From: Nipponacmea schrenckii
Lineage: Eukaryota; Mollusca; Gastropoda; Lottiidae
Assembly: GCA_030562195.1 (NCBI GenBank)
Contig: JAUJPP010000003.1
Location: 31,502,602 to 31,566,601 of the forward strand
Reading direction: 5' to 3'
Length of the DNA: 64,000 bases
Every line of letters starts with the position of its first letter. Position 1 is the stretch's first letter. Under the pieces are notes generated by a model. It was not told the origin of the DNA, did no database searches, and saw only the letters and a program-made list of their open reading frames with translations. This document shows, one piece after another, positions 1-64,000 of this stretch. A program made the translations under genes and the position numbers.

Positions 1-990
1 AAACAGATGCAACAAGGATCTAGCACGGTAGTGCTGAGATCTTATAGGTTTGAGATGCGTGCACTCAATCAGAATGTGTTTCACTGTCAGGCGAACCTGG
101 CAATGCTCACAGACTGGTTGAGGCTCTCGCTTGAGCAGGTAACAGTTGGTAAGGTGAGTATGTCCAAGACGAGAGCGACACAAAACAACTTCATTTCTCC
201 TGTTGGCACAATAGGAGGATGGCCAATCCCCCAAAAGAGGCTTGATGGCATGAAGTTTGTTTGTATCTGCAGCATCCCATTTTTGCTGCCATCGTTGCAA
301 AATGAAAGTCCTTATCACCGACTTAAAGTCGGTGTAAGGCAAGGAAAAGGGGGAGACCGGCAGTGACAAAGCAGCCTTAGCCGCCGCATCTGCCCGGCCA
401 TTCCCCCGTATATCCATGTGACTGGGGAGCCAACAAAGGACAATGTCCTTTTTTGGCCCAGAGAGCTTGTAAATATCTCCGATTATTGGGTGCACAAGCT
501 GGATGTTATGAATAGCTTGTAATGCGGACAGAGAATCAGAATAGATAATACATTTTTTAAATGATGATGAGGACTGAAAGAACTCGAGTGCCTGTAAAAT
601 GGCAACGAGTTCTGCAGTAAAAATAGAGGCCGCTGGTGGAAGAGATACAGACAGGACTTCGGATGGTGCCACTGTTGCAGCTGCCACCTTATCACCATCC
701 TTGGACCCATCTGTATAGAAAAGAGCATAATCCCCATATTTAGCCCTTAATTCAAGAAATTTCGACTTGAAGACGATCGAGCTTGTCTGTGACTTCTTAT
801 TGCTTGATAGACTAAAGTCTATCTGAAATGGAGAAATTGACCAAGGTGGAATTGTGGTCATTATGAAGTCCGCAATACTGTCGTGGCTGATACCAGCCGC
901 TGACAAAAGTGGTTGAGATAATACTGAGTAGGAGAAAGATATTAACCTTTTGGAGACAAGACTTTTGAAGAAGGAAGATTCACAATATCC
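1..990 (-). CDS. LINE ORF2 C-terminus with RNase H domain (partial)
   Basis: This is the 3' coding part of a non-LTR retrotransposon on the minus strand; RNase H removes RNA from the RNA/DNA hybrid during target-primed reverse transcription. The frame is open for 330 codons and runs off the left edge. In minus order it shows YTDGSKDGDK near 720, an FTAELVAI block near 640, YSDSLSAL near 540 and WLPSHMDIRGNGRAD near 400, which carry the expected D-E-D-D type residues. After these comes the tail RLGHTHLTNCYL, then a CEHC...H...C zinc knuckle at about 70-105. This RNase H plus knuckle layout is typical of I/Jockey-group elements such as Nimb. Homology fades near 960, where a Helitron-like sequence on the plus strand begins, so this copy is cut there. 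The lineage is inferred; the domain call is firm. Confidence 0.85.
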
Positions 991-1960
991 CTATGAAGTA
1001 CAACATCTGTTTTTGAGTAATGCTAAAAAAGATGCCTACAAAGAAACAGCTTTTGACAAAATTAAAAGCCAAAAATTCGTAGTACAGTTTTAATGGCTAA
1101 TGTTCCAGATGATCCAAGAAAGACTATTCATTTGCACAGAAGATTGCAGTAGAAGAAGGGTTGAAATGTGAACTATGTTTGAATGTCCGAAATGAAGATG
1201 GCCTGACAAATGGTGCAAATTGGACTGTCAAATTGGTTCAAGTATCTAAAACAAATAAGGCTCTTGGAAGTATTGTCTGGGTTGAATTTGAAAATAAATG
1301 CATTGGAAGTGACACTAGAGAAGATTTAAAAAAGCTATACCAGAAGAATACAAAAAAATCTTGGACACCCATTAATCCAGTGTCACGTCAAGTAAGGATT
1401 GCGAAGTTTCAAAGGTCAGAATTAATGAGATCACAAATTCCTTTGCGACCCTCAGCTGCAGAGAATGTGCATAGATCACAGGGAGACACACTAGATAAAG
1501 TTGTGTCATACATGGCCCTTAGTAACATCCGAACAGTGTTCATGATATTAGCAGGTACATTGACTACATTTCCACGTCTTTTCTTTTGTTTGCCTCTTGG
1601 TGCAGCATATATCATCATAAAGGGAAGCAATCTCCATTCCAGAGGATGCAAATCCACGTTATCAGGTACCTCTGGAAAATCCATCCCATTGTTGCTCTAG
1701 AACACTGTGGTATTACATCCTTCTTTATATACTTCTCACATGTTCCGCATATCCATGTCTCTCCGTCTTCTAAACATGCAGATGCGGCATCATTTAAATT
1801 CTATAATTTTCCAAATCCTCTCACACTGTGTTTAAACCACATCTTTTGATGGAAGGAGAATGGAACATGTGCATTATGTTGGATTGAGTAGAGTAAAAAC
1901 TCTAGAAGGACTTCACATTTTAAATCTATCAGAAGAAAAAATCTAGATAAGTCAAAAAGT
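958..1960 (+). pseudogene. PIF1-type helicase C-terminus, split by an insertion
   Basis: C-terminal helicase segment of a Helitron/Helentron Rep-helicase. The first part (958-1505) contains a block around HLFLSNAKKDAYKE, then NEDGLTNGA, IVWVEFENKCIG, SWTPINPVSRQ, PLRPSAAENVHRSQGDTLDK. These match the order of the C-terminal motifs of PIF1 helicases, including the QGDTLD box. The frame changes near 1100. The terminal block HVHYVGLSRVKTLEGLHI (the usual ALSR motif) resumes at about 1868-1950, so roughly 340 bp separate two parts that belong together. A TAG follows at about 1945. Walker A and the whole Rep domain are absent, so this copy is non-functional. Confidence 0.75.
1505..1846 (-). pseudogene. 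Helitron Rep-helicase N-terminal fragment inserted in the helicase
   Basis: On the minus strand this stretch reads a zinc-ribbon-like WICGTCEKYIKKDVIP (about 1770-1720), then after a one-base frame change PEVPDNVDLHPLEWRLL (about 1680-1630), then APRGKQKKRRGNVVNVP and MNTVRMLLRAMYD, ending at about 1505. That order (CxxC, PLE-R-L, GNVVNVP, MLPR) is the conserved N-terminal region of Helitron replication initiators. It sits in opposite orientation exactly between the QGDTLD block and the YVGLSRV block of the plus-strand helicase, so it is a second Helitron-type fragment nested inside the first. The limits are inferred from where the host helicase stops and resumes. Confidence 0.7.
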
Positions 1961-2094
1961 GAAGACAGAAATGGAAGAATTACGAAATGTTAAAAGTATC
2001 AAGTTTGCTACTGAAGACTGTCCTAGTGACAGTGGCAATAAAGTGGTCAAACTCTATCACAATGATAGACCAATACAGAAATACATAGAAGATG

Positions 2095-2660
2095 TGAAGG
2101 TACAACCAGCTACTACTAGAGCCACAATGACAATTTTATCTGAGACAAGATTGATGAAGCAAAATGATGAAATTTATACCATATCTGGATATAGATTGCT
2201 GAGAAATGATGCCTATTCAGAACAATGCCAAGATCACCATGGGATGGCAATTTATATAAGAAGTGAATTTTATGACCTAAATGAAGTAAAGGTAAAAGCA
2301 TGAAATAATCATGGAATTGAGATGATTCATATTGAATTTAACAGGAAGACAAGATAAGACATTGGAATATTTTGGGGATATATATGCCACCTAAAGTTCC
2401 AACTGGTGATTTGATATTGGCAGTTAAATCTGTGACGAAGATGATGATTATTCCATTATTATTGGAGATTTTAATATTCAGGTTGGAAGTTCTGATTATG
2501 ACAAGATTTCTAAGAGTTTGAATGGTTTTAAACAGCAAATTGTGAATCCAACAACTAATGCTGACACAACAATTGATTTGTTGTACACCAATGTACCAAC
2601 ATACTTTATGAAGAGTGGAAATATTGAAAATTATTATTCTGATCATAAAACGATATACTG
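2095..2660 (+). pseudogene. EEP-type endonuclease domain of the Helentron-like element
   Basis: Frames across this stretch give a degraded endonuclease domain: ILSETRL near 2135, GMAIYIR near 2240, IIIGDFNIQVGSSDYD near 2460, TIDLLYTN near 2575 and YYSDHKTIY near 2635. SETR, GDFN, the late D and SDH are the spaced catalytic motifs of apurinic-like endonucleases found in LINEs and Helentrons. It follows a PIF1 helicase in the same direction and has no reverse transcriptase behind it, so I assign it to the Helentron. Frame changes occur near 2300 and 2430, so it is broken. Confidence 0.6.
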
Positions 2661-2819
2661 CTGAGAATGATAAAAATGCATATTATGCAGAAGATTCCAC
2701 CAAAAGTAAGACTCACCCAGGATTCAAAAAAAGCAACCAGTACAACATAAAAGTAAAAGTCCATCATTACTTAAGACTGTTGTACAAAAACGCCCATCTG
2801 GAAAAAAAATGTTCCTGAA

Positions 2820-3318
2820 TACTGTTATATGTAGAGGATTTAGATATACAATTACCCAAGCAGATCTTTATACCTTGCATGGAACTGATGGTTGAATGAT
2901 CAGATAATAAATTTTTATTTGAAGCTCATTGAAAGAAAAGAAGAAGATGATGATGTGAAGGTTTTAGACACATTTACATACGTAAGAATAGCTACAAATC
3001 TGAATGAAGCAGTTCAACTTTTCCAGCATCTGAATCTTTTGCAGTACAGGAAAATTTTAATTCCGATACATTTACAAGATCACTGGTGTTTGATTGGTGT
3101 GTTTCCAAGAAGCAAAACAATCAAATATTACGACTCAATGAAGCTTCTTGAAAGTAATGACATCTATTAGAGAATTTATGAAAAGTTTGGTAGAAGGAAA
3201 TATCTCTTCATGTTGGACTATTTATGAAAACAGGTGCACAAAGCAAACAAATGGGTATGATTGTGGAATACATGTTTGTATGAATGCAGAAGCAATAATT
3301 AAAGAAGTTCTTTAGAGT
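2820..3318 (+). pseudogene. Ulp1/SENP-type C48 cysteine protease remnant
   Basis: The translation shows WLNDQIINFYLKLI (start of the C48 fold) at about 2895-2940, a FTYVR block, IPIHLQDHWCLIGVF with the catalytic His region at about 3060-3105, and a YYDSM block. After a frame change near 3165 comes QTNGYDCGIHVCMNAEA at about 3245-3300, which carries the Gln and the nucleophile-type Cys of the family. C48 enzymes cleave SUMO or related modifiers; inside transposons their targets are unknown. At least two frame breaks (about 2890 and 3165) make this a pseudogene. Its position behind the endonuclease suggests it belonged to the same element. Confidence 0.7.
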
Positions 3319-3320
3319 TC

Positions 3321-4342
3321 ACTTTTTTTCTAACCTTAAAAGCATATCCAATATACTAGTAGTAGATTAGTTGAATGTTAGAAGAAAGGTTATCCTATAT
3401 GTTACAATTCTGTGAAGCATTGGATTGCTACTGAGCCAGAAGGAATAGAGACAGTGTAAAAAAGAAATTTATGAAAACATGAGACAAAGAAATTATTCAA
3501 AGACTTCTTTAAAATTATGTGTCAATAATGCTTTTTTAACTATGCACCAAAAAAAAATCAATGCCCAATTTAATTCTATTCTGGCCAAATAACATAAACT
3601 TTAGATTTAATTTGATATTTTTGTATGTACCACATAGAGTTACCTTAAATGTATTTAAAAAATATTTAATGCTAAACTTTAAATTGGTTGAGAACCGTTT
3701 TAACTCTTAATTCTATTTGTAATACAGCACAAATTTCTTTCAGAGAATAAGAAAGAATTAAATATTTTATCTTTTCTAATGTCACAAAAGTTATAATAAA
3801 ACGTCAAATGTGTCTAGAGAGTTTCAGACTAGAACGTAAATTATAACCATAATGCATGCAACAGTGATCAAAATATAAAATAATTGTTAGTAGGGTACAT
3901 ACAAACAATAAAATTATCTTTAATTACGTTTACAATAATTCTAGCCTATTTGAATATATTTCGTTCGTACGGGACATAATATCTTACACAAATTCTTTGA
4001 TCAATACCGCACATATTGTTTATTGATATAACCAAATTACCACCCGGAAATCAAACAGAAGTACTATAGAGTGCCATCGTAATCTGTAGTCTTGATTATC
4101 ACAAATCCTTATTTTAGTTTATTTTATCACTGGATAACCAAATTAACGAAAAAGGCGCGAAAGCGTATGAATCTAATACATAACCCACCTTGCTAGGCGA
4201 CTGACAAGACAACAATATTTTGATTTAAAACCAAAATATTTAACAAATTCATGTCTATTGAGAAGAGTGCTACATATCAAGTGTCTGATATCCAAGACCT
4301 TGGATTCCTCGGCTTTCAGACTCAACATTCAATAGGCCTACT
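3321..4342. other. AT-rich spacer without recognisable genes
   Basis: No coding pattern, tandem repeat or clear inverted repeat was seen. It probably contains decayed element sequence and the 5' untranslated part of the LINE that follows. Confidence 0.5.
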
Positions 4343-4846
4343 TTGAATAGGGACAGGAATTTTAATATCTTTGTCAACGACGCCCTAACTAAACAACGAG
4401 CAACGATCTTCAAACGAGTAAGAGATCTCTACAAAAATAAATTGATAGATAATTGCTGGACATATGATGGAAGGGTGTGTGCTAAAACCTTACAAAATAG
4501 AATTATCTCCATTCAGTCTGAATCTGAGTTGAACGCTTTCATTGCCCAAGTAACTGCTCCGGACAGTGCTAACCCAGCTCCTAATGTTCGTACATCTAGA
4601 ATTTTGGAATCGAGCACTCCACGACGTAATGGAGGAGCTGACCCTGTTCATACTTCTCGTCTTGTGGCTACACCATCACAAAACTTGTGTCCTACGTCAA
4701 CCTCAACACCTGCTTCTAAGATCACTGATTTTTTTGTAAATACTCAGGACTCTAGAGGAATTGCTGGGGCCACTCGTGAATCCAATGCCCAGCTCAATGT
4801 GAGAGTAAATTCCCGTGATGATAACCACCCTAATGAATCCGAATAG
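4343..4846 (+). CDS. LINE ORF1-like protein, FP/L1-ORF1-type C-terminal domain
   Basis: An ORF1-like protein of 167 residues. Residues about 1-60 (FNIFVNDALTKQRATIFK ... CWTYDGRVCAK) resemble the C-terminal domain of baculovirus FP-like and LINE ORF1 proteins, in which a short arm-basic helix segment precedes a small WTxxGxI sheet. The remaining 100 residues are Ser/Thr/Pro/Asn-rich and low in structure. LINE ORF1 proteins bind element RNA. The frame is open upstream only to about 4340, so an N-terminal coiled coil, expected in full-length ORF1, is absent or in another frame. The TAG at 4844-4846 is in frame with ORF2, which begins 25 bp later. Confidence 0.6.
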   Translation: MNRDRNFNIFVNDALTKQRATIFKRVRDLYKNKLIDNCWTYDGRVCAKTLQNRIISIQSESELNAFIAQVTAPDSANPAPNVRTSRILESSTPRRNGGADPVHTSRLVATPSQNLCPTSTSTPASKITDFFVNTQDSRGIAGATRESNAQLNVRVNSRDDNHPNESE

Positions 4847-6660
4847 CATCTCCAGAAACCACCAAATGAATTGTCTTTCGCGGTGTGGAATGTTAATGGC
4901 CTGAAATCTCTAGCTGATGATAATTCTTTTCTTGCAACTGTTAGTCAATTCGACATTTTACTTTTATCTGAAACGAGGAATATTTTTGCTAAGTTATTCT
5001 CATCAATATTGAACCGTCGTCTGACTGATTGGTGTGAAATAAATGAAAAACTTGATAATTGCCAATTTGGGTTTAGAGCAAGTAGAAGCACTGTGGATGC
5101 CATATTTCTATTAAATGGTATAATAAGCCACTCTCTCAATAATAAAAGACGGTTATTTTGTGACTTCATCGATTTAAAAAAAGGCATTCGATTTTGTTGA
5201 CAGAAAATTACTCTTATTTAAGTTAAATTAATTAGGTGTTAGCAGCAAATTTATCTCAATTATTAAATCTATGTATACTCAAGTAAATTCTATTGTCAAG
5301 TATAAAGGGTGTCTTTCAGAGCAATTCGGTTGTGTATCTGGTGTTAAGCAGGGTGAACCGTTGTCGCCTTTACTTTTCCTGATATTCAATAATGATCTTG
5401 ATGATTTCATTTGCAGCACGGATCCCGGCTTCGTTAAAATTGGTACTATCTTAGTTTATCTGCTGCTTTTTGCAGATGATACTGTACTGTTTGCGAACAC
5501 AGCAACTGCCCTTCAAGTATTGTTAGATAAATTTAGTCTTTATTGTGCCTCCTTGAATCTAAAAATCAATGTGAACAAATCGAAAGTAGTCATATTCCAT
5601 AGGGGTCGTCTTATTAATAATCATCCATTCAATATTAATTCTGTTAATCTAGAAGTAGTTAGTGAATATGTTTATCTAGGTTTATTGTTTTTCCAACATG
5701 GAAAGTATGTTCGTGCTATTAAACGAATTGCTTCTCAGAGCAGAAAGGCCCTTGGTTCCCTTCTATCATTGCTAAAATCCTTAAACTTAAGTATTTCGAG
5801 CAAATGTCCTCTGTTTCAATCACTGGTAGTTTCTGTTTTATCATATGCCAGTGAAGTGTTATTTGGATGGCAAACCGTTGGAATATATTCAAAATGATTT
5901 TATACGTTATATTTTACACTTAAGTAATCCCACTCCGCTGGTTGCTGCTCTAGGTGAACTCGGAATTTTTCCTTTATATATACAACGTAAAGTTAATATT
6001 GTTAAATACTGGAATAAGGTTGTCTACTCTGATAATCCTCTTATTTCTGGTATCTATGACATTTTATGCAAAGATGACGCTAATGGCAAGCATAACTGGG
6101 TGACTGATTTAAGATTACTTCTTAATGAAACCGGCTTTTCATCCTTAATAGATGATCCATGCTCCCTAAATGTTTGTGAATTTCGAAAACGTGTGGAGGA
6201 CCAATATATCCAATTATGGTATTCCCAACTTGATTTATCTAGTAAATTGAGCTTTTATAAAAATTTTAAAAGCAATTTCAAACTTGAATCATATTTGAAT
6301 TCAAAATTATACGATAAATTTAAATATTTGTTATGCAAATTTCGTGTTGGAAATCTGGAACTTCAAATTGAATTAGGTAGATACAATAAAATTCCTAGAG
6401 ATAAGAGATTATGTGTATGCTGTAATTCTATATATGTAGAAGATGAATTTCATTTTCTTCTATGTCGTCCTCAATATATTGAATTATGTCGCAAGTACTT
6501 TCACCGCCGTTATTGGTCATTCCCATCATTGCACAAAATGAACCAGTTATTGAATCCGCGTTCCGACTCTGAACTTCTGAGCTTGGGTAGATTCATTTTT
6601 GATGCGTTCAAACTTAGGGGTTCTGTAATATCTTTTTTATATTGTTTGGTTTTCCTTTAG
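4847..6660 (+). pseudogene. LINE ORF2: endonuclease start fused to reverse transcriptase by deletion
   Basis: Begins with FAVWNVNGLKSL and ILLLSETR (endonuclease N-terminus, about 4874-4978), then switches at about 4980 straight into IFAKLFSSILNRRL and FGFRASRSTVDAIFLL of the RT palm. The endonuclease catalytic GDxN and SDH blocks and the first RT motifs are lost. Later blocks are FIDLKK near 5170 (frame break and TGA near 5200), GVKQGEPLSPLLF near 5345, LLFADDTVLF at about 5466-5495 (catalytic FADD) and KINVNKSK near 5570. A frameshift near 5850 leads to the C-terminal domain, which contains GELGIFPLYIQRK and a CVCC...H...C finger ending at 6660. The element is dead but unusually long frames survive. 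Confidence 0.85.
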
Positions 6661-6969
6661 TAATTATTTGATCACTTTAATGTATGTAACACTTTGCATT
6701 TGAATTGTATATAGGCTGATATTTTGTTTTTGTTTCTTTGTATAATTATGACATATTTTGGGCTATAGCAAGTATTTGCTTTGCTGAATAAACAATACAA
6801 TACAATGCGCCCGTTCTTAGGGGTTTCGCTACGCTGCACATACCCTTCCGTCTACTTTGGGTCTAAGGTGAAGACAATCGCAATTCTGTCTACACTGTGT
6901 AGACAAGGTTTATGGTTAAATTAAACAGTGCGAGAACGCGAGAAAAAGAGGGCGATAAAGCGAGAAAAA

Positions 6970-7967
6970 ATACCCTCGTGTTCTCGCCTTTGTAAATTTT
7001 AATAACAGAGTGCTTTTCCTCGCATTCTCACGTTCTCGACCTTCATTTTCCTCGCGTTGTCCCTTTCTCGTGTTCTCGCTTTCTCGTGTTTGTAAATTGA
7101 ACTTTTTTTTCTCAAAATGTTAATTTCTTCGCCTTCTCGCTTTCTCATGTTCTCGCGTTCCGGTTTCTCGACAATCGATTACTACGCATGCGTATCACGT
7201 GTTTTGTTTACGGGTTTTGTTTATGATGGCACAAAGATACACTTCTCTTTCGGACCCTTTTCCAAATTCACAAATGCGTTTCCTAGTGTTGCAAAATTTT
7301 CTAATGAAATTTTCAGGAAACTTTCCGGAATTTTTGGGAAATATTGCGAAAAATTGGAGATTCAGAAAATCGTATTTGTCTCGTTTTGTATAAAACAAAA
7401 CAATTGTGATTTATAAAGTCTTTTTATATAGTACACATTAAAGGTCTATGAGGTGACATATTGTTTGAATTGTATACAGCCTCGGTTCCACATAGGCCTT
7501 TCCACCAGGTTTCGCAGACGCAAAGGCACTGAACTTCACAAGGCTGTCCATTACTTTGTCCAGATGGAGATGTTAAAAATAAAATTTTGTCAAATAACTA
7601 TTATAATTCAATATTTCCAAAATTTCCCAACCGTTGAAAGATTCCGAAAATTACCAGGTAAATTTCCGAAATTACCGGAAAGTTCCCCAGCCTTTGCAGC
7701 ACTAGCGTATCCTTTATTTGAATTTTATCATTCGAGTGGCTAATTTGTTAACTTTTAGGGCTATGAAACTTTTATTTTTATATTGCATTGAATAGGAAAC
7801 CGGAAAGCGAGAACGCGAGGAAACTTTCATTTTCAGAAAAAAAAGTTCAAATTACAAACACGAGAAAGCGAGAAAGCGAGGAAAATGAAGGTCGAGAATG
7901 CGAGGAAAAGCACTCTGTTTTTAAAATTTACAAAGGCAAGAACGCGAGAACACGAGATGGCCGTATC
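6970..7967. mobile_element. Foldback element with about 190-bp GCGAGAA-rich inverted repeats
   Basis: The left arm (about 6975-7170) and right arm (about 7797-7967) are inverted copies. They share CTTTGTAAATTTT, ACAGAGTGCTTTTCCTCGCA, ACCTTCATTTTCCTCGC and GTGTTTGTAA in order and are themselves built from repeated TTCTCGC/GCGAGAA units. A second, inner inverted pair uses GGAAACTTTCCGGAA near 7310 and TTCCGGAAAGTTTCC-like sequence near 7670. No coding potential was found in the 600-bp middle. The nested palindromes fit a foldback or MITE-type DNA element. No target duplication was resolved. Confidence 0.65.
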
Positions 7968-9117
7968 CGGCTTCCATAGATCTTCAACATGATTTATGCA
8001 TCAAAAGCATGTAGTTATTCCACTAATAGAGACTCTTCTCGGGAATGGTTGCGTGAATGATTTTACACATTTCAAAAAGTTATCGCTAAAATCAGAAAAA
8101 TTGCAATTGTACGATATTGGGAAGTCATTAACTAAATTAATTGCCAAGTTTTTGTGCTGTATATACCAAAGATTTCATGCGTATTTTCAAGCCTTACGCT
8201 GATTTCAATAATTGCTATAGTCTCACAAGAGAAAGTCATCGTGGACTCAGTTTTGGACAGAGTCCATAAGTGGACTACCCAGTAATAAGCCTACCTTTTG
8301 ACACATTAATTTCTAAATTGAATTTTCTCATGTCACGAATATTCAAAAGAAGTTTTTTGATCGTGTACTACATGTCTTAGAATGACTTTGGGTCCATAGA
8401 AATATAAGGTTTGATAAATTTACATTTGAAATAAACACATTCATCTTGAAGGGATTTTGCATGACAAGACCCACTTTTTGGACTGGAAATTCATCTCTGT
8501 AAAATCATATTTCCAAATCATTTTGTAATTGACACTTGACATTTTTATCAACCCAAGTACAATCTAAGATACTCCGAACTATTTTGAGGTATAATCAGCA
8601 AATTCAAGTTAGAAAATATTGTGGTCACATACTACTAATAGTCAATGACAATAGTACATGTGCATCAAATGGACAGATCTATGTTCCCGCGATCAAGTGC
8701 ATGACAACAAAATAAATATACACTACTCCACGTACAATTTGTTTAAAAATACACAAGTATATGTGCATCAAATGGACAGATTTTCAACCTACAAACTTGT
8801 TTATAAAATGGATATAATATATAGTTATTTTTCTATGGAGGGAGAGGTAGGATTTGTCCATGCTCAAGACCAGCCTTAAGGATGTTTACTCATCTCCCGA
8901 CAGAAATAATTTAGATTTTCAAAATGGTTCAAGTTAGGCCAAAATAGAATTGTTGGTGGCGATATACCATTGGGAAAGGGAAAAATAAAATTAATGAATT
9001 ACTTGAATCATTAAATCATGAAGAAACACAATTGTTAAGATAGCCATCAGCAAGTAAGCCTATAGTTGGTGAAAAGAATACCTGTGTTACAGGTAGTATG
9101 CTTATATTAATGAAAGA
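7968..9117. other. Unassigned spacer with one short direct repeat
   Basis: No coding pattern. The 20-mer TGTGCATCAAATGGACAGAT occurs at 8659-8678 and 8762-8781, about 103 bp apart, and is the only repeat noticed. Confidence 0.45.
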
Positions 9118-9396
9118 TTACCAAAAATCATCCTTCGAAAAGTCTGATTTAAAATTTCCGTCTAGACCATTCCATAAAATTGATCCTTTGTATTTAATAC
9201 TTTGTTTAATCAAATTGATTCGTGGTTTTTGCACCACAATTTTTGAATTTATGCTAGAATAAGGCGTCTGTTTATAGTTAAAGAGGCTTGAAAGGTAGGA
9301 AGGAGACAAAATGTTTAGAGTTTTATACATAAATTTATACGAAAAACTCGACTTTATCCGAACCAAGTCGTTATAACAACCAGCCATCGACCGCAT
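9118..9396 (-). pseudogene. LINE ORF2 C-terminal fragment (CR1/L2-like)
   Basis: The minus-strand translation reads FMYKTLNILSPSYLSSLF, a short linker, then VVQKPRINLIKQSIKY and GSILWNGLDGNFK. This order is the conserved C-terminal domain of CR1/L2/Jockey-type LINEs, where the usual form is YKTLN..P.YL..LF ... PR...K.S..Y.G...WN.LP. No RT is adjacent: this is a 5'-truncated insertion. The plus-strand Penelope-like ORF1 frame starts almost at its right edge, so that element may have inserted next to it. Confidence 0.7.
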
Positions 9397-10450
9397 TATT
9401 TCCCATGCCCTCTCATGGGCCCGTCAATCCTATTGGAAACGTCTAACTCAACATGTGATTGCCAAATTCTACCAAACGATCAACGAAATCAAAACCAGAG
9501 TAACCTTATCCCTTCCAACTGAAATGGAGATTGATCCACAAACACCTGCACCAACAAGAGTCACCACCATGTCGAACCAAACACCTAAACGAGCCCGCAG
9601 TTCACCATCCCCTAGTTCAGCAGATGTTGGTAAACGTTCTCGTAGAGAGGGCACCCCCCCCCCCTTCTCTCTTCCCTTTCAGATTCCTCGCCTACACCAT
9701 CTGAATCTTCACCACGTGACCCAGGTTCGGCCGACCTTTATTCCTTCTGTAAGTTTTTGGATCAACAAACCACTCCAAATTCTCCAACTAGGTCAAGTCG
9801 TGTACCCAGACCTTCTTCACCTCGAACCAGATCTCAGTTCGTACCCAATGCTACATTCTTAACAACTACCAAACCAGTATCAATCACCCCATCAACAACC
9901 ATTATATCCTCTACCAATCCCTTTTATCACCAGACCAAGGACAAATCATCATGGAATCTGCCTGCTCTACAGAAATCTACATTAATTATTGGGTCCTCAA
10001 ACCTCAACCGTATTACCAAAACAGCTCCAGACACCGAAATACACTCGTACCCTGGTGCCCAAATCCATCACATCCAGTCCATCCTTGAATCTTACGACCA
10101 TGATCATAAACCAGCTAAGGTCATTCTGCATGTAGGCCTCAACAATCGCGATCAGTTAGCCAAAACTTCATTTAACCAAGCCCAGAAATTAATTGCCACA
10201 GCCAACCAAACCTTTCCTAGCTCCAAGACCATCTTCAAATGTGTGCCTATCTCTAATAAAATTTCTAAGTAAGCCCAGCAGAATCTTAAGACATTCAACG
10301 ATATGATGTTGAACTCCGACACTGAGATCGGAACAATCCTGTCACCCGATGAAGAAGAATTCGATCCAGTTGATAATCTCCATTGGTCTCCGGAAACAGC
10401 CAACAAATATCTACTTGTTTTGGATAAACCAGCTTCAAGCACCGGGTAAG
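9375..10450 (+). pseudogene. SGNH/GDSL-hydrolase-like ORF upstream of a Penelope-like RT
   Basis: A Ser/Pro/Thr-rich protein whose second half looks like an SGNH esterase. IIGSSNLNRI (block I, Ser) is at about 9987-10016, HSYPGAQIHHI near 10045, ILHVGLNNRDQ (block III, normally GxND) near 10122-10154 and DNLHWSPETANKYL (block V, DxxH) at 10372-10413. The basic, KRARSSPSPSS-type N-terminal half precedes it. The frame shifts once in a poly-C run at 9654-9664 and meets a TAA at 10270-10272 before block V. SGNH domains are known in ORF1 of CR1 LINEs and in Ngaro/DIRS elements. Its position some 60 bp before a PLE reverse transcriptase, same strand, suggests it could be ORF1 of that element. Confidence 0.6.
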
Positions 10451-10504
10451 CCTTTAAACTAACTACTGGGGATAAAAAATACCGAGAGGCCGCCGCTAGG
10501 CCAA

Positions 10505-11224
10505 ACCATCGTTAACTTGAACGATTTCAGCGTAATCTCAGTTGTACATACTTTTTTCGAAACCACCCTCCACGTGGTGCTAGAACAATGTTTATTCTCA
10601 AATCCACGTGGAAACCACCTAAAGCCGCCATCCATCCTGAAATAGTAAACGTATTTGCAAGTATGAATAACCAAATATCAAATCTTTCCATAACACACGA
10701 GAAGCCTAATCTCACGCGAGTAGAACGTGAAGCGTTAAATTTACTTAAAAAAGACGATAGCATTGTAATTAAAAAGAGTGACAAAGGTTCATTTTGCGTT
10801 ATATTAAATAGGGAAGATTACATTTTAGAAGCAGAAAATTAATTGAATAATCCTAAACACTATGCGATGTTACCAGAGCCATTTTTTTTAAAGAAACTGC
10901 TTATATGATTAACAATATCCTTGCCTATTTAGTTGAAACAAGTCATTTAAAACAGAAACAATATGACTATCTTTCTGCCAAACCTGATTGCCGTGAGAGA
11001 CACTTATACACTTTGCCTAAAATTCATAAAAATCCTACCAAGGATTGGTACATGCCTAAAAGAATCCCTAAAGGCCGCCCGATTATCTCTGACTGTGGTA
11101 GCGAGTCTTATGCAGTGTCAGAATACATTGATCATTTCTTACTACCACTAGCATGTCAACATCGAGCCTACCTTAAGGACACAACTGACTTTATCAATAA
11201 GATAAAAAAAAATAGCAATGGCCC
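10505..11224 (+). pseudogene. Penelope-like RT, N-terminal half
   Basis: Carries the PLE N-terminal signature: FILKSTWKPPKAAIHPEI near 10590-10640, a KKSDKGSFCVILNREDYI block (the conserved ADKG motif) near 10765-10820, then after a TAA near 10840 and a frame change LAYLVETSHLKQKQYDYL, LPKIHKNP near 11015 and KGRPIISDCGS near 11070-11100. PLE reverse transcriptases are telomerase-related enzymes that copy element RNA at a nicked target. The half is cut at about 11206 by an inserted short element. Frame breaks near 10560, 10842 and 10905 make it inactive. Confidence 0.8.
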
Positions 11225-12045
11225 ATCGTAATACGCCTACCATTGGCAGCTTTAGTTATTCGGGCGGTGGACAAGAGGTATCAGTAAATGCAATTTTTTG
11301 ATTAGTCTGATTTTCAATAGGGTCTATCCTCGAGTTATAATAAACACTCACACCAAGTTTCATCAAATTCCATCAAGAACCCGACTTCCTATCGTGTTCA
11401 CAAGGAATTTTAGGACAAGGGCAATAACTCATAGTAAATATTTTTCGATTGGTTTCATTTTCGATAGGCTTCATCCTTGGGTCATTACAAAGACTCATTC
11501 CAAGTTTCATTAAAATCCATCAAGAAATGTGGTCTCTATCGTGTTCACAACAATTGTGGACAGGCAGACAGGCAGGTAGGCAGAAGGCTTCATCCTTGGA
11601 TGATTACAAACACACACACCGAAATTGGTCAAAATCCATCCAGAAACCATCTCTCTATCATGTCCACAACACATTTTTGAACGCAAAATAAATGTGTTTT
11701 CAAGAACAAGGAAAATGACTCTGATTTTCAATAGGCTTCATCCTTAAGTAATAACAAGCAACCCACCAAATTTCATCAAAATCCATCAAGAAACACACTC
11801 TTAATCGTGTTCACAACAAATTTTTAAAAACAAGGGCAATAACTCATTGAATATTTTTCGATTGGTCTGATTTTCAATAGGCTTCTTCCTTGGGTTATAA
11901 CAAACACACTCACCAAATTTGGTCAAAATCCATCAAGAAATGTGGTCTCTATCGTGTTCACAACAATTGTGGACAGGCAGACGGACAGACAGACAGACAG
12001 GCAGGGGCGACTACAATATACACCCACATTTATGTGTGGGTGTAT
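11206..12045. mobile_element. Short non-autonomous element with ATACRCC ends and tandem 130-150-bp units
   Basis: It inserts into PLE coding sequence. ATAAAAA-type sequence flanks both sides, consistent with a short target duplication in an A-rich site. The left end reads AATACGCCTACC and the right end GTGTGGGTGTAT, an imperfect inverted pair. The inside contains about four degenerate tandem units with AGGCTTCATCCTTGG, ACCAAGTTTCAT, AAATCCATCAAGAAATG and TCTATCGTGTTCACAA, then GACAGGCAGACAGACAG tracts. The same family appears at 27.0-27.4, 34.2-34.85, 42.35-43.01 and probably 50.0-50.5 kb. Such elements with TATACGCCCAC ends are, from memory, common in molluscs. Confidence 0.65.
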
Positions 12046-13269
12046 AAAAATCTCCAAGTCCCTTCAAATGCTATTTTAATTAGTATTGACGTAACTTCTA
12101 TGTACACCAATACCGACAACACTACAGGCCTAATGGAAGTTCGCAAAGCCTTCAATAGAAACCCAGATCCAGACAGACCCGACGATGCAATTCTACAGCT
12201 TTTAGAGATTTGTCTTAGCCGCAATGATTTCACATTCAATGGTAAACCATATTTACAAACCTCAGGTACAGCCATGGGCAAAAAATTCGCACCTTCATAC
12301 GCAAACCTTTTCATGGCAGAGTGGGAACGTGAGGTATTACCCCTTTGTCCATTTGACCCACTTTTTTATGGACGCTTTTTAGATGACATTTTTATGGTTC
12401 GGACTTACTCCATAGAACAATTTTGGCAATTTTTTGAAATACTCAACAACCGCCACCCGTCCATGAAACTAACAGCCAACGTCAGCCACAAAAGCATAGA
12501 TTTCCTCGATACCACTGTCTTTAAAGGAGATTCCATAGCAGAGACTAATGAATTAGATATTAAGGTATATTTCAAAGAAACTGACACTCATCAACTTTTG
12601 CATAAGAGTTCATTTCACCCAACACATACCTTTTCTGGAATAATTAAGTCACAATTTTTACGATTTCACCGAATTTGCACAAGGTCATCTGATTTCAACC
12701 AAGCCTGTTCGATTGTTTTCTCAAAACTGAAAGAGCGTGGATACTCTAAACGATTTTTACAAAACATAAAAAAATTCCACCTATAGCAGCTAAAAATAGA
12801 CTTTATTTCGAAGTACCTCCAGGCTTAAGGAGTGCCCCGTGTACGTCAACCAGATGCAAAACATGTCCCTTTATATCAGAAACTCATTATTTTCTAAGTA
12901 ACTCTACGAATAAAAGATACCCGATCCAAGAGCACCTAACATGTGAAAACTCGAATGTAATATACTTAATTTCATGAAAAAAATGTCCCAAACAATATAT
13001 CGGGGAAACAAAGAACAAATGACGCACTCGTTTTAATGCTCACAGATCAGATATTAAATTTAAAAAAAGACAAGCCTGTTTCTAATCATTTCAATCTTGA
13101 CGATCTCACCCCATATGAGCGCATAGAAATCGACTTGCCTGAAGATGAAACTACCAAATTCCGTCAATCTAGAGAAGCCCATTGGATTGAGACATTAAAT
13201 ACAGCAAGACCCATAGGATTTAATATTCACCACAGTGTAGGCAAGCAAGATAGTTCAAACCCATTATAA
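12030..13269 (+). pseudogene. Penelope-like RT catalytic core and GIY-YIG-like C-terminus
   Basis: From about 12050 the frame shows ISIDVTSMYTN (catalytic Asp block), SGTAMGKKFAPSYANLFM near 12264-12318, FYGRFLDDIFM at 12366-12398 (RT LDD box, replacing the usual YVDD), IDFLDTTVF near 12498 and KLKERGYSKRFL near 12735. A TAG at 12784-12786 is followed in another frame by CKTCPFI, YPIQEHLTC, NVIYLIS, a stop, then CPKQYIGETKNKWRTRFN at about 12985-13030. These are GIY-YIG endonuclease blocks. The tail REAHWIETLNTARPIGFN (13171-13224) ends it. The IYLI...QYIGET pattern identifies a GIY-YIG-bearing PLE. Two or more frame breaks are present in the C-terminal part. Confidence 0.85.
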
Positions 13270-13798
13270 GAGTCTTCAAGAGCAATTTCCTCATGTCTAT
13301 TAACAGAAAATTATAGTGGCATATTCAAAAAATCAGACCCTAAATGACAACCTTGTCCAAAGCAAACTAAAAACAATCTGTACTTAACAGGTACTATACT
13401 TCTCGCCCTTCAGATCAGAAGAGAAGAAAATCATCCAACAGATCCAGATCACAATTTCTCAATAAAATATTTGTTCCACCCTAGGCCTGTACATTTGGGA
13501 GATTCAATCCCTCCCTTCCCCGAAAACCAAATATGGTTGAAAGTGACATTTTAAAAAAAAATAGATCTATATTTTTCAGGCATGATCTTTCTTAATTGTC
13601 GCACTTGAAATAAAATAAGACGCTGATATGGATTTTAATATCGTTCATAAGTCACCTTTTTAATAAGAAATGAATATCTTATATCATGATCAAAATTTAT
13701 TAAGCGATAATACAGGTAAATACCCTCAATAAATACTTTTTCTGTCAACCCCGCAGTGTGCGGTTATCAGTCGGTTGTAAAAAGACGCCATACTTGTG
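13270..13798. other. Spacer downstream of the Penelope-like element
   Basis: No genes seen. A stretch near 13484-13540 (GGGAAGGGAGGGATTGAATC on the minus strand) recurs on the plus strand near 51385-51420, so it is a dispersed repeat piece. Confidence 0.45.
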
Positions 13799-13806
13799 TG
13801 ACGTCA
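13799..13806. promoter_or_regulatory. CRE-type palindrome TGACGTCA
   Basis: A perfect CREB/ATF consensus palindrome 18 bp before an ATG-GCG-GAC start at 13824. It could be a promoter relic of the P2X7-like gene, or chance. Confidence 0.35.
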
Positions 13807-13823
13807 TGGCGGTAACCCAAAAC

Positions 13824-14545
13824 GATGGCGGACATTGAAATCAATAGTAGATGCTGGCAGAGTTCGAGATAAATATCGTCTTATCCCGCTATGCGAGTTC
13901 TTGTGAGATAGAAAATGCGGACAGTGAAAGTGGAGGTTTTCTTGACCAATTTGCCGAACCAAAAGAAGCCCGTCGTATCTATCCTTTATCCATACGAACC
14001 CTAAGCCTCCAATGCCGAAAGTCGCGATAGCGGTAGGCCTCGTGTCTAGTGATGAAAATGATGGCGAACCAGCTGCTGATATCGCCTTACCTGTCGATTT
14101 AGGTCGACTGAACAACGTTGAATAATAAAAAATGTAATTAAAGTCGGAATAGCTTAGCTTATGGTGTGTTTAGATCAAGGTGTACTGAGTCTTGCCTACA
14201 GCTATTACAAGCAGCACTATGGACAGCTGAACAAATCGCAAAATGAGTAAGTGAACATATTTGAGAAGTAAAACCATCTTTTGCAACAAAATACAATTTT
14301 AACATGAAGTTGGGTATCTTATAGCATAATTTAAATAATGTCAAATAAAGCAGCATTTAAGTATGCATTCTAAATAAATATTAGATGAATTTTTATTATA
14401 ATTATATTTCAGGCAGCACAGACTGAGATATACTGCATAATACCATTGATTTGTATAGTGGATATGGATTTCCTCAGCAAGAAGAGCGGGGAACCACTGC
14501 CTGAGTTTGATAACAATTTCACCATATAATGGAGGTGGCTGAATA
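13824..14545 (+). pseudogene. P2X7-C-terminal-domain-like gene, three decayed exons
   Basis: Exon 1 (about 13824-14127) begins MADIEINS and then, through frame changes, shows an acidic SESGG segment, a YPYEP block near 13985 and GRLNNVE at the end. Exon 2 (about 14162-14248) has VCLDQGVLSLAYSYYKQHYG and ends at a GTAAGT-type donor near 14249. Exon 3 starts after a TTTCAG at about 14412 and reads RLRYTA-YH-FV-WIW with stops at three positions, where the family has RYxAYRQFVRW. Together these match the order of the P2X7 receptor C-terminal domain family (zinc-binding, found without a channel in many invertebrates). Cys-rich metal sites before exon 2 are lost. The match is by memory of the family pattern. 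Confidence 0.55.
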
Positions 14546-14559
14546 AACTGTAACACTCG

Positions 14560-15535
14560 TTTTATTTCTTATGGTTCAGAATAAGGTTAACTGAATGATA
14601 ATGACATTGTCCTGAGCCCTCCAGATCTCAGGGAAAATCATATAAAAAAATTCAATTATTTCTTGACATTTAGTGTTCACTTTAGGGATCCAAACCGTAA
14701 CACAAAGTCTCGGACAGTTTCTGCTTAATTTGGATGTTCATACTTAGATGCAAGTGGTGGTGGAACATTGACTGTTTCAGACTCGTCTGTAATTGACCCA
14801 TCCCAAACAAGCCTGGCAGACCTCTCCCAATAATTGGTTGATATACACTGAAAGAAAAAACAAAAGGGGTGTATTAGCTCATATGTAAATTTTGATAGTA
14901 TCAGTTTCGTGTTAACTGAAAAATTTAAAAAAAAGAAATACCCATTCTTGTTAAACTCCTTTCCCTGATTTGCAAATTTATTGAAATGAAATGCTGTATG
15001 AGTATTCTGTAAATGTAAAATACAGTACATGTGCAAGTGTTAGTATGAAATGGTAACTGAATACTTCTATACAAATATATTAAAGATAAACATATAATGT
15101 CATGGCAACTAGAAATAAAAACTTTGATTAAAACAGTATTTTGTGTAAGTTTACATTGCATTTAAAAAAATCAATGAGAATTCGCCAAAAAAAATCCCAA
15201 ATTATGGTTGAAAATTGCCTTTTGTAAAAATAATTTCAAAATCATGTGTGATATTTTCAAAAACGACATTCCTAAACTAACAGTACTATTTTGAGGATGC
15301 TATTCCAATTCTCATCAAATATTGCTAAAAAGACCTTGCTTAGACAATAGACCTAGAACAAGTAGGCCTACCCTTCATCTGTCATGTCTTTAATAATAAT
15401 GTGTGTTTACAATAATAATATAGAATTCTTAGGCCTGGGTCTAGGCCTAGTTATTCTATTCAACTCTATTCTACTCAACAGTGTTAATTATTTCTTTGGT
15501 CTTACGTAAAAATAAATATAAATGGAAAGTTTCAA
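14560..15535. other. Spacer with no confident coding sequence
   Basis: A possible minus-strand exon lies at about 14728-14850, after a TTTCTTTCAG acceptor, with a 40-residue open frame, but it matches nothing I recognise. The rest is AT-rich. Confidence 0.35.
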
Positions 15536-15932
15536 ACTTACTCTGGCTTTTTCCCGTTTGTCAAAACTCAAACTGTCAGTGTCAAACTTCAAAGGCTCGC
15601 CGCTTACGCGTTGTTGGCACTGAGACATTGTCCTCAATATCGCTGCCCCCGGAGCTTTTGGATTTCTGAAATATGGTCCGAGCGGCATTTGCCTTCAAAA
15701 GCTGTCTTCTTGTCAACTGCGTCCCCATTTCAGACATGGACATGGGCGTACTGTCGAAGCAGTCCTCTGTGAAATTGACCCTGCTCCATTTCGTAGATGT
15801 CATACGGGTATTTTGCACTCTTTCCTCTCAAATTCGTCGTAATTTCTGGTCACGGGGTAACAGTTGAATACTGACATTCATGTTGTCATTTTATTTGTTC
15901 GAACAACCACCTGCAACACATCTTCTGGGCAT
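15536..15932 (-). pseudogene. Decayed THAP zinc-finger exon
   Basis: From ATG at 15930-15932 one frame reads MPRRCVAGGCSNK, stop, then a degraded LxxFPxD-type block (LLPRDQKLRRI), stop, then KWSRVNFTEDCFDSTPMSMSEMG and QLLKANAARTIFQKSK. THAP domains have C-x2-4-C, an LHxFP block, W, then CSxHFxxxxF and a hydrophobic AVPTIF end. Here the first CxxxxC is kept, the expected Trp is a TGA, and the CS-x-H ligands are replaced (Arg and Asn), so zinc binding is lost. After one frame change the exon ends FDKREKAR at a GTAAGT donor (15536-15541). THAP domains bind DNA in transposases and in host regulators; which this was is unclear. Confidence 0.7.
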
Positions 15933-15992
15933 TTTGCATAAATATTTATTCCTTTAACACCTTGATCAATGGCGCTTGTTTACAAATCGCGA

Positions 15993-16000
15993 TGACGTCA
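15993..16000. promoter_or_regulatory. CRE-type palindrome TGACGTCA
   Basis: Perfect CREB/ATF palindrome about 61 bp upstream of the THAP exon start on the minus strand. This is a plausible core-promoter position for a former host-type gene. Confidence 0.4.
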
Positions 16001-16164
16001 TATCCGCCTTCTCCACTTCCACGCAACTATTGATCGGGGAATTCTCGCGCGAATATTGAAAACACGAATACTATCATTATAAGTTATTTATTTATCATAA
16101 TGTTCACATTTTTTGTTTAGTTTTATATTTATTATTTATTGTACGGAAGTACCTTATGGCGTGT

Positions 16165-16745
16165 CAGCTTCACTTTAAAATTTTAGCAACGAACTTTACG
16201 TGCGGAGTCCATGAGAGATTTTGATTCACAATAACACCTAGTAATTTAAAGTTTTCAATAAATTGATTATTAAGTTCAATTGATAAATCTGATGAATATC
16301 TTCTTTTTTGAGCAGTTGTAATTGACATACATTTGGTTTTATTTTCATAGAAAAATGACATTAAAGGAACACCAGTTCAAGATTGCATCAGTATCTTCTT
16401 GCAATTTTAATTGTATGTCAAAAACCGATTTACCAGAAGTATAAATCGTAGTATCATCCGCAAAAAGATCAAAGAGTTAATATGCAATGGCAAATCATTA
16501 ATATAAAGATTAAACGACAAGGGACCTAAAGTTGATCCTTGTGGTACTCCATACTTTATACTGCGAGAAGACGAAAGAGTACCATTGACGTAACAGCGCT
16601 GAGTACGATTCGATAAGTAACAATTTATGAAGGTTGTTAATGCATTAGAAAAATTGTATAGTTTTAGTTTTTCAATAATTATCTCATGGGAAATCAAATC
16701 AAATGCTTTTGTAAATTCAAGGAAAATAGAACCCACCATAAGAAC
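16165..16745 (-). pseudogene. 5'-truncated CR1/Jockey-type LINE reverse transcriptase
   Basis: The minus strand gives GSIFLEFTKAFDLISHEII (RT motif with catalytic Asp), CYLSNRTQRCYVNG, YGVPQGSTLGPLSFNLYIND, then LFADDTTIYTSGKS at about 16470-16430 in a shifted frame (catalytic FADD). Next come an NWCSFN block and FKLLGVIVNQNLSWTPHV near 16230. This is the RT palm plus thumb of a CR1/Daphne/Jockey-like LINE without the later domains. The 5' boundary at about 16745 abuts a plus-strand LINE, consistent with 5' truncation during target-primed insertion. At least two frameshifts exist. Confidence 0.8.
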
Positions 16746-19700
16746 CCACGTAGAAAGAATAATTGAAAATAATGCAAGAACACTACTGAAACGGTTGCCG
16801 AACAATACATCGCTAAGAGTAAACTCAAATGGGAAAATCTTTGAACGAAGGACCAGTAACGATCGTCAAAATGGATCCAATATATAGCAAAAAACGATCA
16901 AGAGAAAGGGGAACCTAAGTGTGTTAACGCTTAACGTGTGTGGCCTAAAGTCTAAACTTTTATCGTGTGATTTTGAAGCCTATATATGTGAATATGACAT
17001 TGTGTGTTTGGTTGAAACAAAAACAGCGACTTTGGACAAACTTGAAATAAAAGGGTTCCAAGTAATACTTAACTCTAGACATAAATTTAAACACAAGTCA
17101 GGTGGTGTTGCTGTATTCATCAAAAATGACCTTAACGATTACTTTAAACATCACAAAATTGATAATGACTTCTCCATTTCGTTTTCATTAGATAAGAAAA
17201 TCTTGGGTTATAATGTTTTGTGTTATTTACATTCCTCCGATAAACTCGAGTTATAGTTCTTTTGAAATGTTTGATTCAGTAGAGGAGACATGTGTAAAAC
17301 TACGCAACAAAGACACAGAATTTTGCCTTTTGGGGGATGTAAATGGAAGAACTGGTACTACTGATGACTTTCTATCACCGACTACAATTGATGAGCTAAA
17401 CGATCTGAATAATGGTATACAAGAAAAATTGGACTCTAAGGCTTTACTTATTTCTCATGGAATAAAACTTGAAAGACATAACCTTGATAAGCATATTAAT
17501 ACTTTTGTACAAAGACTATTAGAACTGTGTACAAATCTCGGTATATATATCGTGAATGGGAGGTGTGGTATAGACAGAAATACCGGAGAATTTACATGTG
17601 CAGCAGCCTCTGTAGTGGATTATATGATTTGCTCGCCTCGCCTATGTGAGAATATTATGAACTTCAAAGTGGATGAGTATAATCCGTTACTATCAGACAA
17701 ACACAACCCAGTGATAATGACTCTCAAAACCCAATCACCAATGAGCTGTGAATACCGAGAACCTACAGAAGTAACCTACATTACATGGAATGATGAGAAA
17801 CGAGAAGAATATGTGAAACTCATCAACCTTGATGTTGTAGACTCTGTTATGGTATATATATCTAACTTACAACCCGATACCGTTAATCAATCAACTATCG
17901 ATGACATTATTACTAATATATTATGAATATTCAATAAAAGTGCTGAAATGGTTAGAATTAAAAAAATCTACGATATTTTCTAATGGAAGGCAGAGCCGGA
18001 CATCAAATACCAAACCGTTTAACGAATCCTGTGAAACTAAGAGAAAAGAATTCTTCAACGCTAAGAATGAATTCAAAATAGAACCGAGTACACAGAGACA
18101 AGCTTAGTTAAAAACCAAAAGCCGAGAGTACAAAAACCAACTCAAAACTGAATATGCCAAATATCACAGAAACTTTAATCAAGACCTGAAAAGAACTAAA
18201 AGAACAAATTCTAAAGAGTACTGGAAACTATTATCACAAAATAGAAATCAGCCAAAACCCAGCGCTGTAGATATCGACGAATTTTATAAACATTTCAGGA
18301 ATCTTAATAGTGGTGACCAAATCAGTGTACACGAAGAACAATCAATGATGGAGAATAGTAGTGATGACTGCCTGAACCCATTAAACAATCCAATAACAGA
18401 AACAGAAATATTATGTATAGATAACTCAAAGACCAATAAAGCGTGGGGAAGAGACGAAATATTAAATGAATACATCACATCAACCAAAGAAATCATGATC
18501 CCAGTTTATGTGTTACTCTTCAATCTAATCTTGGACTCTGGAACAGTCCCAAAAGAATGGGTGATAGGGATGATATGTCCAGTGTACAAGAATAAGGGAA
18601 CTACCTCTGATGCAAATAACTATCGTGGTATAACAATTTTGAGTTGCCTCTGTAAGCTTTTCACTTCGATAATTAATACCAGACTCGCATTACTTATAGA
18701 GTTAGATTCTATTATTGGTCCAGAACAAGCTGGTTTTCGTAAACATTTCTCAACTATAGATCATGTATTTACATTAAAGTGCTTAATTGATCTCTACCTA
18801 TCCAAAACAAACGCCTTTACACATGTTTTGTTGACTATCGCCGAGCATTCGATGGAATTCCTAGACTAGAACTGTGGCAAAAGATAATAGAATCTGGCAT
18901 AAAAGGAAAAGTTTTTAATGTTATTTATAATATTTACAAATTTGCCAAATCTTGTGTCAAACACAATAATAGTTGTTACGAATTATTCGATTGCTCCATA
19001 GGTATTAGACAAGGTGAAAATCTATCACCTCTATTATTCTCTCTGTATCTGAAGGATCTGTCAGCTTTCCTGTCAAAGTGTTACTCTGGTCTAACATTGA
19101 ATGAAACAGATTATGAAAATGTAGGTGTATTCCTCAAATTGTTTATATTATTATATGCAGATGACACGATATTATTAGCAGAAACAGAATTAGAACTACA
19201 AGATGCCATCACAGGAATGTATGAATATTGTTCTAAATGGAAATTAAGTATTAATATTAGTAAAACTAAGATTATCGTATTTTCCAAAGGTAAAGTACGT
19301 AAAAAACCAAAAATTCAGTATAATGATGAAATCATAGAAGTTGTAGATGACTATCTTTATTTAGGTGTTAAATTTAATTATAATGGGTCATTTGTTAAAT
19401 CAAACTCAACTCTATATAATAAAGCGTCGGCTGTTATGTTCACATTGCTCCAGAAAGGGAAACAACTCCATCTGGATATAGACACCCAATTAAGTCTTTT
19501 TGATAGTCTAGTTTCTCCTATACATGTATTATTGTATGGATGTGAAGTATGGGGAAGTACTGACTACAGTAAACTAGAAAAATTATTCCTTAGATTTTGT
19601 AAAATTTTGTTACAGGTTAAGACCTCTACGCCTAACGTTATGTTATATGGCGAACTAGGCGTTTTCCCATTGGCAATACAGGTCAAAGTCAGAATGATTA

Positions 19701-19803
19701 TGTTTTGGTTTAAGATGTTAACTAGCCCTGTAACTAAATTATCAAGCATCTTTTATAAGATATTACTAAATTCGCAGAGTATTAATTTTAAATCGAAAAC
19801 GTT
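16746..19803 (+). mobile_element. LINE with endonuclease and reverse transcriptase, 3' end cut
   Basis: Plus-strand LINE of the same clade as the copies at 4.3 and 52.5 kb. A short possible ORF1 end (about 16740-16887) precedes ORF2. The element stops abruptly at about 19803, inside the C-terminal domain, where a Gypsy fragment begins, so the 3' end and tail are missing. Confidence 0.8.
16921..19803 (+). pseudogene. LINE ORF2 (APE endonuclease plus RT), several frame breaks
   Basis: The endonuclease reads TLNVCGLKSKL near 16925, LVETKT near 17010, GGVAVFIKN near 17105, LLGDVNGRTG near 17330 (GDxN), SVVDYMI near 17610 and SDKHNPVIM near 17695. The SDH box is retained as SDKH. After a linker, RT begins near 18390 with KAWGRDEILNEY, then NNYRGITILS near 18620, FVDYRRAFD near 18833 in a shifted frame, GIRQGENLSPLLF near 19000, and LLYADDTILLAE at 19147-19182 (catalytic YADD). 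The C-terminal domain has GELGVFPLAIQVK near 19650. Frame breaks lie near 17220, 17920, 18105 (TAG), 18828 and 19090. Codon use is AT-rich like the surroundings. Confidence 0.85.
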
Positions 19804-20805
19804 AACAAGATGATGAAAGAAACTTTAAACGAAATGAATATTCATCATGTACTAACATCTTTCTATAATGCTCCAGCCAACGCAAAAGTTGAGCGATCCC
19901 ATCGTACACTTCATGACATTTTAGCAAAAAAGGTTAATGATGACCTGAACACATGGGATGTTTATTTAAATCAAGCACTTGCTGCTTTAAGGTTTAGTGT
20001 CAACGAATCGACCAAGCAATCGCCTTTCTCTTTGTTATATTCAAGGGATCCGGTTCTACCAATTGATAATATATTTAAACCCAGACGTAAATACTTGGGT
20101 GAAGATCATCATAAGATTGCTCTGGAGAAGCAACACAAATCCTTTGTTATGGTTCATAGAAATTTAAAAAAGGCTAAAGACAAACAGTCGAAATATGCGG
20201 ATAAAAATGCCGTAGACACAAAGTTTGAAATTGGCATGCCCGTATATTTAAAGAACCATACAAAGAGGGGAAAACTTGATAAGAAGTGGCTTACCTATTT
20301 TAGAATCATTAAGCAAACTTCTCCGGTTTCCTTTGTAATCAGGAATCAACTAGATGGATCCGTCACGAAAACTCACGCCAGACATCTCCGTCTTGCTCAC
20401 ATAGACGAATGGGACGTACCTAAAGAGGCCATTGGACGTCCACTCCGGAAAACAAATTATGCTGCTACCCCCTCTGATAGTGAGGAGAGTGATGAAAGCG
20501 AAGCTAATGATAATGTACCCTCGTTAACTCAACGCTATAAAAGAGAGAGAGAAAGTTCTTCCAGCGAAGAAGACATTCCATTGATGGAACTCTCTAAGCG
20601 TTTAAGAGCTCGGGAAAAAGAAAGATCTGAAACTGATCAAAGAGCTCTGGAAAATGAAAGGATCAAAGAATCTGATATCGATCAAGACATGTCATCTGAC
20701 GAAGATGATGAGCCGATCGAGGTCGACGCACTCAGTAAGAGGAAACGTCGACGGAAAGCTGAAAATACAAAAATTCTTCTAGAAGTGATAGCCAAGTTGC
20801 TATGA
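19803..20805 (+). CDS. Ty3/Gypsy-type integrase C-terminal half (5'-truncated)
   Basis: The open frame of 331 residues starts in the integrase core: HHVLTSFYNAPANAKVERSH has the NxxxE-type region with the third catalytic acid, followed by WDVYLNQALAALRFSVNEST and SPFSLLYSRDPVLP. A GPY/F-type module follows (KLDKKWLTYFRIIKQTSPVSF ... THARHLRLAHIDEW, about residues 155-205). The last 110 residues are acidic/basic, Ser-Glu-Arg rich, with a run of KRKRRR near the end, which may act as a nuclear-localisation or tethering tail. The zinc-binding domain and first two acids are missing because the copy is truncated at about 19803 against LINE sequence. Integrase joins element cDNA to chromosomal DNA. 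Confidence 0.8.
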
Positions 20806-21198
20806 CGAAAACCGGTTAAATGATGAAATTAATGGTCATCGATTGATGCCATGATAGGTGTTGGCTGAATTGCTGTGATAACACCTATGGTTATAAATGA
20901 ATCCATTTTCAGGATTATGTTAAGGTAAACGTATGTACCTTGTGTGACATAAAATTTACTGATTATTCAACATTTTCACTGTTTATATTTAGATAATGTG
21001 GGTTACCCTGAACTTGATTTTTGCATCGACCTAGGCATTAAGGTTGAGTAGAAATGTAATGTTTAGACCACTAATCACATTTCAACATCTCGAAATGGTT
21101 GATCACTTTGATACACGATCTTAAACCATTCTCATTCTATTAGTATGTCAATGTAATATCAATCGACATTTGAAGCTCAATCTTGCAGTACACCTTTA
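20806..21198 (+). other. Probable Gypsy 3' region, no clear LTR
   Basis: No coding pattern. It lies directly after the integrase stop and may hold the start of an LTR or a spacer, but no second LTR copy is present for comparison. Confidence 0.35.
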
Positions 21199-21516
21199 AT
21201 GTCTTATTGTAAGGTTGCGAGTCCGGTGTATCCGATTAACCTTAGTAAACTCTGCATCGTTGCGCTGTTCATGAAAAACGAAAAAGCAGTTACGCTAAAT
21301 TGTCGAATTACAGTTGTTCCAAAATCAATATCACATATTTGGAAACCTATTTTGGATAACTTTAAAACCCGAACTAATTTAAGGCTCCCGCCATATCTGG
21401 AAAATATCAAAGAAATCTCTATGGATCATCTTGTGCATGAATTACACGGTATCAGGAAGGTTGAATTGTCTGGGGGTCTGTTTGGGGTAACTTTGACATA
21501 TGACAAGAGAACTTAA
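21199..21516 (+). CDS. Unassigned ORF downstream of Gypsy integrase, possibly env-like
   Basis: A 105-residue frame with an LCIVALFMKNEKA stretch, one Cys shortly after (LNCRITVV) and an LPPYLENIKEIS segment. It lies in the place where some invertebrate Gypsy elements carry a third, envelope-like ORF, and the LCIVALF...C pattern is reminiscent of such ORFs, but I see no signal peptide, furin site or membrane segment here. The last 15 codons run into GGGGTAACTTTGACAT, which is repeated 44 bp downstream and may be the end of the pogo-type transposon, so the true product would end near 21475. The function is not established. Confidence 0.35.
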   Translation: MSYCKVASPVYPINLSKLCIVALFMKNEKAVTLNCRITVVPKSISHIWKPILDNFKTRTNLRLPPYLENIKEISMDHLVHELHGIRKVELSGGLFGVTLTYDKRT

Positions 21517-21540
21517 CTATGTGTTGGGGTAACTTTGACA
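21482..21540. repeat. Paired GGGGTAACTTTGACAT motifs, possible pogo-element terminus
   Basis: The same 16-mer occurs at 21484-21499 and 21527-21542 in direct orientation, 43-44 bp apart. They flank the left side of the minus-strand pogo transposase and could be terminal or subterminal binding sites. The other end of the element is lost, so this cannot be tested here. Confidence 0.4.
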
Positions 21541-21786
21541 TCTCAAGCCTATATTACAGTGTCATAGTCAAAAGTATTTTTGTAACTTGCATTGAGCAAG
21601 GACAAATTTTTATTATTTTGTTATATTCTACAATTATACAGATCATCACTTTTTTCCTACTGCCTGATGATCTAATGATGCCAAAGTAATTTCAAATAAA
21701 AAGCATTTTGAAGAGATGAAGAGATTAAGACAAAAAAAAGGTTAAAAACCATAACCACAGTTAAGTATTATTATAACTCTTATACA

Positions 21787-23356
21787 TTATAACACAGTGT
21801 ACATGCTTAAATCATCTTTATCAAACTTCAGTCGTTGTCGCCTGTCAACCGTTGGTTCTTTTAGGATTTTCTGGATTTGTACATCAGCTATTACCATTTT
21901 ATCTTCAAAGTTCGGCCAAACAAAACAATCAGATTCATTTATTTTTCTTAAGAAGCTAACAGTCTTTTCACCCTCTGCACTCATAACTGTCACTTGACCA
22001 ATATAAAAAATTTCTCTGTTGATTTTGCCTACTGAAAATTTGACAAGAGCCCATTGTCCACATCTTACCGCAAGCATCTCATCTTCAATTTCAGAATCAG
22101 ATGAATCTCCTAAATCCATCTCAACTTCACAATCACTGTCTTCTTCATCTAATACTGTTTCACATTTCTTCTTTAGTTTCTTATCATTTGTTGTTTTCTT
22201 TTTTACGTTTTAATTCAGTTTCTTTAATTTTTTCTCTAACCTCTGCTTCAGTTAAACATTCTGCCAAACATCTTTTCACTCTGTGATTTGTCTTCCTCTT
22301 CTCAGGTATTGTGAACTGCAAATGATTTAATATCGCCTTCTCTAAACTTGATTTTGGACTCATTGTAGCATTAGATTTTTGTTGTACAGGAGATAAAACT
22401 TGCTCTGATCCCTGCAACTGTTTTTTTCTGTTTCGGTAGAAGCGAAAGCATAAGGCTGTGATGGACAGGTAATTTCTTTGGAAATTCTCAATGGGTTGTA
22501 TGGATATATACCAGTAGATTCAAAGCGAGATATAGCATTTGGTCTAGAAAAGCAGGCTGATGAATGTAGTTTTTTCAATAGAGATGGGAATATAGTTTTG
22601 TCGATGTTTTGGTGACGTGTATCATGGTAATGCTGTTTTACAATATCCCTCCAAGTCGTCTTAACTGATTTATATACTCTCTTGTCCAGTGGTTGAAGCA
22701 AATGCGAAGTGTGGGCAGGTAAACATAGAAGTTCAATGTTATTTTCAATGGCTATGTCTATTATTACAAGAGAAATATGAGAACTGTGACCATCCATGAA
22801 CAACAGTTTGGGACCACGTATATCTTTGGTTTCTTTAACAAATACCTGAATGAACCATTCTTTAAATTGGTCAGCTTCCATCCACCCACTCTTAGAAACA
22901 GTATATCTTGCTGTATCTGGTCCACCAAAACACCAGTTTTGATATAGATGTTTACCTTTGTAAACTACAAAAGGACTAAGAAATTTATCGTCTGCAGGAC
23001 AACATTCCTGAACAGTATACATTCCTTTTGTAGTGGTGCCAACAGTTTTGTGAGGATTTTTCATGCCTTTTTTGCACAAAATCTTCTGTTTACCAGCATC
23101 TGTTTGAAAGTCAGTTTCATCAACATTAAATATATTAGCAGGACTAATTTGCAAATCTAATCTTTCAATAATCATAAAAATCAGACAAAACCTTTTCACT
23201 GCACTGAGAGGCTCTATTCAAAAGAAGATTCTGGCCAATTCTCCTTGAAATAACATTGGACCATCTTTTGTCAAAATTTAACATCCACTCATATCCTGGT
23301 TTACCATTTTTGAACTTATGTTCTAAATTACGCAGTTTAACAAAATCCTCAACTAT
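21787..23356 (-). pseudogene. pogo/Tigger-type (DDE_1) transposase, 5' end cut by a Penelope insertion
   Basis: Part of a CENP-B-like DNA-binding half (GYEWMLNFDKRWSNVISRRIGQ, about 23300-23230) is followed, after a frameshift near 23170, by the DDE_1 core: ANIFNVDETDF (first Asp, near 23125), KLLFMDGHSSH (second Asp, near 22805) and LPAHTSHLLQPLDKRVYKS (third Asp, near 22690). An SRPNAISRFESTGIYPYNP block ends the core. A Lys-rich region and a small C-terminal domain with DCFVWPNFEDKMVI follow, with frame changes near 22400 and 22150. This family cuts and pastes DNA at TA sites. The right side is replaced at about 23357 by the terminal repeat of a PLE, so the N-terminal helix-turn-helix is missing. 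Confidence 0.85.
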
Positions 23357-23485
23357 AACTTCTTTCAATGGCATTTAGTAACTGGGTAATAATTAACTCA
23401 ACACAATTATATGGATAACAATTACTTTAATAAATGACTTGCGATGTTTCGACGAAGATACTTCCGTCTTTATCAAGCAATGATA
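23357..23485 (-). repeat. PLE terminal repeat (pseudo-LTR), copy 1, with hammerhead-like core
   Basis: About 128 bp, closely matching copies at 25995-26122 and 33429-33553. On the minus strand it contains TTGATAAAG, a GACG...CGTC stem with a short loop, then GAAA. That is the layout of a minimal hammerhead ribozyme core (CUGAUGA, stem II, GAAA) with substitutions in the first box. Hammerheads are established in pseudo-LTRs of PLEs. Activity of this variant is doubtful. This copy has one change (GATACTT) in the stem-II loop side. Confidence 0.65.
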
Positions 23486-23756
23486 CAAATAAACCAGAGT
23501 AAGGGGAATATATAGGGCGAGGGGATTAACAACAAAGGCATAAGATGGTTGGTACTAATTACCTGTGAGAGTGGTTTCATAAGATTGGTATGAAGAGATG
23601 ATTACATTTAATTAATACAAAAAAGGATCGGGGTGATAAAGGAAGACATTGTAAACATAAACATAAAGGAGAAGGTGCAAAGCCCCAAAGAAAATTTTAA
23701 AAATTTAAAGAGTAAATTAAATCTAGTGAACAATAAATTATAATGTGATGAGGGGG

Positions 23757-24230
23757 TCATATGCATGGGGGATGTAGAGACCTGTGTCTCTGTTGATGTC
23801 TTCTTATTTGGATGGCTTCATTCAACTGTCTTGTTTTCTTATTATTTTGGTGTTTGGTCAGGGCTGTGATGTTTTCGGTTTTGATCTTGTGTCTTCTATT
23901 GTTTTTGAGGCGTTCGGATACTGCTGATGTTTGGGTTGGGGCTAGAGATAGATGTTCCTGTGTTCTAATGTTGAGAGGGCGCCTGGTTTCACCAATATAT
24001 TCAGCACTGCATGAACATGTTATTTTATACACGCAGCCTTTGGGTGCTTGAGGTGTGGTGGGCTGAAGTTTGCGATTGGCGTGGAGGATGTCCTTGATGG
24101 TTGGCCCAGACGAGAATACTGTTTCAATCCCAACAGTTTGTCTTAGAATTCTTCTGATGTTGTAGGATAGTTTCCCGACGAAGGGAAGAGAGATTCGGAT
24201 TGATGATGCGGGTTTGGGTACTGATGGGAT
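23757..24230 (-). pseudogene. PLE linker and GIY-YIG endonuclease, complete unit
   Basis: The minus frame gives the linker SIRISLPFVGKLSYNIRRIL and GPTIKDILHANRKLQPTTP, then YKITCSCSAEYIGETRRPLN with the GIY and YIG-type strands (about 24032-23975). Next come RTQEHLSLAP, an NNRRHKIKTE block and NEAIQIRRHQ, where the family's catalytic Glu lies in NEAI. GIY-YIG domains nick target DNA for PLE insertion. The domain keeps the CxC-type motif before YIGET. It lies in a different frame from the RT above because of an indel near 24430 and a stop near 24240. The 26.2-26.56 kb copy is about 90% similar by eye but has a longer C-terminus. Confidence 0.85.
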
Positions 24231-24237
24231 GTCTTGC

Positions 24238-25490
24238 TTATTCAGCGTTTTGGTGATGATGTTTTTTTTTTTGTGAATAATTCCGGGTAGCCATTGAAGT
24301 TGGTAACGACATCTTGAAGGTGTTTAAGCTCGTTTTTAAGATTTTCGGGATTACAAATGTTGATAGCACGACGGGTGAGGGTGGATACAATGCCTTTCTT
24401 AACTTGGTTGGAGTTGAAGTGGAGGTATTGGTCGGTTTGCGGTATACATTGGTGGATGTAGTGGTGCCCACTCTTTGGATCTGGACGTCAAGGAAGGAGA
24501 GCTGATCGTTGGCCTCAGTTTCAATGGTAAATTTGATGCGATTTTCTCTACTGTTGAGATAATTAAGTAGCTGGTTGGGGTCATCAGTTTGTTTTAACAT
24601 GGCAAACACATCATCCACTTTGCGGAACCAACATATCGGTGAAATAGGCGAAGTGAGTAGAGCTTGCTGTTCAAAATTGGTCATATATACTTCAGTGATG
24701 AGAGGAGAGAGGGGGCTTCCCATGGGTAAACCATTGAGTTGTGCATAAAGTTCATCCCCCCAACTGAAGTACGTAGAGACTATACACCTCTGTACAAGTG
24801 TGATGATGCTGTTTCTGGTTAATTTGGTATCAAGGGGGTCTGGTAAATTTCGGATTCGGTCTTGGAGAACGGAGATGGCATCTTGACGTGGGATGTTGGT
24901 AAATATATCAACAACGTCATACGATACTAGGCGTCCAGCTTGGTTGATGTCTTTAATCTTCTTGCAAAATTCTTTGGAATCTTTTATGAAAGACGGGGAG
25001 GACCTACCAAGTGGTGAGAGAAGCTTGACAAGGTATTGAGCAGTGTTGTAAAATACGGAGTCACGAGAGCATACAAGAAGTCTGGCTTTGATGGGGTTTT
25101 TGTGTGTCTTGATGGTAGCGCGGGCATAAGGTGGTCGTAGGTGAGATGGTTTGAGGAGAAAACATTGGTTGCTGGTAAGTTCGTGCTTTTCAACTAGCGA
25201 GTTTAGGTATTCTACTTGTGAGGTCGTTAGGGATGAAGTGGGGTCTTTGCGTATGCGACGGTAGGTGGAGGTATCTTTGAGTAGGTTGTTGACCGCCTCC
25301 ATGTAGTCATCGTTGTTCATATTTACCGTGGACTTGCCTTTATCAGCTGGAAGAATGGTGATGTTGTTGTTCTTCTTTAGTTCTTGAATGGCAGTTCTTT
25401 CTTGTTTGTTGAGGTTGTGTTTTTCTGGCTTAGCTTTAAAAATAAGGTCTGTGATTTGGTGACGAAGGAATTCTATGTTTCCCCCAGGAG
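24238..25490 (-). pseudogene. Penelope-like reverse transcriptase, complete unit
   Basis: A long open RT frame. NIEFLRHQITDLIF and LPADKGKSTV (conserved ADKG) lie at about 25475-25330, upstream of the first Met at 25320. Then come IKTHKNPIKARLLV near 25090, LVSYDVVDIFTNIP near 24915 (catalytic Asp), NGLPMGSPLSPLITEVYM near 24740-24690, CWFRKVDDVFAML near 24625 (VDD box) and QLSFLDVQIQ near 24500. The frame is lost near 24430 but the next frame reads TDQYLHFNS and KKGIVSTLTRRA, showing a single indel. The KVDD in place of YVDD is a substitution in the catalytic box neighbourhood. One of the better preserved elements in the window. Confidence 0.9.
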
Positions 25491-25997
25491 GAAGTTGGCG
25501 TAATCCTCTTTCAATATTAACAATGAAGTTGTCATAATTTTGGGGAGTTTGTACTGGCGTAAATTTGAGGCCACGGGAGAGAACATTGACTTGGTCGTCT
25601 GTAAGTTGGTGGTCCGGAGTTGTCTGGCTTTAATTTGGTCATTGAGCTTGTTGTTGGACTCTGTCTGTTTATCTCGTATGGTTTGGTAGTTGTCCTGGTT
25701 AACACTGAATTTTAGTTGAAGTTGTAGGTCTTCTATGGACTTCAGGATGCGTTGTTTATTGTTCCTGAGGTGCTGTTTTCTTTCACGAATCAATGCTTCA
25801 CTGGCTCTGAGAAGTATGTTATAAGCTGCCTTAGATTCAACAGGGGACTTGAGGGAAAGTCCTTTGGGGACAACTCGGTTGTCGCGGCATCTTAGAAGGA
25901 AGGTGAGATTATTAGAAACTCGTATATACTTCCTTTCTGCTCTGGTTAATTTGTTCATTAGGGGTACTGCCTCATCTCCATGTTGATGTCTGATAAC
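25473..25997 (-). pseudogene. N-terminal ORF of the Penelope-like element
   Basis: From MPLKEVIRHQHG at 26012, whose first codons lie in the terminal repeat, the frame runs through a Lys/Arg/Gln-rich region (RAERKYIRVSNNLTFLLRCR, ALIRERKQHLRNNKQRILKS) with coiled-coil-like spacing and ends at 25473. In another frame the C-terminal part reads DDQVNVLSRGLKFTPV and YDNFIVNIERGLRQLPPGG, the conserved LSKGLxFxPT block just before PLE RT. A frameshift near 25630 therefore separates this from the RT frame. The terminal repeat seems to supply the start codon. Role: N-terminal extension of the RT polyprotein. Confidence 0.7.
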
Positions 25998-26122
25998 TTC
26001 TTTCAATGGCATTTAATAACTGGGTAATAATTAACTCAACACAATTATATGGATAACAATTACTTTAATAAATGACTTGCGACGTTTCGACGAAGGTACT
26101 TCCGTCTTTATCAAGCAATGAT
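25995..26122 (-). repeat. PLE terminal repeat, copy 2, with hammerhead-like core
   Basis: Near-identical to copies 1 and 3. On the minus strand the order TTGATAAAG, GACGGAAGTACCTTCGTC, GAAAC lies at about 26115-26078. It separates the truncated upstream GIY-YIG copy from the complete unit. Confidence 0.65.
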
Positions 26123-26209
26123 ACAAATAAACATAAACATAAAGAAGAAGGTGCAAAGCCCAAAAGAAAATTTAAAAAATTTAAAGAGTAAATTAAATCT
26201 AGTGAACAA

Positions 26210-26557
26210 TAAATTATAATGTGATGAGGGGGTCATATGCATGGGGGATGTAGAGACCTGTGTCTCTGTTAAGCTGAGGTTGATGTCTTCTTATTTGGAT
26301 GGCTTCATTCCACTGTCTTGTTTTCTTATTATTTTGGTTTTTGGTCAGGGCTTTGATGAATTCGGTTTTGATCTTGTGTCTTCTATTGTTTTTGAGGTGT
26401 TCGGATACTGCTGTTGTTTGGGTTGGGGCTAGAGATAGATGTTCCTGTGTTCTAATGTTGAGAGGGCGCCTGGTTTCACCAATATATTCAGCACTGCATG
26501 GACATGTTATTTTATACACGCAGCCTTTGGGTGCTTGAGGTGTGGTTGGCTGAAGTT
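26210..26557 (-). pseudogene. Truncated upstream GIY-YIG copy of the tandem PLE
   Basis: An open frame with KLQPTTPQAPKGCVYKITCP, CSAEYIGETRRPLNIRTQEH, KTEFIKALTKNQNN and NEAIQIRRHQ, ending at ITL. It repeats the C-terminal endonuclease of the downstream complete unit and keeps an intact GIY-YIG frame of 116 residues. Its 5' end is cut at 26557, where LINE endonuclease sequence starts, the expected 5' truncation of the leading copy in a tandem PLE. Between this copy and the next terminal repeat, about 150 bp present in the other unit are missing between short AAATAAAC-like repeats. Confidence 0.85.
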
Positions 26558-26780
26558 TGCCCAAAGCTGTTTCTGCAGAGTTAGATTTTACATGTTAGAA
26601 GAATATATCATTTTCCCATTCATATCTCCATGTTTTTTCCTTATCAAAGGTGCTATGAGTTTCTTGTAAGAAGCATATATGCCGTGTTATTTCTTTTAAA
26701 TGTTTCTATACTTTTAACCTTTTAGATTTTTCACCAAGTCCCCTAACATTTACTGATATCAGTTTAAGGCATGACATTTA
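26558..26780 (-). pseudogene. L1-type LINE endonuclease N-terminal fragment
   Basis: From an ATG at about 26778 the minus frame reads MSCLKLISVNVRGLGEKSKR, stop, KHLKEITRHICFLQETHST and KTWRYEWENDIFF, stop, and ends at ETALG. NVRGL, FLQETH and the W-x-EW block are the first part of the APE endonuclease of L1/Tx1-type elements, a different clade from the GELG-type LINEs elsewhere here. Two in-frame stops are present. It is cut by the PLE at 26557, so it was the PLE's target. Confidence 0.75.
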
Positions 26781-26999
26781 AAACCAAAACATTATGTCGA
26801 ACAATTGACACATAAGAAATTAATATTATTGATTGATGAATTAATTGTATGATAACTAATATTCTGAATAGATATGTGAAACATAAAAGTTGAAACAATA
26901 AACAGAGATTGATCATTGGTATGTAAGATAGAAATCATCTAGATTCTTATCCAAGTTTTTGAAGTGCTCATCAAATTTCAGTTGCAGGGTGATGAATTT

Positions 27000-27404
27000 C
27001 ATTTAATAATATTTTTTTTACTGAATGATGCTGGTATTTATTTGATGCGGGGACAATAACTAAAAAAACGTTTATCGAAAAATCGTCAAAATCGTACGTC
27101 TTATCAATTCCAATGCTCATACCAAGTTCCAATAAGATCCAAATAAAATTGTAGCTTCTATAGTATGGTGGCTGATTAGCCAACAAATCTTTACTTCGTT
27201 CGTTCGAGAGTTAGATGATCATCGGTACAAAGTATGATATTACATGGTTAGATGAATGAAGGTTAGACGAATGCACGGAACGAACGAAGGTAGATTTGTG
27301 GGCCTAATCAGCCGCCATACTATAGTGTCTAAAACAAATGTTGACGGACCGATAGACCGACGGAGCGGGGCGACGAAGATATACGTCCACAATAATCTAA
27401 TGAC
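27000..27404. mobile_element. Hairpin-containing short element (TACGCCC-family neighbour)
   Basis: Contains ACCAAGTTCCAATAAGATCC and GACGGACCGATAGACCGACGG tracts followed by a GGGGCGACGAAGATATACG end, all typical of the same short-element family as 34.2-34.85 kb. In its middle is a hairpin: CTATAGTATGGTGGCTGATT at 27158-27177 and its near-complement at about 27307-27326, arms of about 48 bp separated by about 75 bp. Confidence 0.6.
27158..27326. repeat. 48-bp inverted repeat forming a hairpin
   Basis: Left arm at 27158-27206, right arm at about 27278-27326, ending CGCCATACTATAG. Both arms contain AACAAATCT/AGATTTGT-like and TTCGTTCG/CGAACGAA blocks. This is a small snapback MITE by structure. 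Confidence 0.6.
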
Positions 27405-28745
27405 ATTCGATGCCACGACTGTCAAACATCCAACGTGAACGTGCCATTGGTATGCTGAATACGGGAACGTCCGTAACTGGCGTTGCCCGGGCTATGGGAT
27501 GCAGTCGACGGACTATCCATGATCTCCGGTCACGTCTACACCGAACAGGCACCACAGCGGACCGGCCTCTTACAGGAAGGTCACGTGTTACGTCACAAGT
27601 CCTACGTCATTTACGAAATCGCTTCGTCACTGCAACATCCACACGGAATGAGTTGTTTAGAGGTCGAGTGACTGCCCAAACCATACGGAATTGCCTGCGC
27701 ACTGTTGGTCTCCATGCTCGCCTACCACCGACGTCAAGGGCTTCTGTGGGTACGACGGCATCTGAGATGGACTGGAATAACGTCTTCAATGATGAGCCTA
27801 GATTCAACTTGCGCTTTGTAGATGGGAGGGTCAGAGTTTGGAGGAGACGTGGGGAACGCAACGCCCAGTGTTGCGACAGAAAGTGGATTCCTTCGGGGAG
27901 GAAGTGTGATGGTTAGGGGTGCCTTTACTGGTCCTGTCCGATCCAAATTGTTCCTTGTTCAAGGAAACCTCACAGCTGCGGGATAAAGAGACCAAGTGCT
28001 CCTTCCAGAGCTTGTACCATTCATGGCAGAGGTTTGACCTTTCAGCATGACAATGTCAGTCCACATACGGCCAATTTGACGACAAATATCCTGAGGAACA
28101 CTGGCATCAATGTTATGGAGTGGCCTTCACGATCTCCTGACCTTTATCCTATCGAGCATGTATGGGATGTGCATGGCAGAAGACTCCGTGAATCGAGGAG
28201 CCTTCCACAGAACTTGCAATAACTTGGTCAGAGTTTGTAGGAGACGTGGGGAACGCAGCGCCCAGTGTTGCGTACAGAAAGTGGATTCCTTCGGGGGCGA
28301 AAGTGTGATGGTTAGGGGTGCCTTTACTGGTCCTGCTCGATCCAAATTGTTCCTTGTTCAAGGAAACCTCACAGCTGCGAATAAAGAGACCAAGTGCTCC
28401 TTCCAGAGCCTGTACCATTCATGGCAGAGGTTTGACCTTTCAGCATGACAATGTCAGTCCACATACGGCCAATTTGACGACAAATATCCTGAGGAACACT
28501 GGCATCAATGTTATGGAGTGGCCTTCACGATCTCCTGACCTTTATCCTATCGAGCATGTATGGGATGTGCAAGGCAGAAGACTCCGTGAAGCGAGGAGCC
28601 CTCCACAGAACTTGCAGGAACTTGGTACCATGATGGTGCGGTTATGGCAACGCATCCCCAAGCTGTGTTCCGACGTATGCTGCAGTCTATGAGAAGACGT
28701 TGTATGGCAGTTGAGAACGCTCATTGAGGACACACACGTTATTGA
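27405..28745 (+). pseudogene. Tc1-type transposase with a 407-bp internal tandem duplication
   Basis: The N-terminal paired-like region is well kept: MPRLSNIQRERAIGMLNTG (27410 onward), VARAMGCSRRTIHDLRSRL and the GR-R-type ADRPLTGRSRVT. Then come NVFNDEPRFNL (first Asp, about 27780-27812), GGSVMVRGAFTG-type sequence in a shifted frame near 27900, LTFQHDNVSPHTA (second Asp) and SPDLYPIEHVWD (Glu). The block from about 27831 to 28237 is repeated at 28238 to about 28637, so the second Asp, Glu and flanks occur twice. The frame ends at LCSDVCCSL after the second copy. Tc1 enzymes cut and paste at TA. No inverted termini were found. Confidence 0.85.
27831..28637 (+). repeat. 407-bp tandem duplication inside the Tc1 transposase
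   Basis: TCAGAGTTTG starts both units, at 27831 and 28238. The copies differ by only a few substitutions and small indels by eye, for example GGGATAAAG versus GAATAAAG and GTGCATGGCAG versus GTGCAAGGCAG. A recent duplication or slippage event is implied. Confidence 0.8.
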
Positions 28746-28959
28746 CATTCAGTCAACAAATTTGTAATTACCACTCGTGTGTGTTTCCATGGCATTTCCG
28801 GTGGAACCAGCTTCCTTATGAATATGACCATCACTGCACAACATCAAAAAACTGTCATAGAATGAAATAAAATCGTTATTTACCGACAATCTTTATCCCT
28901 GTTCAATTTATCGACCTCCAAACAAGTGTGAAGTTTCTTTTTTAACTGAGTTTATTTGC

Positions 28960-29615
28960 AGAAGTTTTGAAAGAGGCTGAAGTCGAAGCGATTAGTCGAA
29001 GCATGACCCCGAAGGAATATGAGGTAACCCTTTCTTCGCCGGAAAATGCGGCAATCCTCAGAGTAGCTGACCCAGTCATGATAGAAGGAGCGGTAATCAT
29101 CTTCGGAAACAAAAAGATGGGAACGTGTCAGTTTTGCTGAAGTCGAAGCGATTAGTCGAAGCTGGACCCCGAAGGAATATGAGGTAACCCTTTCTTCGCC
29201 GGAAAATGCGGCAATCCTCAGAGTAGCTGACCCAGTCATGATAGAAGGAGCGGTAATCATCTTCGGGAACAAAAAGATGGGAACGTGTCAGTTTTGGGTA
29301 CACTGGTTGCCAAGGGCGTTCAAAGATAGCATCTTACATAAAGTTTTTGCACAGTGTCATCATCATAAATGAACGGCTTTATGAAGGCAATGAATTTAAG
29401 AATGGCATAAAGGCGGTAGAAATGGTCATTAGTCATAATCAATTTGGCGAAGTGCCACACATGCTAACACTTTTCAAGGGCACATGTAGAGCTTTAGTGA
29501 CGACTAGAGGATGCTTTTCCCCTTTGTTTACGATGTCGATGTTTAGGCCATAAGGGTGGAGATTGCCCGAGGAGAAAGGACTAAGTTTACAATAAATCAA
29601 ACACAAAACGTAATA
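28960..29615 (+). pseudogene. gag-like/ORF1 protein with CCHC knuckle and in-frame 162-bp duplication
   Basis: A plus frame reads EVEAISRSMTPKEYEVTLSS, ENAAILRVADPVMIEGAVII and GNKKMGTCQF, then a TGA, then the same 54 codons again with W in place of M, continuing WVHWLPRAFKDS. Downstream, in other frames, come GNEFKNGIKAVEMVISHNQF, PHMLTLFKGTCRALVTTRG and the CLRCRCLGHKGGDC zinc knuckle (C-x2-C-x4-H-x4-C) near 29545-29585. The RRM-like plus CCHC layout fits ORF1/gag proteins of non-LTR elements that bind RNA. There are three frame changes. An acceptor-like TTTATTTGCAG precedes the open part at 28951-28961. Confidence 0.6.
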
Positions 29616-29749
29616 TCAAGCAATAACGTAATCAAACTATTTAACTACCAAAAAATAATCCCCCCGGCGACGGAAAATCATGAAGTGATTTGTGTACCAC
29701 CAAGTTCGCCTCTTGTGGCTATCAAACATAATTCATGAATAGGTCTATC

Positions 29750-30660
29750 ATACTGACGAGAGGCGGTTTTATTTTTATCCTTTCTAACATGACCGTCCTG
29801 ACTAGGATAAACTTCTAGTACTAAAGCCAGTTTCCATTATGCTCTAGGCAAATGTGGATCTAAAAAATACACAAATCTCCTACTTTTAGGTTATCTCTAG
29901 AATGATACCATTTGTTTCTTACAAGCAGATTAGGAGCAAAATGTCCTAACCATTGTTCCCAAAACAACTGAATTCTATGCTGAACAGAATTATTTAACTG
30001 TCTAAGGTTCAAAATATCTTGCTTATGTGGCTGAGGCGAAATATTAGTATGACCTAATAATAGTGACTTAGGCGTAATTGGAGGAGCATCCAAAACATTA
30101 TTAGAGGACGGATATGAAGGTCTACTGTTAACTAAAAAACTAGCTTCATATAAAATTGTTATCCATTGACATTGAGTATATGTACCAAAATTAAACACAT
30201 CGTCAATAGCTTTCCTTACTGATTTAATCAATGATTCAACGGCTTCATTCATGTGACTGGCTGTACGGCAATTAAACTTCCAATCAAATAAAGTTTCCTT
30301 TTCAGTACGGTTATTCCGAATTAGATCTACATTCCAACCTAGAATCATTTCTCGTAAATAAACTTGACATCCGACATAATTTGTCCCATTACCAGAAAAA
30401 CTAAACTTTGGCCAACCTCTTATTGCAGAAAACCTTCTCAAGGCCATCAAGAAGTGGTCAGTAGATTTGTCGATGACTAACTCTACATGTATAGCTCTTA
30501 TTGTTAAACATGCAAAAATACATCCATAGGCTTTATCAACTGTTTTCCTTCCAATCTTAACTTTCAATGGACCAATTAAATCAAGAGAAGTATTTGCAAA
30601 TGCAGGTGTATTAAAATCTAAGCAACAACTTGACAACAATCCCATTTTCTGATCTAACAA
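29750..30660 (-). pseudogene. BEL/Pao integrase core and C-terminal module
   Basis: FANTSLDLIGPLKVK (first Asp, near 30590), YGCIFACLTIRAIHVELV, FSFSGNGTNYVG (where the family has D-N-G/D-x-x-N, here Ser-Gly-Asn, so the second catalytic Asp is altered), then WKFNCRTASHMNEAVESLIK with the Glu of the DDE triad near 30235. Next are ILYEASFLVNSRPSYPSSN and LLLGHTN, then the DUF5641-type part FWEQWLGHFAPNLLVRNKW and LKVGDLCIF. After a frame break near 29860, WKLALVLEVYPSQDGHVR ends the module. Enzyme: insertion of element cDNA. The altered acid and the frameshift indicate an inactive copy. Confidence 0.85.
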
Positions 30661-30664
30661 AGGC

Positions 30665-31140
30665 TGGCGTCTCCGTTAATTAAACATGAGAAATGTATGA
30701 TCTGGCAATGGTTCTAACACCTAAAATCCAATATTTTTGACGAGATTCATCTACGAGTCTCTTATATCCAGGATGACCCGATTTTCTGTGTAACGACTCC
30801 AGCATCAATCTTACGAGTGCATGTTTTCTGGGTAATATAACTGGGTATCTCATATCATAATTAAGATGTTCGGCCTTATCAAATCTTCCATTGGCTCTAA
30901 TTACCCCATTGTCGTCTTTAAACTGTTGAATTCCTGCTAAGGCTTTGTTTTCGGCATCAAAATTATATTGTATCTTCTTTATTAGAAATATCTCAGCCTG
31001 TTTTATTTCTTCAGGTGTAACATTCCCTAAATATCTATCATTCGGTCTGAGTTGACAGTTCCTTATAAACCTTAACCATATGGCTGTATAACGGCGAATT
31101 TTAATCCAATCAGAACTTCTCTCTATCAATGAATTGACGA
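30665..31140 (-). pseudogene. BEL/Pao integrase zinc-binding region
   Basis: Contains IWLRFIRNCQ, LTPEE-like VTPEEIKQAEIFLIKKIQ, DDNGVIRANGRFDKAEHL, PVILPRKHALVRLMLESLHR, SGHPGYKRLVDESRQKYWIL and ARSYI. These blocks lead into the H2C2 integrase zinc finger, where the two His are seen (ESLHRKSGHPG). The expected CxxC directly after is lost (reads SHV then stop), so the finger is broken at about 30680. It is continuous in sense with the integrase core but in a different frame. Confidence 0.8.
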
Positions 31141-31480
31141 TTGACGAATTTTATTAAAAACAAACAATATGACATCACTAAAGAAGGACTTATTACACCT
31201 AGTTATATGTTATTTTCATTTGTAATGAAGTTAGAAACAGTCTTTCGGGAGCATTTTGATAGGATCAATAAATTTTGTAATGTAAGTCAAAATATTGTAA
31301 GTAAATTTCAGGAAATTATTCCAGATGTTGTTTTCTGTTCTGATCAGTGTGAGGCATCACAATATATTTCTTATATTCGCTTTTTGCACGTTTACGAATC
31401 CATCATCATGTAAAATGATATAAATACAAAACTAAACAAAATAAAACTAAGCGTAACAGGAAATACTTAAAAGTTTCTCA
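31141..31480 (+). pseudogene. Possible P/THAP9-type transposase C-terminal tail
   Basis: A frame of about 90 residues: ITKEGLITPSYMLFSFVMKL, ETVFREHFDRIN and FCSDQCEASQYISYIRF, then in the next frame RLRIHHHVK and KRNRKYLKVSH. The pattern GGLI-x-PS, an LE-x-x-F helix, a C-x-x-C and RLHHHxK with a basic LK tail resembles the C-terminal end of some P-element-like transposases. It is not from the P element at 32.6-38.9 kb, whose tail differs. The match is weak and rests on pattern only. Confidence 0.4.
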
Positions 31481-32553
31481 TACATAGTATATCACAGTAA
31501 GTGTAAGCATATCAGAGGAATGTTTCTTCAAATATATGTTAGTCCTGTCAAAATATGACTTGTGGGCGTTCATTGTTGTCAACCATATCTGGACATCCAC
31601 ACTGGCTTGTGAACCCGATAGAGGCTAGAGCTTTCATCTTATTCAAATGAAATTTGGTACCTTGTCTATCTAGGATAATTTCGACATTATTGACCCCAAA
31701 TCTTCGTCACATTTATTAAAATGACTGTTTTAGCAGCCTAACTGGGTGTTGAAGCCCATATTGTATGCCACTAGTGATAGAATAGAACATCAATGACAAT
31801 TTTTTCAAAATGAAACTTCATACGCTGAATAATATATAAAATTATGACCCAGATAAAAAAGTAGAAAGTTTTTTTTTCACTCACATGTGTGTGTTGTGAA
31901 AATGTTAATTACCGGTATATGATAAGTATTTACTGAACATAAAAGGAATTATGCTAATAATAGTGATGTGAAATGCATTACACTAAGTGGTTATATCGAC
32001 CATTAGCGATTAGTCTTCATGCCTACTTAGTCTTTTAATTTTGTTATCATTAAATATGGGTATATATTTTGGAACAGAATGACAGAATAAAAAAAATTCT
32101 CTCAATGCACACTTTGCAAAAACAGCCATTACCTTATTGAGCAGAAAAGGTGGGTGATGAGAATAAATCAAGATCAGCTATTTGCCTCATTGGTCAACAA
32201 TCATTTGAATTATATAACACATACCGGGAGAGGTTGCCTTTACAACAAACCAAAACAAAAAGTGAGAAGGCACAAATACAAATTAATGTTAAATTCAAAT
32301 GAAGTTCTTTCTGGACACATAATATGTTTCATCAAACGGGTATGAAATCACATTGACAATGTCATAATACAAACAAAAACACGTTATGCTTGGTACTGTG
32401 TTGATAGTATATAAATTACAAATTCGTAATAATTTATAATTTTCAATATAAATTATGAAACTAGAATAAAACGTATTATTTGGTCCGGTAAAAGGAATTA
32501 AACTCATTTGTTTCGGTTTGTTTACATTAGCTACCATTATGGACATTACATTC
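31481..32553. other. AT-rich spacer left of the P element
   Basis: No coding pattern or strong repeat. It ends at the 8-bp target duplication of the P-type element. Confidence 0.5.
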
Positions 32554-32561
32554 TTACACCT

Positions 32562-32672
32562 TAGAGTTATAAATAGAAGACTAGAGAGCGCACTAGATCA
32601 CGTGAATCATTGACTTAACAGTGAATGGCCCGTTCCACTATGTAAGCTGTCCGCCATTACCAAATGTGTCAA
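32562..32672. repeat. Left terminal inverted repeat of the P-type element
   Basis: Shares AGAGTTATAAATAGAAGACT, AGAGAGCGCA and GATCACGTGAATC with the right terminus in inverse, then after an indel region GTCCGCCATTACCA and TGTGTCA. Total about 100 bp with gaps. Confidence 0.88.
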
Positions 32673-33428
32673 AATATCCTGACGTTACTTGTGTAAAACA
32701 AAACGCGAGCGATCCAAGAAGAAGTTTTTAGAACAAGATCATCGCTTCAGAAAAGCACATACCTGAACGCATGCAAGAACAATATTTTTTACATACATGA
32801 AGGAATGGAATTTATACTAAAAAACGACTTGTCCACTTTAGTTTAGGCTTACTGGCCGAGAAAAGGGATTGTTTTTGTGAGCTGATGACGCATGGATACT
32901 AGACTGTCATTCACGCATGTTTCAGTGTAATGTCTCCCATGATGAAAAAGGACAGTTTTAATAAATATCTCTGATATCATTTTGATCAGTTGAATTCCAT
33001 GATCGTCTTCTTCTTCAGTAGAAAATTCTGAGAAATGAGTTGACAGTTCAGGAAAAATCGATCCTCTCAAAACGGCAACAACTTCAGCTTGAATTCTCTT
33101 GCTGGCTGTTTTTCCCCTTTCAAGTGTTAAATGTGTTATTAATTGTGTAGCTAATGTTCTCCTGAAAATGTATGTAAATATATGTAATGTATTTCACTTT
33201 TGAAGAAATGAACCAGGGCTTGCCAGGCAAGGTAATATACGCCCACTGGCAGCTTTGTTTATGTACATGAAACAGTTGGTATGACGTATTATTTTGTTAA
33301 TTCATTCAAGAATGTAATTATCTAATAGCTGTATGTATTGACAACTTTGATCGTGTATATATTTGATATTGAATTTTATCAATATCACACAGTAGCTTTG
33401 TTTAAATAACCAACAGTATATAAGCTTA

Positions 33429-33553
33429 ACTTCTTTCAATGGCATTTAGTTACTGGGTAATAATTAACTCAACACAATTATATGGATAACAATTACTTTA
33501 ATAAATAACTTGCGACGTTTCGACGAAGGTACTTCCGTCTTTATCAAGCAATG
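33429..33553 (-). mobile_element. Solo 125-bp PLE terminal repeat with 11-bp target duplication
   Basis: Same 125-bp sequence as the PLE terminal repeats at 23.36 and 26.0 kb, including the hammerhead-like core (33553-33510 on the minus strand), with no PLE coding sequence attached. ATATAAGCTTA flanks it at 33418-33428 and 33554-33564, so it inserted as a discrete unit into the P element. Confidence 0.8.
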
Positions 33554-33611
33554 ATATAAGCTTATATTTCAATAAATCATTTGATATTTAAATATTTCAA
33601 GATAATATGTC

Positions 33612-33925
33612 TTCTGCCTACCGCACAGCTCGGCAAGGCAGGGGCACTACTCCCATTTAAAGATATTTAAAGAAATACAGTCGTTTTCCTACCCCAACAG
33701 CTCGGCAAGGCAGGGGCGCTAGTCCCTGTAAGACCATTTAAAGAAATACAGTCTTTTGCTTACCCAACAGCTCGGCAAGGCAGGGGCGCTACTCCCTGTA
33801 AGACCTTTTACAGTCTTTTGCCTACCCCAACAGCTCGGCAAGGCAGGGGCGCTACTCCCTCTATGGAGCATTCAATGGAATTCTGTCTTCTGCCTACCAC
33901 ACAGCTCGGCAAGGCAGAGGAGGCT
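33612..33925. repeat. Five-copy tandem repeat, about 63-72-bp period
   Basis: CAGCTCGGCAAGGCAG starts at 33626, 33698, 33768, 33831 and 33902 (spacings 72, 70, 63, 71). Units share CTGCCTACC before and GGGGCGCTACTCCCT after the core. GC-rich against an AT-rich setting. Confidence 0.85.
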
Positions 33926-34199
33926 ATAACCATATTTAAGATTCTTAAGATACTGACTTGTAAATTGATTTATTTCTTTTCTAAAAAGAAATATAAACAT
34001 AAACATTGATGACCAATAAACATTTTTAAATAGAATTAAGATCGAAATAAATTGAACTTTACCTGTAGAGAGAAAAAACCCAGTAAATTCTTGATTTTTG
34101 AAGCATAAAAGACTGTATGAATTGAAACTCCACAGCAAATCAGCAATGATCTTAGTCAGGCTTCTATCATGGCTACAAGCCGAATTTGATGGGTTTTTG

Positions 34200-34848
34200 G
34201 TACGTCGAGAGTAGACTGACCGAGATAAGGGCAACCGTAATATACATCCAAACAAGCCGAAATTGATGGGTAATTACTAAGTCAAGGACAGACAGAGGGA
34301 TGGACTGATGTACGGACAGAGGGAAGGACGGGCAGAGGGACGGACGGACAGAGGGAGGGAGGGACGGGCGGACAGACGCACGGACGGACGGACGGAGGGA
34401 TGGACCTAATATACATTCATATTGTTTCTACTATGTCAAGGACAAACGATCAAGGGCAGACCGACAGATGGACAGGGACAACGGTAGTATACACCACATC
34501 CATATTGCTTCTAAGTCAAGGGCAATAACTAATAATCCGTTCATTCGATAATTTCCATACATGCATACCAAGTTTCATTAAAATCGGATAAAAACTTTAG
34601 TACACCCCAAATTTGACGCGTTTTTACTAAGTCAAGGGCAATAACTCAAAAAACATTCATGCGATAATTTTCATTTTCGAACTTAACCGAGATATCATCA
34701 ATATGTACATGTATATCAAGTTTCATTAAGATCGGATAAAAACTGTGGCCTGTATTGCGGATACAACAAATGTGGACGGACGGACGGACGGACAGGGGCG
34801 ACGACAAAAAACGCCGCCTATTTTATGTGGGCGTATAATAAAAATAGA
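34200..34848. mobile_element. TACGCCC-family short element with GACG tracts
   Basis: Begins with GACAGAGGGA/GGACGGAC minisatellite (about 34285-34410), then two degenerate units containing ACCAAGTTTCATTAAAATCG, CTAAGTCAAGGGCAATAACT and ATTTTCATTTTCGAAC. It ends GGACGGACGGACAGGGGCGA, CGCCGCC and TTATGTGGGCGTATA at 34848. Related to the elements at 11.2, 27.0 and 42.35 kb. Confidence 0.65.
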
Positions 34849-35500
34849 ATGAAAAAACTAATGCTTTTATTTTTATCTATTAAGTAAATTTGAATAATGG
34901 CCTTTTCCAACATTAATCTAAGGTAGATTAATAATGTTAAATGGGGGGGGGTATAATTAATTATATTTAAATAGCCTTTTGTTTTTTAAACTAGGAACAT
35001 GAGAATAAATCAATCAATTGAGGCCTCATTGATCATTTTCACTTGGCTTTTCTCTCTTAAAAGTTAATGCATTAACATGAAATAATAACTAAGAGTGTTT
35101 AAAACATTTCAAGAAGTAAAAGAACAAAACACACTTAAAAGGGGAATCTAGGAATAAAACACCTTTCTAGCTTACTTTTTAGATCAATGCCATTTACTAA
35201 TCTGAATATTTCATTTATATACTGGCTTCACTCAACATTTTACCAACTTTAAATTTCATAAGAACAGTAATATTATTGGGGCAAGTATTCTAAATTTTCA
35301 GTGACTCCCATTATAATTCATAAGAAACAAATATAGGTGAAAATAACAACTGAAAAATAAAAAAATTAAATTTAATAACAAGTAACTAACAGTATATAAA
35401 TCAACAAATATAAACCCTTAACAAAAATTTCAGTAACAAAATTTGTAATGTCGAACAATTGCAATCTCCCGAGATATTGGAATCTTGTGTCTACATGCAA

Positions 35501-38500
35501 TTATTTTGCGATTTTCACTTTGTGAAACCAAATTACAACAATATGCAGGATAAAAATAAATTTTGAACTCTTATTTCCTGTCAAGTACCTTAAAATAGTG
35601 TCAGTTGTCTGAACTATACGGAATATATCATTTCTTGGATTTATTAATCCACCTCTGTTCTTACGATTTTTCAGTGAGTCTAAATTATTGCTTATTAAGT
35701 CTTCATCACTTGTTTTCCTTAAGGTGTTGCAACAAGTTTCACATTTACATAATGTTATCAATTTTCTAACAATAATCCTGACATATAATGGATAACATGT
35801 TGGTGGTATTCAGATGGTTGACATAAAATTTGTGCAAACTTTTTCATCTTCTCATTGGTGTGGTGTATCTCAGAAGATTCATCTATGCCTTCATGGTCAA
35901 ACAGATTTTCCGAAGGTTCTTCAAGACTAACATTACCATTGTTTGAAGGTAGAATTGAGTTTTTTAACAACATAGACCTCAAAGCCCTCTTCGACGAACC
36001 CTACTAAAAAACATCTCAAGATGATCCTGTGATCACATATTGAAGACAGTCAGTAGCAATGAAAGAAGATTCCAGGAGATGTCCATAACTGAATCAATTG
36101 TCATTAGAAAACCAACAAAGCCTGTTTTACGTCTTCCAGTGCATAATGGTTGTCCTTTTGAATCCTTCAAAAGTCTGCTATAATCCTTGATTTCCTCTAA
36201 TTGCTGCTTACGGTAATTAAAGTTCTTTAAATTTATAGGACTCTTAAAACCCTTACCATGTGGAATTTTTGAATTCATAAAATCGAAAAGTTTGTCAAAT
36301 TTTCTTATAAACTCTGTTGTATGTTCACTATTTGCAAAATCCTCCAACTTCAAGTCCTCCCCCAAAAATCAATGGCATCTGCCACAGAGGTACTTAATGT
36401 CTGTACAGCATACTTAACCTTCATTTTATGTTGTTTCCAAAGTATGTACTGGGCTTTTAATTTATTAGCAATAATCAAATTATCTTTCTGTTGAATTTCG
36501 TGAAGTTTTTTAATGTATTTCCAAGAAATCAGATTGTTATTGTAGTATATTTCTTGCGTTGCTAGACTGTTACGTACTAACTTTACTAAGTGACAAGCAT
36601 CCAAAATAAAAGAAATAAATTGATTTGGATTAGTAGGATTAGTAAATTTATGCATCAGATTTTCAGGGTCCAGTGAACATCCAAGTTTCCTTGCTGTTAA
36701 CTGATTTGCATAAGACCCATCACAAGTTATGCCATGAATAATCAGTCCACTTTCTTCTAATGCAGGAATCAACAGTCTTAATATCTCGGCTTGCACCTCG
36801 CCAGACAAATGTCCAGTCAAAAAATAGGCAACTGGAAATTTCCAGTGACCGTTTAGGCCGACAACCATAAACACCAGAGCTTCAGTAGCAACTGAATCTT
36901 CAGAAGAAGCCAGGAATCGTCGAAAATTCACAAAGCCAGAGTAATTTCCAAACTTAGGATCATAAACAACTTCTTTTTTTATTGCCATGGCATCAAACAT
37001 TAGAATGCAATCTTTCATGTGTGGTTTACTAGTACTTATAATTTCTTTTTTATATGTTCAAGCACTTCAAACAAGAAACCAGGTTCGCAATTTAAACTGG
37101 CACTCCATTTTCCAATAGTTGCGGGACAAGGTAGGTGTAGGTATTTCCTTAAAAAATCATACGCCTGAGCACTATAGAAATGCAAGGTTACAGCAAATTC
37201 TTTCACTTCATCAGAGTATCGCAATCCATGTTTGTTTGTATCAACAGCCTTTAGTTCATTTTCAATGAGCTGTTTAGTTTTTTCATGAAAATTAATGTTC
37301 AATAAGTCATACTGCACTGATGATATCAATTCATTTTCCTTCAAACTTTTCAATAAATTTGATATACGTTCATCACGTCGCTTTACCTTTTGTTTCATAA
37401 GTTTTAATTCTTTTGTTTTCATAATTAATTTTTTTTCTGTATCTTTTAGTTTGTCTTCTATTGCGTCTGCTGGTATAACATACGAATGTTCAACACCAAT
37501 ATCTAGACAAAACTTTTTAGATATTTGTTCAGGTTTGTCACGTGTAGGATCAACATTAGACATTTCACTAAATGGTCTCTTTTTTGGTGCCTTTCTTTTT
37601 TTGACAGTTGATTGTTCGTGGACAGGATGAGAGTGGAATACAGTTGGAACAGCGTTTGTCAGAAGTTGATGTTTAACAACTTCCTTGTCATCTCTTAGAT
37701 GTATACCTGAAATACACATTTCAATTAGTTTCAGAAATATGCCTGATTTAGCAGACGTCAAATATCTGATCCATTCTTACTAACTATGCTAAAATTACTA
37801 AAAATATTGCTATTTTTACACGTTGTCAATAGCAAATTGTACTATCAATAACAGGGTAGGGGAATTACTGACATATGGTATATGGCCTATGACTACCATT
37901 ATTGATCACCTTAGGTGGGGTTAAAATTATCAATTACTGAAATAAAGTATCCAATTATTGAGAGTGAAAACAGCAATAAACTGCCACTGCCACCTCTACT
38001 ACTAACACAGTAAATAAAGTCATTGAATCAAAACTGATTTCAAACGAGTTCAATAATACATACCTCTCATATAATCTTCTTTAGTGAAATGATCACTGCA
38101 TACAGAGTGATGTTTTGACGGTTCAAAATTATCTCTGCTTATTTTAACTAACCATTTTTTATATATTTCAGGTCGATCTTCAGGAAATCTACAGATATGG
38201 GTCATAATGATTAAGTTCATGATCAAACATTGCTGCTTCACAAAAATAATATTCACAATCAGATTAAACTCCAAAAACATAGAATTTATAAGGCATTGTA
38301 GTTCCAGCCAGTGCCAGTATCCTAAGCCAGGTACCTGTCATGGCTACTGACTGGTAATTTTGAGAAATGGAGAAAGATGGATTTTATATAGCACCGACTG
38401 CAATGCATACAAATAGCCTTAATTCTTTTCATTGTAATTTAATGTTCAACATGAATAACATTCCATCTAGGTCTAGTGTCAATCTTGAAAAAATAAGATG

Positions 38501-38715
38501 AAAAAATCGTCTTTTTATCAACTAATAGATAGGCCTCTAAGGCTAGTCGTAGACAGTACGAGACGACACTCGACACGACAGATTTTCGCTCAACGCAACA
38601 CATATTTTCAGGTTTTAAGATAACATAAATCAAATTTAAAAATCACTTACTTGTGAAATGAAATGCCTGTGTGTTTCTCACTTCGATTCAAGCATCCGCA
38701 GCAGGTTCGCGGCAT
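35501..38715 (-). pseudogene. THAP9/P-element transposase gene with two introns
   Basis: Exon 1 (38715-38651) MPRTCCGCLNRSEKHTGISF ends at a GTAAGT donor. Exon 2 (38188-38064) KFPEDRPEIYKKWLVKI ... SVCSDHFTKEDYMRG lies between a CTGTAG acceptor and a GTATGT donor. Exon 3 starts at 37706 after TATTTCAG. Joined phases agree, giving a complete C2CH THAP domain (CxxC, H-x-FP, W, CSDHF). Then come a Lys/Glu coiled coil (about 37500-37350), the P-transposase block SAQAYDFLRKYLHLPCP, CILMFDAMAIKKEV (first Asp, near 36990), GITCDGSYAN near 36730, ACHLVKLVRNS near 36590, TIEFIR-like TTEFIRKFD and the C-terminal KNRGGLINP near 35640. Frameshifts lie at an A-run near 37050 and a T-run near 36367; a TGA lies near 36033. 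Confidence 0.88.
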
Positions 38716-38769
38716 ATTCTTTTTAACTTAGTACCAATAGGAATAGGCCTAATGATTGTATTGTTTGTT

Positions 38770-38858
38770 GACACAAATGGTAATGGCGGACGACTCTCCA
38801 GGCGGGAACGGATTCACGTGATCACTGCGCTCTCTAGTCTTCTATTTATAACTCTATG
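38770..38858. repeat. Right terminal inverted repeat of the P-type element
   Basis: Inverse of the left terminus: GATTCACGTGATC, GCGCTCTCTAGTCTTCTA and TTTATAACTCTATG at the edge (38858), with TGGTAATGGCGGAC near 38778-38792 on the inner side. The THAP start codon lies only about 140 bp from this end, so the promoter must be within or beside the TIR. Confidence 0.88.
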
Positions 38859-38998
38859 TCTTACACACACTTCCCAAGATGCATCGCGCGGGTCGCGTTC
38901 GTAATAGACCAATAGCGAGTTGCGCCTCTGGTTATCTTTACTCTGTGGGTATAGCACACGACTTTTCAGGGGAGATAATCTGTTTTAGTACAGTAGTA

Positions 38999-39071
38999 GT
39001 ATATGAGCTTACAGATATCCGGCACCCCTCCGCTCCGCTCCGAGCTACCGGATATCTGAAAGCTCATATAC
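38999..39071. repeat. 24-bp perfect-type hairpin
   Basis: GTATATGAGCTT-acagatatccgg and its inverse CCGGATATCTGAAAGCTCAT are separated by about 25 bp of GC-rich loop (CACCCCTCCGCTCCGCTCCG). A small palindrome next to the P-element insertion, unexplained. Confidence 0.6.
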
Positions 39072-39112
39072 TATTATTTGCCCACCCGCCCTCCCTTTTA
39101 AATAACAAAAAA

Positions 39113-39245
39113 AATGTCTTTAATAAACATTCACTCCCCTACAACTTATTTCGGATCAGGAGACATTAAAAAATCTCTAACTAAACTTCCCGGTTTTCCA
39201 TGGGCTAAATATAAAGGTGAGAAATATCTTCCAGGTCATAAGGGC
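39113..39245 (+). pseudogene. Short coding scrap resembling a GEKYLPGH-type capsid/PLA2-like motif
   Basis: A plus frame reads TTYFGSGDIKKSLTKLPGFP, then WAKYKGEKYLPGHKGEY. The WAKYxGExxxPG pattern recalls the segment preceding parvovirus-type phospholipase A2 motifs that also occur in some invertebrate mobile elements. The active-site HDxxY is not present, so this is at most a fragment, and the assignment is tentative. Confidence 0.25.
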
Positions 39246-40443
39246 GAATACAGTTTGAAAATAATATATTCATTCAAAGGGAGAACATAGCTTAAATAAT
39301 GACTTCTTTTGTACTGTCTTTCTTTGTTCGCAGTAGTTTGAATTTCCACCTGTTGCCTCATTGAATTCATTTTGAAGTTGATCTTGTTTATGAACAGTTT
39401 AGTTTCTAGTTTAAGGGGGTTGACAACCTTATCGTTCGAGGTGTATTTCAATCAAGAAACGTATTAAGTTTATATCCATTCTATTTGGCATTAAAAGAAA
39501 CTCATCTAGTAAAATTTTTTAGCTCAATCGCTTCAGTAGTTCGTCTGGTATCCGTCCGTGAAGATAATCTATTTATAGAACAAAACGGGGTATTCCTCTA
39601 TGTAGACGTACAAATTACCTTGTCAGTTGACATTTGTGATTACAACGTCATCGGCTAAATAAACATTCTCTACGTTTGCCAGTCAGTTATTATTAATATC
39701 GTCACGCGAAGTAAGAGTTTGTGTATCGGGGGAATCCAGAAGTCACGTGATGTCCCATAAATCATTACGTCACATGTAAACAAAGAAAATTTTATGATTG
39801 GTGGGTGGAAGGGTTTTGACATGTGCTAATCCATTGTTTTAGCACTCCAATTATGTGGATATCGGTGCATATCGATGCCTAAAAGGTGCTTAAAGATTTC
39901 TACAGCATGAAAGACAATCTTTTAACAACATGATCGTTAATTACGTAAGGTTTACATGTGTTTGCAAAGTGTTGAAAAAAAATGCCATTTTTCCAAAAGC
40001 ATATCTCGCTTACAATTTATCCGATTTTTACAAACTTTGGCTTCAGCTAAAGCTTACGATGTCCTCTATAACTTTACGTTGGCTTTTTTTTAATAAAATG
40101 AATAGTTTTTTAAAAATTCAATTTTTCGTAAATGCACTCGCAAAATTATTATTTCTATCAATATCTTCAAAACATAACAAAATTTTCCAAAAAGCCAACG
40201 TAATTTTGTAGAGATACATGTAGACTTGCGTTGTGCAAAATTTCAACCTTCTATATTAAATAGCCTAGTAGATATGCTAATTTTAAGGGAATAACTGACT
40301 TTTTTTCGTTCATCTTTCACACCCTATTTCTTAAAGTTGAAATGTCATAAAGAAATAAATTTTATATTTTTGGATAGCTGAAAGTCCCCTCTTTCCATTG
40401 ATATTTAAATATTTTAGATAGGTGGAAAAGAAGTGGTTGAAAT
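39246..40443. other. Spacer left of the 10.6-kb transposon
   Basis: Nothing recognisable was seen. AT-rich, with a few short open frames lacking any pattern. Confidence 0.45.
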
Positions 40444-40823
40444 GGTGAGGTCGAAAACACGGACATCGCGGACATCACGGACATCACGGACAAAATATGT
40501 CCGAGTCTTCATATGTCCGTGTTTTCGTCCGGCGTCCGTGTTTTCGTTTTTTCATGTAGGCGAATTTCGAAAACCCGGACATGATGAAATTCGGACATAA
40601 TTTGTCCGCGAAGTCCGGGTTTTCGTTTATTGAATGGGCAGAAATCGAAAACACGGACATAGTTCAAAATTCGGACATTTTTTTTAAGAAAAACTGGCCT
40701 TCTTGAAACTCGTTAAGATGAGTGGTAAATATATAAATTTTACATTGATAGGCATAGTCTAGAATTGGAGAGCGCGTGTGTGAAGTCGTGAGAGTCTTAT
40801 TTCGAAAATGAATTGTGTTTCAC
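40444..40823. repeat. Left terminal inverted repeat (380 bp) of the 10.6-kb transposon
   Basis: Composed of repeated CGAAAACACGGACAT and ATGTCCGTGTTTTCG modules in both orientations, so each arm can itself fold, followed by a non-modular inner part (TTCTTGAAACTCGTTAAGAT, CAATTCTAGACTATG-type on the other strand). It matches the right TIR at high identity by eye. It lacks about 127 bp of modules found in the right copy. Confidence 0.9.
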
Positions 40824-42079
40824 ACCTAGTAGCCTATGGTTATTCCAAAGAGTTAAATATTTGGAAAATTCAGCTAAGCCTCAGATCTCATGCTTAAATT
40901 ATGGCCAAAACTTTTACAAATTCAATACAATCTGAAAAGAAATCTCACTACCAAAATGTTTTATTGAAACTGGGAATAATATACAGTAGGCCTATATTAT
41001 TCCCAGATTGAAACAAATCAAAATCTACATCAACTTAGTATATCTGTAACCTGATCCTGAAATAAGCCTAGAAGTTTGAATGTGAGTACACATACGAATT
41101 GTTTAGTTTACCTATGAGAGCGTGTAACTAAGTGCATCAAACGAACGTGGCCCCTGCCTCGACTTCGATGCTAGTTTAGGCATAGATTATAGACTCCGTA
41201 ATCTATGGTTTAGGGAAACGTCGTGATAAAGAACACAGACATGTCGGTGGGTTTTAAATGTTTCAAATGGGTTTTACGGTAACTTTCAGAAAAGTTAACC
41301 AATAAGGCTTATTGTTGTTTTGTTTTGTTTTTGTGTTTTGTCCATTTAATTCTTTTGTTCGTTAAAAATAACACAGACGGTTCGAACCTCGTGGTGTATA
41401 GCTTGCCTAGCCTCGACCTCGACTCGGCGGAAAACGAACGGTCAGATTATTATTTAGGCCTATAAGACAGACCACGTTGAAACTTATGTCTGTTAAACCC
41501 CGGGTCCAATGTACTGCTAGGCTGTCAAGCATGTCAATAATGGAAAATGAGGTAAATTTGGCCGTCGGGTCATCTGTCCTGTTTTACTTTTGATTAATTC
41601 CGCCGACCTAACGATTTGTTGCCTTTCTGGTTTAAAGAGACTTAAAATAATAATCTCAGATTGTAAACTAGGCCTAATCAGGAAAAACTTTGATGTATAA
41701 ACTTACTCTAACTTTAACACAAATCTATCGAAAGAGCTGGTCAATTCTAAGTAATAAATAGGTCAACACGTGTCTCATAAGGAATGTAAATTGCGGGCCT
41801 AAATAAGAAATATGTCCATTTGCCGATACTTTCAATTAACATAAATAATCAGTAAAATAAAATCATTATCCTGGCAAAGCAATATCAATTTCAGTCACAA
41901 TCGCACTCTTAAACATAGCAATGAAAAACGCTCACACGGCAGCTAAATCTCGATTAAATGCTTAGCTTAACCACTCCAACAATAAAAAGCTTACCTTGTA
42001 AAAACCAATACATAAGCTTCACTAAAATGCTTCACATACTAATAACAATACTACACACCTATCAACAAATGAAAAAATA

Positions 42080-43640
42080 TTAACTTAACTTCCATTGAAG
42101 CAAGGCAGAACATAGACACCATTAAAACTTTTGACTTCCACAAAATCAATTCCCAAATATCCTTCAATTCATTAAGGCTTAAACAGTATATGCCTATAAG
42201 TAAGTGACAAATATCAATTTAAGATCAACAAAAAGAGGACAGAACATAGACACTATCAAAAATTCAGGCTTACACAAAATAAATTCCCCAAATCCATCAA
42301 TGAATCAAGTCTAAAATAGTACGTGCCCATCAATAAGTGAAATTTTTATACGCCCACATTACGATGTGGTCGTATATTGTCGTCGCCCCTGTACGTCCGT
42401 CCGGACGTCCGTCCACAATTTCTTGTGGGTGCTCTAGAGGCAACAATTTTTTTCCGATCTTCTCGAAACTTGGTATGTGTCTTTATCACCATAAGATCTC
42501 AGTTCCTTTCGAAATTCAGCTTCGCAACTTTTACGGTTAGTGAGTTATGCCCCCTGAAATAGCGAAAATTCGTCAAATTTTGCTTGTGGGTGCTCTAGAG
42601 GCAACAATTTTTTTCTGATCTTTATGAAACTTGGTATGTGTCTTTATCAACATAAGGTCTCGTTTCTTTTCGAAATTCAGCTTCGCAACTTTTACGGTTA
42701 GTTAGTTATGCCCCCTGAAATAGAGAAAATTCATAAAATTTTGCTTGTGGGTGCTCTAGATGCAACAATTTTTTTTTTCGATCTTTATGAAACTTGGTAT
42801 ATGTCTTTATCACCATAAGATCTCAGTTCCTTTTGAAATTCAGTTTCGCAACTTTTACGATTGGTGACTTATACTCTCTGAATTAGGAAATAATTTGGCT
42901 TGTAGGTGCTTTAGAGGTTACAATTTTTTTCTGATCTTTACAAAACTTCGTTTGTGTTTTAGTTTTATTTTATACACAAAGTTGGCTTCTGGTGGGCGTA
43001 TAAGCCTTTCGGGCGTCCGCTCGTTTAATTTAAGTTCATAAGGAAAGAGGGCGGAACATAAATACATTTCAAATTCCGGCCAAAACAAAATAAATTCCTA
43101 ATATATCCATCAATGAATCAAGTCTAAAATAATACATGCCTATCAATAAGGGAAATTTTTAATTTAAGTTCAGAAGGAAAGAGGGCAGAACATAAAAACC
43201 ATTTCAAATTCAGGCCTACACAAAATAAATTCCTAAAATATCCATCAATGAATCGAGTCTAAAATAGTATATGCCTATCAGTAAGTGAAAAATATCAATT
43301 TAACATCAACAAAAAGAGAGCAGAGCATAGACACCATCAAAAATTCAGGCTTACATAAAATAAATTCTCAAAATATCTATCAATGAATAAGGTCTAAAAT
43401 ATTACAACTTAGGCCTACCCATCAATAACTGATATTTTTTATTTAAGTTTAACAGAAAGAAGGTATAACATAGACAACATTATAGATCTAGGTCTACGCA
43501 AAATCAATTCCCATAATATCCATCAATAAATCAAGTTTACATGCCAATCAATAATTGAACAATATTAATTCAAGTTCAATTGAAAGAAGGTAAAACATAG
43601 ACAATAAAAGATATAGACCTGCACAAAATAAACTTACCTA
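42080..43640. repeat. Tandem array of about 120-bp units, interrupted
   Basis: Units share CAGAACATAGACACCAT, ACACAAAATAAATTCC, ATCCATCAATGAATCAAGTC, AAAATAGTA and CCTATCAATAAGTGAAA. About two or three units precede and five follow the inserted element at 42350-43010. Units drift at the right end. It lies inside the 10.6-kb transposon, upstream of its gene. Confidence 0.75.
42350..43010. mobile_element. TACGCCC-family short element inserted in the 120-bp array
   Basis: Left end TATACGCCCACATTACG at 42350 and right end GGTGGGCGTATAAG near 43005 are inverted. A TACGTCCGTCC tract lies after the left end. Inside, a 162-bp unit (CTTGTGGGTGCTCTAGA, GAAACTTGGTATGTGTC, ACTTTTACGGTTAGT) is repeated three times, at 42422, 42584 and 42746, with a decayed fourth. 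Confidence 0.75.
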
Positions 43641-44084
43641 TTAAGCAAAATGAACTCTTCCACATATGCATTGAAACTTGAAACTAAGAAACGATAAAAT
43701 CAGCCAGAATTTTTGCGCAAATAAATTAAGAGATCATCACCAAAATTTATACAGATCATCTTTATAATGGTACTAATTAACATACAAAAAATAAAAATTC
43801 ATCTATTGAAAATTGTTGGCTGTGGAGTGAGTAGAACAAACAAATTGTGAAAAAGACAGAAAGGATGATCACAATATACTTCATGTGGACGTATCAAAAT
43901 TAATACTTATAGTCAATTACTCCTTTTTTCATCAAATTTCTAAAGATTTTTTTAATCATTCATAGGCCAATTCTTCACACATTACTTATAATTTTGATCA
44001 AAGGGAACATGTATAGTCTAAATATTTTGTGATATCGATTGATAATTGAAAAACGGATTTATATTTTAGGTATTCAAAATACCA

Positions 44085-47000
44085 CAGATTCCAAAAATAC
44101 CAAAAGTGTCGCCGAAAGTTGCAAAATATGGCATACAGTGCATCAATCCTGTTCAAATCAAATGGAAGACACTAATAGGTTCAGGCAGTTATGGTAAAAT
44201 TTACAATGGTATTTACAACAATTCGCCTGTTGCCTTAAAGTATTTGTCAAATGTTGAGGATGACCAAATATTGAAGGAAGCCGGATTCCTTTCAAAACTG
44301 GAACATCCAAATATTGTTAAGTTTTTTGGGATGTGTCCTGAAGAAAAAACGATTGTGCTGGAATATTTGTGTTTTAGTTTAGTTCCGTTTGGATCAAATT
44401 GAGTTGTAAATAATCTGGAAGAATTACTTGGGGAACTAAATAAATGCAACATGATTGGCTTCGAACATTTAATTCCTATTATTGCCAAACATGTGGTTTC
44501 TGGATTGACATACTTGCATAATGAAGGCGTAGCCCACAGAGACATAAAGCCAGGAAACATTATCGTGTCAAATCAGCACATGACTAACAGAAACATGGAA
44601 TCAGAATGGAAGTTAAACCCAATTACAGCCAAACTTACCGATTTCGGAGAGAGTTGGGGAAAAATTACAACAACTTCATCAATTACACAAACACATACTC
44701 TCAATGCATTTAAAGGAACTATGGCCTTCATGGCACCTGAGGTTATAGAATCTAGAGGTATTGTTCGGCGAACATCCGAAGGTGACATGCAAAAGTCTGA
44801 TGTATGGAGTTTAGGAATGTTATTTTTCTGCCTACTAAATCCTTCTTATAAAGCACCTTATTACAAGGAATACAAAAAGCAGCATTTACCGTGGGAAGAT
44901 TTTATAAAGATGCAAATCTTTGGTCCATCACTCCCAGAAAATTGTGAAACGTATAATTATTTGCATGTAACTGATTGGATTGGAGTGTTTGAAGCTTACA
45001 AAGCATGTTTAAAGAATGATCCAAAAGAAAGAAGTAGTCTTGGCAATTTATGGAATATTCTGGAAGAAACCATTTTGCCACATTTTTACCAATTAAGATG
45101 TCATCAAGGGTCAGTGCTAGAACTATCACAAAAAAAAAGTTTGAATTCCGATACTATATTTGAAATACCTTTAAATGACGGCACAAATGCGTGCACATTT
45201 TTAACATTAAAAATTGCAGAGTTTTTGCTAAACTTGGAATTTACTGCATGGGAAACTTTAGTAAAACCGATTGAATGTATTATAAAATATTTTCCCCAGG
45301 ACATAAATCCAATAAGGGATATTGAAAAACATTACGAAGTAGGAGAGGCGTTGCAAATTCTACATATTAATGGATATTTAAAAGACATTGAAGTGAACTT
45401 TATATGTGAGAGTTGTGATGTTTTCTCTGATGATGGTAAACAAGATTTGTTGAGTGTATTAAAGAATTCTCGCGATGTTTATGCAGTGACTGTTCCACCA
45501 TACACATTTTTGGTTGGTTGGTTACACGACTCCTATATTTGTATTGACACTCATGTCATAGATACGTGTGTTGGAGGGAACAATAACGGAATCATTGTGA
45601 TATTTTCAAATTATGTTCATGCAGCAAGATGGATTTGGAAACGACTTGTTGCCAGTGGTATTCGAAGAGCACCTGTTCAAATGGTAAAGGTAATTATTTC
45701 TGATCCAAAAAGTTATCCCCATTCACCTTTACATCACACAACTTTTGAATATAACACATCCGTTTACCAAACATCCAATGAAGAACCTAAACTTGAATAC
45801 AACAATGCTTCTGAAGACCATAGAACCACTAAACACCCTACAACCACTAAAGACCCCACAATTGTATATCACACACCGATTCACGTCCAGTCGCCTGTAA
45901 AAAACACAATTCAAGATAAAACACTCGTGGACCTACACCACCAAACTATACGAGAACAAATCCCTATATCGACCATTGTAGATCATTCTTCCGTTAACCA
46001 ACACAGTCCTGAATCTTCATCTTTTTACCTTGAGCCTAAAATGGATCCGAAGAAATCTAATAGTTGTAATTTTTGGAATAATAAACCAGTGAAATATTTC
46101 GGACTAAAAAGATTACCTTATATTCCATTCGTCACCAAGAAACTTTCTCACTCTGAGTTGATGGCATTAGTCATGTCCAAAGCGGCAAAATGTGTCGGCG
46201 TACCACAAGGATGTAGAAAAAATTCAGTATTTTTAATTGATAACAGATCTTTAAAGGATCCAACTGATTTAAAAAGTGACTTAAATGGCACTTTTTCTAA
46301 ATCTATTGAGGTAAAAACCATGACAGTGATAGTTTCAGAGATCAGTGGTGTCTTCTCTGTACATGCCAAACACAGATCAAAGGTTGAATTGGATACACCC
46401 CATTTGTATCTCAATGTTCATAGAGTTAAAAATGTACATGGACTGATTAGAAATATATCATATTTCTTTGATAAGGCCGAAGAAATACTTAACAGTGCTA
46501 TCGTTGTTCAATATATTGTTGATCAAGCTGTTGCTGGTGAAGTAGACGAGGTAACGTTTGAAGTTAAATCGCATGGAAATAGAAACGTTTCTGAAAAATC
46601 TACCCCGTTTCATCCAGTTAAAAAAAGCACGATAAGTGCTATAAAAATTGACTCAAGGCTAGGTAAACGCGGATCAAGTTCTATCTATTCAGAATCAATG
46701 TCCAAGACTGATGGTATTAGAGATTTCGGCGATTTTCCACGTTCAAAGAAACAGATAGCAGATATAGCAAACAAGACCCCAGGTCACTCTAAAACAACTG
46801 CTATGGACGAAGTTGAGGCATTGTTAGCTTTTAATCACGAATTAGAGGGCGATCAGGTTATCTGGCACCATAGCGATTTACCGTCCGACCTATGGGTATT
46901 AGGTACACGAAGAATGATCTTTAATTTGAAAGTTTATACCGGCCAACCAATCTCTGTCGATCCCACTTTTAACTATGGAAAATACGAAGTAACACCATTC

Positions 47001-47903
47001 ACATATCGTCATCCACTTATCCAGTCTAAATCCAAGCATACCAGTGAATGGGTTAATGCTGTAATGATAGGACCTACAGTAATTCAGCATTCTAAAGCTG
47101 AGGATGTTTATGACGGAGCTTTTAGAGTGATTGCGCACAAAACTGGACTGAAAGATGCCAAAATTGGAATTTTAACAGATGGGGAACAGGCGTTAATCAA
47201 TGCCCTCAAACCGAATTTCCCCAAAGCCGTTCACATGAGATGCACAAACCACTTTAAAAGTAACTGCAAAGAGTTTCTTTTGCAAAAGGGGATTAGCGGA
47301 TCATCGCAAGAAGTATGTCTAGATATGATATTTGGCGAGAATGGAATTATTGAAGCAGAAAATAAGAAGCAATTGCATACGGAGCTAAAAAATCTGGAAC
47401 AAATTTTACTTGAACTTGGAGAAGAAGGAAGACTTTTTTTCGAATACATAAAAGATAGAGAAAAGTCTGTTCTTAGAAAACTTATACGAGACAACAGACG
47501 GAACGGTGGGATGGAGGAACAGCATGGTATCCCTGTAAGAGTTTACACAAACCAAAGCGAAACCTGCAACTCCATGTTGGCGGCAAAAAAGAAGGCTTTA
47601 GGTTATACCAAAAAGGACGATCTATCAAAAAGCACCTTCATTAAAGAAATATGGTTGGATTTGGTAAAATCACAAGATATAGAACTTGAAAAAGCACTCT
47701 ATGGCCAAAGTGAACGTTTTAGATTAATTCCAGCAGCAAAGTATTTACAGGTAGAAATAGAAGATTGGTATCAGTTAACTGGTACACAGAAGAGAAGGTT
47801 AGTGCATACTAATTTATATGATTTATCCCATAATCCCTTAGTGCCGTTTATTTGGCATAATGGTTTTCTTTCAGACGATTTCTGCGCGGTTATCAGATTA
47901 TGA
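44085..47903 (+). pseudogene. Protein kinase - papain-like protease-like region - MULE transposase (one TGA)
   Basis: The frame opens after an ATATTTTAG acceptor near 44070; codons run to 47903 with a single TGA at 44400-44402. The kinase has IGSGSYGKIY (44175-44204), VALK Lys at 44238, HRDIKPGN (44535-44558), DFG at 44640-44648 and MAPEV near 44730. Residues at 45150-45690 look like a cysteine protease: GTNACTFL (Cys 45192-45194) and CIDTHVI (Asp 45546, His 45552), spaced as in C76/OTU-like enzymes. A Thr/His/Pro-rich linker and a basic region precede the MULE DDE core: SVDPTFNYG (Asp 46959-46961), LTDGEQALI (Asp 47178-47180), NQSETCNSML (Glu 47559-47561). The start exon upstream was not found. 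All domains are collinear on one strand of the transposon. Kinase and protease roles in transposition are unknown. Confidence 0.85.
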
Positions 47904-48868
47904 AACGCTCACCCTTAAAAACTGTTGAGTGTATATTTCCGTCACGTGAGTCCTTCGGTCCATTATTTTGTCCACTACAGCTTTGGTCCCATATTAATGA
48001 ATCCCGATATGTTTCTCGATAAGATGTCGAAAAAGTTCAATTTTCGTGTACGTGCTTTGAAGTTATTGCCTTAAACTCAGCCAAAATACATCAGATTCTC
48101 ATTGATTATATTTACTATTTAAAGTATTCAGTTTTTATTCCATTTTAATATAACTTTTCTTGTCATCCAATAATTTATCCAATAATTTATTATTGATTGT
48201 CAGTGATAGAGTTGGGCTTTAGATTTCGCTGCTGTGTGGGATTATTTCAACGCTTTGAATTGCTATCTTTTCATTACTGTCAAAAGTTGATATTAATTTG
48301 TGGGAGATTAGTACATCGAAGGAAATATGTTAGTATGCTGGTTAGGCTTGGATGATCACTTTCTTATGCCCAATTGTACTCCGTATGAAGTATTGCAGTA
48401 TTGTTCGAAAATCTGGCAGCAGACAGTTGATATCGAGAAAAAAATCTTCTGAAGAACATTTTATGCATTTTTTTAAATGAAGGTTTTTTTTTTAAAGGAA
48501 TACAAAATTGAATTTCCAGACAACATGTAATGTTTCAGTTGAAACATAAGCATTGATAGATTTTTCTTATTTGCAGCATTATAAAATAGAATGAAAAACG
48601 AAATATCTATATTCTAGACAGACCAAAAAGTTACAATAAGAGATAGCTCAAATAACTTATTCAAAGTTTATTCAATTATATTTTAGAGAAAAATGGATGG
48701 ATTTGGAAATTGTTTCAATGATGTTCTTTGTAACTCGTGATTTTCTCTCTGTTATCATATAGATTTTAAAATGTATTCTTTTAACACACATTCATGTATT
48801 TCTCCTTCTTATATCCATAAAAATTAAGTAAAAATACAGTTATTTATTAATTAATATATTTTTTTCAG
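47904..48868. other. Probable intron between transposase and SWIM exons
   Basis: AT-rich, non-coding, ends with a polypyrimidine tract and TTTTTTTCAG at about 48860-48870 immediately before the SWIM exon. The donor was not identified with certainty; GTGAGT near 47945 lies beyond the TGA, and an in-frame GTATCA near 47766 is another candidate. Confidence 0.55.
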
Positions 48869-48869
48869 T

Positions 48870-49775
48870 TATGTAGAAGATTTTAATGCTATGAGTTACA
48901 CAGATATTCAAACCAACAAAGCGATAGTTTTGAAAGAAGATTCATCGGATATGAGTCGCCAAGTAAAAGAAAAACTTTCAGTTAGCCTTCCCCGGTCATT
49001 ACCCTTTGTTCCCCATGCAAGTTTGCTCGAAAAGAAAGCAGAAGACTTGCTTAACTCGCCCAATACGATCTCTATAGCCCCAACACACGACGTAGTAGAT
49101 AATAATAAGATTTCATATCTTGTGGCAGGGAATAATACCACATACTCTGTTACTTTAAGAAATGATACGGTAACTTGTAAATGTAAATCTTTTAGGTATT
49201 TAAATATATGTAGTCATTCTGTCGCTATTGCGGAAAAACATCATGTATTAAGATTACATATTAGTAAGGTTAAAGTTCATAAGAGAAACTCGTTAACATA
49301 TCCCGTTGACCAGCACGGTTCGGGGAGGAAAGGCAACGCCATTAGACAAAAAAGATTTTATAGGCCAACAGGAAGCCCACCAAAGAAAGGTCTTTTCACA
49401 AAGATTTGGCACAATAATGAGCCCTTTCTCATTTTGAAATCTAATACAATTACACCCAACAAATCGCATTGTCAACAATGTAATAATGAGTTTCCCAGAG
49501 GAGCGTTATCTATAATTCTATATGATATCGTATTAAGCCATTCGGAGCGATGGGAGTATTTAAACAGAGATAGAACTAGTTTGGACGATCCAAAATATCT
49601 ACCTTCCCCTGCTGGCAAAATGAGCACAAAGTACTATTGTGTCAGAAAAGAATGCATTTTTCAGAGGTTCCCATATTTTACCCCATCATTAATTCAGCCT
49701 TCTGTTGATTTTGAATTAAGAGAAAGTCATTTTAAATTGTTAAAGGAAGAATTGGATTATAATCCAATAAATTAA
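48870..49775 (+). CDS. SWIM zinc-finger C-terminal exon of the MULE-type transposase
   Basis: Open from the acceptor (YVEDFNAMSYTDI) to a TAA at 49773-49775, about 300 codons. VTCKCKSFRYLNICSHSVAI (near 49171-49230) is a CxC...CxH SWIM finger, the domain that regularly follows MULE cores and binds DNA. A second metal-site-like module follows: SHCQQCNNEF near 49465 and YYCVRKECIF near 49635, C-x2-C and C-x4-C, with the DIVLSHSERWEYLN helix between. It lies on the strand and in the direction of the kinase-MULE gene, so I read it as its last exon; the phase of the junction was not proven. No stop or frameshift is present. Confidence 0.8.
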   Translation, partial: YVEDFNAMSYTDIQTNKAIVLKEDSSDMSRQVKEKLSVSLPRSLPFVPHASLLEKKAEDLLNSPNTISIAPTHDVVDNNKISYLVAGNNTTYSVTLRNDTVTCKCKSFRYLNICSHSVAIAEKHHVLRLHISKVKVHKRNSLTYPVDQHGSGRKGNAIRQKRFYRPTGSPPKKGLFTKIWHNNEPFLILKSNTITPNKSHCQQCNNEFPRGALSIILYDIVLSHSERWEYLNRDRTSLDDPKYLPSPAGKMSTKYYCVRKECIFQRFPYFTPSLIQPSVDFELRESHFKLLKEELDYNPIN

Positions 49776-49996
49776 TATCGATATAATCAATATGTATTTC
49801 GTTTGAAACTATCTTTGTTATTCAGTCTAAATTATGATCATATGTAACAGTAAAAACCTGTGTCAGTTTAACAGTAAAATACCCTATATTAAATATTTTG
49901 GACATAAATTGTGTTTATCTTTCAGTACAGCTCATAATGTTGGCGTATATTGTCCTTATCCCATCCTGTCTTCTCTCAAAACTTGACTAGTTTTCA

Positions 49997-50525
49997 TACC
50001 CCCACATGAAATGTGAGCGTGCTCAGTCGGTCTCTCATGCCGTCCACAAATGGCTTGTTAACACTCTACAGGTCAGAGTTTATTACGGATTTTCAGTATA
50101 CTTGTTTATTACCACCCAAAGTGGAACCCTTTTGTTTTTGGTTCCATTTCTAAAAAAAACTGGAATCCTGGCAATCTCAGAACTAGAACATAAGCGAGTG
50201 AAATGTTGAGTTTTGGATGGATGTTAACGAAACTTTGTATACTTGTTTATAACCACCCAAAGAAGAATCTTTTTGATTTGTGTCCGAAAACAATTCCGAA
50301 AACAATTCCTAGAATTCTGGAACTCTTAAACTTATAATTAAAAAACGAGTCAAATTTAGAGCTAGTTAACACTTTACAGGTCAGATTTTTTTATGGATTT
50401 TCACGGAACTTGGTATACTAGTTTTTTACCACCCAAGGAAGAACCCTATTAATTTTGGAAAAAAATTCTTGGAATTCTGGAACTCAGAATTTGACGTCAA
50501 ATGTTGAGCTTGTTAATATTCTACA
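49997..50525. repeat. Degenerate tandem repeat next to the right TIR
   Basis: Begins TTTTCATACCCCCACATGAA. Units with GTTAACACTCTACAGGTCAG, GGATTTTCA, GTATACTTGTTTATAACCACC and TGGAATCCTGG-type blocks recur at about 50057, 50366 and, cut, 50512. It resembles the TACGCCC-family elements and appears to have inserted beside or been captured by the transposon. Confidence 0.6.
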
Positions 50526-50532
50526 GGTCATA

Positions 50533-51039
50533 GTGAAACACAATTCATTTTCGAAATAAGACGCTCACACCTTCACACACGCGCTCTCCAATTCTAGACT
50601 ATGCCTATCAATGTAAAATTTATATATTTACCACTCATCTTAACGAGTTTCAAGAAGGCCAGTTTTTCTTAAAAAAATGTCCGAATTTTGAACTATGTCC
50701 GTGTTTTCGATTTCTGCCCATTCGATAAACGAAAACCCGGACTTCGCGGACAAATTTTGTCCGAATTTCATCATGTCCGGGTTTTCGAAAATAGCCTACA
50801 TTAAAAAACGAAAACTCGGACGCCGGACAAAATATGTCCGAGTTTTCTTTTGTCCGTGTTTTCGATTTTTGGCTATGGCCAAAACGAAAACCCGGACATA
50901 ACGGACATTTTTTGTCCGTCATGTCCGTGTTTTCGTTTCAAGCATGGGCAAAAATCGAAAACCCGGACATTAGAAAACTCGGACATATTTTGTCCGTGAT
51001 GTCCGTGATGTCCGCGATGTCCGTGTTTTCGACCTCACC
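50533..51039. repeat. Right terminal inverted repeat (507 bp) of the 10.6-kb transposon
   Basis: Inverse of the left TIR with extra GGACAT modules around 50830-50960. The outer end is GATGTCCGTGTTTTCGACCT followed by CACC at 51039. The extra length suggests module gain in this copy or loss in the other. Confidence 0.9.
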
Positions 51040-51042
51040 AAT

Positions 51043-52484
51043 GACTGTGTATATAAGAGTGTGTTTGTAAGATATTGAGTTAGTTACAGTAAAATTATAG
51101 AAGTAAAACAATAGTGTGTTTTTAACCCAATGTGGCAAGTCTGTGTTACAGGAAGTTATCCGCTACAAATATTCTTTTATTAAAAGATATATCTCTGATA
51201 TATAGAGTGTCACTTTCACGAAATTTACGTTTTTCCCGGAAGTGATCAAGTGTTCCCAGTATTTTGATCGATCATGCTGTGTTTGGGATGTGCAATTCGA
51301 ACTAGTATGTTTGCCTACTTAAAAAATCACTAAATGTTTGAAACAACATAGAAGAAAAACTAAACAATGTTGAAGATTAGATTTTGGGGAAGGGAGGGAT
51401 TGATTCTCCCAGATGTATAGGCCAAGGGTATGTCCACCGTAAGCATCTGTATCATATGCAAGGACGGCTACGGACTGATGAAGTCAAACGTTTGATGACG
51501 TTGGGAGGGTGCATTGCCATTCCTGTAGAAGACGTCGTTTCAATTCGCCATAATATTATCGCATAGCCATCATTGCAAAATATTAATCAAGCTAAACTCA
51601 TATTAATCATTCATATTTGACATGATTTTCTAAATATCTCTTTAGATTAGCTTTTGGTAAGGTAATTTTTTCGAATGGGACACAGTAGACATTGTGTTAA
51701 AATTGTGTTAGAATTTCTCTTTCAAACAATGAAACCAATCTATACTGTAAAAGCAAATTTGGTACTAGTTTAACATATTAATTAACTTACCTTTCCATTT
51801 AAACGTTCATCCTATTATGCATTCAGCTAAAATATAATTTGTACTTGAACTATTCCATTATATTTCAGTAGTGAACTTAAGCAGTACTCTTTTAAAGACT
51901 ATCAAATTTTCAGAGCAAGAGTATTCTAAATGGTCCAAGAGCATAATATGGAAGTGGAAAAACATGAAATTGTAAAGTTAAGCTCATAATCTTCTTGAGT
52001 TGAGGAGAAACCAAAATATGATGTTAAAATTGAGACTTGTATTAGTTTCAAAAGAAAATAATAGATGGCCATCACAACAAAACCTAAATTACGCAACTTA
52101 TTTTTTTTTCTCAGCTTAAATTTTAATCAAAACATGATAAATTTTTATTTTCACAAAATATATAGAACATAGAATAAGATTTTTTTTTTTTTGATTTTTT
52201 CTTATCTATTGTTCTGTGGATTTTCAATACGCAAATTATATACTATATCACTTTATTGTAGTTTGATTTTGCTATTATTACTTTAGGAGTTGTTTCCCTT
52301 TAACTGCGATTGAAATAACTGTGAGGTTGTTTTTTTCTGTGTAGGCCCTATGAATAGATAAAAGGTAGTTCGGGGGAGTAGCCTACTGCGGAGTGGATAT
52401 TGGGCTTTCTCTTAAATTGAGAGGTACTCATTGTACCTCCGTGCAATGCTTCGAATTACAGTACTCCGAAGACTTATTATGGAC
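51043..52484. other. Spacer between transposon and LINE
   Basis: AT-rich, with T-runs near 52100 and 52185. A short block near 51385-51420 is an inverted copy of the repeat piece at 13.49 kb. No genes recognised. Confidence 0.45.
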
Positions 52485-52619
52485 TTTAGTCTTTACTTTA
52501 GTCTTTATTATTAAAGGTACTAAGTCATTTAGACTTTTACACCACAACATATATACAATACAGTCATCAAACCAATTGAAGATCATTTCATAGCGTGGTA
52601 AAGAAATTTAGATAAATTC

Positions 52620-55600
52620 CACTACACGTCCTGAGAATTACTTGATATAAGAGACACAAATTTCATAATGGTTGGAAATTCATAGTAATATTTTGGTATA
52701 TAGTGCTCTCTTAATGTAGCATATTTCGGGCAAATCAACGCAAAATGATATTCATCATCCACTTCATGTCTTTCACAGTTAAAGCATATTCTTAAGGATC
52801 TAATTAAGTTTTTATATCTCCCAGTTTCAACACCTAGAGTATGCTAAGCACATCTTAATTTGGTAAGGGCTACTCGATATTTTGGTATTGTGACGTATCG
52901 GAGATAATCTTCAAGGCAAAAAGAGTGTTTGAAAAGGTTGTATTTATCCAACTTAGACGAAGATTGTCGAGAGGTATTCCAAGACTGTATATACTGGTCT
53001 TGAATACGGTGACGTATTTTGTTGAGACATGGGACTTGAAAGAACTGAGTATTCCAAATTTCAGAGAAGCCTAAGTTATCAAGTAACTGTTTTACCTGAG
53101 CAGCTCAATTGTGGAACCTAACCCGAGGAGTGATACTGGAGTATAAATCAATGTAAATAAAATATAGGAGACTATTTTGATCTGACAATATATGTATCCA
53201 ATACTTCACAATATTTTGGAGTCTATTGATCCGCAATGGAAAGCGACCCAACTCTCCATAAACTGCGCTTGACACTGTGGATTTTTTAACCTGCAGCAGT
53301 CGTTTGCAGAAACGTAAATGTAAGGCTTCTAAGTCATTTGCATTGATGAAACCCCACGTGGGAGATGCGTAAGATAATATTGACTACACGAAGCAATCAA
53401 AGAGCTTACACTGTTGTCTGCAATCAAGGTTTGCACTATCGAAAACACAATTTAATTGGTGAAGGCCGATATTTCCCTTTTGAACAAGACATTTTTGTAG
53501 TGCATCAAGTTTACCATTGGAGCTGAAAACAACTCCTAGATAATTGAATTTCGAAACACACTCTATAGGGATATCGTTATAAGTAAATTTATATTGATCA
53601 GGATCTTGAGACCCTTTCTGGAATACTACCACCTTTGTTTTACTAACATTGACTGAGAGGTTCCATGTTTTACAGTATTGATGAAGCCGTGACAATTGGT
53701 TTTGTAAACCTCTTTCAGATTTTGATAGCAAGACTGTGTCATCGGCATACATAAATGCTGATAAAACTATATGACCTATTATTATAGGATCAATAGCATG
53801 TTCACTTAGAAAATCACACAGGTCGTTAGCATATAAAATTTAAAAAAAAGGCGAAAGATTGTCGCCTTGTTTTACACCACAGTCTGAAGGGAAGTACTCT
53901 GAGTATGAATCTTTTGATTTGACGCATAGTTGAACATTGCTATACATAGATTTTATACACTTAATTAATTTTTGACTAAGTTCAATTTGGTTTAATTTAA
54001 GAAGAAGTAAGTTCCTATCAACTTTATCAAAAGCCTTGGCAAAATCGATAAAGGCAACATATAATCTTTCGCCATTTGACAGATACTTTGAACTTAGGGC
54101 TTGCAAAATGAAAATACAATCGACGGTGCTCTTATTAGGTTGGAACCCAAATTGAAATACAGACAACTTATTGTTCTCAACTAACCATTCGAACAACCTA
54201 TTATTTACAACAATAGAAAACACATCAAAGTGATACCCCTATAATAATTATTAACATCGCTAGAGTCTCCCTTTTTTGGAACAGGAACAATGACACATTT
54301 TGACCAGCCATCGGGATAAAATCCACTATTGAATATATAGTTAAAGTAAATACAAAGAATCGGACAAAGGATATCGATATTTAACTTAATGATCTCAGGG
54401 ATTATTCCATCGATTCCAGGACTTTTGCCCGTCTTAAGTTTTAGATTGGCTCGGAGTATTTCACGCTCAGAGAAAGGTGCGTCTAAATATTCAACATACT
54501 CGGATAGCGGGATTTGCACTATTTGTTTATTACCACTAGGAGCTTGAAAAAGAAATTTAAAGTGATCAAAGTAAGTCTTCAAATCAGGGATATTTTCGAA
54601 TTGGTAAGTGGACCCACACCTGAGGCCATTTATTCTTTTCCAGAATTGCTTAGGGTTATTCTTAATCAAAGAACTTAAAAAGGTCCCCTGATTGATTTTG
54701 AACTGTTCTTTGGCTTCTCTTCGAACTCTGTTATATTTAGTTCTCGAGTCTATTAGCGTCACTTTTGTGTCGGTTATACAGGTTCCTGTTAAATAAGAAA
54801 GTATTTTTAGCAACTGAACACCTAACGTTGAACCATTCGTTCTGTTTGTTAGGATACTTGCGAGTCTTTGGTTGTTTTTGTGTTGATCCAATAACAATAT
54901 AGCACAAATCAAAGATTATTTGGCAGAAATTGTCATTAAGATCCTCGATATCGATCTGAGAACCGATGGAACCAGTTGCGGGCACGACATTTTCAATTTT
55001 ATCAAGATTGTCAAGTAATATATCGTGTAATGTGGGTTGACTTGCTTGGGTCCATCTTAGGGTTTTCTTAGGCGAAAAGGGCACTTGTGCACTGTGAGAA
55101 TCTTTACAGACATCGAGTCCACCTATGTATCCCTTAAGCTGTAAGCTGGTTGCTGTATGATCAGAAAATTCCGAGAAAGGTTCAATATCAAATTTACTAA
55201 CAACTATCTCGCACTGCTATCTAGGATCACATAATCTATTACGCTTGAACCGTTTGCCGTACAACAAGTATATATACCTGGCTCAAATCTACCATTTAGG
55301 ATGCATGTATTAGTGTTTTTACATAGTTGTAATAATCTACGACCAAATGCGTTAACTACCTTATCTTCACTATGTCTAGGTCCTAAGGGGTTATTATTAA
55401 TAAAGTCATGGCGAGTGAAATGATCATTATAGAAACCTGGCTCGGTTCCAGTTCGGCTGTTTAGATCCCCACATAGAAAGAATACCCCTTTTGACTCATA
55501 TTTTGAGTGTGCGGTTTCAATGTTCTGAAAGAAGTCAACATCGCATATTCTGTAGTATCGGCTGCGCTCGTGGGGAATGTAAGCAATACATAGATATAGA

Positions 55601-55905
55601 TCTGGAAAAGTGACAGGGCTAGCTGATTTCAATCTACACACTATAATACCATGGGATGAGCTTTCAACAACACTAAAATAAGATTTGTAACATAACCGAG
55701 CAAATATCACTATTCCGCCACTATTCTGACAATGTTGCCGGACACATGTATTTATGAAATCCAGATAAAGAACACTTCGTCACATTTTTTCCGGAATGGA
55801 TTAGAATGATTATATCCCATTTTGATATATATTCGCAAAAAGATACTTCTTTGAGCTTAGATGATATCCCGCCATTGATATTCCAAGTAAGGATAGACAA
55901 ATGAT
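52620..55905 (-). pseudogene. LINE ORF2 (APE endonuclease, RT, C-terminal zinc domain)
   Basis: Endonuclease: LTWNINGGISSKLKE near 55880, SGGIVIFARL near 55710, FFLCGDLNSRTGTEPG near 55475 (GDxN), SVIDYVILD near 55230 and, after a stop, FSDHTATSL near 55165. Then a linker and RT: KTGKSPGIDGIIPEIIK near 54430, NNYYRGITLM near 54240, FQFGFQPNKSTVDCIF near 54155, VAFIDFAKAFDKVD near 54055 (catalytic Asp), DCGVKQGDNLSP near 53875, and FMYADDTVLLS near 53745 (YADD). The C-terminal part has VYGELGRFPLRINRL near 53250 and a CFNCERHEVDDEYHFALIC finger near 52780. Breaks lie near 55740, 55204, 54910, 54220, 53840 and 53390. The thumb and tail are otherwise well kept. Confidence 0.85.
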
Positions 55906-55918
55906 CTTCAGCGCAACC

Positions 55919-56950
55919 CTATTCCTGATAAAGTTGGTCATTTACGAAAAGCCTATCATTTATCAATTTTACACGGTTGCCTTTCTGCTTTTCACGTCTT
56001 AAGATTGGCATAATTTCCTTCCATTTCTGCACTACTTCTCTTGGATATTGCTCACTAAGATTCAAACCATAATCTCTTAAACTTAAACCTTCGCGCTTTA
56101 CCTTTTCTCTGTCACAGCGACGTACAAACCTTGCTACAATAGGTCTTGCCGTTTTATCGACCTCTAAGTTGGTGGACCTGAAAGATGTCGCATTGCTGTT
56201 AACTTGTGCCCGACTACGACCCAAGCGGTGCGCTGACTCAATGATAACATCATTTAATTTCAATTTGAGCTGGAGGAGATTTTGAATCAGACCATTACAA
56301 TCTTCATCTGGAAACTCTCTGATATTGTAAAACAGCAGGTTACTTTTCATATCACGACATTTCATGTCTGTCATCTCTTGCTTCAATAATGTATTGTTTC
56401 TTTCTAATTCAGTCATTTTGTTTGTGAAAGTAGAATTTTGAGATTTGATGTATTCAACAGAGTCCGATTGAAATTGAAGAGTGTTTTCGATATGTGACGC
56501 CCTAGTCTCAATATCCTTAATCCTGGTACTGTTGATCGTTACTTCTGCTTTTACTTCTAAGATGTCTTTTTCTATATTCGTTATTTTCGTTTCGATAGTA
56601 TCAAGTTTTTTAAGGCGGTTTGATATATCAATTATTACCTAATCAAGAAGATGGTTAACCATATTAGGCTGAGTTGGGTATTGTGGATTGAGGGTAAGAT
56701 GTGGGTTTCTCATGGTCTGTATTTCGGCTATGTGCGATGATGCAGACGGTGTACTCGTTGCTGGTAATAGCATATTCAGACTAGTATCAAAATTAACATT
56801 ACCATATGATTGCTGTTGTTTGCACGAGGGATCTGTTGGTTTTGGTGTTAGAAAGGCTGATATGCTAGGTTGACTCTGAGATGATGTATTGCTGGAGGAA
56901 TTAGATGATGAGTTCCCAGTGGACTCTCGAGGGCGTTTCGGCTTTCGATT
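55919..56950 (-). pseudogene. LINE ORF1 (coiled coil plus RRM-type L1-ORF1-like protein)
   Basis: An upstream frame (about 56945-56642) is Ser/Asn/Gln-rich (STGNSSSNSSSNTSSQSQ, FLTPKP) and ends in a TAG at about 56641. The frame then continues as a heptad-rich coil (ISNRLKKLDTIETKITNIEK, IENTLQF, NNTLLKQEMTDMKCRDMKSN) and the RNA-binding part NLLFYNIREF, IESAHRLGR, RPIVARFVRR, REKVKREGLSLRD and RVKLINDRLFVNDQLY. Trimeric coil plus RRM plus C-terminal domain is the known L1-type ORF1 plan, acting as an RNA chaperone. The second part alone is a 165-residue open frame (56416-55919). ORF2 starts within about 20 bp of its stop. Confidence 0.75.
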
Positions 56951-58203
56951 TTTGGCATTTCGACAAATTCACTTACAAAAGAGAGAGTATGATTGTCCGA
57001 CACTCTCGGTTTTTCGAAGCTGACTTTGGAGCCAACAAAACAAGTCCAACCACACTAAGAGGAGTTACGATGATTACATTCAATTAAACAAGTTCGACAA
57101 AATGATTTTTCTAGAAATGGTTTTGATTTAACATACAATAATAAAAGTATTTGCTTTATCCTTTATACCACTGTAATCAGTAAAGTTCAATGTCCCTCTA
57201 TAATGGACAGATATTTCAAATATATTGCCGGAAAATACAAAATACTAATACGACAGATGCTGTTGGTTACTTGTTTACCTTTTTGATGACCCTTGAACTA
57301 GGACTTGTTCCATATTTAATACATGGGCAGAGTAGAAAATTTATATTGGGTTTTGAACAAAAACCATAAAGAGTCTCAATGCTCTAATAAAAATTAGAAA
57401 TAAAATTGTAGAGAATTACTTCCCTTTATTTAAAACGTATACAAAGTTATCATTTATAATATATCATACCAGACCTGCTATAGCTACTACAAGGCCTATT
57501 ATAGCTACTACCAAGTCTATTATAGCTACCACCAGTCTACTTTAGCTACTACCAGACCTACTCTATCTACCACCATGCTTACTATAGCTTATGGAAGGGA
57601 ATAGTTGCCATAATTAGATGCAATGAAGAAGTGTCTAATTCCATTGTAATTAGTCAAATGACATGTGTAATAAAACAAAATACCTTAATATCAAAAGACA
57701 TAATGACTGCTTTTGTTAAAGTAAACTGTTTTAAAACAAAAGTTGTATGTTTAACGGCAAGATCAGTCTTGTTTTTGAAGAATATAATATTACTAACTTT
57801 TTACATTAGATGTATGTCACAAACCCCCCTTCATAACACACTGGTTATATGTCGCGTGCAGTTTCTCTTTTAACATTTCACTTTTGTCATATCTATTTTG
57901 TCGTATCTTTTACGTTCATCACATGACCATCACGTGACCAAAAAATAGAAATCATTTAAGAACTGCTCCCAGTGGAATTTATAGTCTTGTTCTTCATGAC
58001 AGACGATAAATGAATTTTCGCCACCAATTCCATGATAATAATAATGATTCTTTATTTGGGTCAACAATTTATTACGCATAACATTTTCGATTTCCCATTT
58101 AAGTTCGCCTATTTAAGCCTTTGCTTAAACTGTCTCTTTGCTAAAGCCCCTTTCCAGGTTAAGAATTGTTTTTCTTTTCTTTATTTTTTCGCATTATCTA
58201 TTT

Positions 58204-58423
58204 CAGTGGTTTTCAACCTTGGGGATGTCGGAAAACTTTTAGGTCACGCGAACAACATATAATCGCAAAAAAAAAAAAAAAAAACTGTTGTGTCTGTGAA
58301 CATGTTATGGTTTGAGATTTAATGCAAGGCCTTTAAAGTCAATATTTGAAATGAAATAGGAGACGCGAACTTTTTCATTAACCAAAAAATGTGGACATTG
58401 CTTGAAAAGGTTGAATTCCACTG
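58204..58423. mobile_element. hAT-type MITE (220 bp) with 8-bp target duplication
   Basis: Ends CAGTGGTTTTCAACCTTGG and AAAAGGTTGAATTCCACTG are imperfect inverted repeats of the hAT kind. ATCTATTT duplicates at 58196-58203 and 58424-58431. A poly-A run of about 20 lies inside. It sits in the left arm of the palindrome only; the right arm holds the uninterrupted site. Confidence 0.85.
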
Positions 58424-58607
58424 ATCTATTTAGACACATCTGATTTTTAGGTCGCGGAGCTTCTAAGACAAGCTGCATCCCACCTCACTTCAAATTCCGA
58501 TGATTTGCCTGTGCCAGAAAACACCCCCCCCCCCCACACACAAAACGCTACTACTACTGGTACTGCTGCCACCAAAAAATCGGCTCCTCTCCATTCCACT
58601 ACTACTA

Positions 58608-58817
58608 TTAGGCCTCGGTACTAGTACTAGCCTTATAAAGAGAAAACAGGCGACACATTTCTTGACGGATAGTATTATTAGTATTATTAGTTGACTCCTT
58701 ATCGGTGGTTTGTGACTGGTTTTCTGACTCAGACAAAACCTCGGAATTTGAAGTGAGGTGGGATGCAGCTTGTTTCAGTAGCTCCACAACCTTGCTTATG
58801 TTGTCTGCTAAGTACAA
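58608..58817 (-). CDS. Unrecognised 69-residue ORF in the palindrome
   Basis: MYLADNISKVVELLKQAASH, then LTSNSEVLSESENQSQTTDK, Ser/Thr/Asn-rich, ending EMCRLFSLYKASTSTEA. The first 20 or so residues have a mirror-image relative in the left arm (VAELLRQAASHLTSNSDDLP near 58452-58510), preceded there by a TTTTTAG acceptor-like site. It looks like an exon of a protein captured by the foldback element. I do not recognise the family. Confidence 0.35.
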   Translation of the reverse strand: MYLADNISKVVELLKQAASHLTSNSEVLSESENQSQTTDKESTNNTNNTIRQEMCRLFSLYKASTSTEA

Positions 58818-61335
58818 GTATCTAAATTAAGGGTCTTGATTATCTCTTGAAGCGGTGAACTATATTTTATTTCCGAATGATGTGTCCAAATAGATAAATG
58901 CCAAAAAAATAAAGAAAAGCAAAAAATATTCTGGGAAGGGGCTTTAGCAGCGAGACAGTTTAAGCAAAGGCTTCAACAATCGAACTTAAATGAGAAATCG
59001 AAAATGTTATGCATAATAAATTGTTGACCAGAATAAAAAATCATTATTATTATCATGGCAATTGGTGTCGAAAATTCATTCACCGTCTGTCATGAAGAAC
59101 AAGACTATAAATTCCACTGGGAGCAGTTCTTAAATGATTTCTATTTTTTGGTCACGTGATGGTCATGTGATGAACGTAAAAGATACGACAAAATAGATAT
59201 GACAAAAGTGAAATGTAATTGGACAAACTGCACGCGACATATAACCAATGTGTTATGAAGGGGGGTTTGTGACATACATCTAATGTAAAATGTATTTAGT
59301 AATATTATATTCTACAAAAACAAGAGTGATCTTACCGTTAAACATAAAACTTTTGTTTTAAAACAATTTACTTTAACAAAAGTTGTCATATGTTTTTTTA
59401 TATTAATGTATCTTGTTTTATCACACATGTCATTTGACGTATTACAATGGAATTAAATACTTCTTCATTGCTTCTAATTATGGCAGCTATTCCCTTCCAT
59501 AATAGCTACTACCAGGTCTACTGTAGCTACTACCAGGCCTACTATAGCTACAACCATGCCTACTATAGATCCACTATGGCTACTACCAGGCCTATACCAT
59601 CTGCCACCATGCCTACTATAGCTACTACCATGCCTTCTAAGGCTACTGCAAGGCCTACTATAGCTACTACCAGATCAACTTTAGCTATAGTCATGCCTAC
59701 TATAACTACTACCAGGCCTACTATAGCTACTATCAGGCCTACTATGGCTACTGCCAGACCTACTATAGCTACTACCAGGCCTACTTTAGCTACTACCAGG
59801 CCTACTTTAGCTACTACCAAGTCTAATATAGCTACTACCAGGCCTACTATAGCTTCTACCATGCCTACTATAGCTTCTACCATGCCTACTATAGCTACTA
59901 CCAGGCCTACTATATCTACTACCATGCCTACTATAGCTACTTCCAGATCCACTATGGCTACCACCAGGACTACTACAGCTACCACCATGCCTACTATAGC
60001 TACAACCAGGCCTACTATAGCTACTACCAGGTCTACTATAGCTACGACCATGCCTTCTATAGCTACTGCAAGGCCTACTATAGCTACTACCAGGTCTACT
60101 ATAGCTACTGCCATGCCTACTATAGCTACTACCAGATCAACTTTAGCTATAGTCATGCCTACTATAACTACTATCAGGCCTACTATGGCTACTGCCAGAC
60201 CTACTATAGCTACTACCAGGCCTACTTCACCTACTACCAGGCCTACTTTAGCTACTACCAAGTCTAATATAGCTACTACCAGGCCTACTATAGCTTCTAC
60301 CATGCCTACTATAGCTTCTACCATGCCTACTATAGCTACTACCAGGCCTACTATATCTACTACCATGCCTACTATAGCTACTTCCAGATCCACTATGGCT
60401 ACCACCAGGGCTACTACAGCTACCACCATGCCTACTATAGCTACAACCAGGCCTACTATAGCTACTACCAGGTCTACTATAGCTACGACCATGCCTTCTA
60501 TAGCTACTGCAAGGCCTACTATAGCTACTACCAGGTCTGCTATAGCTACTGCCATGCCTTCTATAGCTACTGCAAGGCCGACTATATCTACTTCTAGGTC
60601 TACTATAGCTAATATGGTGGTAGATAGAGTAGGTCTGGTATTAGCTAAAGTAGATTGGTGGTAGCTATAATAGACTTGGTAGTAGCTATAATAGGCCTGG
60701 TAGTAGCTATAGCAGGTCTGGTAGTAGCTATAGTAGGTATGGTGATAGCTATAGTAGGTCTGGAAGTAGCTATAGTATGCCTGGTAGAAGCTACAATAGA
60801 CCTGGTAGAAGCTACAGTAGGCCTGGTAGAAGCTACAGTAGGTCTGGTAGTAGCTAAAGTAGACTGGAAGAAGCTAAAGTATACCTGTTGGTAATGGCCT
60901 TGTAGTAGCTATAGTAGATCTGGTATTAGCAATAGTAGTCCTTGTAGTACCTATAGTAAACCTGTTAGTAGCTATAACAGTCCTGGTAGTAGCTAGTGTA
61001 GACCTGTTAGTAGCTATAGTAGGCATGGTAGTAGCTATAGTAGGCCTGGTAGTAGCTATAATAGGCATAGTAGTAGCGATAATGGCATGTTGGTAGCGAT
61101 AATAGGCATGGTGGTAGCTATAGTGGACCTGGTAGTAGCTATAGTAGACCTGGTAGAAGCTATAGTAGGCATTGTAGTAGCTATAGAAGACCTGGTAGTA
61201 GCTAAACTAGGTCTGGTAGTAACTATATCCGGGCTAGAGGTAGATCTCGTGGTAGCTATATTAGGGTAAAAAATAGTTCTGGTAGTAGCTATAGAAGGGC
61301 TAGAACTAGATCCTGTAGTAACTAAATTCTGGAAG

Positions 61336-61829
61336 GTCTTTTTATTTATTTATTTAGCCTTTGTAAGCTGTTAGTAGCAACTAACTTTTACCTCTGAAGG
61401 CGGAAAGGCGCCTTTGTTATTGCTACTAGCGCTAATAGACACTAACAATTCCGTGCTAGGAGCAGCTAACAATAGGCGAATCGGGTGGAATAAATCAGAT
61501 GTGAGTTAAATTATGCTTGTTCTCTGCTAAAAACAGAAATGTGAAAATTGGAATACAAATAGATGTTACCTCACTACATCTTTATGTAATACTAAATATT
61601 AGATATTGACTTAATTGAGACTGCAATCACACTCCAAAATATATTTCCAAAGTATGCGTTTTACCTTACCCCTGAGGCAAAACGCCCATTTGCCCTTTAG
61701 TGGGCGTCTTGCCCTAAATCTTTGTAAACTAGCAATCTAACAATAATTTATTCAAACATTTGTAATTCCATCAATTTAACAAAACATGCTAGTCTAGGCC
61801 TACAACCATAGCCTATTAATCTGATACAT
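61336..61829. other. Spacer without recognised features
   Basis: Contains a palindromic-looking CTGTTAGTAGCAACTAAC near 61370 but no coding sequence or longer repeat. Confidence 0.45.
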
Positions 61830-63599
61830 CACTTTCACAATTTGGACAAAGGAAAAAACCGATCCCGAATTGCAAGCTTCATGGGCCCACTTTTGAAATT
61901 GACTACATTGTAACCACGTTTCTCTAGATTTCGATTCGCAAATGGTTCACCGCATATGATGCATGGCCACACTTCATCACTGTCAGACACGGAGACTTTT
62001 CGCCCTTTTTATAGAAGACTTTGATGGATCTTTACTTTTAGCAGAATTTGTCTTTCGCGAACCTTAAGGTTTTGTTTGTTTCGATTTTTCTTCAACTAAC
62101 GTTTTATACGGAGAACTCGTTATAATAGTTGAGCGCTCAGTTTTTCGTGACGTCTTCCGTTTTTCGGTAAGTTTCGGCAAAGGAGAAATGGATTAAATTA
62201 TATTGGAACTGGTAGGATAAGGTTGGTTTACTGAATAAGCAGCTTAATTGATAGTCGATTGAGTGGGTGCAGTTGCGGCTTGGAATGTAATTAAATTCAT
62301 GCGTTGTTGTTGTTGATCAGGCGTCATCAGCAATAATCATTACACCTTCACCATTGTTCTTGTCTGCAGGACTATCAGCGGATCGCTCCTCGTTATAGGA
62401 GTCTGGTGGTTCTTGTTCATTGGTTACATTGGCTGCTGCAAAGTCATCATCTGAAAATATATCTCTATTGCATGGCCATAATCCACAAGTTACAAACTCT
62501 CGAACGGCCTTTTCTGCGGTTGCACAATGTAAAAATCCTTTGGAAAATATCTTAGCCATTTAGCAAAAATATATTCTTTTCCCCGGATTCGATGACATCC
62601 AACTATCAGCTTGCCTGTTGTTAGCCTCTTTAAGAGCTTTAAAAAACGTTCTATCTAAAGGCTGTACTTAGTTTGTGGGTCGTATTGGGTGGTAAGGTTA
62701 TGAGATGTATACCATTGTCCTAGCATAAATAATTGCCTCTAGTGTTTTATGGCTGTGATGCCCATCCATAATAATGATGCTCTTATGTTCTTTGTTTTTG
62801 TAAAATTTATAAAGTGCTCCAACCATTTTACGAAGAGGTGTGAGTCTTACCACCCAGATGGACTTGCATAGTCAACAGACTGTGGTGGAGATCTTCGCAT
62901 TAATATCGGAAGCATTCTTACCCTTGGGAAATAAACATGGGCGGCATGTGTACAGTTAAGTTTTTTCCCCTTTCCCCACTGGTCATATTGCTAATCTGTT
63001 TTACTCCTTTAGTGGCTTTTATTTTGCCAGGCTTCTGAACATTTGTTATACCTGTTTCGTCCATGTTCAAGATCTGAGGGGCACACTGGGGCTCGCTTCC
63101 CAACATTTCTTCATAGATTTTGAAGAATTCGTTAACCATTGGTCGGTTGAACCCAATGGCACGAGAGATATAAGTGGCCTGTGGTCGTCTGATACTTAAA
63201 TCCAGAAATCTAAGAAAATATCCAGAAAGCCAATCTTTACCAGCCATCTTAATTTTTTGGTTGAAAGGATGGCTTATTCAAGATTTTTCTGCAATCTCAA
63301 ACGCCAATTTTCCCACATCAACAGTTGTCAATCCATATAAGGATTTTTCTATTCCGTAAATGGTCATGTAGCGCCTGTTCCACATCATTGACCAATGTTT
63401 GTGCATGATGACCCATGATAATTATTCCAGGATTGGCTACTTTTTTATCACGATGCCGTCGGATAATCCTTCGAGGCACACCAAACTGACGACTTGCCCT
63501 TTTAAGAGGAATACCCGCTTCCACCGCCTTCAATGCTTCGTGGAGAGCCTCTGATCCAAAGCCTCCGCTGTTCGACACCCTCTTGTATACTCTAACCAT
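61830..63599 (-). pseudogene. pogo/Tigger-like transposase pseudogene with C-terminal zinc finger
   Basis: The start MVRVYKRVSNSGGFGSEALH at 63599 is followed by a psq-type helix-turn-helix (EALKAVEAGIPLKRASRQFG, RRHRD). Then come a CENP-B-like half (AGKDWLSGYFLRFLDLSIRR, ATYISRAIGFNRP) and the DDE_1 core with QILNMDETGITNVQKPGKI (first Asp, about 63065) and SIIIMDGHHSHKTLEAI (second Asp, near 62775). The third acid region near 62660 is degraded. KGFLHCATAEKAVREFVTCG, LWPCNRDIFSDDDF and an acidic tail follow. Near 61990-61850 a CIICGEPF...C-type finger closes it, with a CSQFQKWAHEAC-like PHD pattern in the next frame. Frame breaks occur near 63320, 63240 and 62930. This is a different lineage from the pogo copy at 21.8 kb. 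Confidence 0.8.
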
Positions 63600-64000
63600 C
63601 TAGAAGACACAGGTCCGTATTCACAAACATTTGTTAAAATAATCATTGGTTAAGCCTAATCAGTGATTAAGTAATCAATGATTAGTAGTAAACTTTAGTT
63701 GGTATTCTCGAAAGGTATGATTAGCTAGTTAATGATTATAAAAATGTAAGAATTAAGTTAGTCTATTATTAGGGTTAGACCACTACTTAACATATTTTTT
63801 GTCAATCATGTTGTTGGCCTCTTAAAAGGAAGTCATATAAAATACATGCAACAGTTCAGTAGAAAACAAATTTGAATTATGAATGGAAGTAAAAAGATAG
63901 CTTTCCAGGCAAGTTTATATACGACCACTGGTGGAATTGATTTTGAATACAAACTTTACAGTACACTAACATTTAGTGGAATGAAATATTCAACCTTCCG
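63600..64000. other. Right edge, no recognised genes
   Basis: Contains several TGATTA-type short motifs near 63650-63740 and an AGGCAAGTTTATATACGACC, CACTGGTGGAATT stretch near 63907 that resembles the TATACGCCCACTGGCAGC ends seen at 11.23 and 33.23 kb, perhaps the end of another short element continuing past the window. Confidence 0.4.

Follow-up and report, generated by a model that had tools for sequence, protein, structure and literature searches.

Transposons that carry enzymes besides a transposase

The usual picture of a DNA transposon is of an element with hardly anything beyond its transposase. Members of the MULE superfamily are recognised by terminal inverted repeats (TIRs) of more than 100 bp, a target site duplication (TSD) of 8–10 bp, a MULE DDE transposase and a SWIM-type zinc finger. 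The element described here, from the gastropod Nipponacmea schrenckii, shares with MuDR and Muta1 the long TIRs, the MULE DDE transposase and the SWIM-type finger (and, in a cousin element on C5, a TSD of 10 bp), but differs from them in possessing an N-terminal protein kinase and a viral-tegument-like deubiquitinase (VTD) domain. The word 'kinase' is absent from two surveys of MULEs (PMC13359780, PMC6446971).

Protease-bearing transposons are already known. According to the available parts of Erven et al. (2022; PMC9741609), Helitrons and Helentrons encode VTDs with a Cys and an Asp-x-His, as in our element, and these VTDs have been proposed to protect transposition proteins from degradation; these transposons have rolling-circle RepHel proteins, in contrast to the DDE transposase found here, and the words kinase, MULE and Mutator are absent from the main text of that paper. 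MULE and Ginger elements with OTU or Ulp1 domains (including plant Kaonashi/KIU) are comparable, as far as the available parts of the sources go, in placing a ubiquitin/SUMO-type cysteine protease in a DNA transposon, but the protease families are different, and 'kinase' is again absent from those texts (PMC2836005, PMC13317346). The large tegument deubiquitinase of herpesviruses (UL36/M48) has the same predicted fold and active-site order, but it is a capsid-attached virus protein. What seems to be new in the layout is a kinase ahead of a MULE transposase: we found no kinase-bearing MULE among open-licence PMC papers.

The element and its broken gene

The window (the whole stretch analysed, 64,000 nucleotides of contig JAUJPP010000003.1) contains the following features.

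40444..40823, + strand: left TIR, 380 bp, beginning GGTGAGGTCGAAAAC; its end was also placed by means of a remnant copy
44070..47797, + strand: kinase-VTD-MULE exon, with codon 1 GTA and an in-frame stop
44157..45074, + strand: protein kinase domain (K 44238, HRD D 44541, DFG D 44640)
44400..44402, + strand: in-frame TGA within the kinase, where relatives have sense codons
45090..45713, + strand: VTD domain (Cys 45192, Asp 45546, His 45552)
45714..46109, + strand: variable linker
46110..47796, + strand: MULE transposase and its N-terminal region (DDE 46959, 47178, 47559)
47798..48868, + strand: phase 2 intron, GT...AG, read from the sequence
48869..49775, + strand: SWIM zinc-finger exon, from Pfam and alignment with a relative
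50533..51039, − strand: right TIR, 507 bp, including about 127 extra TIR-like bases
51040..51049, + strand: probable 10-bp TSD AATGACTGTG, whose partner adjoins a left-end remnant

A preliminary description of this DNA, made from its letters, had reported matched inverted repeats of 380 and 507 bp bounding the unit, and these were indeed seen (at 40443–40823 and 50533–51040). The arms differ in length because the right one is 127 bases longer; in an end-to-end alignment, 366 of 379 paired bases were identical. The window element has the long TIRs, MULE-family DDE transposase and SWIM-type finger of a MULE, and the C5 cousin has the TSD. Some elements in this genome have GGGTGTCTATAAAACGAAGACCC ends. 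No target duplication was found immediately flanking the window copy on its two sides (the left flank ends GTGGTTGAAAT and the right begins AATGACTGTG). The partner of AATGACTGTG lies 183 kb away, beside a 160-bp left-end remnant and near a gap of 500 Ns (C3:2110219), and for this reason we propose that the ends of the window copy may have been separated by an inversion or a scaffolding error. A copy search of the assembly found that remnant and no other occurrence of the element's TIRs, and one full-length copy. Such a solitary copy might be expected of a domesticated, immobile host gene of MULE origin, but TIRs flank the gene, its frame is broken, and the remnant and probable TSD indicate insertion, so domestication is very improbable.

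The plus-strand frame had been described as holding kinase motifs, a protease-like Cys/Asp-x-His region and a DDE triad. All three are present, but the frame is not continuous: the TGA at 44400–44402 splits the kinase, so that the window copy is broken, and because an intron separates MULE and SWIM, 44085–49775 is not one open frame. The donor after 47797 was read from the sequence, and the relatives P0002, P0005, P0006 and P0007 stop at the equivalent place. Seven of the eight kinase-bearing relatives start with Met where the window frame has its GTA codon. On either side of the TGA, Pfam recognised a kinase (PF07714, E 5.7e-12, in 44070–44402; PF00069, E 1.6e-23, in the frame from 44403), predicted to be of the Ser/Thr type from its sequence, with the catalytic residues in place. 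The DDE residues fall exactly at 46959, 47178 and 47559; the MULE family PF10551 passes the cut-off (E 2.3e-6), and the fold is closest to that of ISCth4. The SWIM exon that the preliminary description placed after the triad stands on homology, its own match to PF04434 being under the cut-off (E 0.0041): over 300 positions it aligns at 42% with P0001, a relative from Holothuria, in that protein's SWIM region, which Pfam matches at E 5.3e-7. No Helitron-type Rep (HUH) or helicase was recognised by Pfam on three frames, which gave the kinase, transposase families and SWIM; neither Rfam (at the gathering threshold) nor a tRNA scan gave any match in the window.

The middle domain, loosely termed protease-like in the earlier account, looks more precisely like a viral-tegument-like deubiquitinase fold. 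VTDs ranked first in both PDB comparisons of this papain-like fold, herpesvirus tegument proteins having 6–14% identity to it in the structural alignments listed. It is improbable that the domain is a papain-like one of some other kind, such as a relative of YopT/AvrPphB or a pseudo-enzyme, and no deubiquitinase, given those first ranks and the D-x-H order, a VTD hallmark according to the available part of PMC9741609. A PDB sequence profile search with alignment A2, which gave kinases only among the best 60 of 2758 matches, says nothing about the VTD, because A2 retains full-length rows.

Kinase and deubiquitinase in relatives and cousins

If one copy had accidentally captured a host kinase and protease, in the manner of a Pack-MULE, the additions would be functionless and peculiar to that copy. 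MULEs do capture fragments of host genes (according to the part of PMC5225508 available), and the window copy is broken; the same architecture is nevertheless found in relatives about 40% identical, for example in a sea cucumber, which bears out the single kinase-protease-MULE polypeptide of the preliminary description. A full kinase is present in 8 of 28 homologues. Ten relatives have both VTD and MULE, and the full kinase is in eight of these, the predicted proteins of the other two (P0004 and P0009) beginning within the kinase or VTD. The kinase is absent from P0011, in the same clade as the window element, and from the predicted proteins P0012–P0028. Among relatives the kinase is about 45% identical, and its catalytic K, E, HRD-D, N, DFG-D and APE-E are kept in all nine rows that have it, as are the VTD Cys (9/9) and Asp-x-His (10/10), while the linker has diverged to a mean identity of 16.5% (21 pairs of relatives). 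Of the 76 rows in a broader set, 35 extend over six key columns of the kinase and VTD, and all six residues are kept in 31 of the 35. The Holothuria leucospilota gene model 'TAO1', named as a host kinase, reads as a transposase.

The same order recurs in a second family in the N. schrenckii genome. The C5 cousin, whose MULE is 37% identical to that of the window, has different TIRs, of about 400 bp at both ends, with the 10-bp target duplication GTAGACTCCC on both sides, and runs kinase, VTD-like frame, MULE-SWIM. Its kinase and VTD-like domain are in separate exons or genes, and its MULE is in two overlapping frames (with a probable frameshift near 25487165). The VTD-like ORF is weakly matched (8add, E 0.0056) and had no Pfam match; hhalign against the window VTD family gave a probability of 0.5, with a single sequence on one side. 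This might mean that the window and C5 elements have VTDs of different subfamilies, or that the C5 ORF was wrongly called a VTD. Kinase-free copies with the same TIRs had been named beforehand as a sign of accidental fusion: nothing with those TIRs was found beyond the 160-bp remnant, but among elements with differing TIRs a partial second copy of the C5 cousin, on C13, shows no kinase over the 6.3 kb upstream of the start of its homology with C5. For a broken cousin at C5:11917984, the kinase check covered about 1.4 kb upstream. Three of five other kinase places sit 1.6–4.4 kb inside a cousin-type TIR end, the chance model for this having a 5-kb limit set afterwards and ignoring the clustering of ends. 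From the conservation among relatives, the order in the C5 cousin and the kinase places inside such ends, sequence comparison indicates that the kinase is not in the element by accident, and we reject accidental capture as scarcely credible. The window probably holds a decayed member of a long-TIR MULE lineage that is old in animals and in which the transposase gene carries a kinase and a VTD before the DDE domain.

A possible control unit for transposition

The kinase and VTD might be anti-defence or host-signalling cargo that takes no part in transposition itself but acts in trans on host immunity, on silencing in the germ line or on the cell cycle. In at least 20 proteins (P0032–P0051) a kinase and a VTD share a frame that has no MULE, in the C5 cousin the two are separate exons or genes, and host genes that descend from VTDs show expression in the male germ line, where they are suspected of getting round restrictions on the inheritance of transposons (according to the available part of PMC9741609). 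We consider this reading rather unlikely: in the window clade both enzymes are fused to the transposase in one exon, so that they would be tethered to the transposition complex.

In the reading that we favour, the MULE/SWIM part would bind the repeat-rich TIRs, and cut and join the element. The deubiquitinase may save the transposase, or its partners in the assembled complex, from being removed by way of ubiquitin. The kinase, held close as part of one polypeptide, could phosphorylate the transposase or nearby host proteins of repair, chromatin or silencing, such that cutting would be confined to times at which the cell is able to bear or mend it. More tentatively, with chances a little short of even, the kinase-deubiquitinase pair may be basic and ancient to a whole branch of animal MULEs, fused into the transposase in one lineage and encoded by separate exons or genes of one element in the sister lineage, as a control unit coupling transposition to host phosphorylation and ubiquitin signalling. 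On that reading the pair, which is also found in frames that have no MULE and, in P0097, fused to a helicase, would be a travelling signalling module.

It seems that the element brings along its own means of dealing with host signalling. As its lineage keeps an intact-looking kinase and deubiquitinase at about 40% identity, the sequences suggest that control of transposition by phosphorylation and ubiquitin is important enough for a parasite to bring its own enzymes. The lineage makes directly testable an idea of control already put forward for other transposons, with Ulp1, OTU and VTD domains. It also represents another kind of transposon holding tegument-type deubiquitinases; a hypothesis given in the available part of PMC9741609 is that such enzymes reached herpesviruses by way of transposons.

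The window element and its surroundings

The window corresponds to C3:1876266-1940265 of the 399-Mb assembly. Contig C3 has 59,252,672 bases, exactly 2 x 29,626,336, and three stretches compared between its halves were 100% identical; the contig appears to consist of a single sequence entered twice, and counts on it are therefore to be halved. Inspection by eye of the translations of window 1-38000 and 53000-64000 revealed several reverse-transcriptase-like frames and one each resembling pogo, Tc1 and BEL/Pao, and no host gene was recognised there; the content of the window, likewise judged by eye, points to an animal source, with introns and LINE-, Tc1- and BEL-like frames, and includes the following:

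59438-60873: long simple-repeat frame, seen by eye in translations

The transposon at 40444-51039 is bounded by inverted repeats of 380 and 507 bp. The preliminary description had these as matched, which is borne out by identity at 366 of 379 paired bases, the 127 additional bases of the right arm being TIR (terminal inverted repeat)-like sequence. Pfam recognised a protein kinase across two frames (44070-44402 and from 44403), a Mutator-like (MULE) transposase domain (E 2.3e-6) and, weakly and under the cut-off, a SWIM finger (E 0.0041). The kinase had been placed in one plus-strand frame: it is indeed a single reading frame, but one cut in two by a TGA at 44400-44402, a position at which aligned relatives have sense codons. 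The window copy has GTA at 44070, against a Met start in seven of the eight kinase-bearing relatives, and its start codon may come from an upstream exon. The coordinates earlier assigned to the DDE catalytic triad proved exact when checked against the alignment. Downstream, a reading of the sequence gave:

47798, plus strand: end of the MULE exon (donor)
48869, plus strand: start of the SWIM exon, phase 2

Four relatives (P0002, P0005, P0006 and P0007) terminate at the MULE-exon end, and the SWIM exon is 42% identical to the Holothuria protein over 300 positions.

The window copy is broken, and no other full-length copy of this element turned up in the assembly. Its right flank, AATGACTGTG, occurs a second time, as the reverse complement, next to a 160-bp remnant of the left end at C3:2110219. 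This remnant adjoins a 500-N gap (C3:2109556-2110220), so a single insertion with a 10-bp target site duplication (TSD) seems to have had its ends parted by inversion or by mis-scaffolding. Within the element, upstream of the kinase, 42343-42638 is 68% identical, in inverted orientation, to about 34564-34841 of the window, and is perhaps a short nested transposon.

Conservation of the kinase and VTD domains

A search with the part comprising the viral-tegument-like deubiquitinase domain (VTD) and the MULE gave 28 homologues. A full kinase is present in eight (P0001-P0003, P0005-P0008 and P0010); the predicted protein of P0004 begins in a region aligning by eye with the kinase C-lobe, and that of P0009 within the VTD. 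The kinase is absent from P0011, and from the predicted proteins of P0012-P0028. When the MULE part (29 rows) was placed in a maximum-likelihood tree, the kinase carriers grouped with P0004, P0009 and P0011 (support 100/100), P0011 having no firm position inside this clade, to which P0012-P0023 are sister.

In an alignment of the window protein with 13 of the 28 homologues, the kinase residues K, E, D, N, D and E are kept in all nine kinase-bearing rows, the VTD Cys in 9/9, its Asp-x-His in 10/10 and the DDE triad in all 14. Mean identity over the 21 pairs among seven diverged rows (P0005 and P0007 being omitted as near-duplicates of P0002) was 45.6% for the kinase, 37.2% for the VTD, 41.6% and 54.0% for the N-terminal and catalytic parts of the MULE, and 16.5% for the VTD-MULE linker, a gappily aligned region that gives an approximate internal standard for sequence that has lost constraint.

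When the kinase-VTD part was used as the query instead, the 7,987 candidates having most words in common with it were scored and 439 proteins were obtained, the best 120 of which were listed. Among the matches listed, 68 (P0029-P0096) had E <= 2.1e-54, followed after a gap by P0097 (2e-34) and then by other kinases (1e-29 or worse). When the window, six fused relatives and P0029-P0097 were aligned (76 rows), the HRD Asp was kept in every row. Coverage of six key kinase and VTD columns was complete in 35 rows, of which 28 belong to P0029-P0097, and all six were kept in 31 of the 35, the exceptions being P0058, P0067, P0074 and P0082; the other rows cover the kinase without the whole of the VTD. 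Of the named hosts, Apostichopus (P0029) and Holothuria (P0042, also P0001) have the two domains in full; in Clytia (P0067) and Lineus (P0074) the VTD is visible only at its beginning, and the kinase alone was seen in Lytechinus (P0060), Meganyctiphanes (P0079) and Mytilus (P0081). The family kinase P0090 and the 'kinase-less' MULE P0023 probably lie on one contig, since the longest contig reported for each has the same length (375,503 bases).

Other architectures were also encountered. P0097 (813 aa) combines the kinase and a VTD-like region with a DEAD helicase; P0067, from Clytia hemisphaerica, has an N-terminal DNA ligase fragment (PF01068, slightly under cut-off), the kinase, a VTD-like start and then repeats; and P0134 (621 aa), a protein kinase followed by a USP-type deubiquitinase (PF00443), is another pairing of kinase and deubiquitinase, perhaps an unrelated one.

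A related element on contig C5

Searching the assembly for the MULE part yielded 29 rows, with the window locus counted twice because C3 is doubled. The best other locus, C5:25487173 (37% identical), matches the sister-group proteins P0012 and P0018 better than P0010. Three frames lie there on one strand:

25479826-25481013, same strand as the MULE: kinase frame (family profile E 1.4e-115)
25485531-25486247, same strand as the MULE: VTD-like frame of 239 codons (GSQCST...FDSHACN...DPNGAA)
25486952-25489590, same strand as the kinase: MULE-SWIM

The element starts at 25476806 with GGGTGTCTA... and finishes at 25490413 with ...GACACCC. Its TIRs are identical at 390 of 395 paired bases, with 9 gap columns (about 30 more bases of the left terminus lie outside the alignment), and GTAGACTCCC stands at both flanks as a 10-bp TSD; MULEs are described as typically having TIRs >100 bp and TSDs of 8-10 bp (PMC5225508). 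Kinase, VTD-like frame and MULE are therefore inside a single element of 13,608 bp. Neither the kinase frame nor the VTD-like frame is interrupted by a stop. The MULE changes frame near 25487165, where a partial copy on C13 has a single frame, a probable frameshift in an otherwise structurally complete element. Pfam found no match in the VTD-like frame; among PDB sequences this frame comes closest to the Helitron VTD 8add (E 0.0056).

The C13 copy is 97-100% identical to C5 in DNA pieces outside the TIR repeats, and has its VTD and MULE parts. Homology starts at C5:25484652; the 6.3 kb ahead of this point showed no kinase, and the left end was not found. This counts against the interpretation given here, though the copy may be truncated or have lost the kinase. 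A third relative (C5:11917984) is broken, and the kinase check there spanned about 1.4 kb upstream.

The terminal 23-mer of the C5 element, with up to 2 mismatches, has 194+220 sites in the assembly (a somewhat high count, because C3 is doubled) and its reversed control none. The kinase family has six loci at E <= 1e-15 (seven rows, the window being doubled). An end on the fitting strand lies 3.0 kb from the kinase on C5, 1.6 kb at C12:444924 and 4.4 kb at C8:23877914, where the kinase is a 57-aa fragment with a stop; in the window element the distance is 3.6 kb. A TIR repeat array lies 1.1 kb upstream of the kinase at C12:964431, and no such end or array was found within 1.5 kb of that at C14:3206019. 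For three of five kinase loci to lie within 5 kb of an end has a chance of about 2e-7 in a simple model, a rough figure because the limit was picked afterwards and the ends clustered on C12 are not independent of one another. This cluster, four C5-type termini within 100 kb (C12:390879-488098), is perhaps a local duplication: the ends at 390901, 411123 and 488076 share flanking sequence, and the kinase-near end, 446560, is flanked differently.

Possible roles in transposition

Cysteine proteases of the ubiquitin/SUMO type (OTU, Ulp1 and VTD) have been described in transposons (PMC9741609, PMC2836005, PMC13317346). In the parts of the open-licence literature covered (Repbase and most subscription papers lying outside this scope), we found neither a VTD nor any kinase in a MULE. 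Part of the finding may already have been glimpsed by Erven et al. (PMC9741609), who mention, with no details, cnidarian genes in which VTDs are fused to transposon-associated domains.

In the window TIRs, certain short units recur many times, and these are likely to be bound by the transposase. Most likely, the deubiquitinase would guard the transposition complex against ubiquitin-dependent removal, as Erven et al. suggested for Helitron VTDs (PMC9741609) and as has been proposed, more loosely, for the Ulp1 and OTU domains that Ginger and Mutator elements carry (PMC2836005). The kinase would most likely act on the complex tethering it, or on host repair or chromatin proteins at that place. 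We consider the chances about evenly balanced that the kinase, the deubiquitinase or both act within the transposition complex or upon it; that they work elsewhere in the host appears rather unlikely. The kinase-VTD-MULE architecture itself is very probably a real, selected feature of this lineage.
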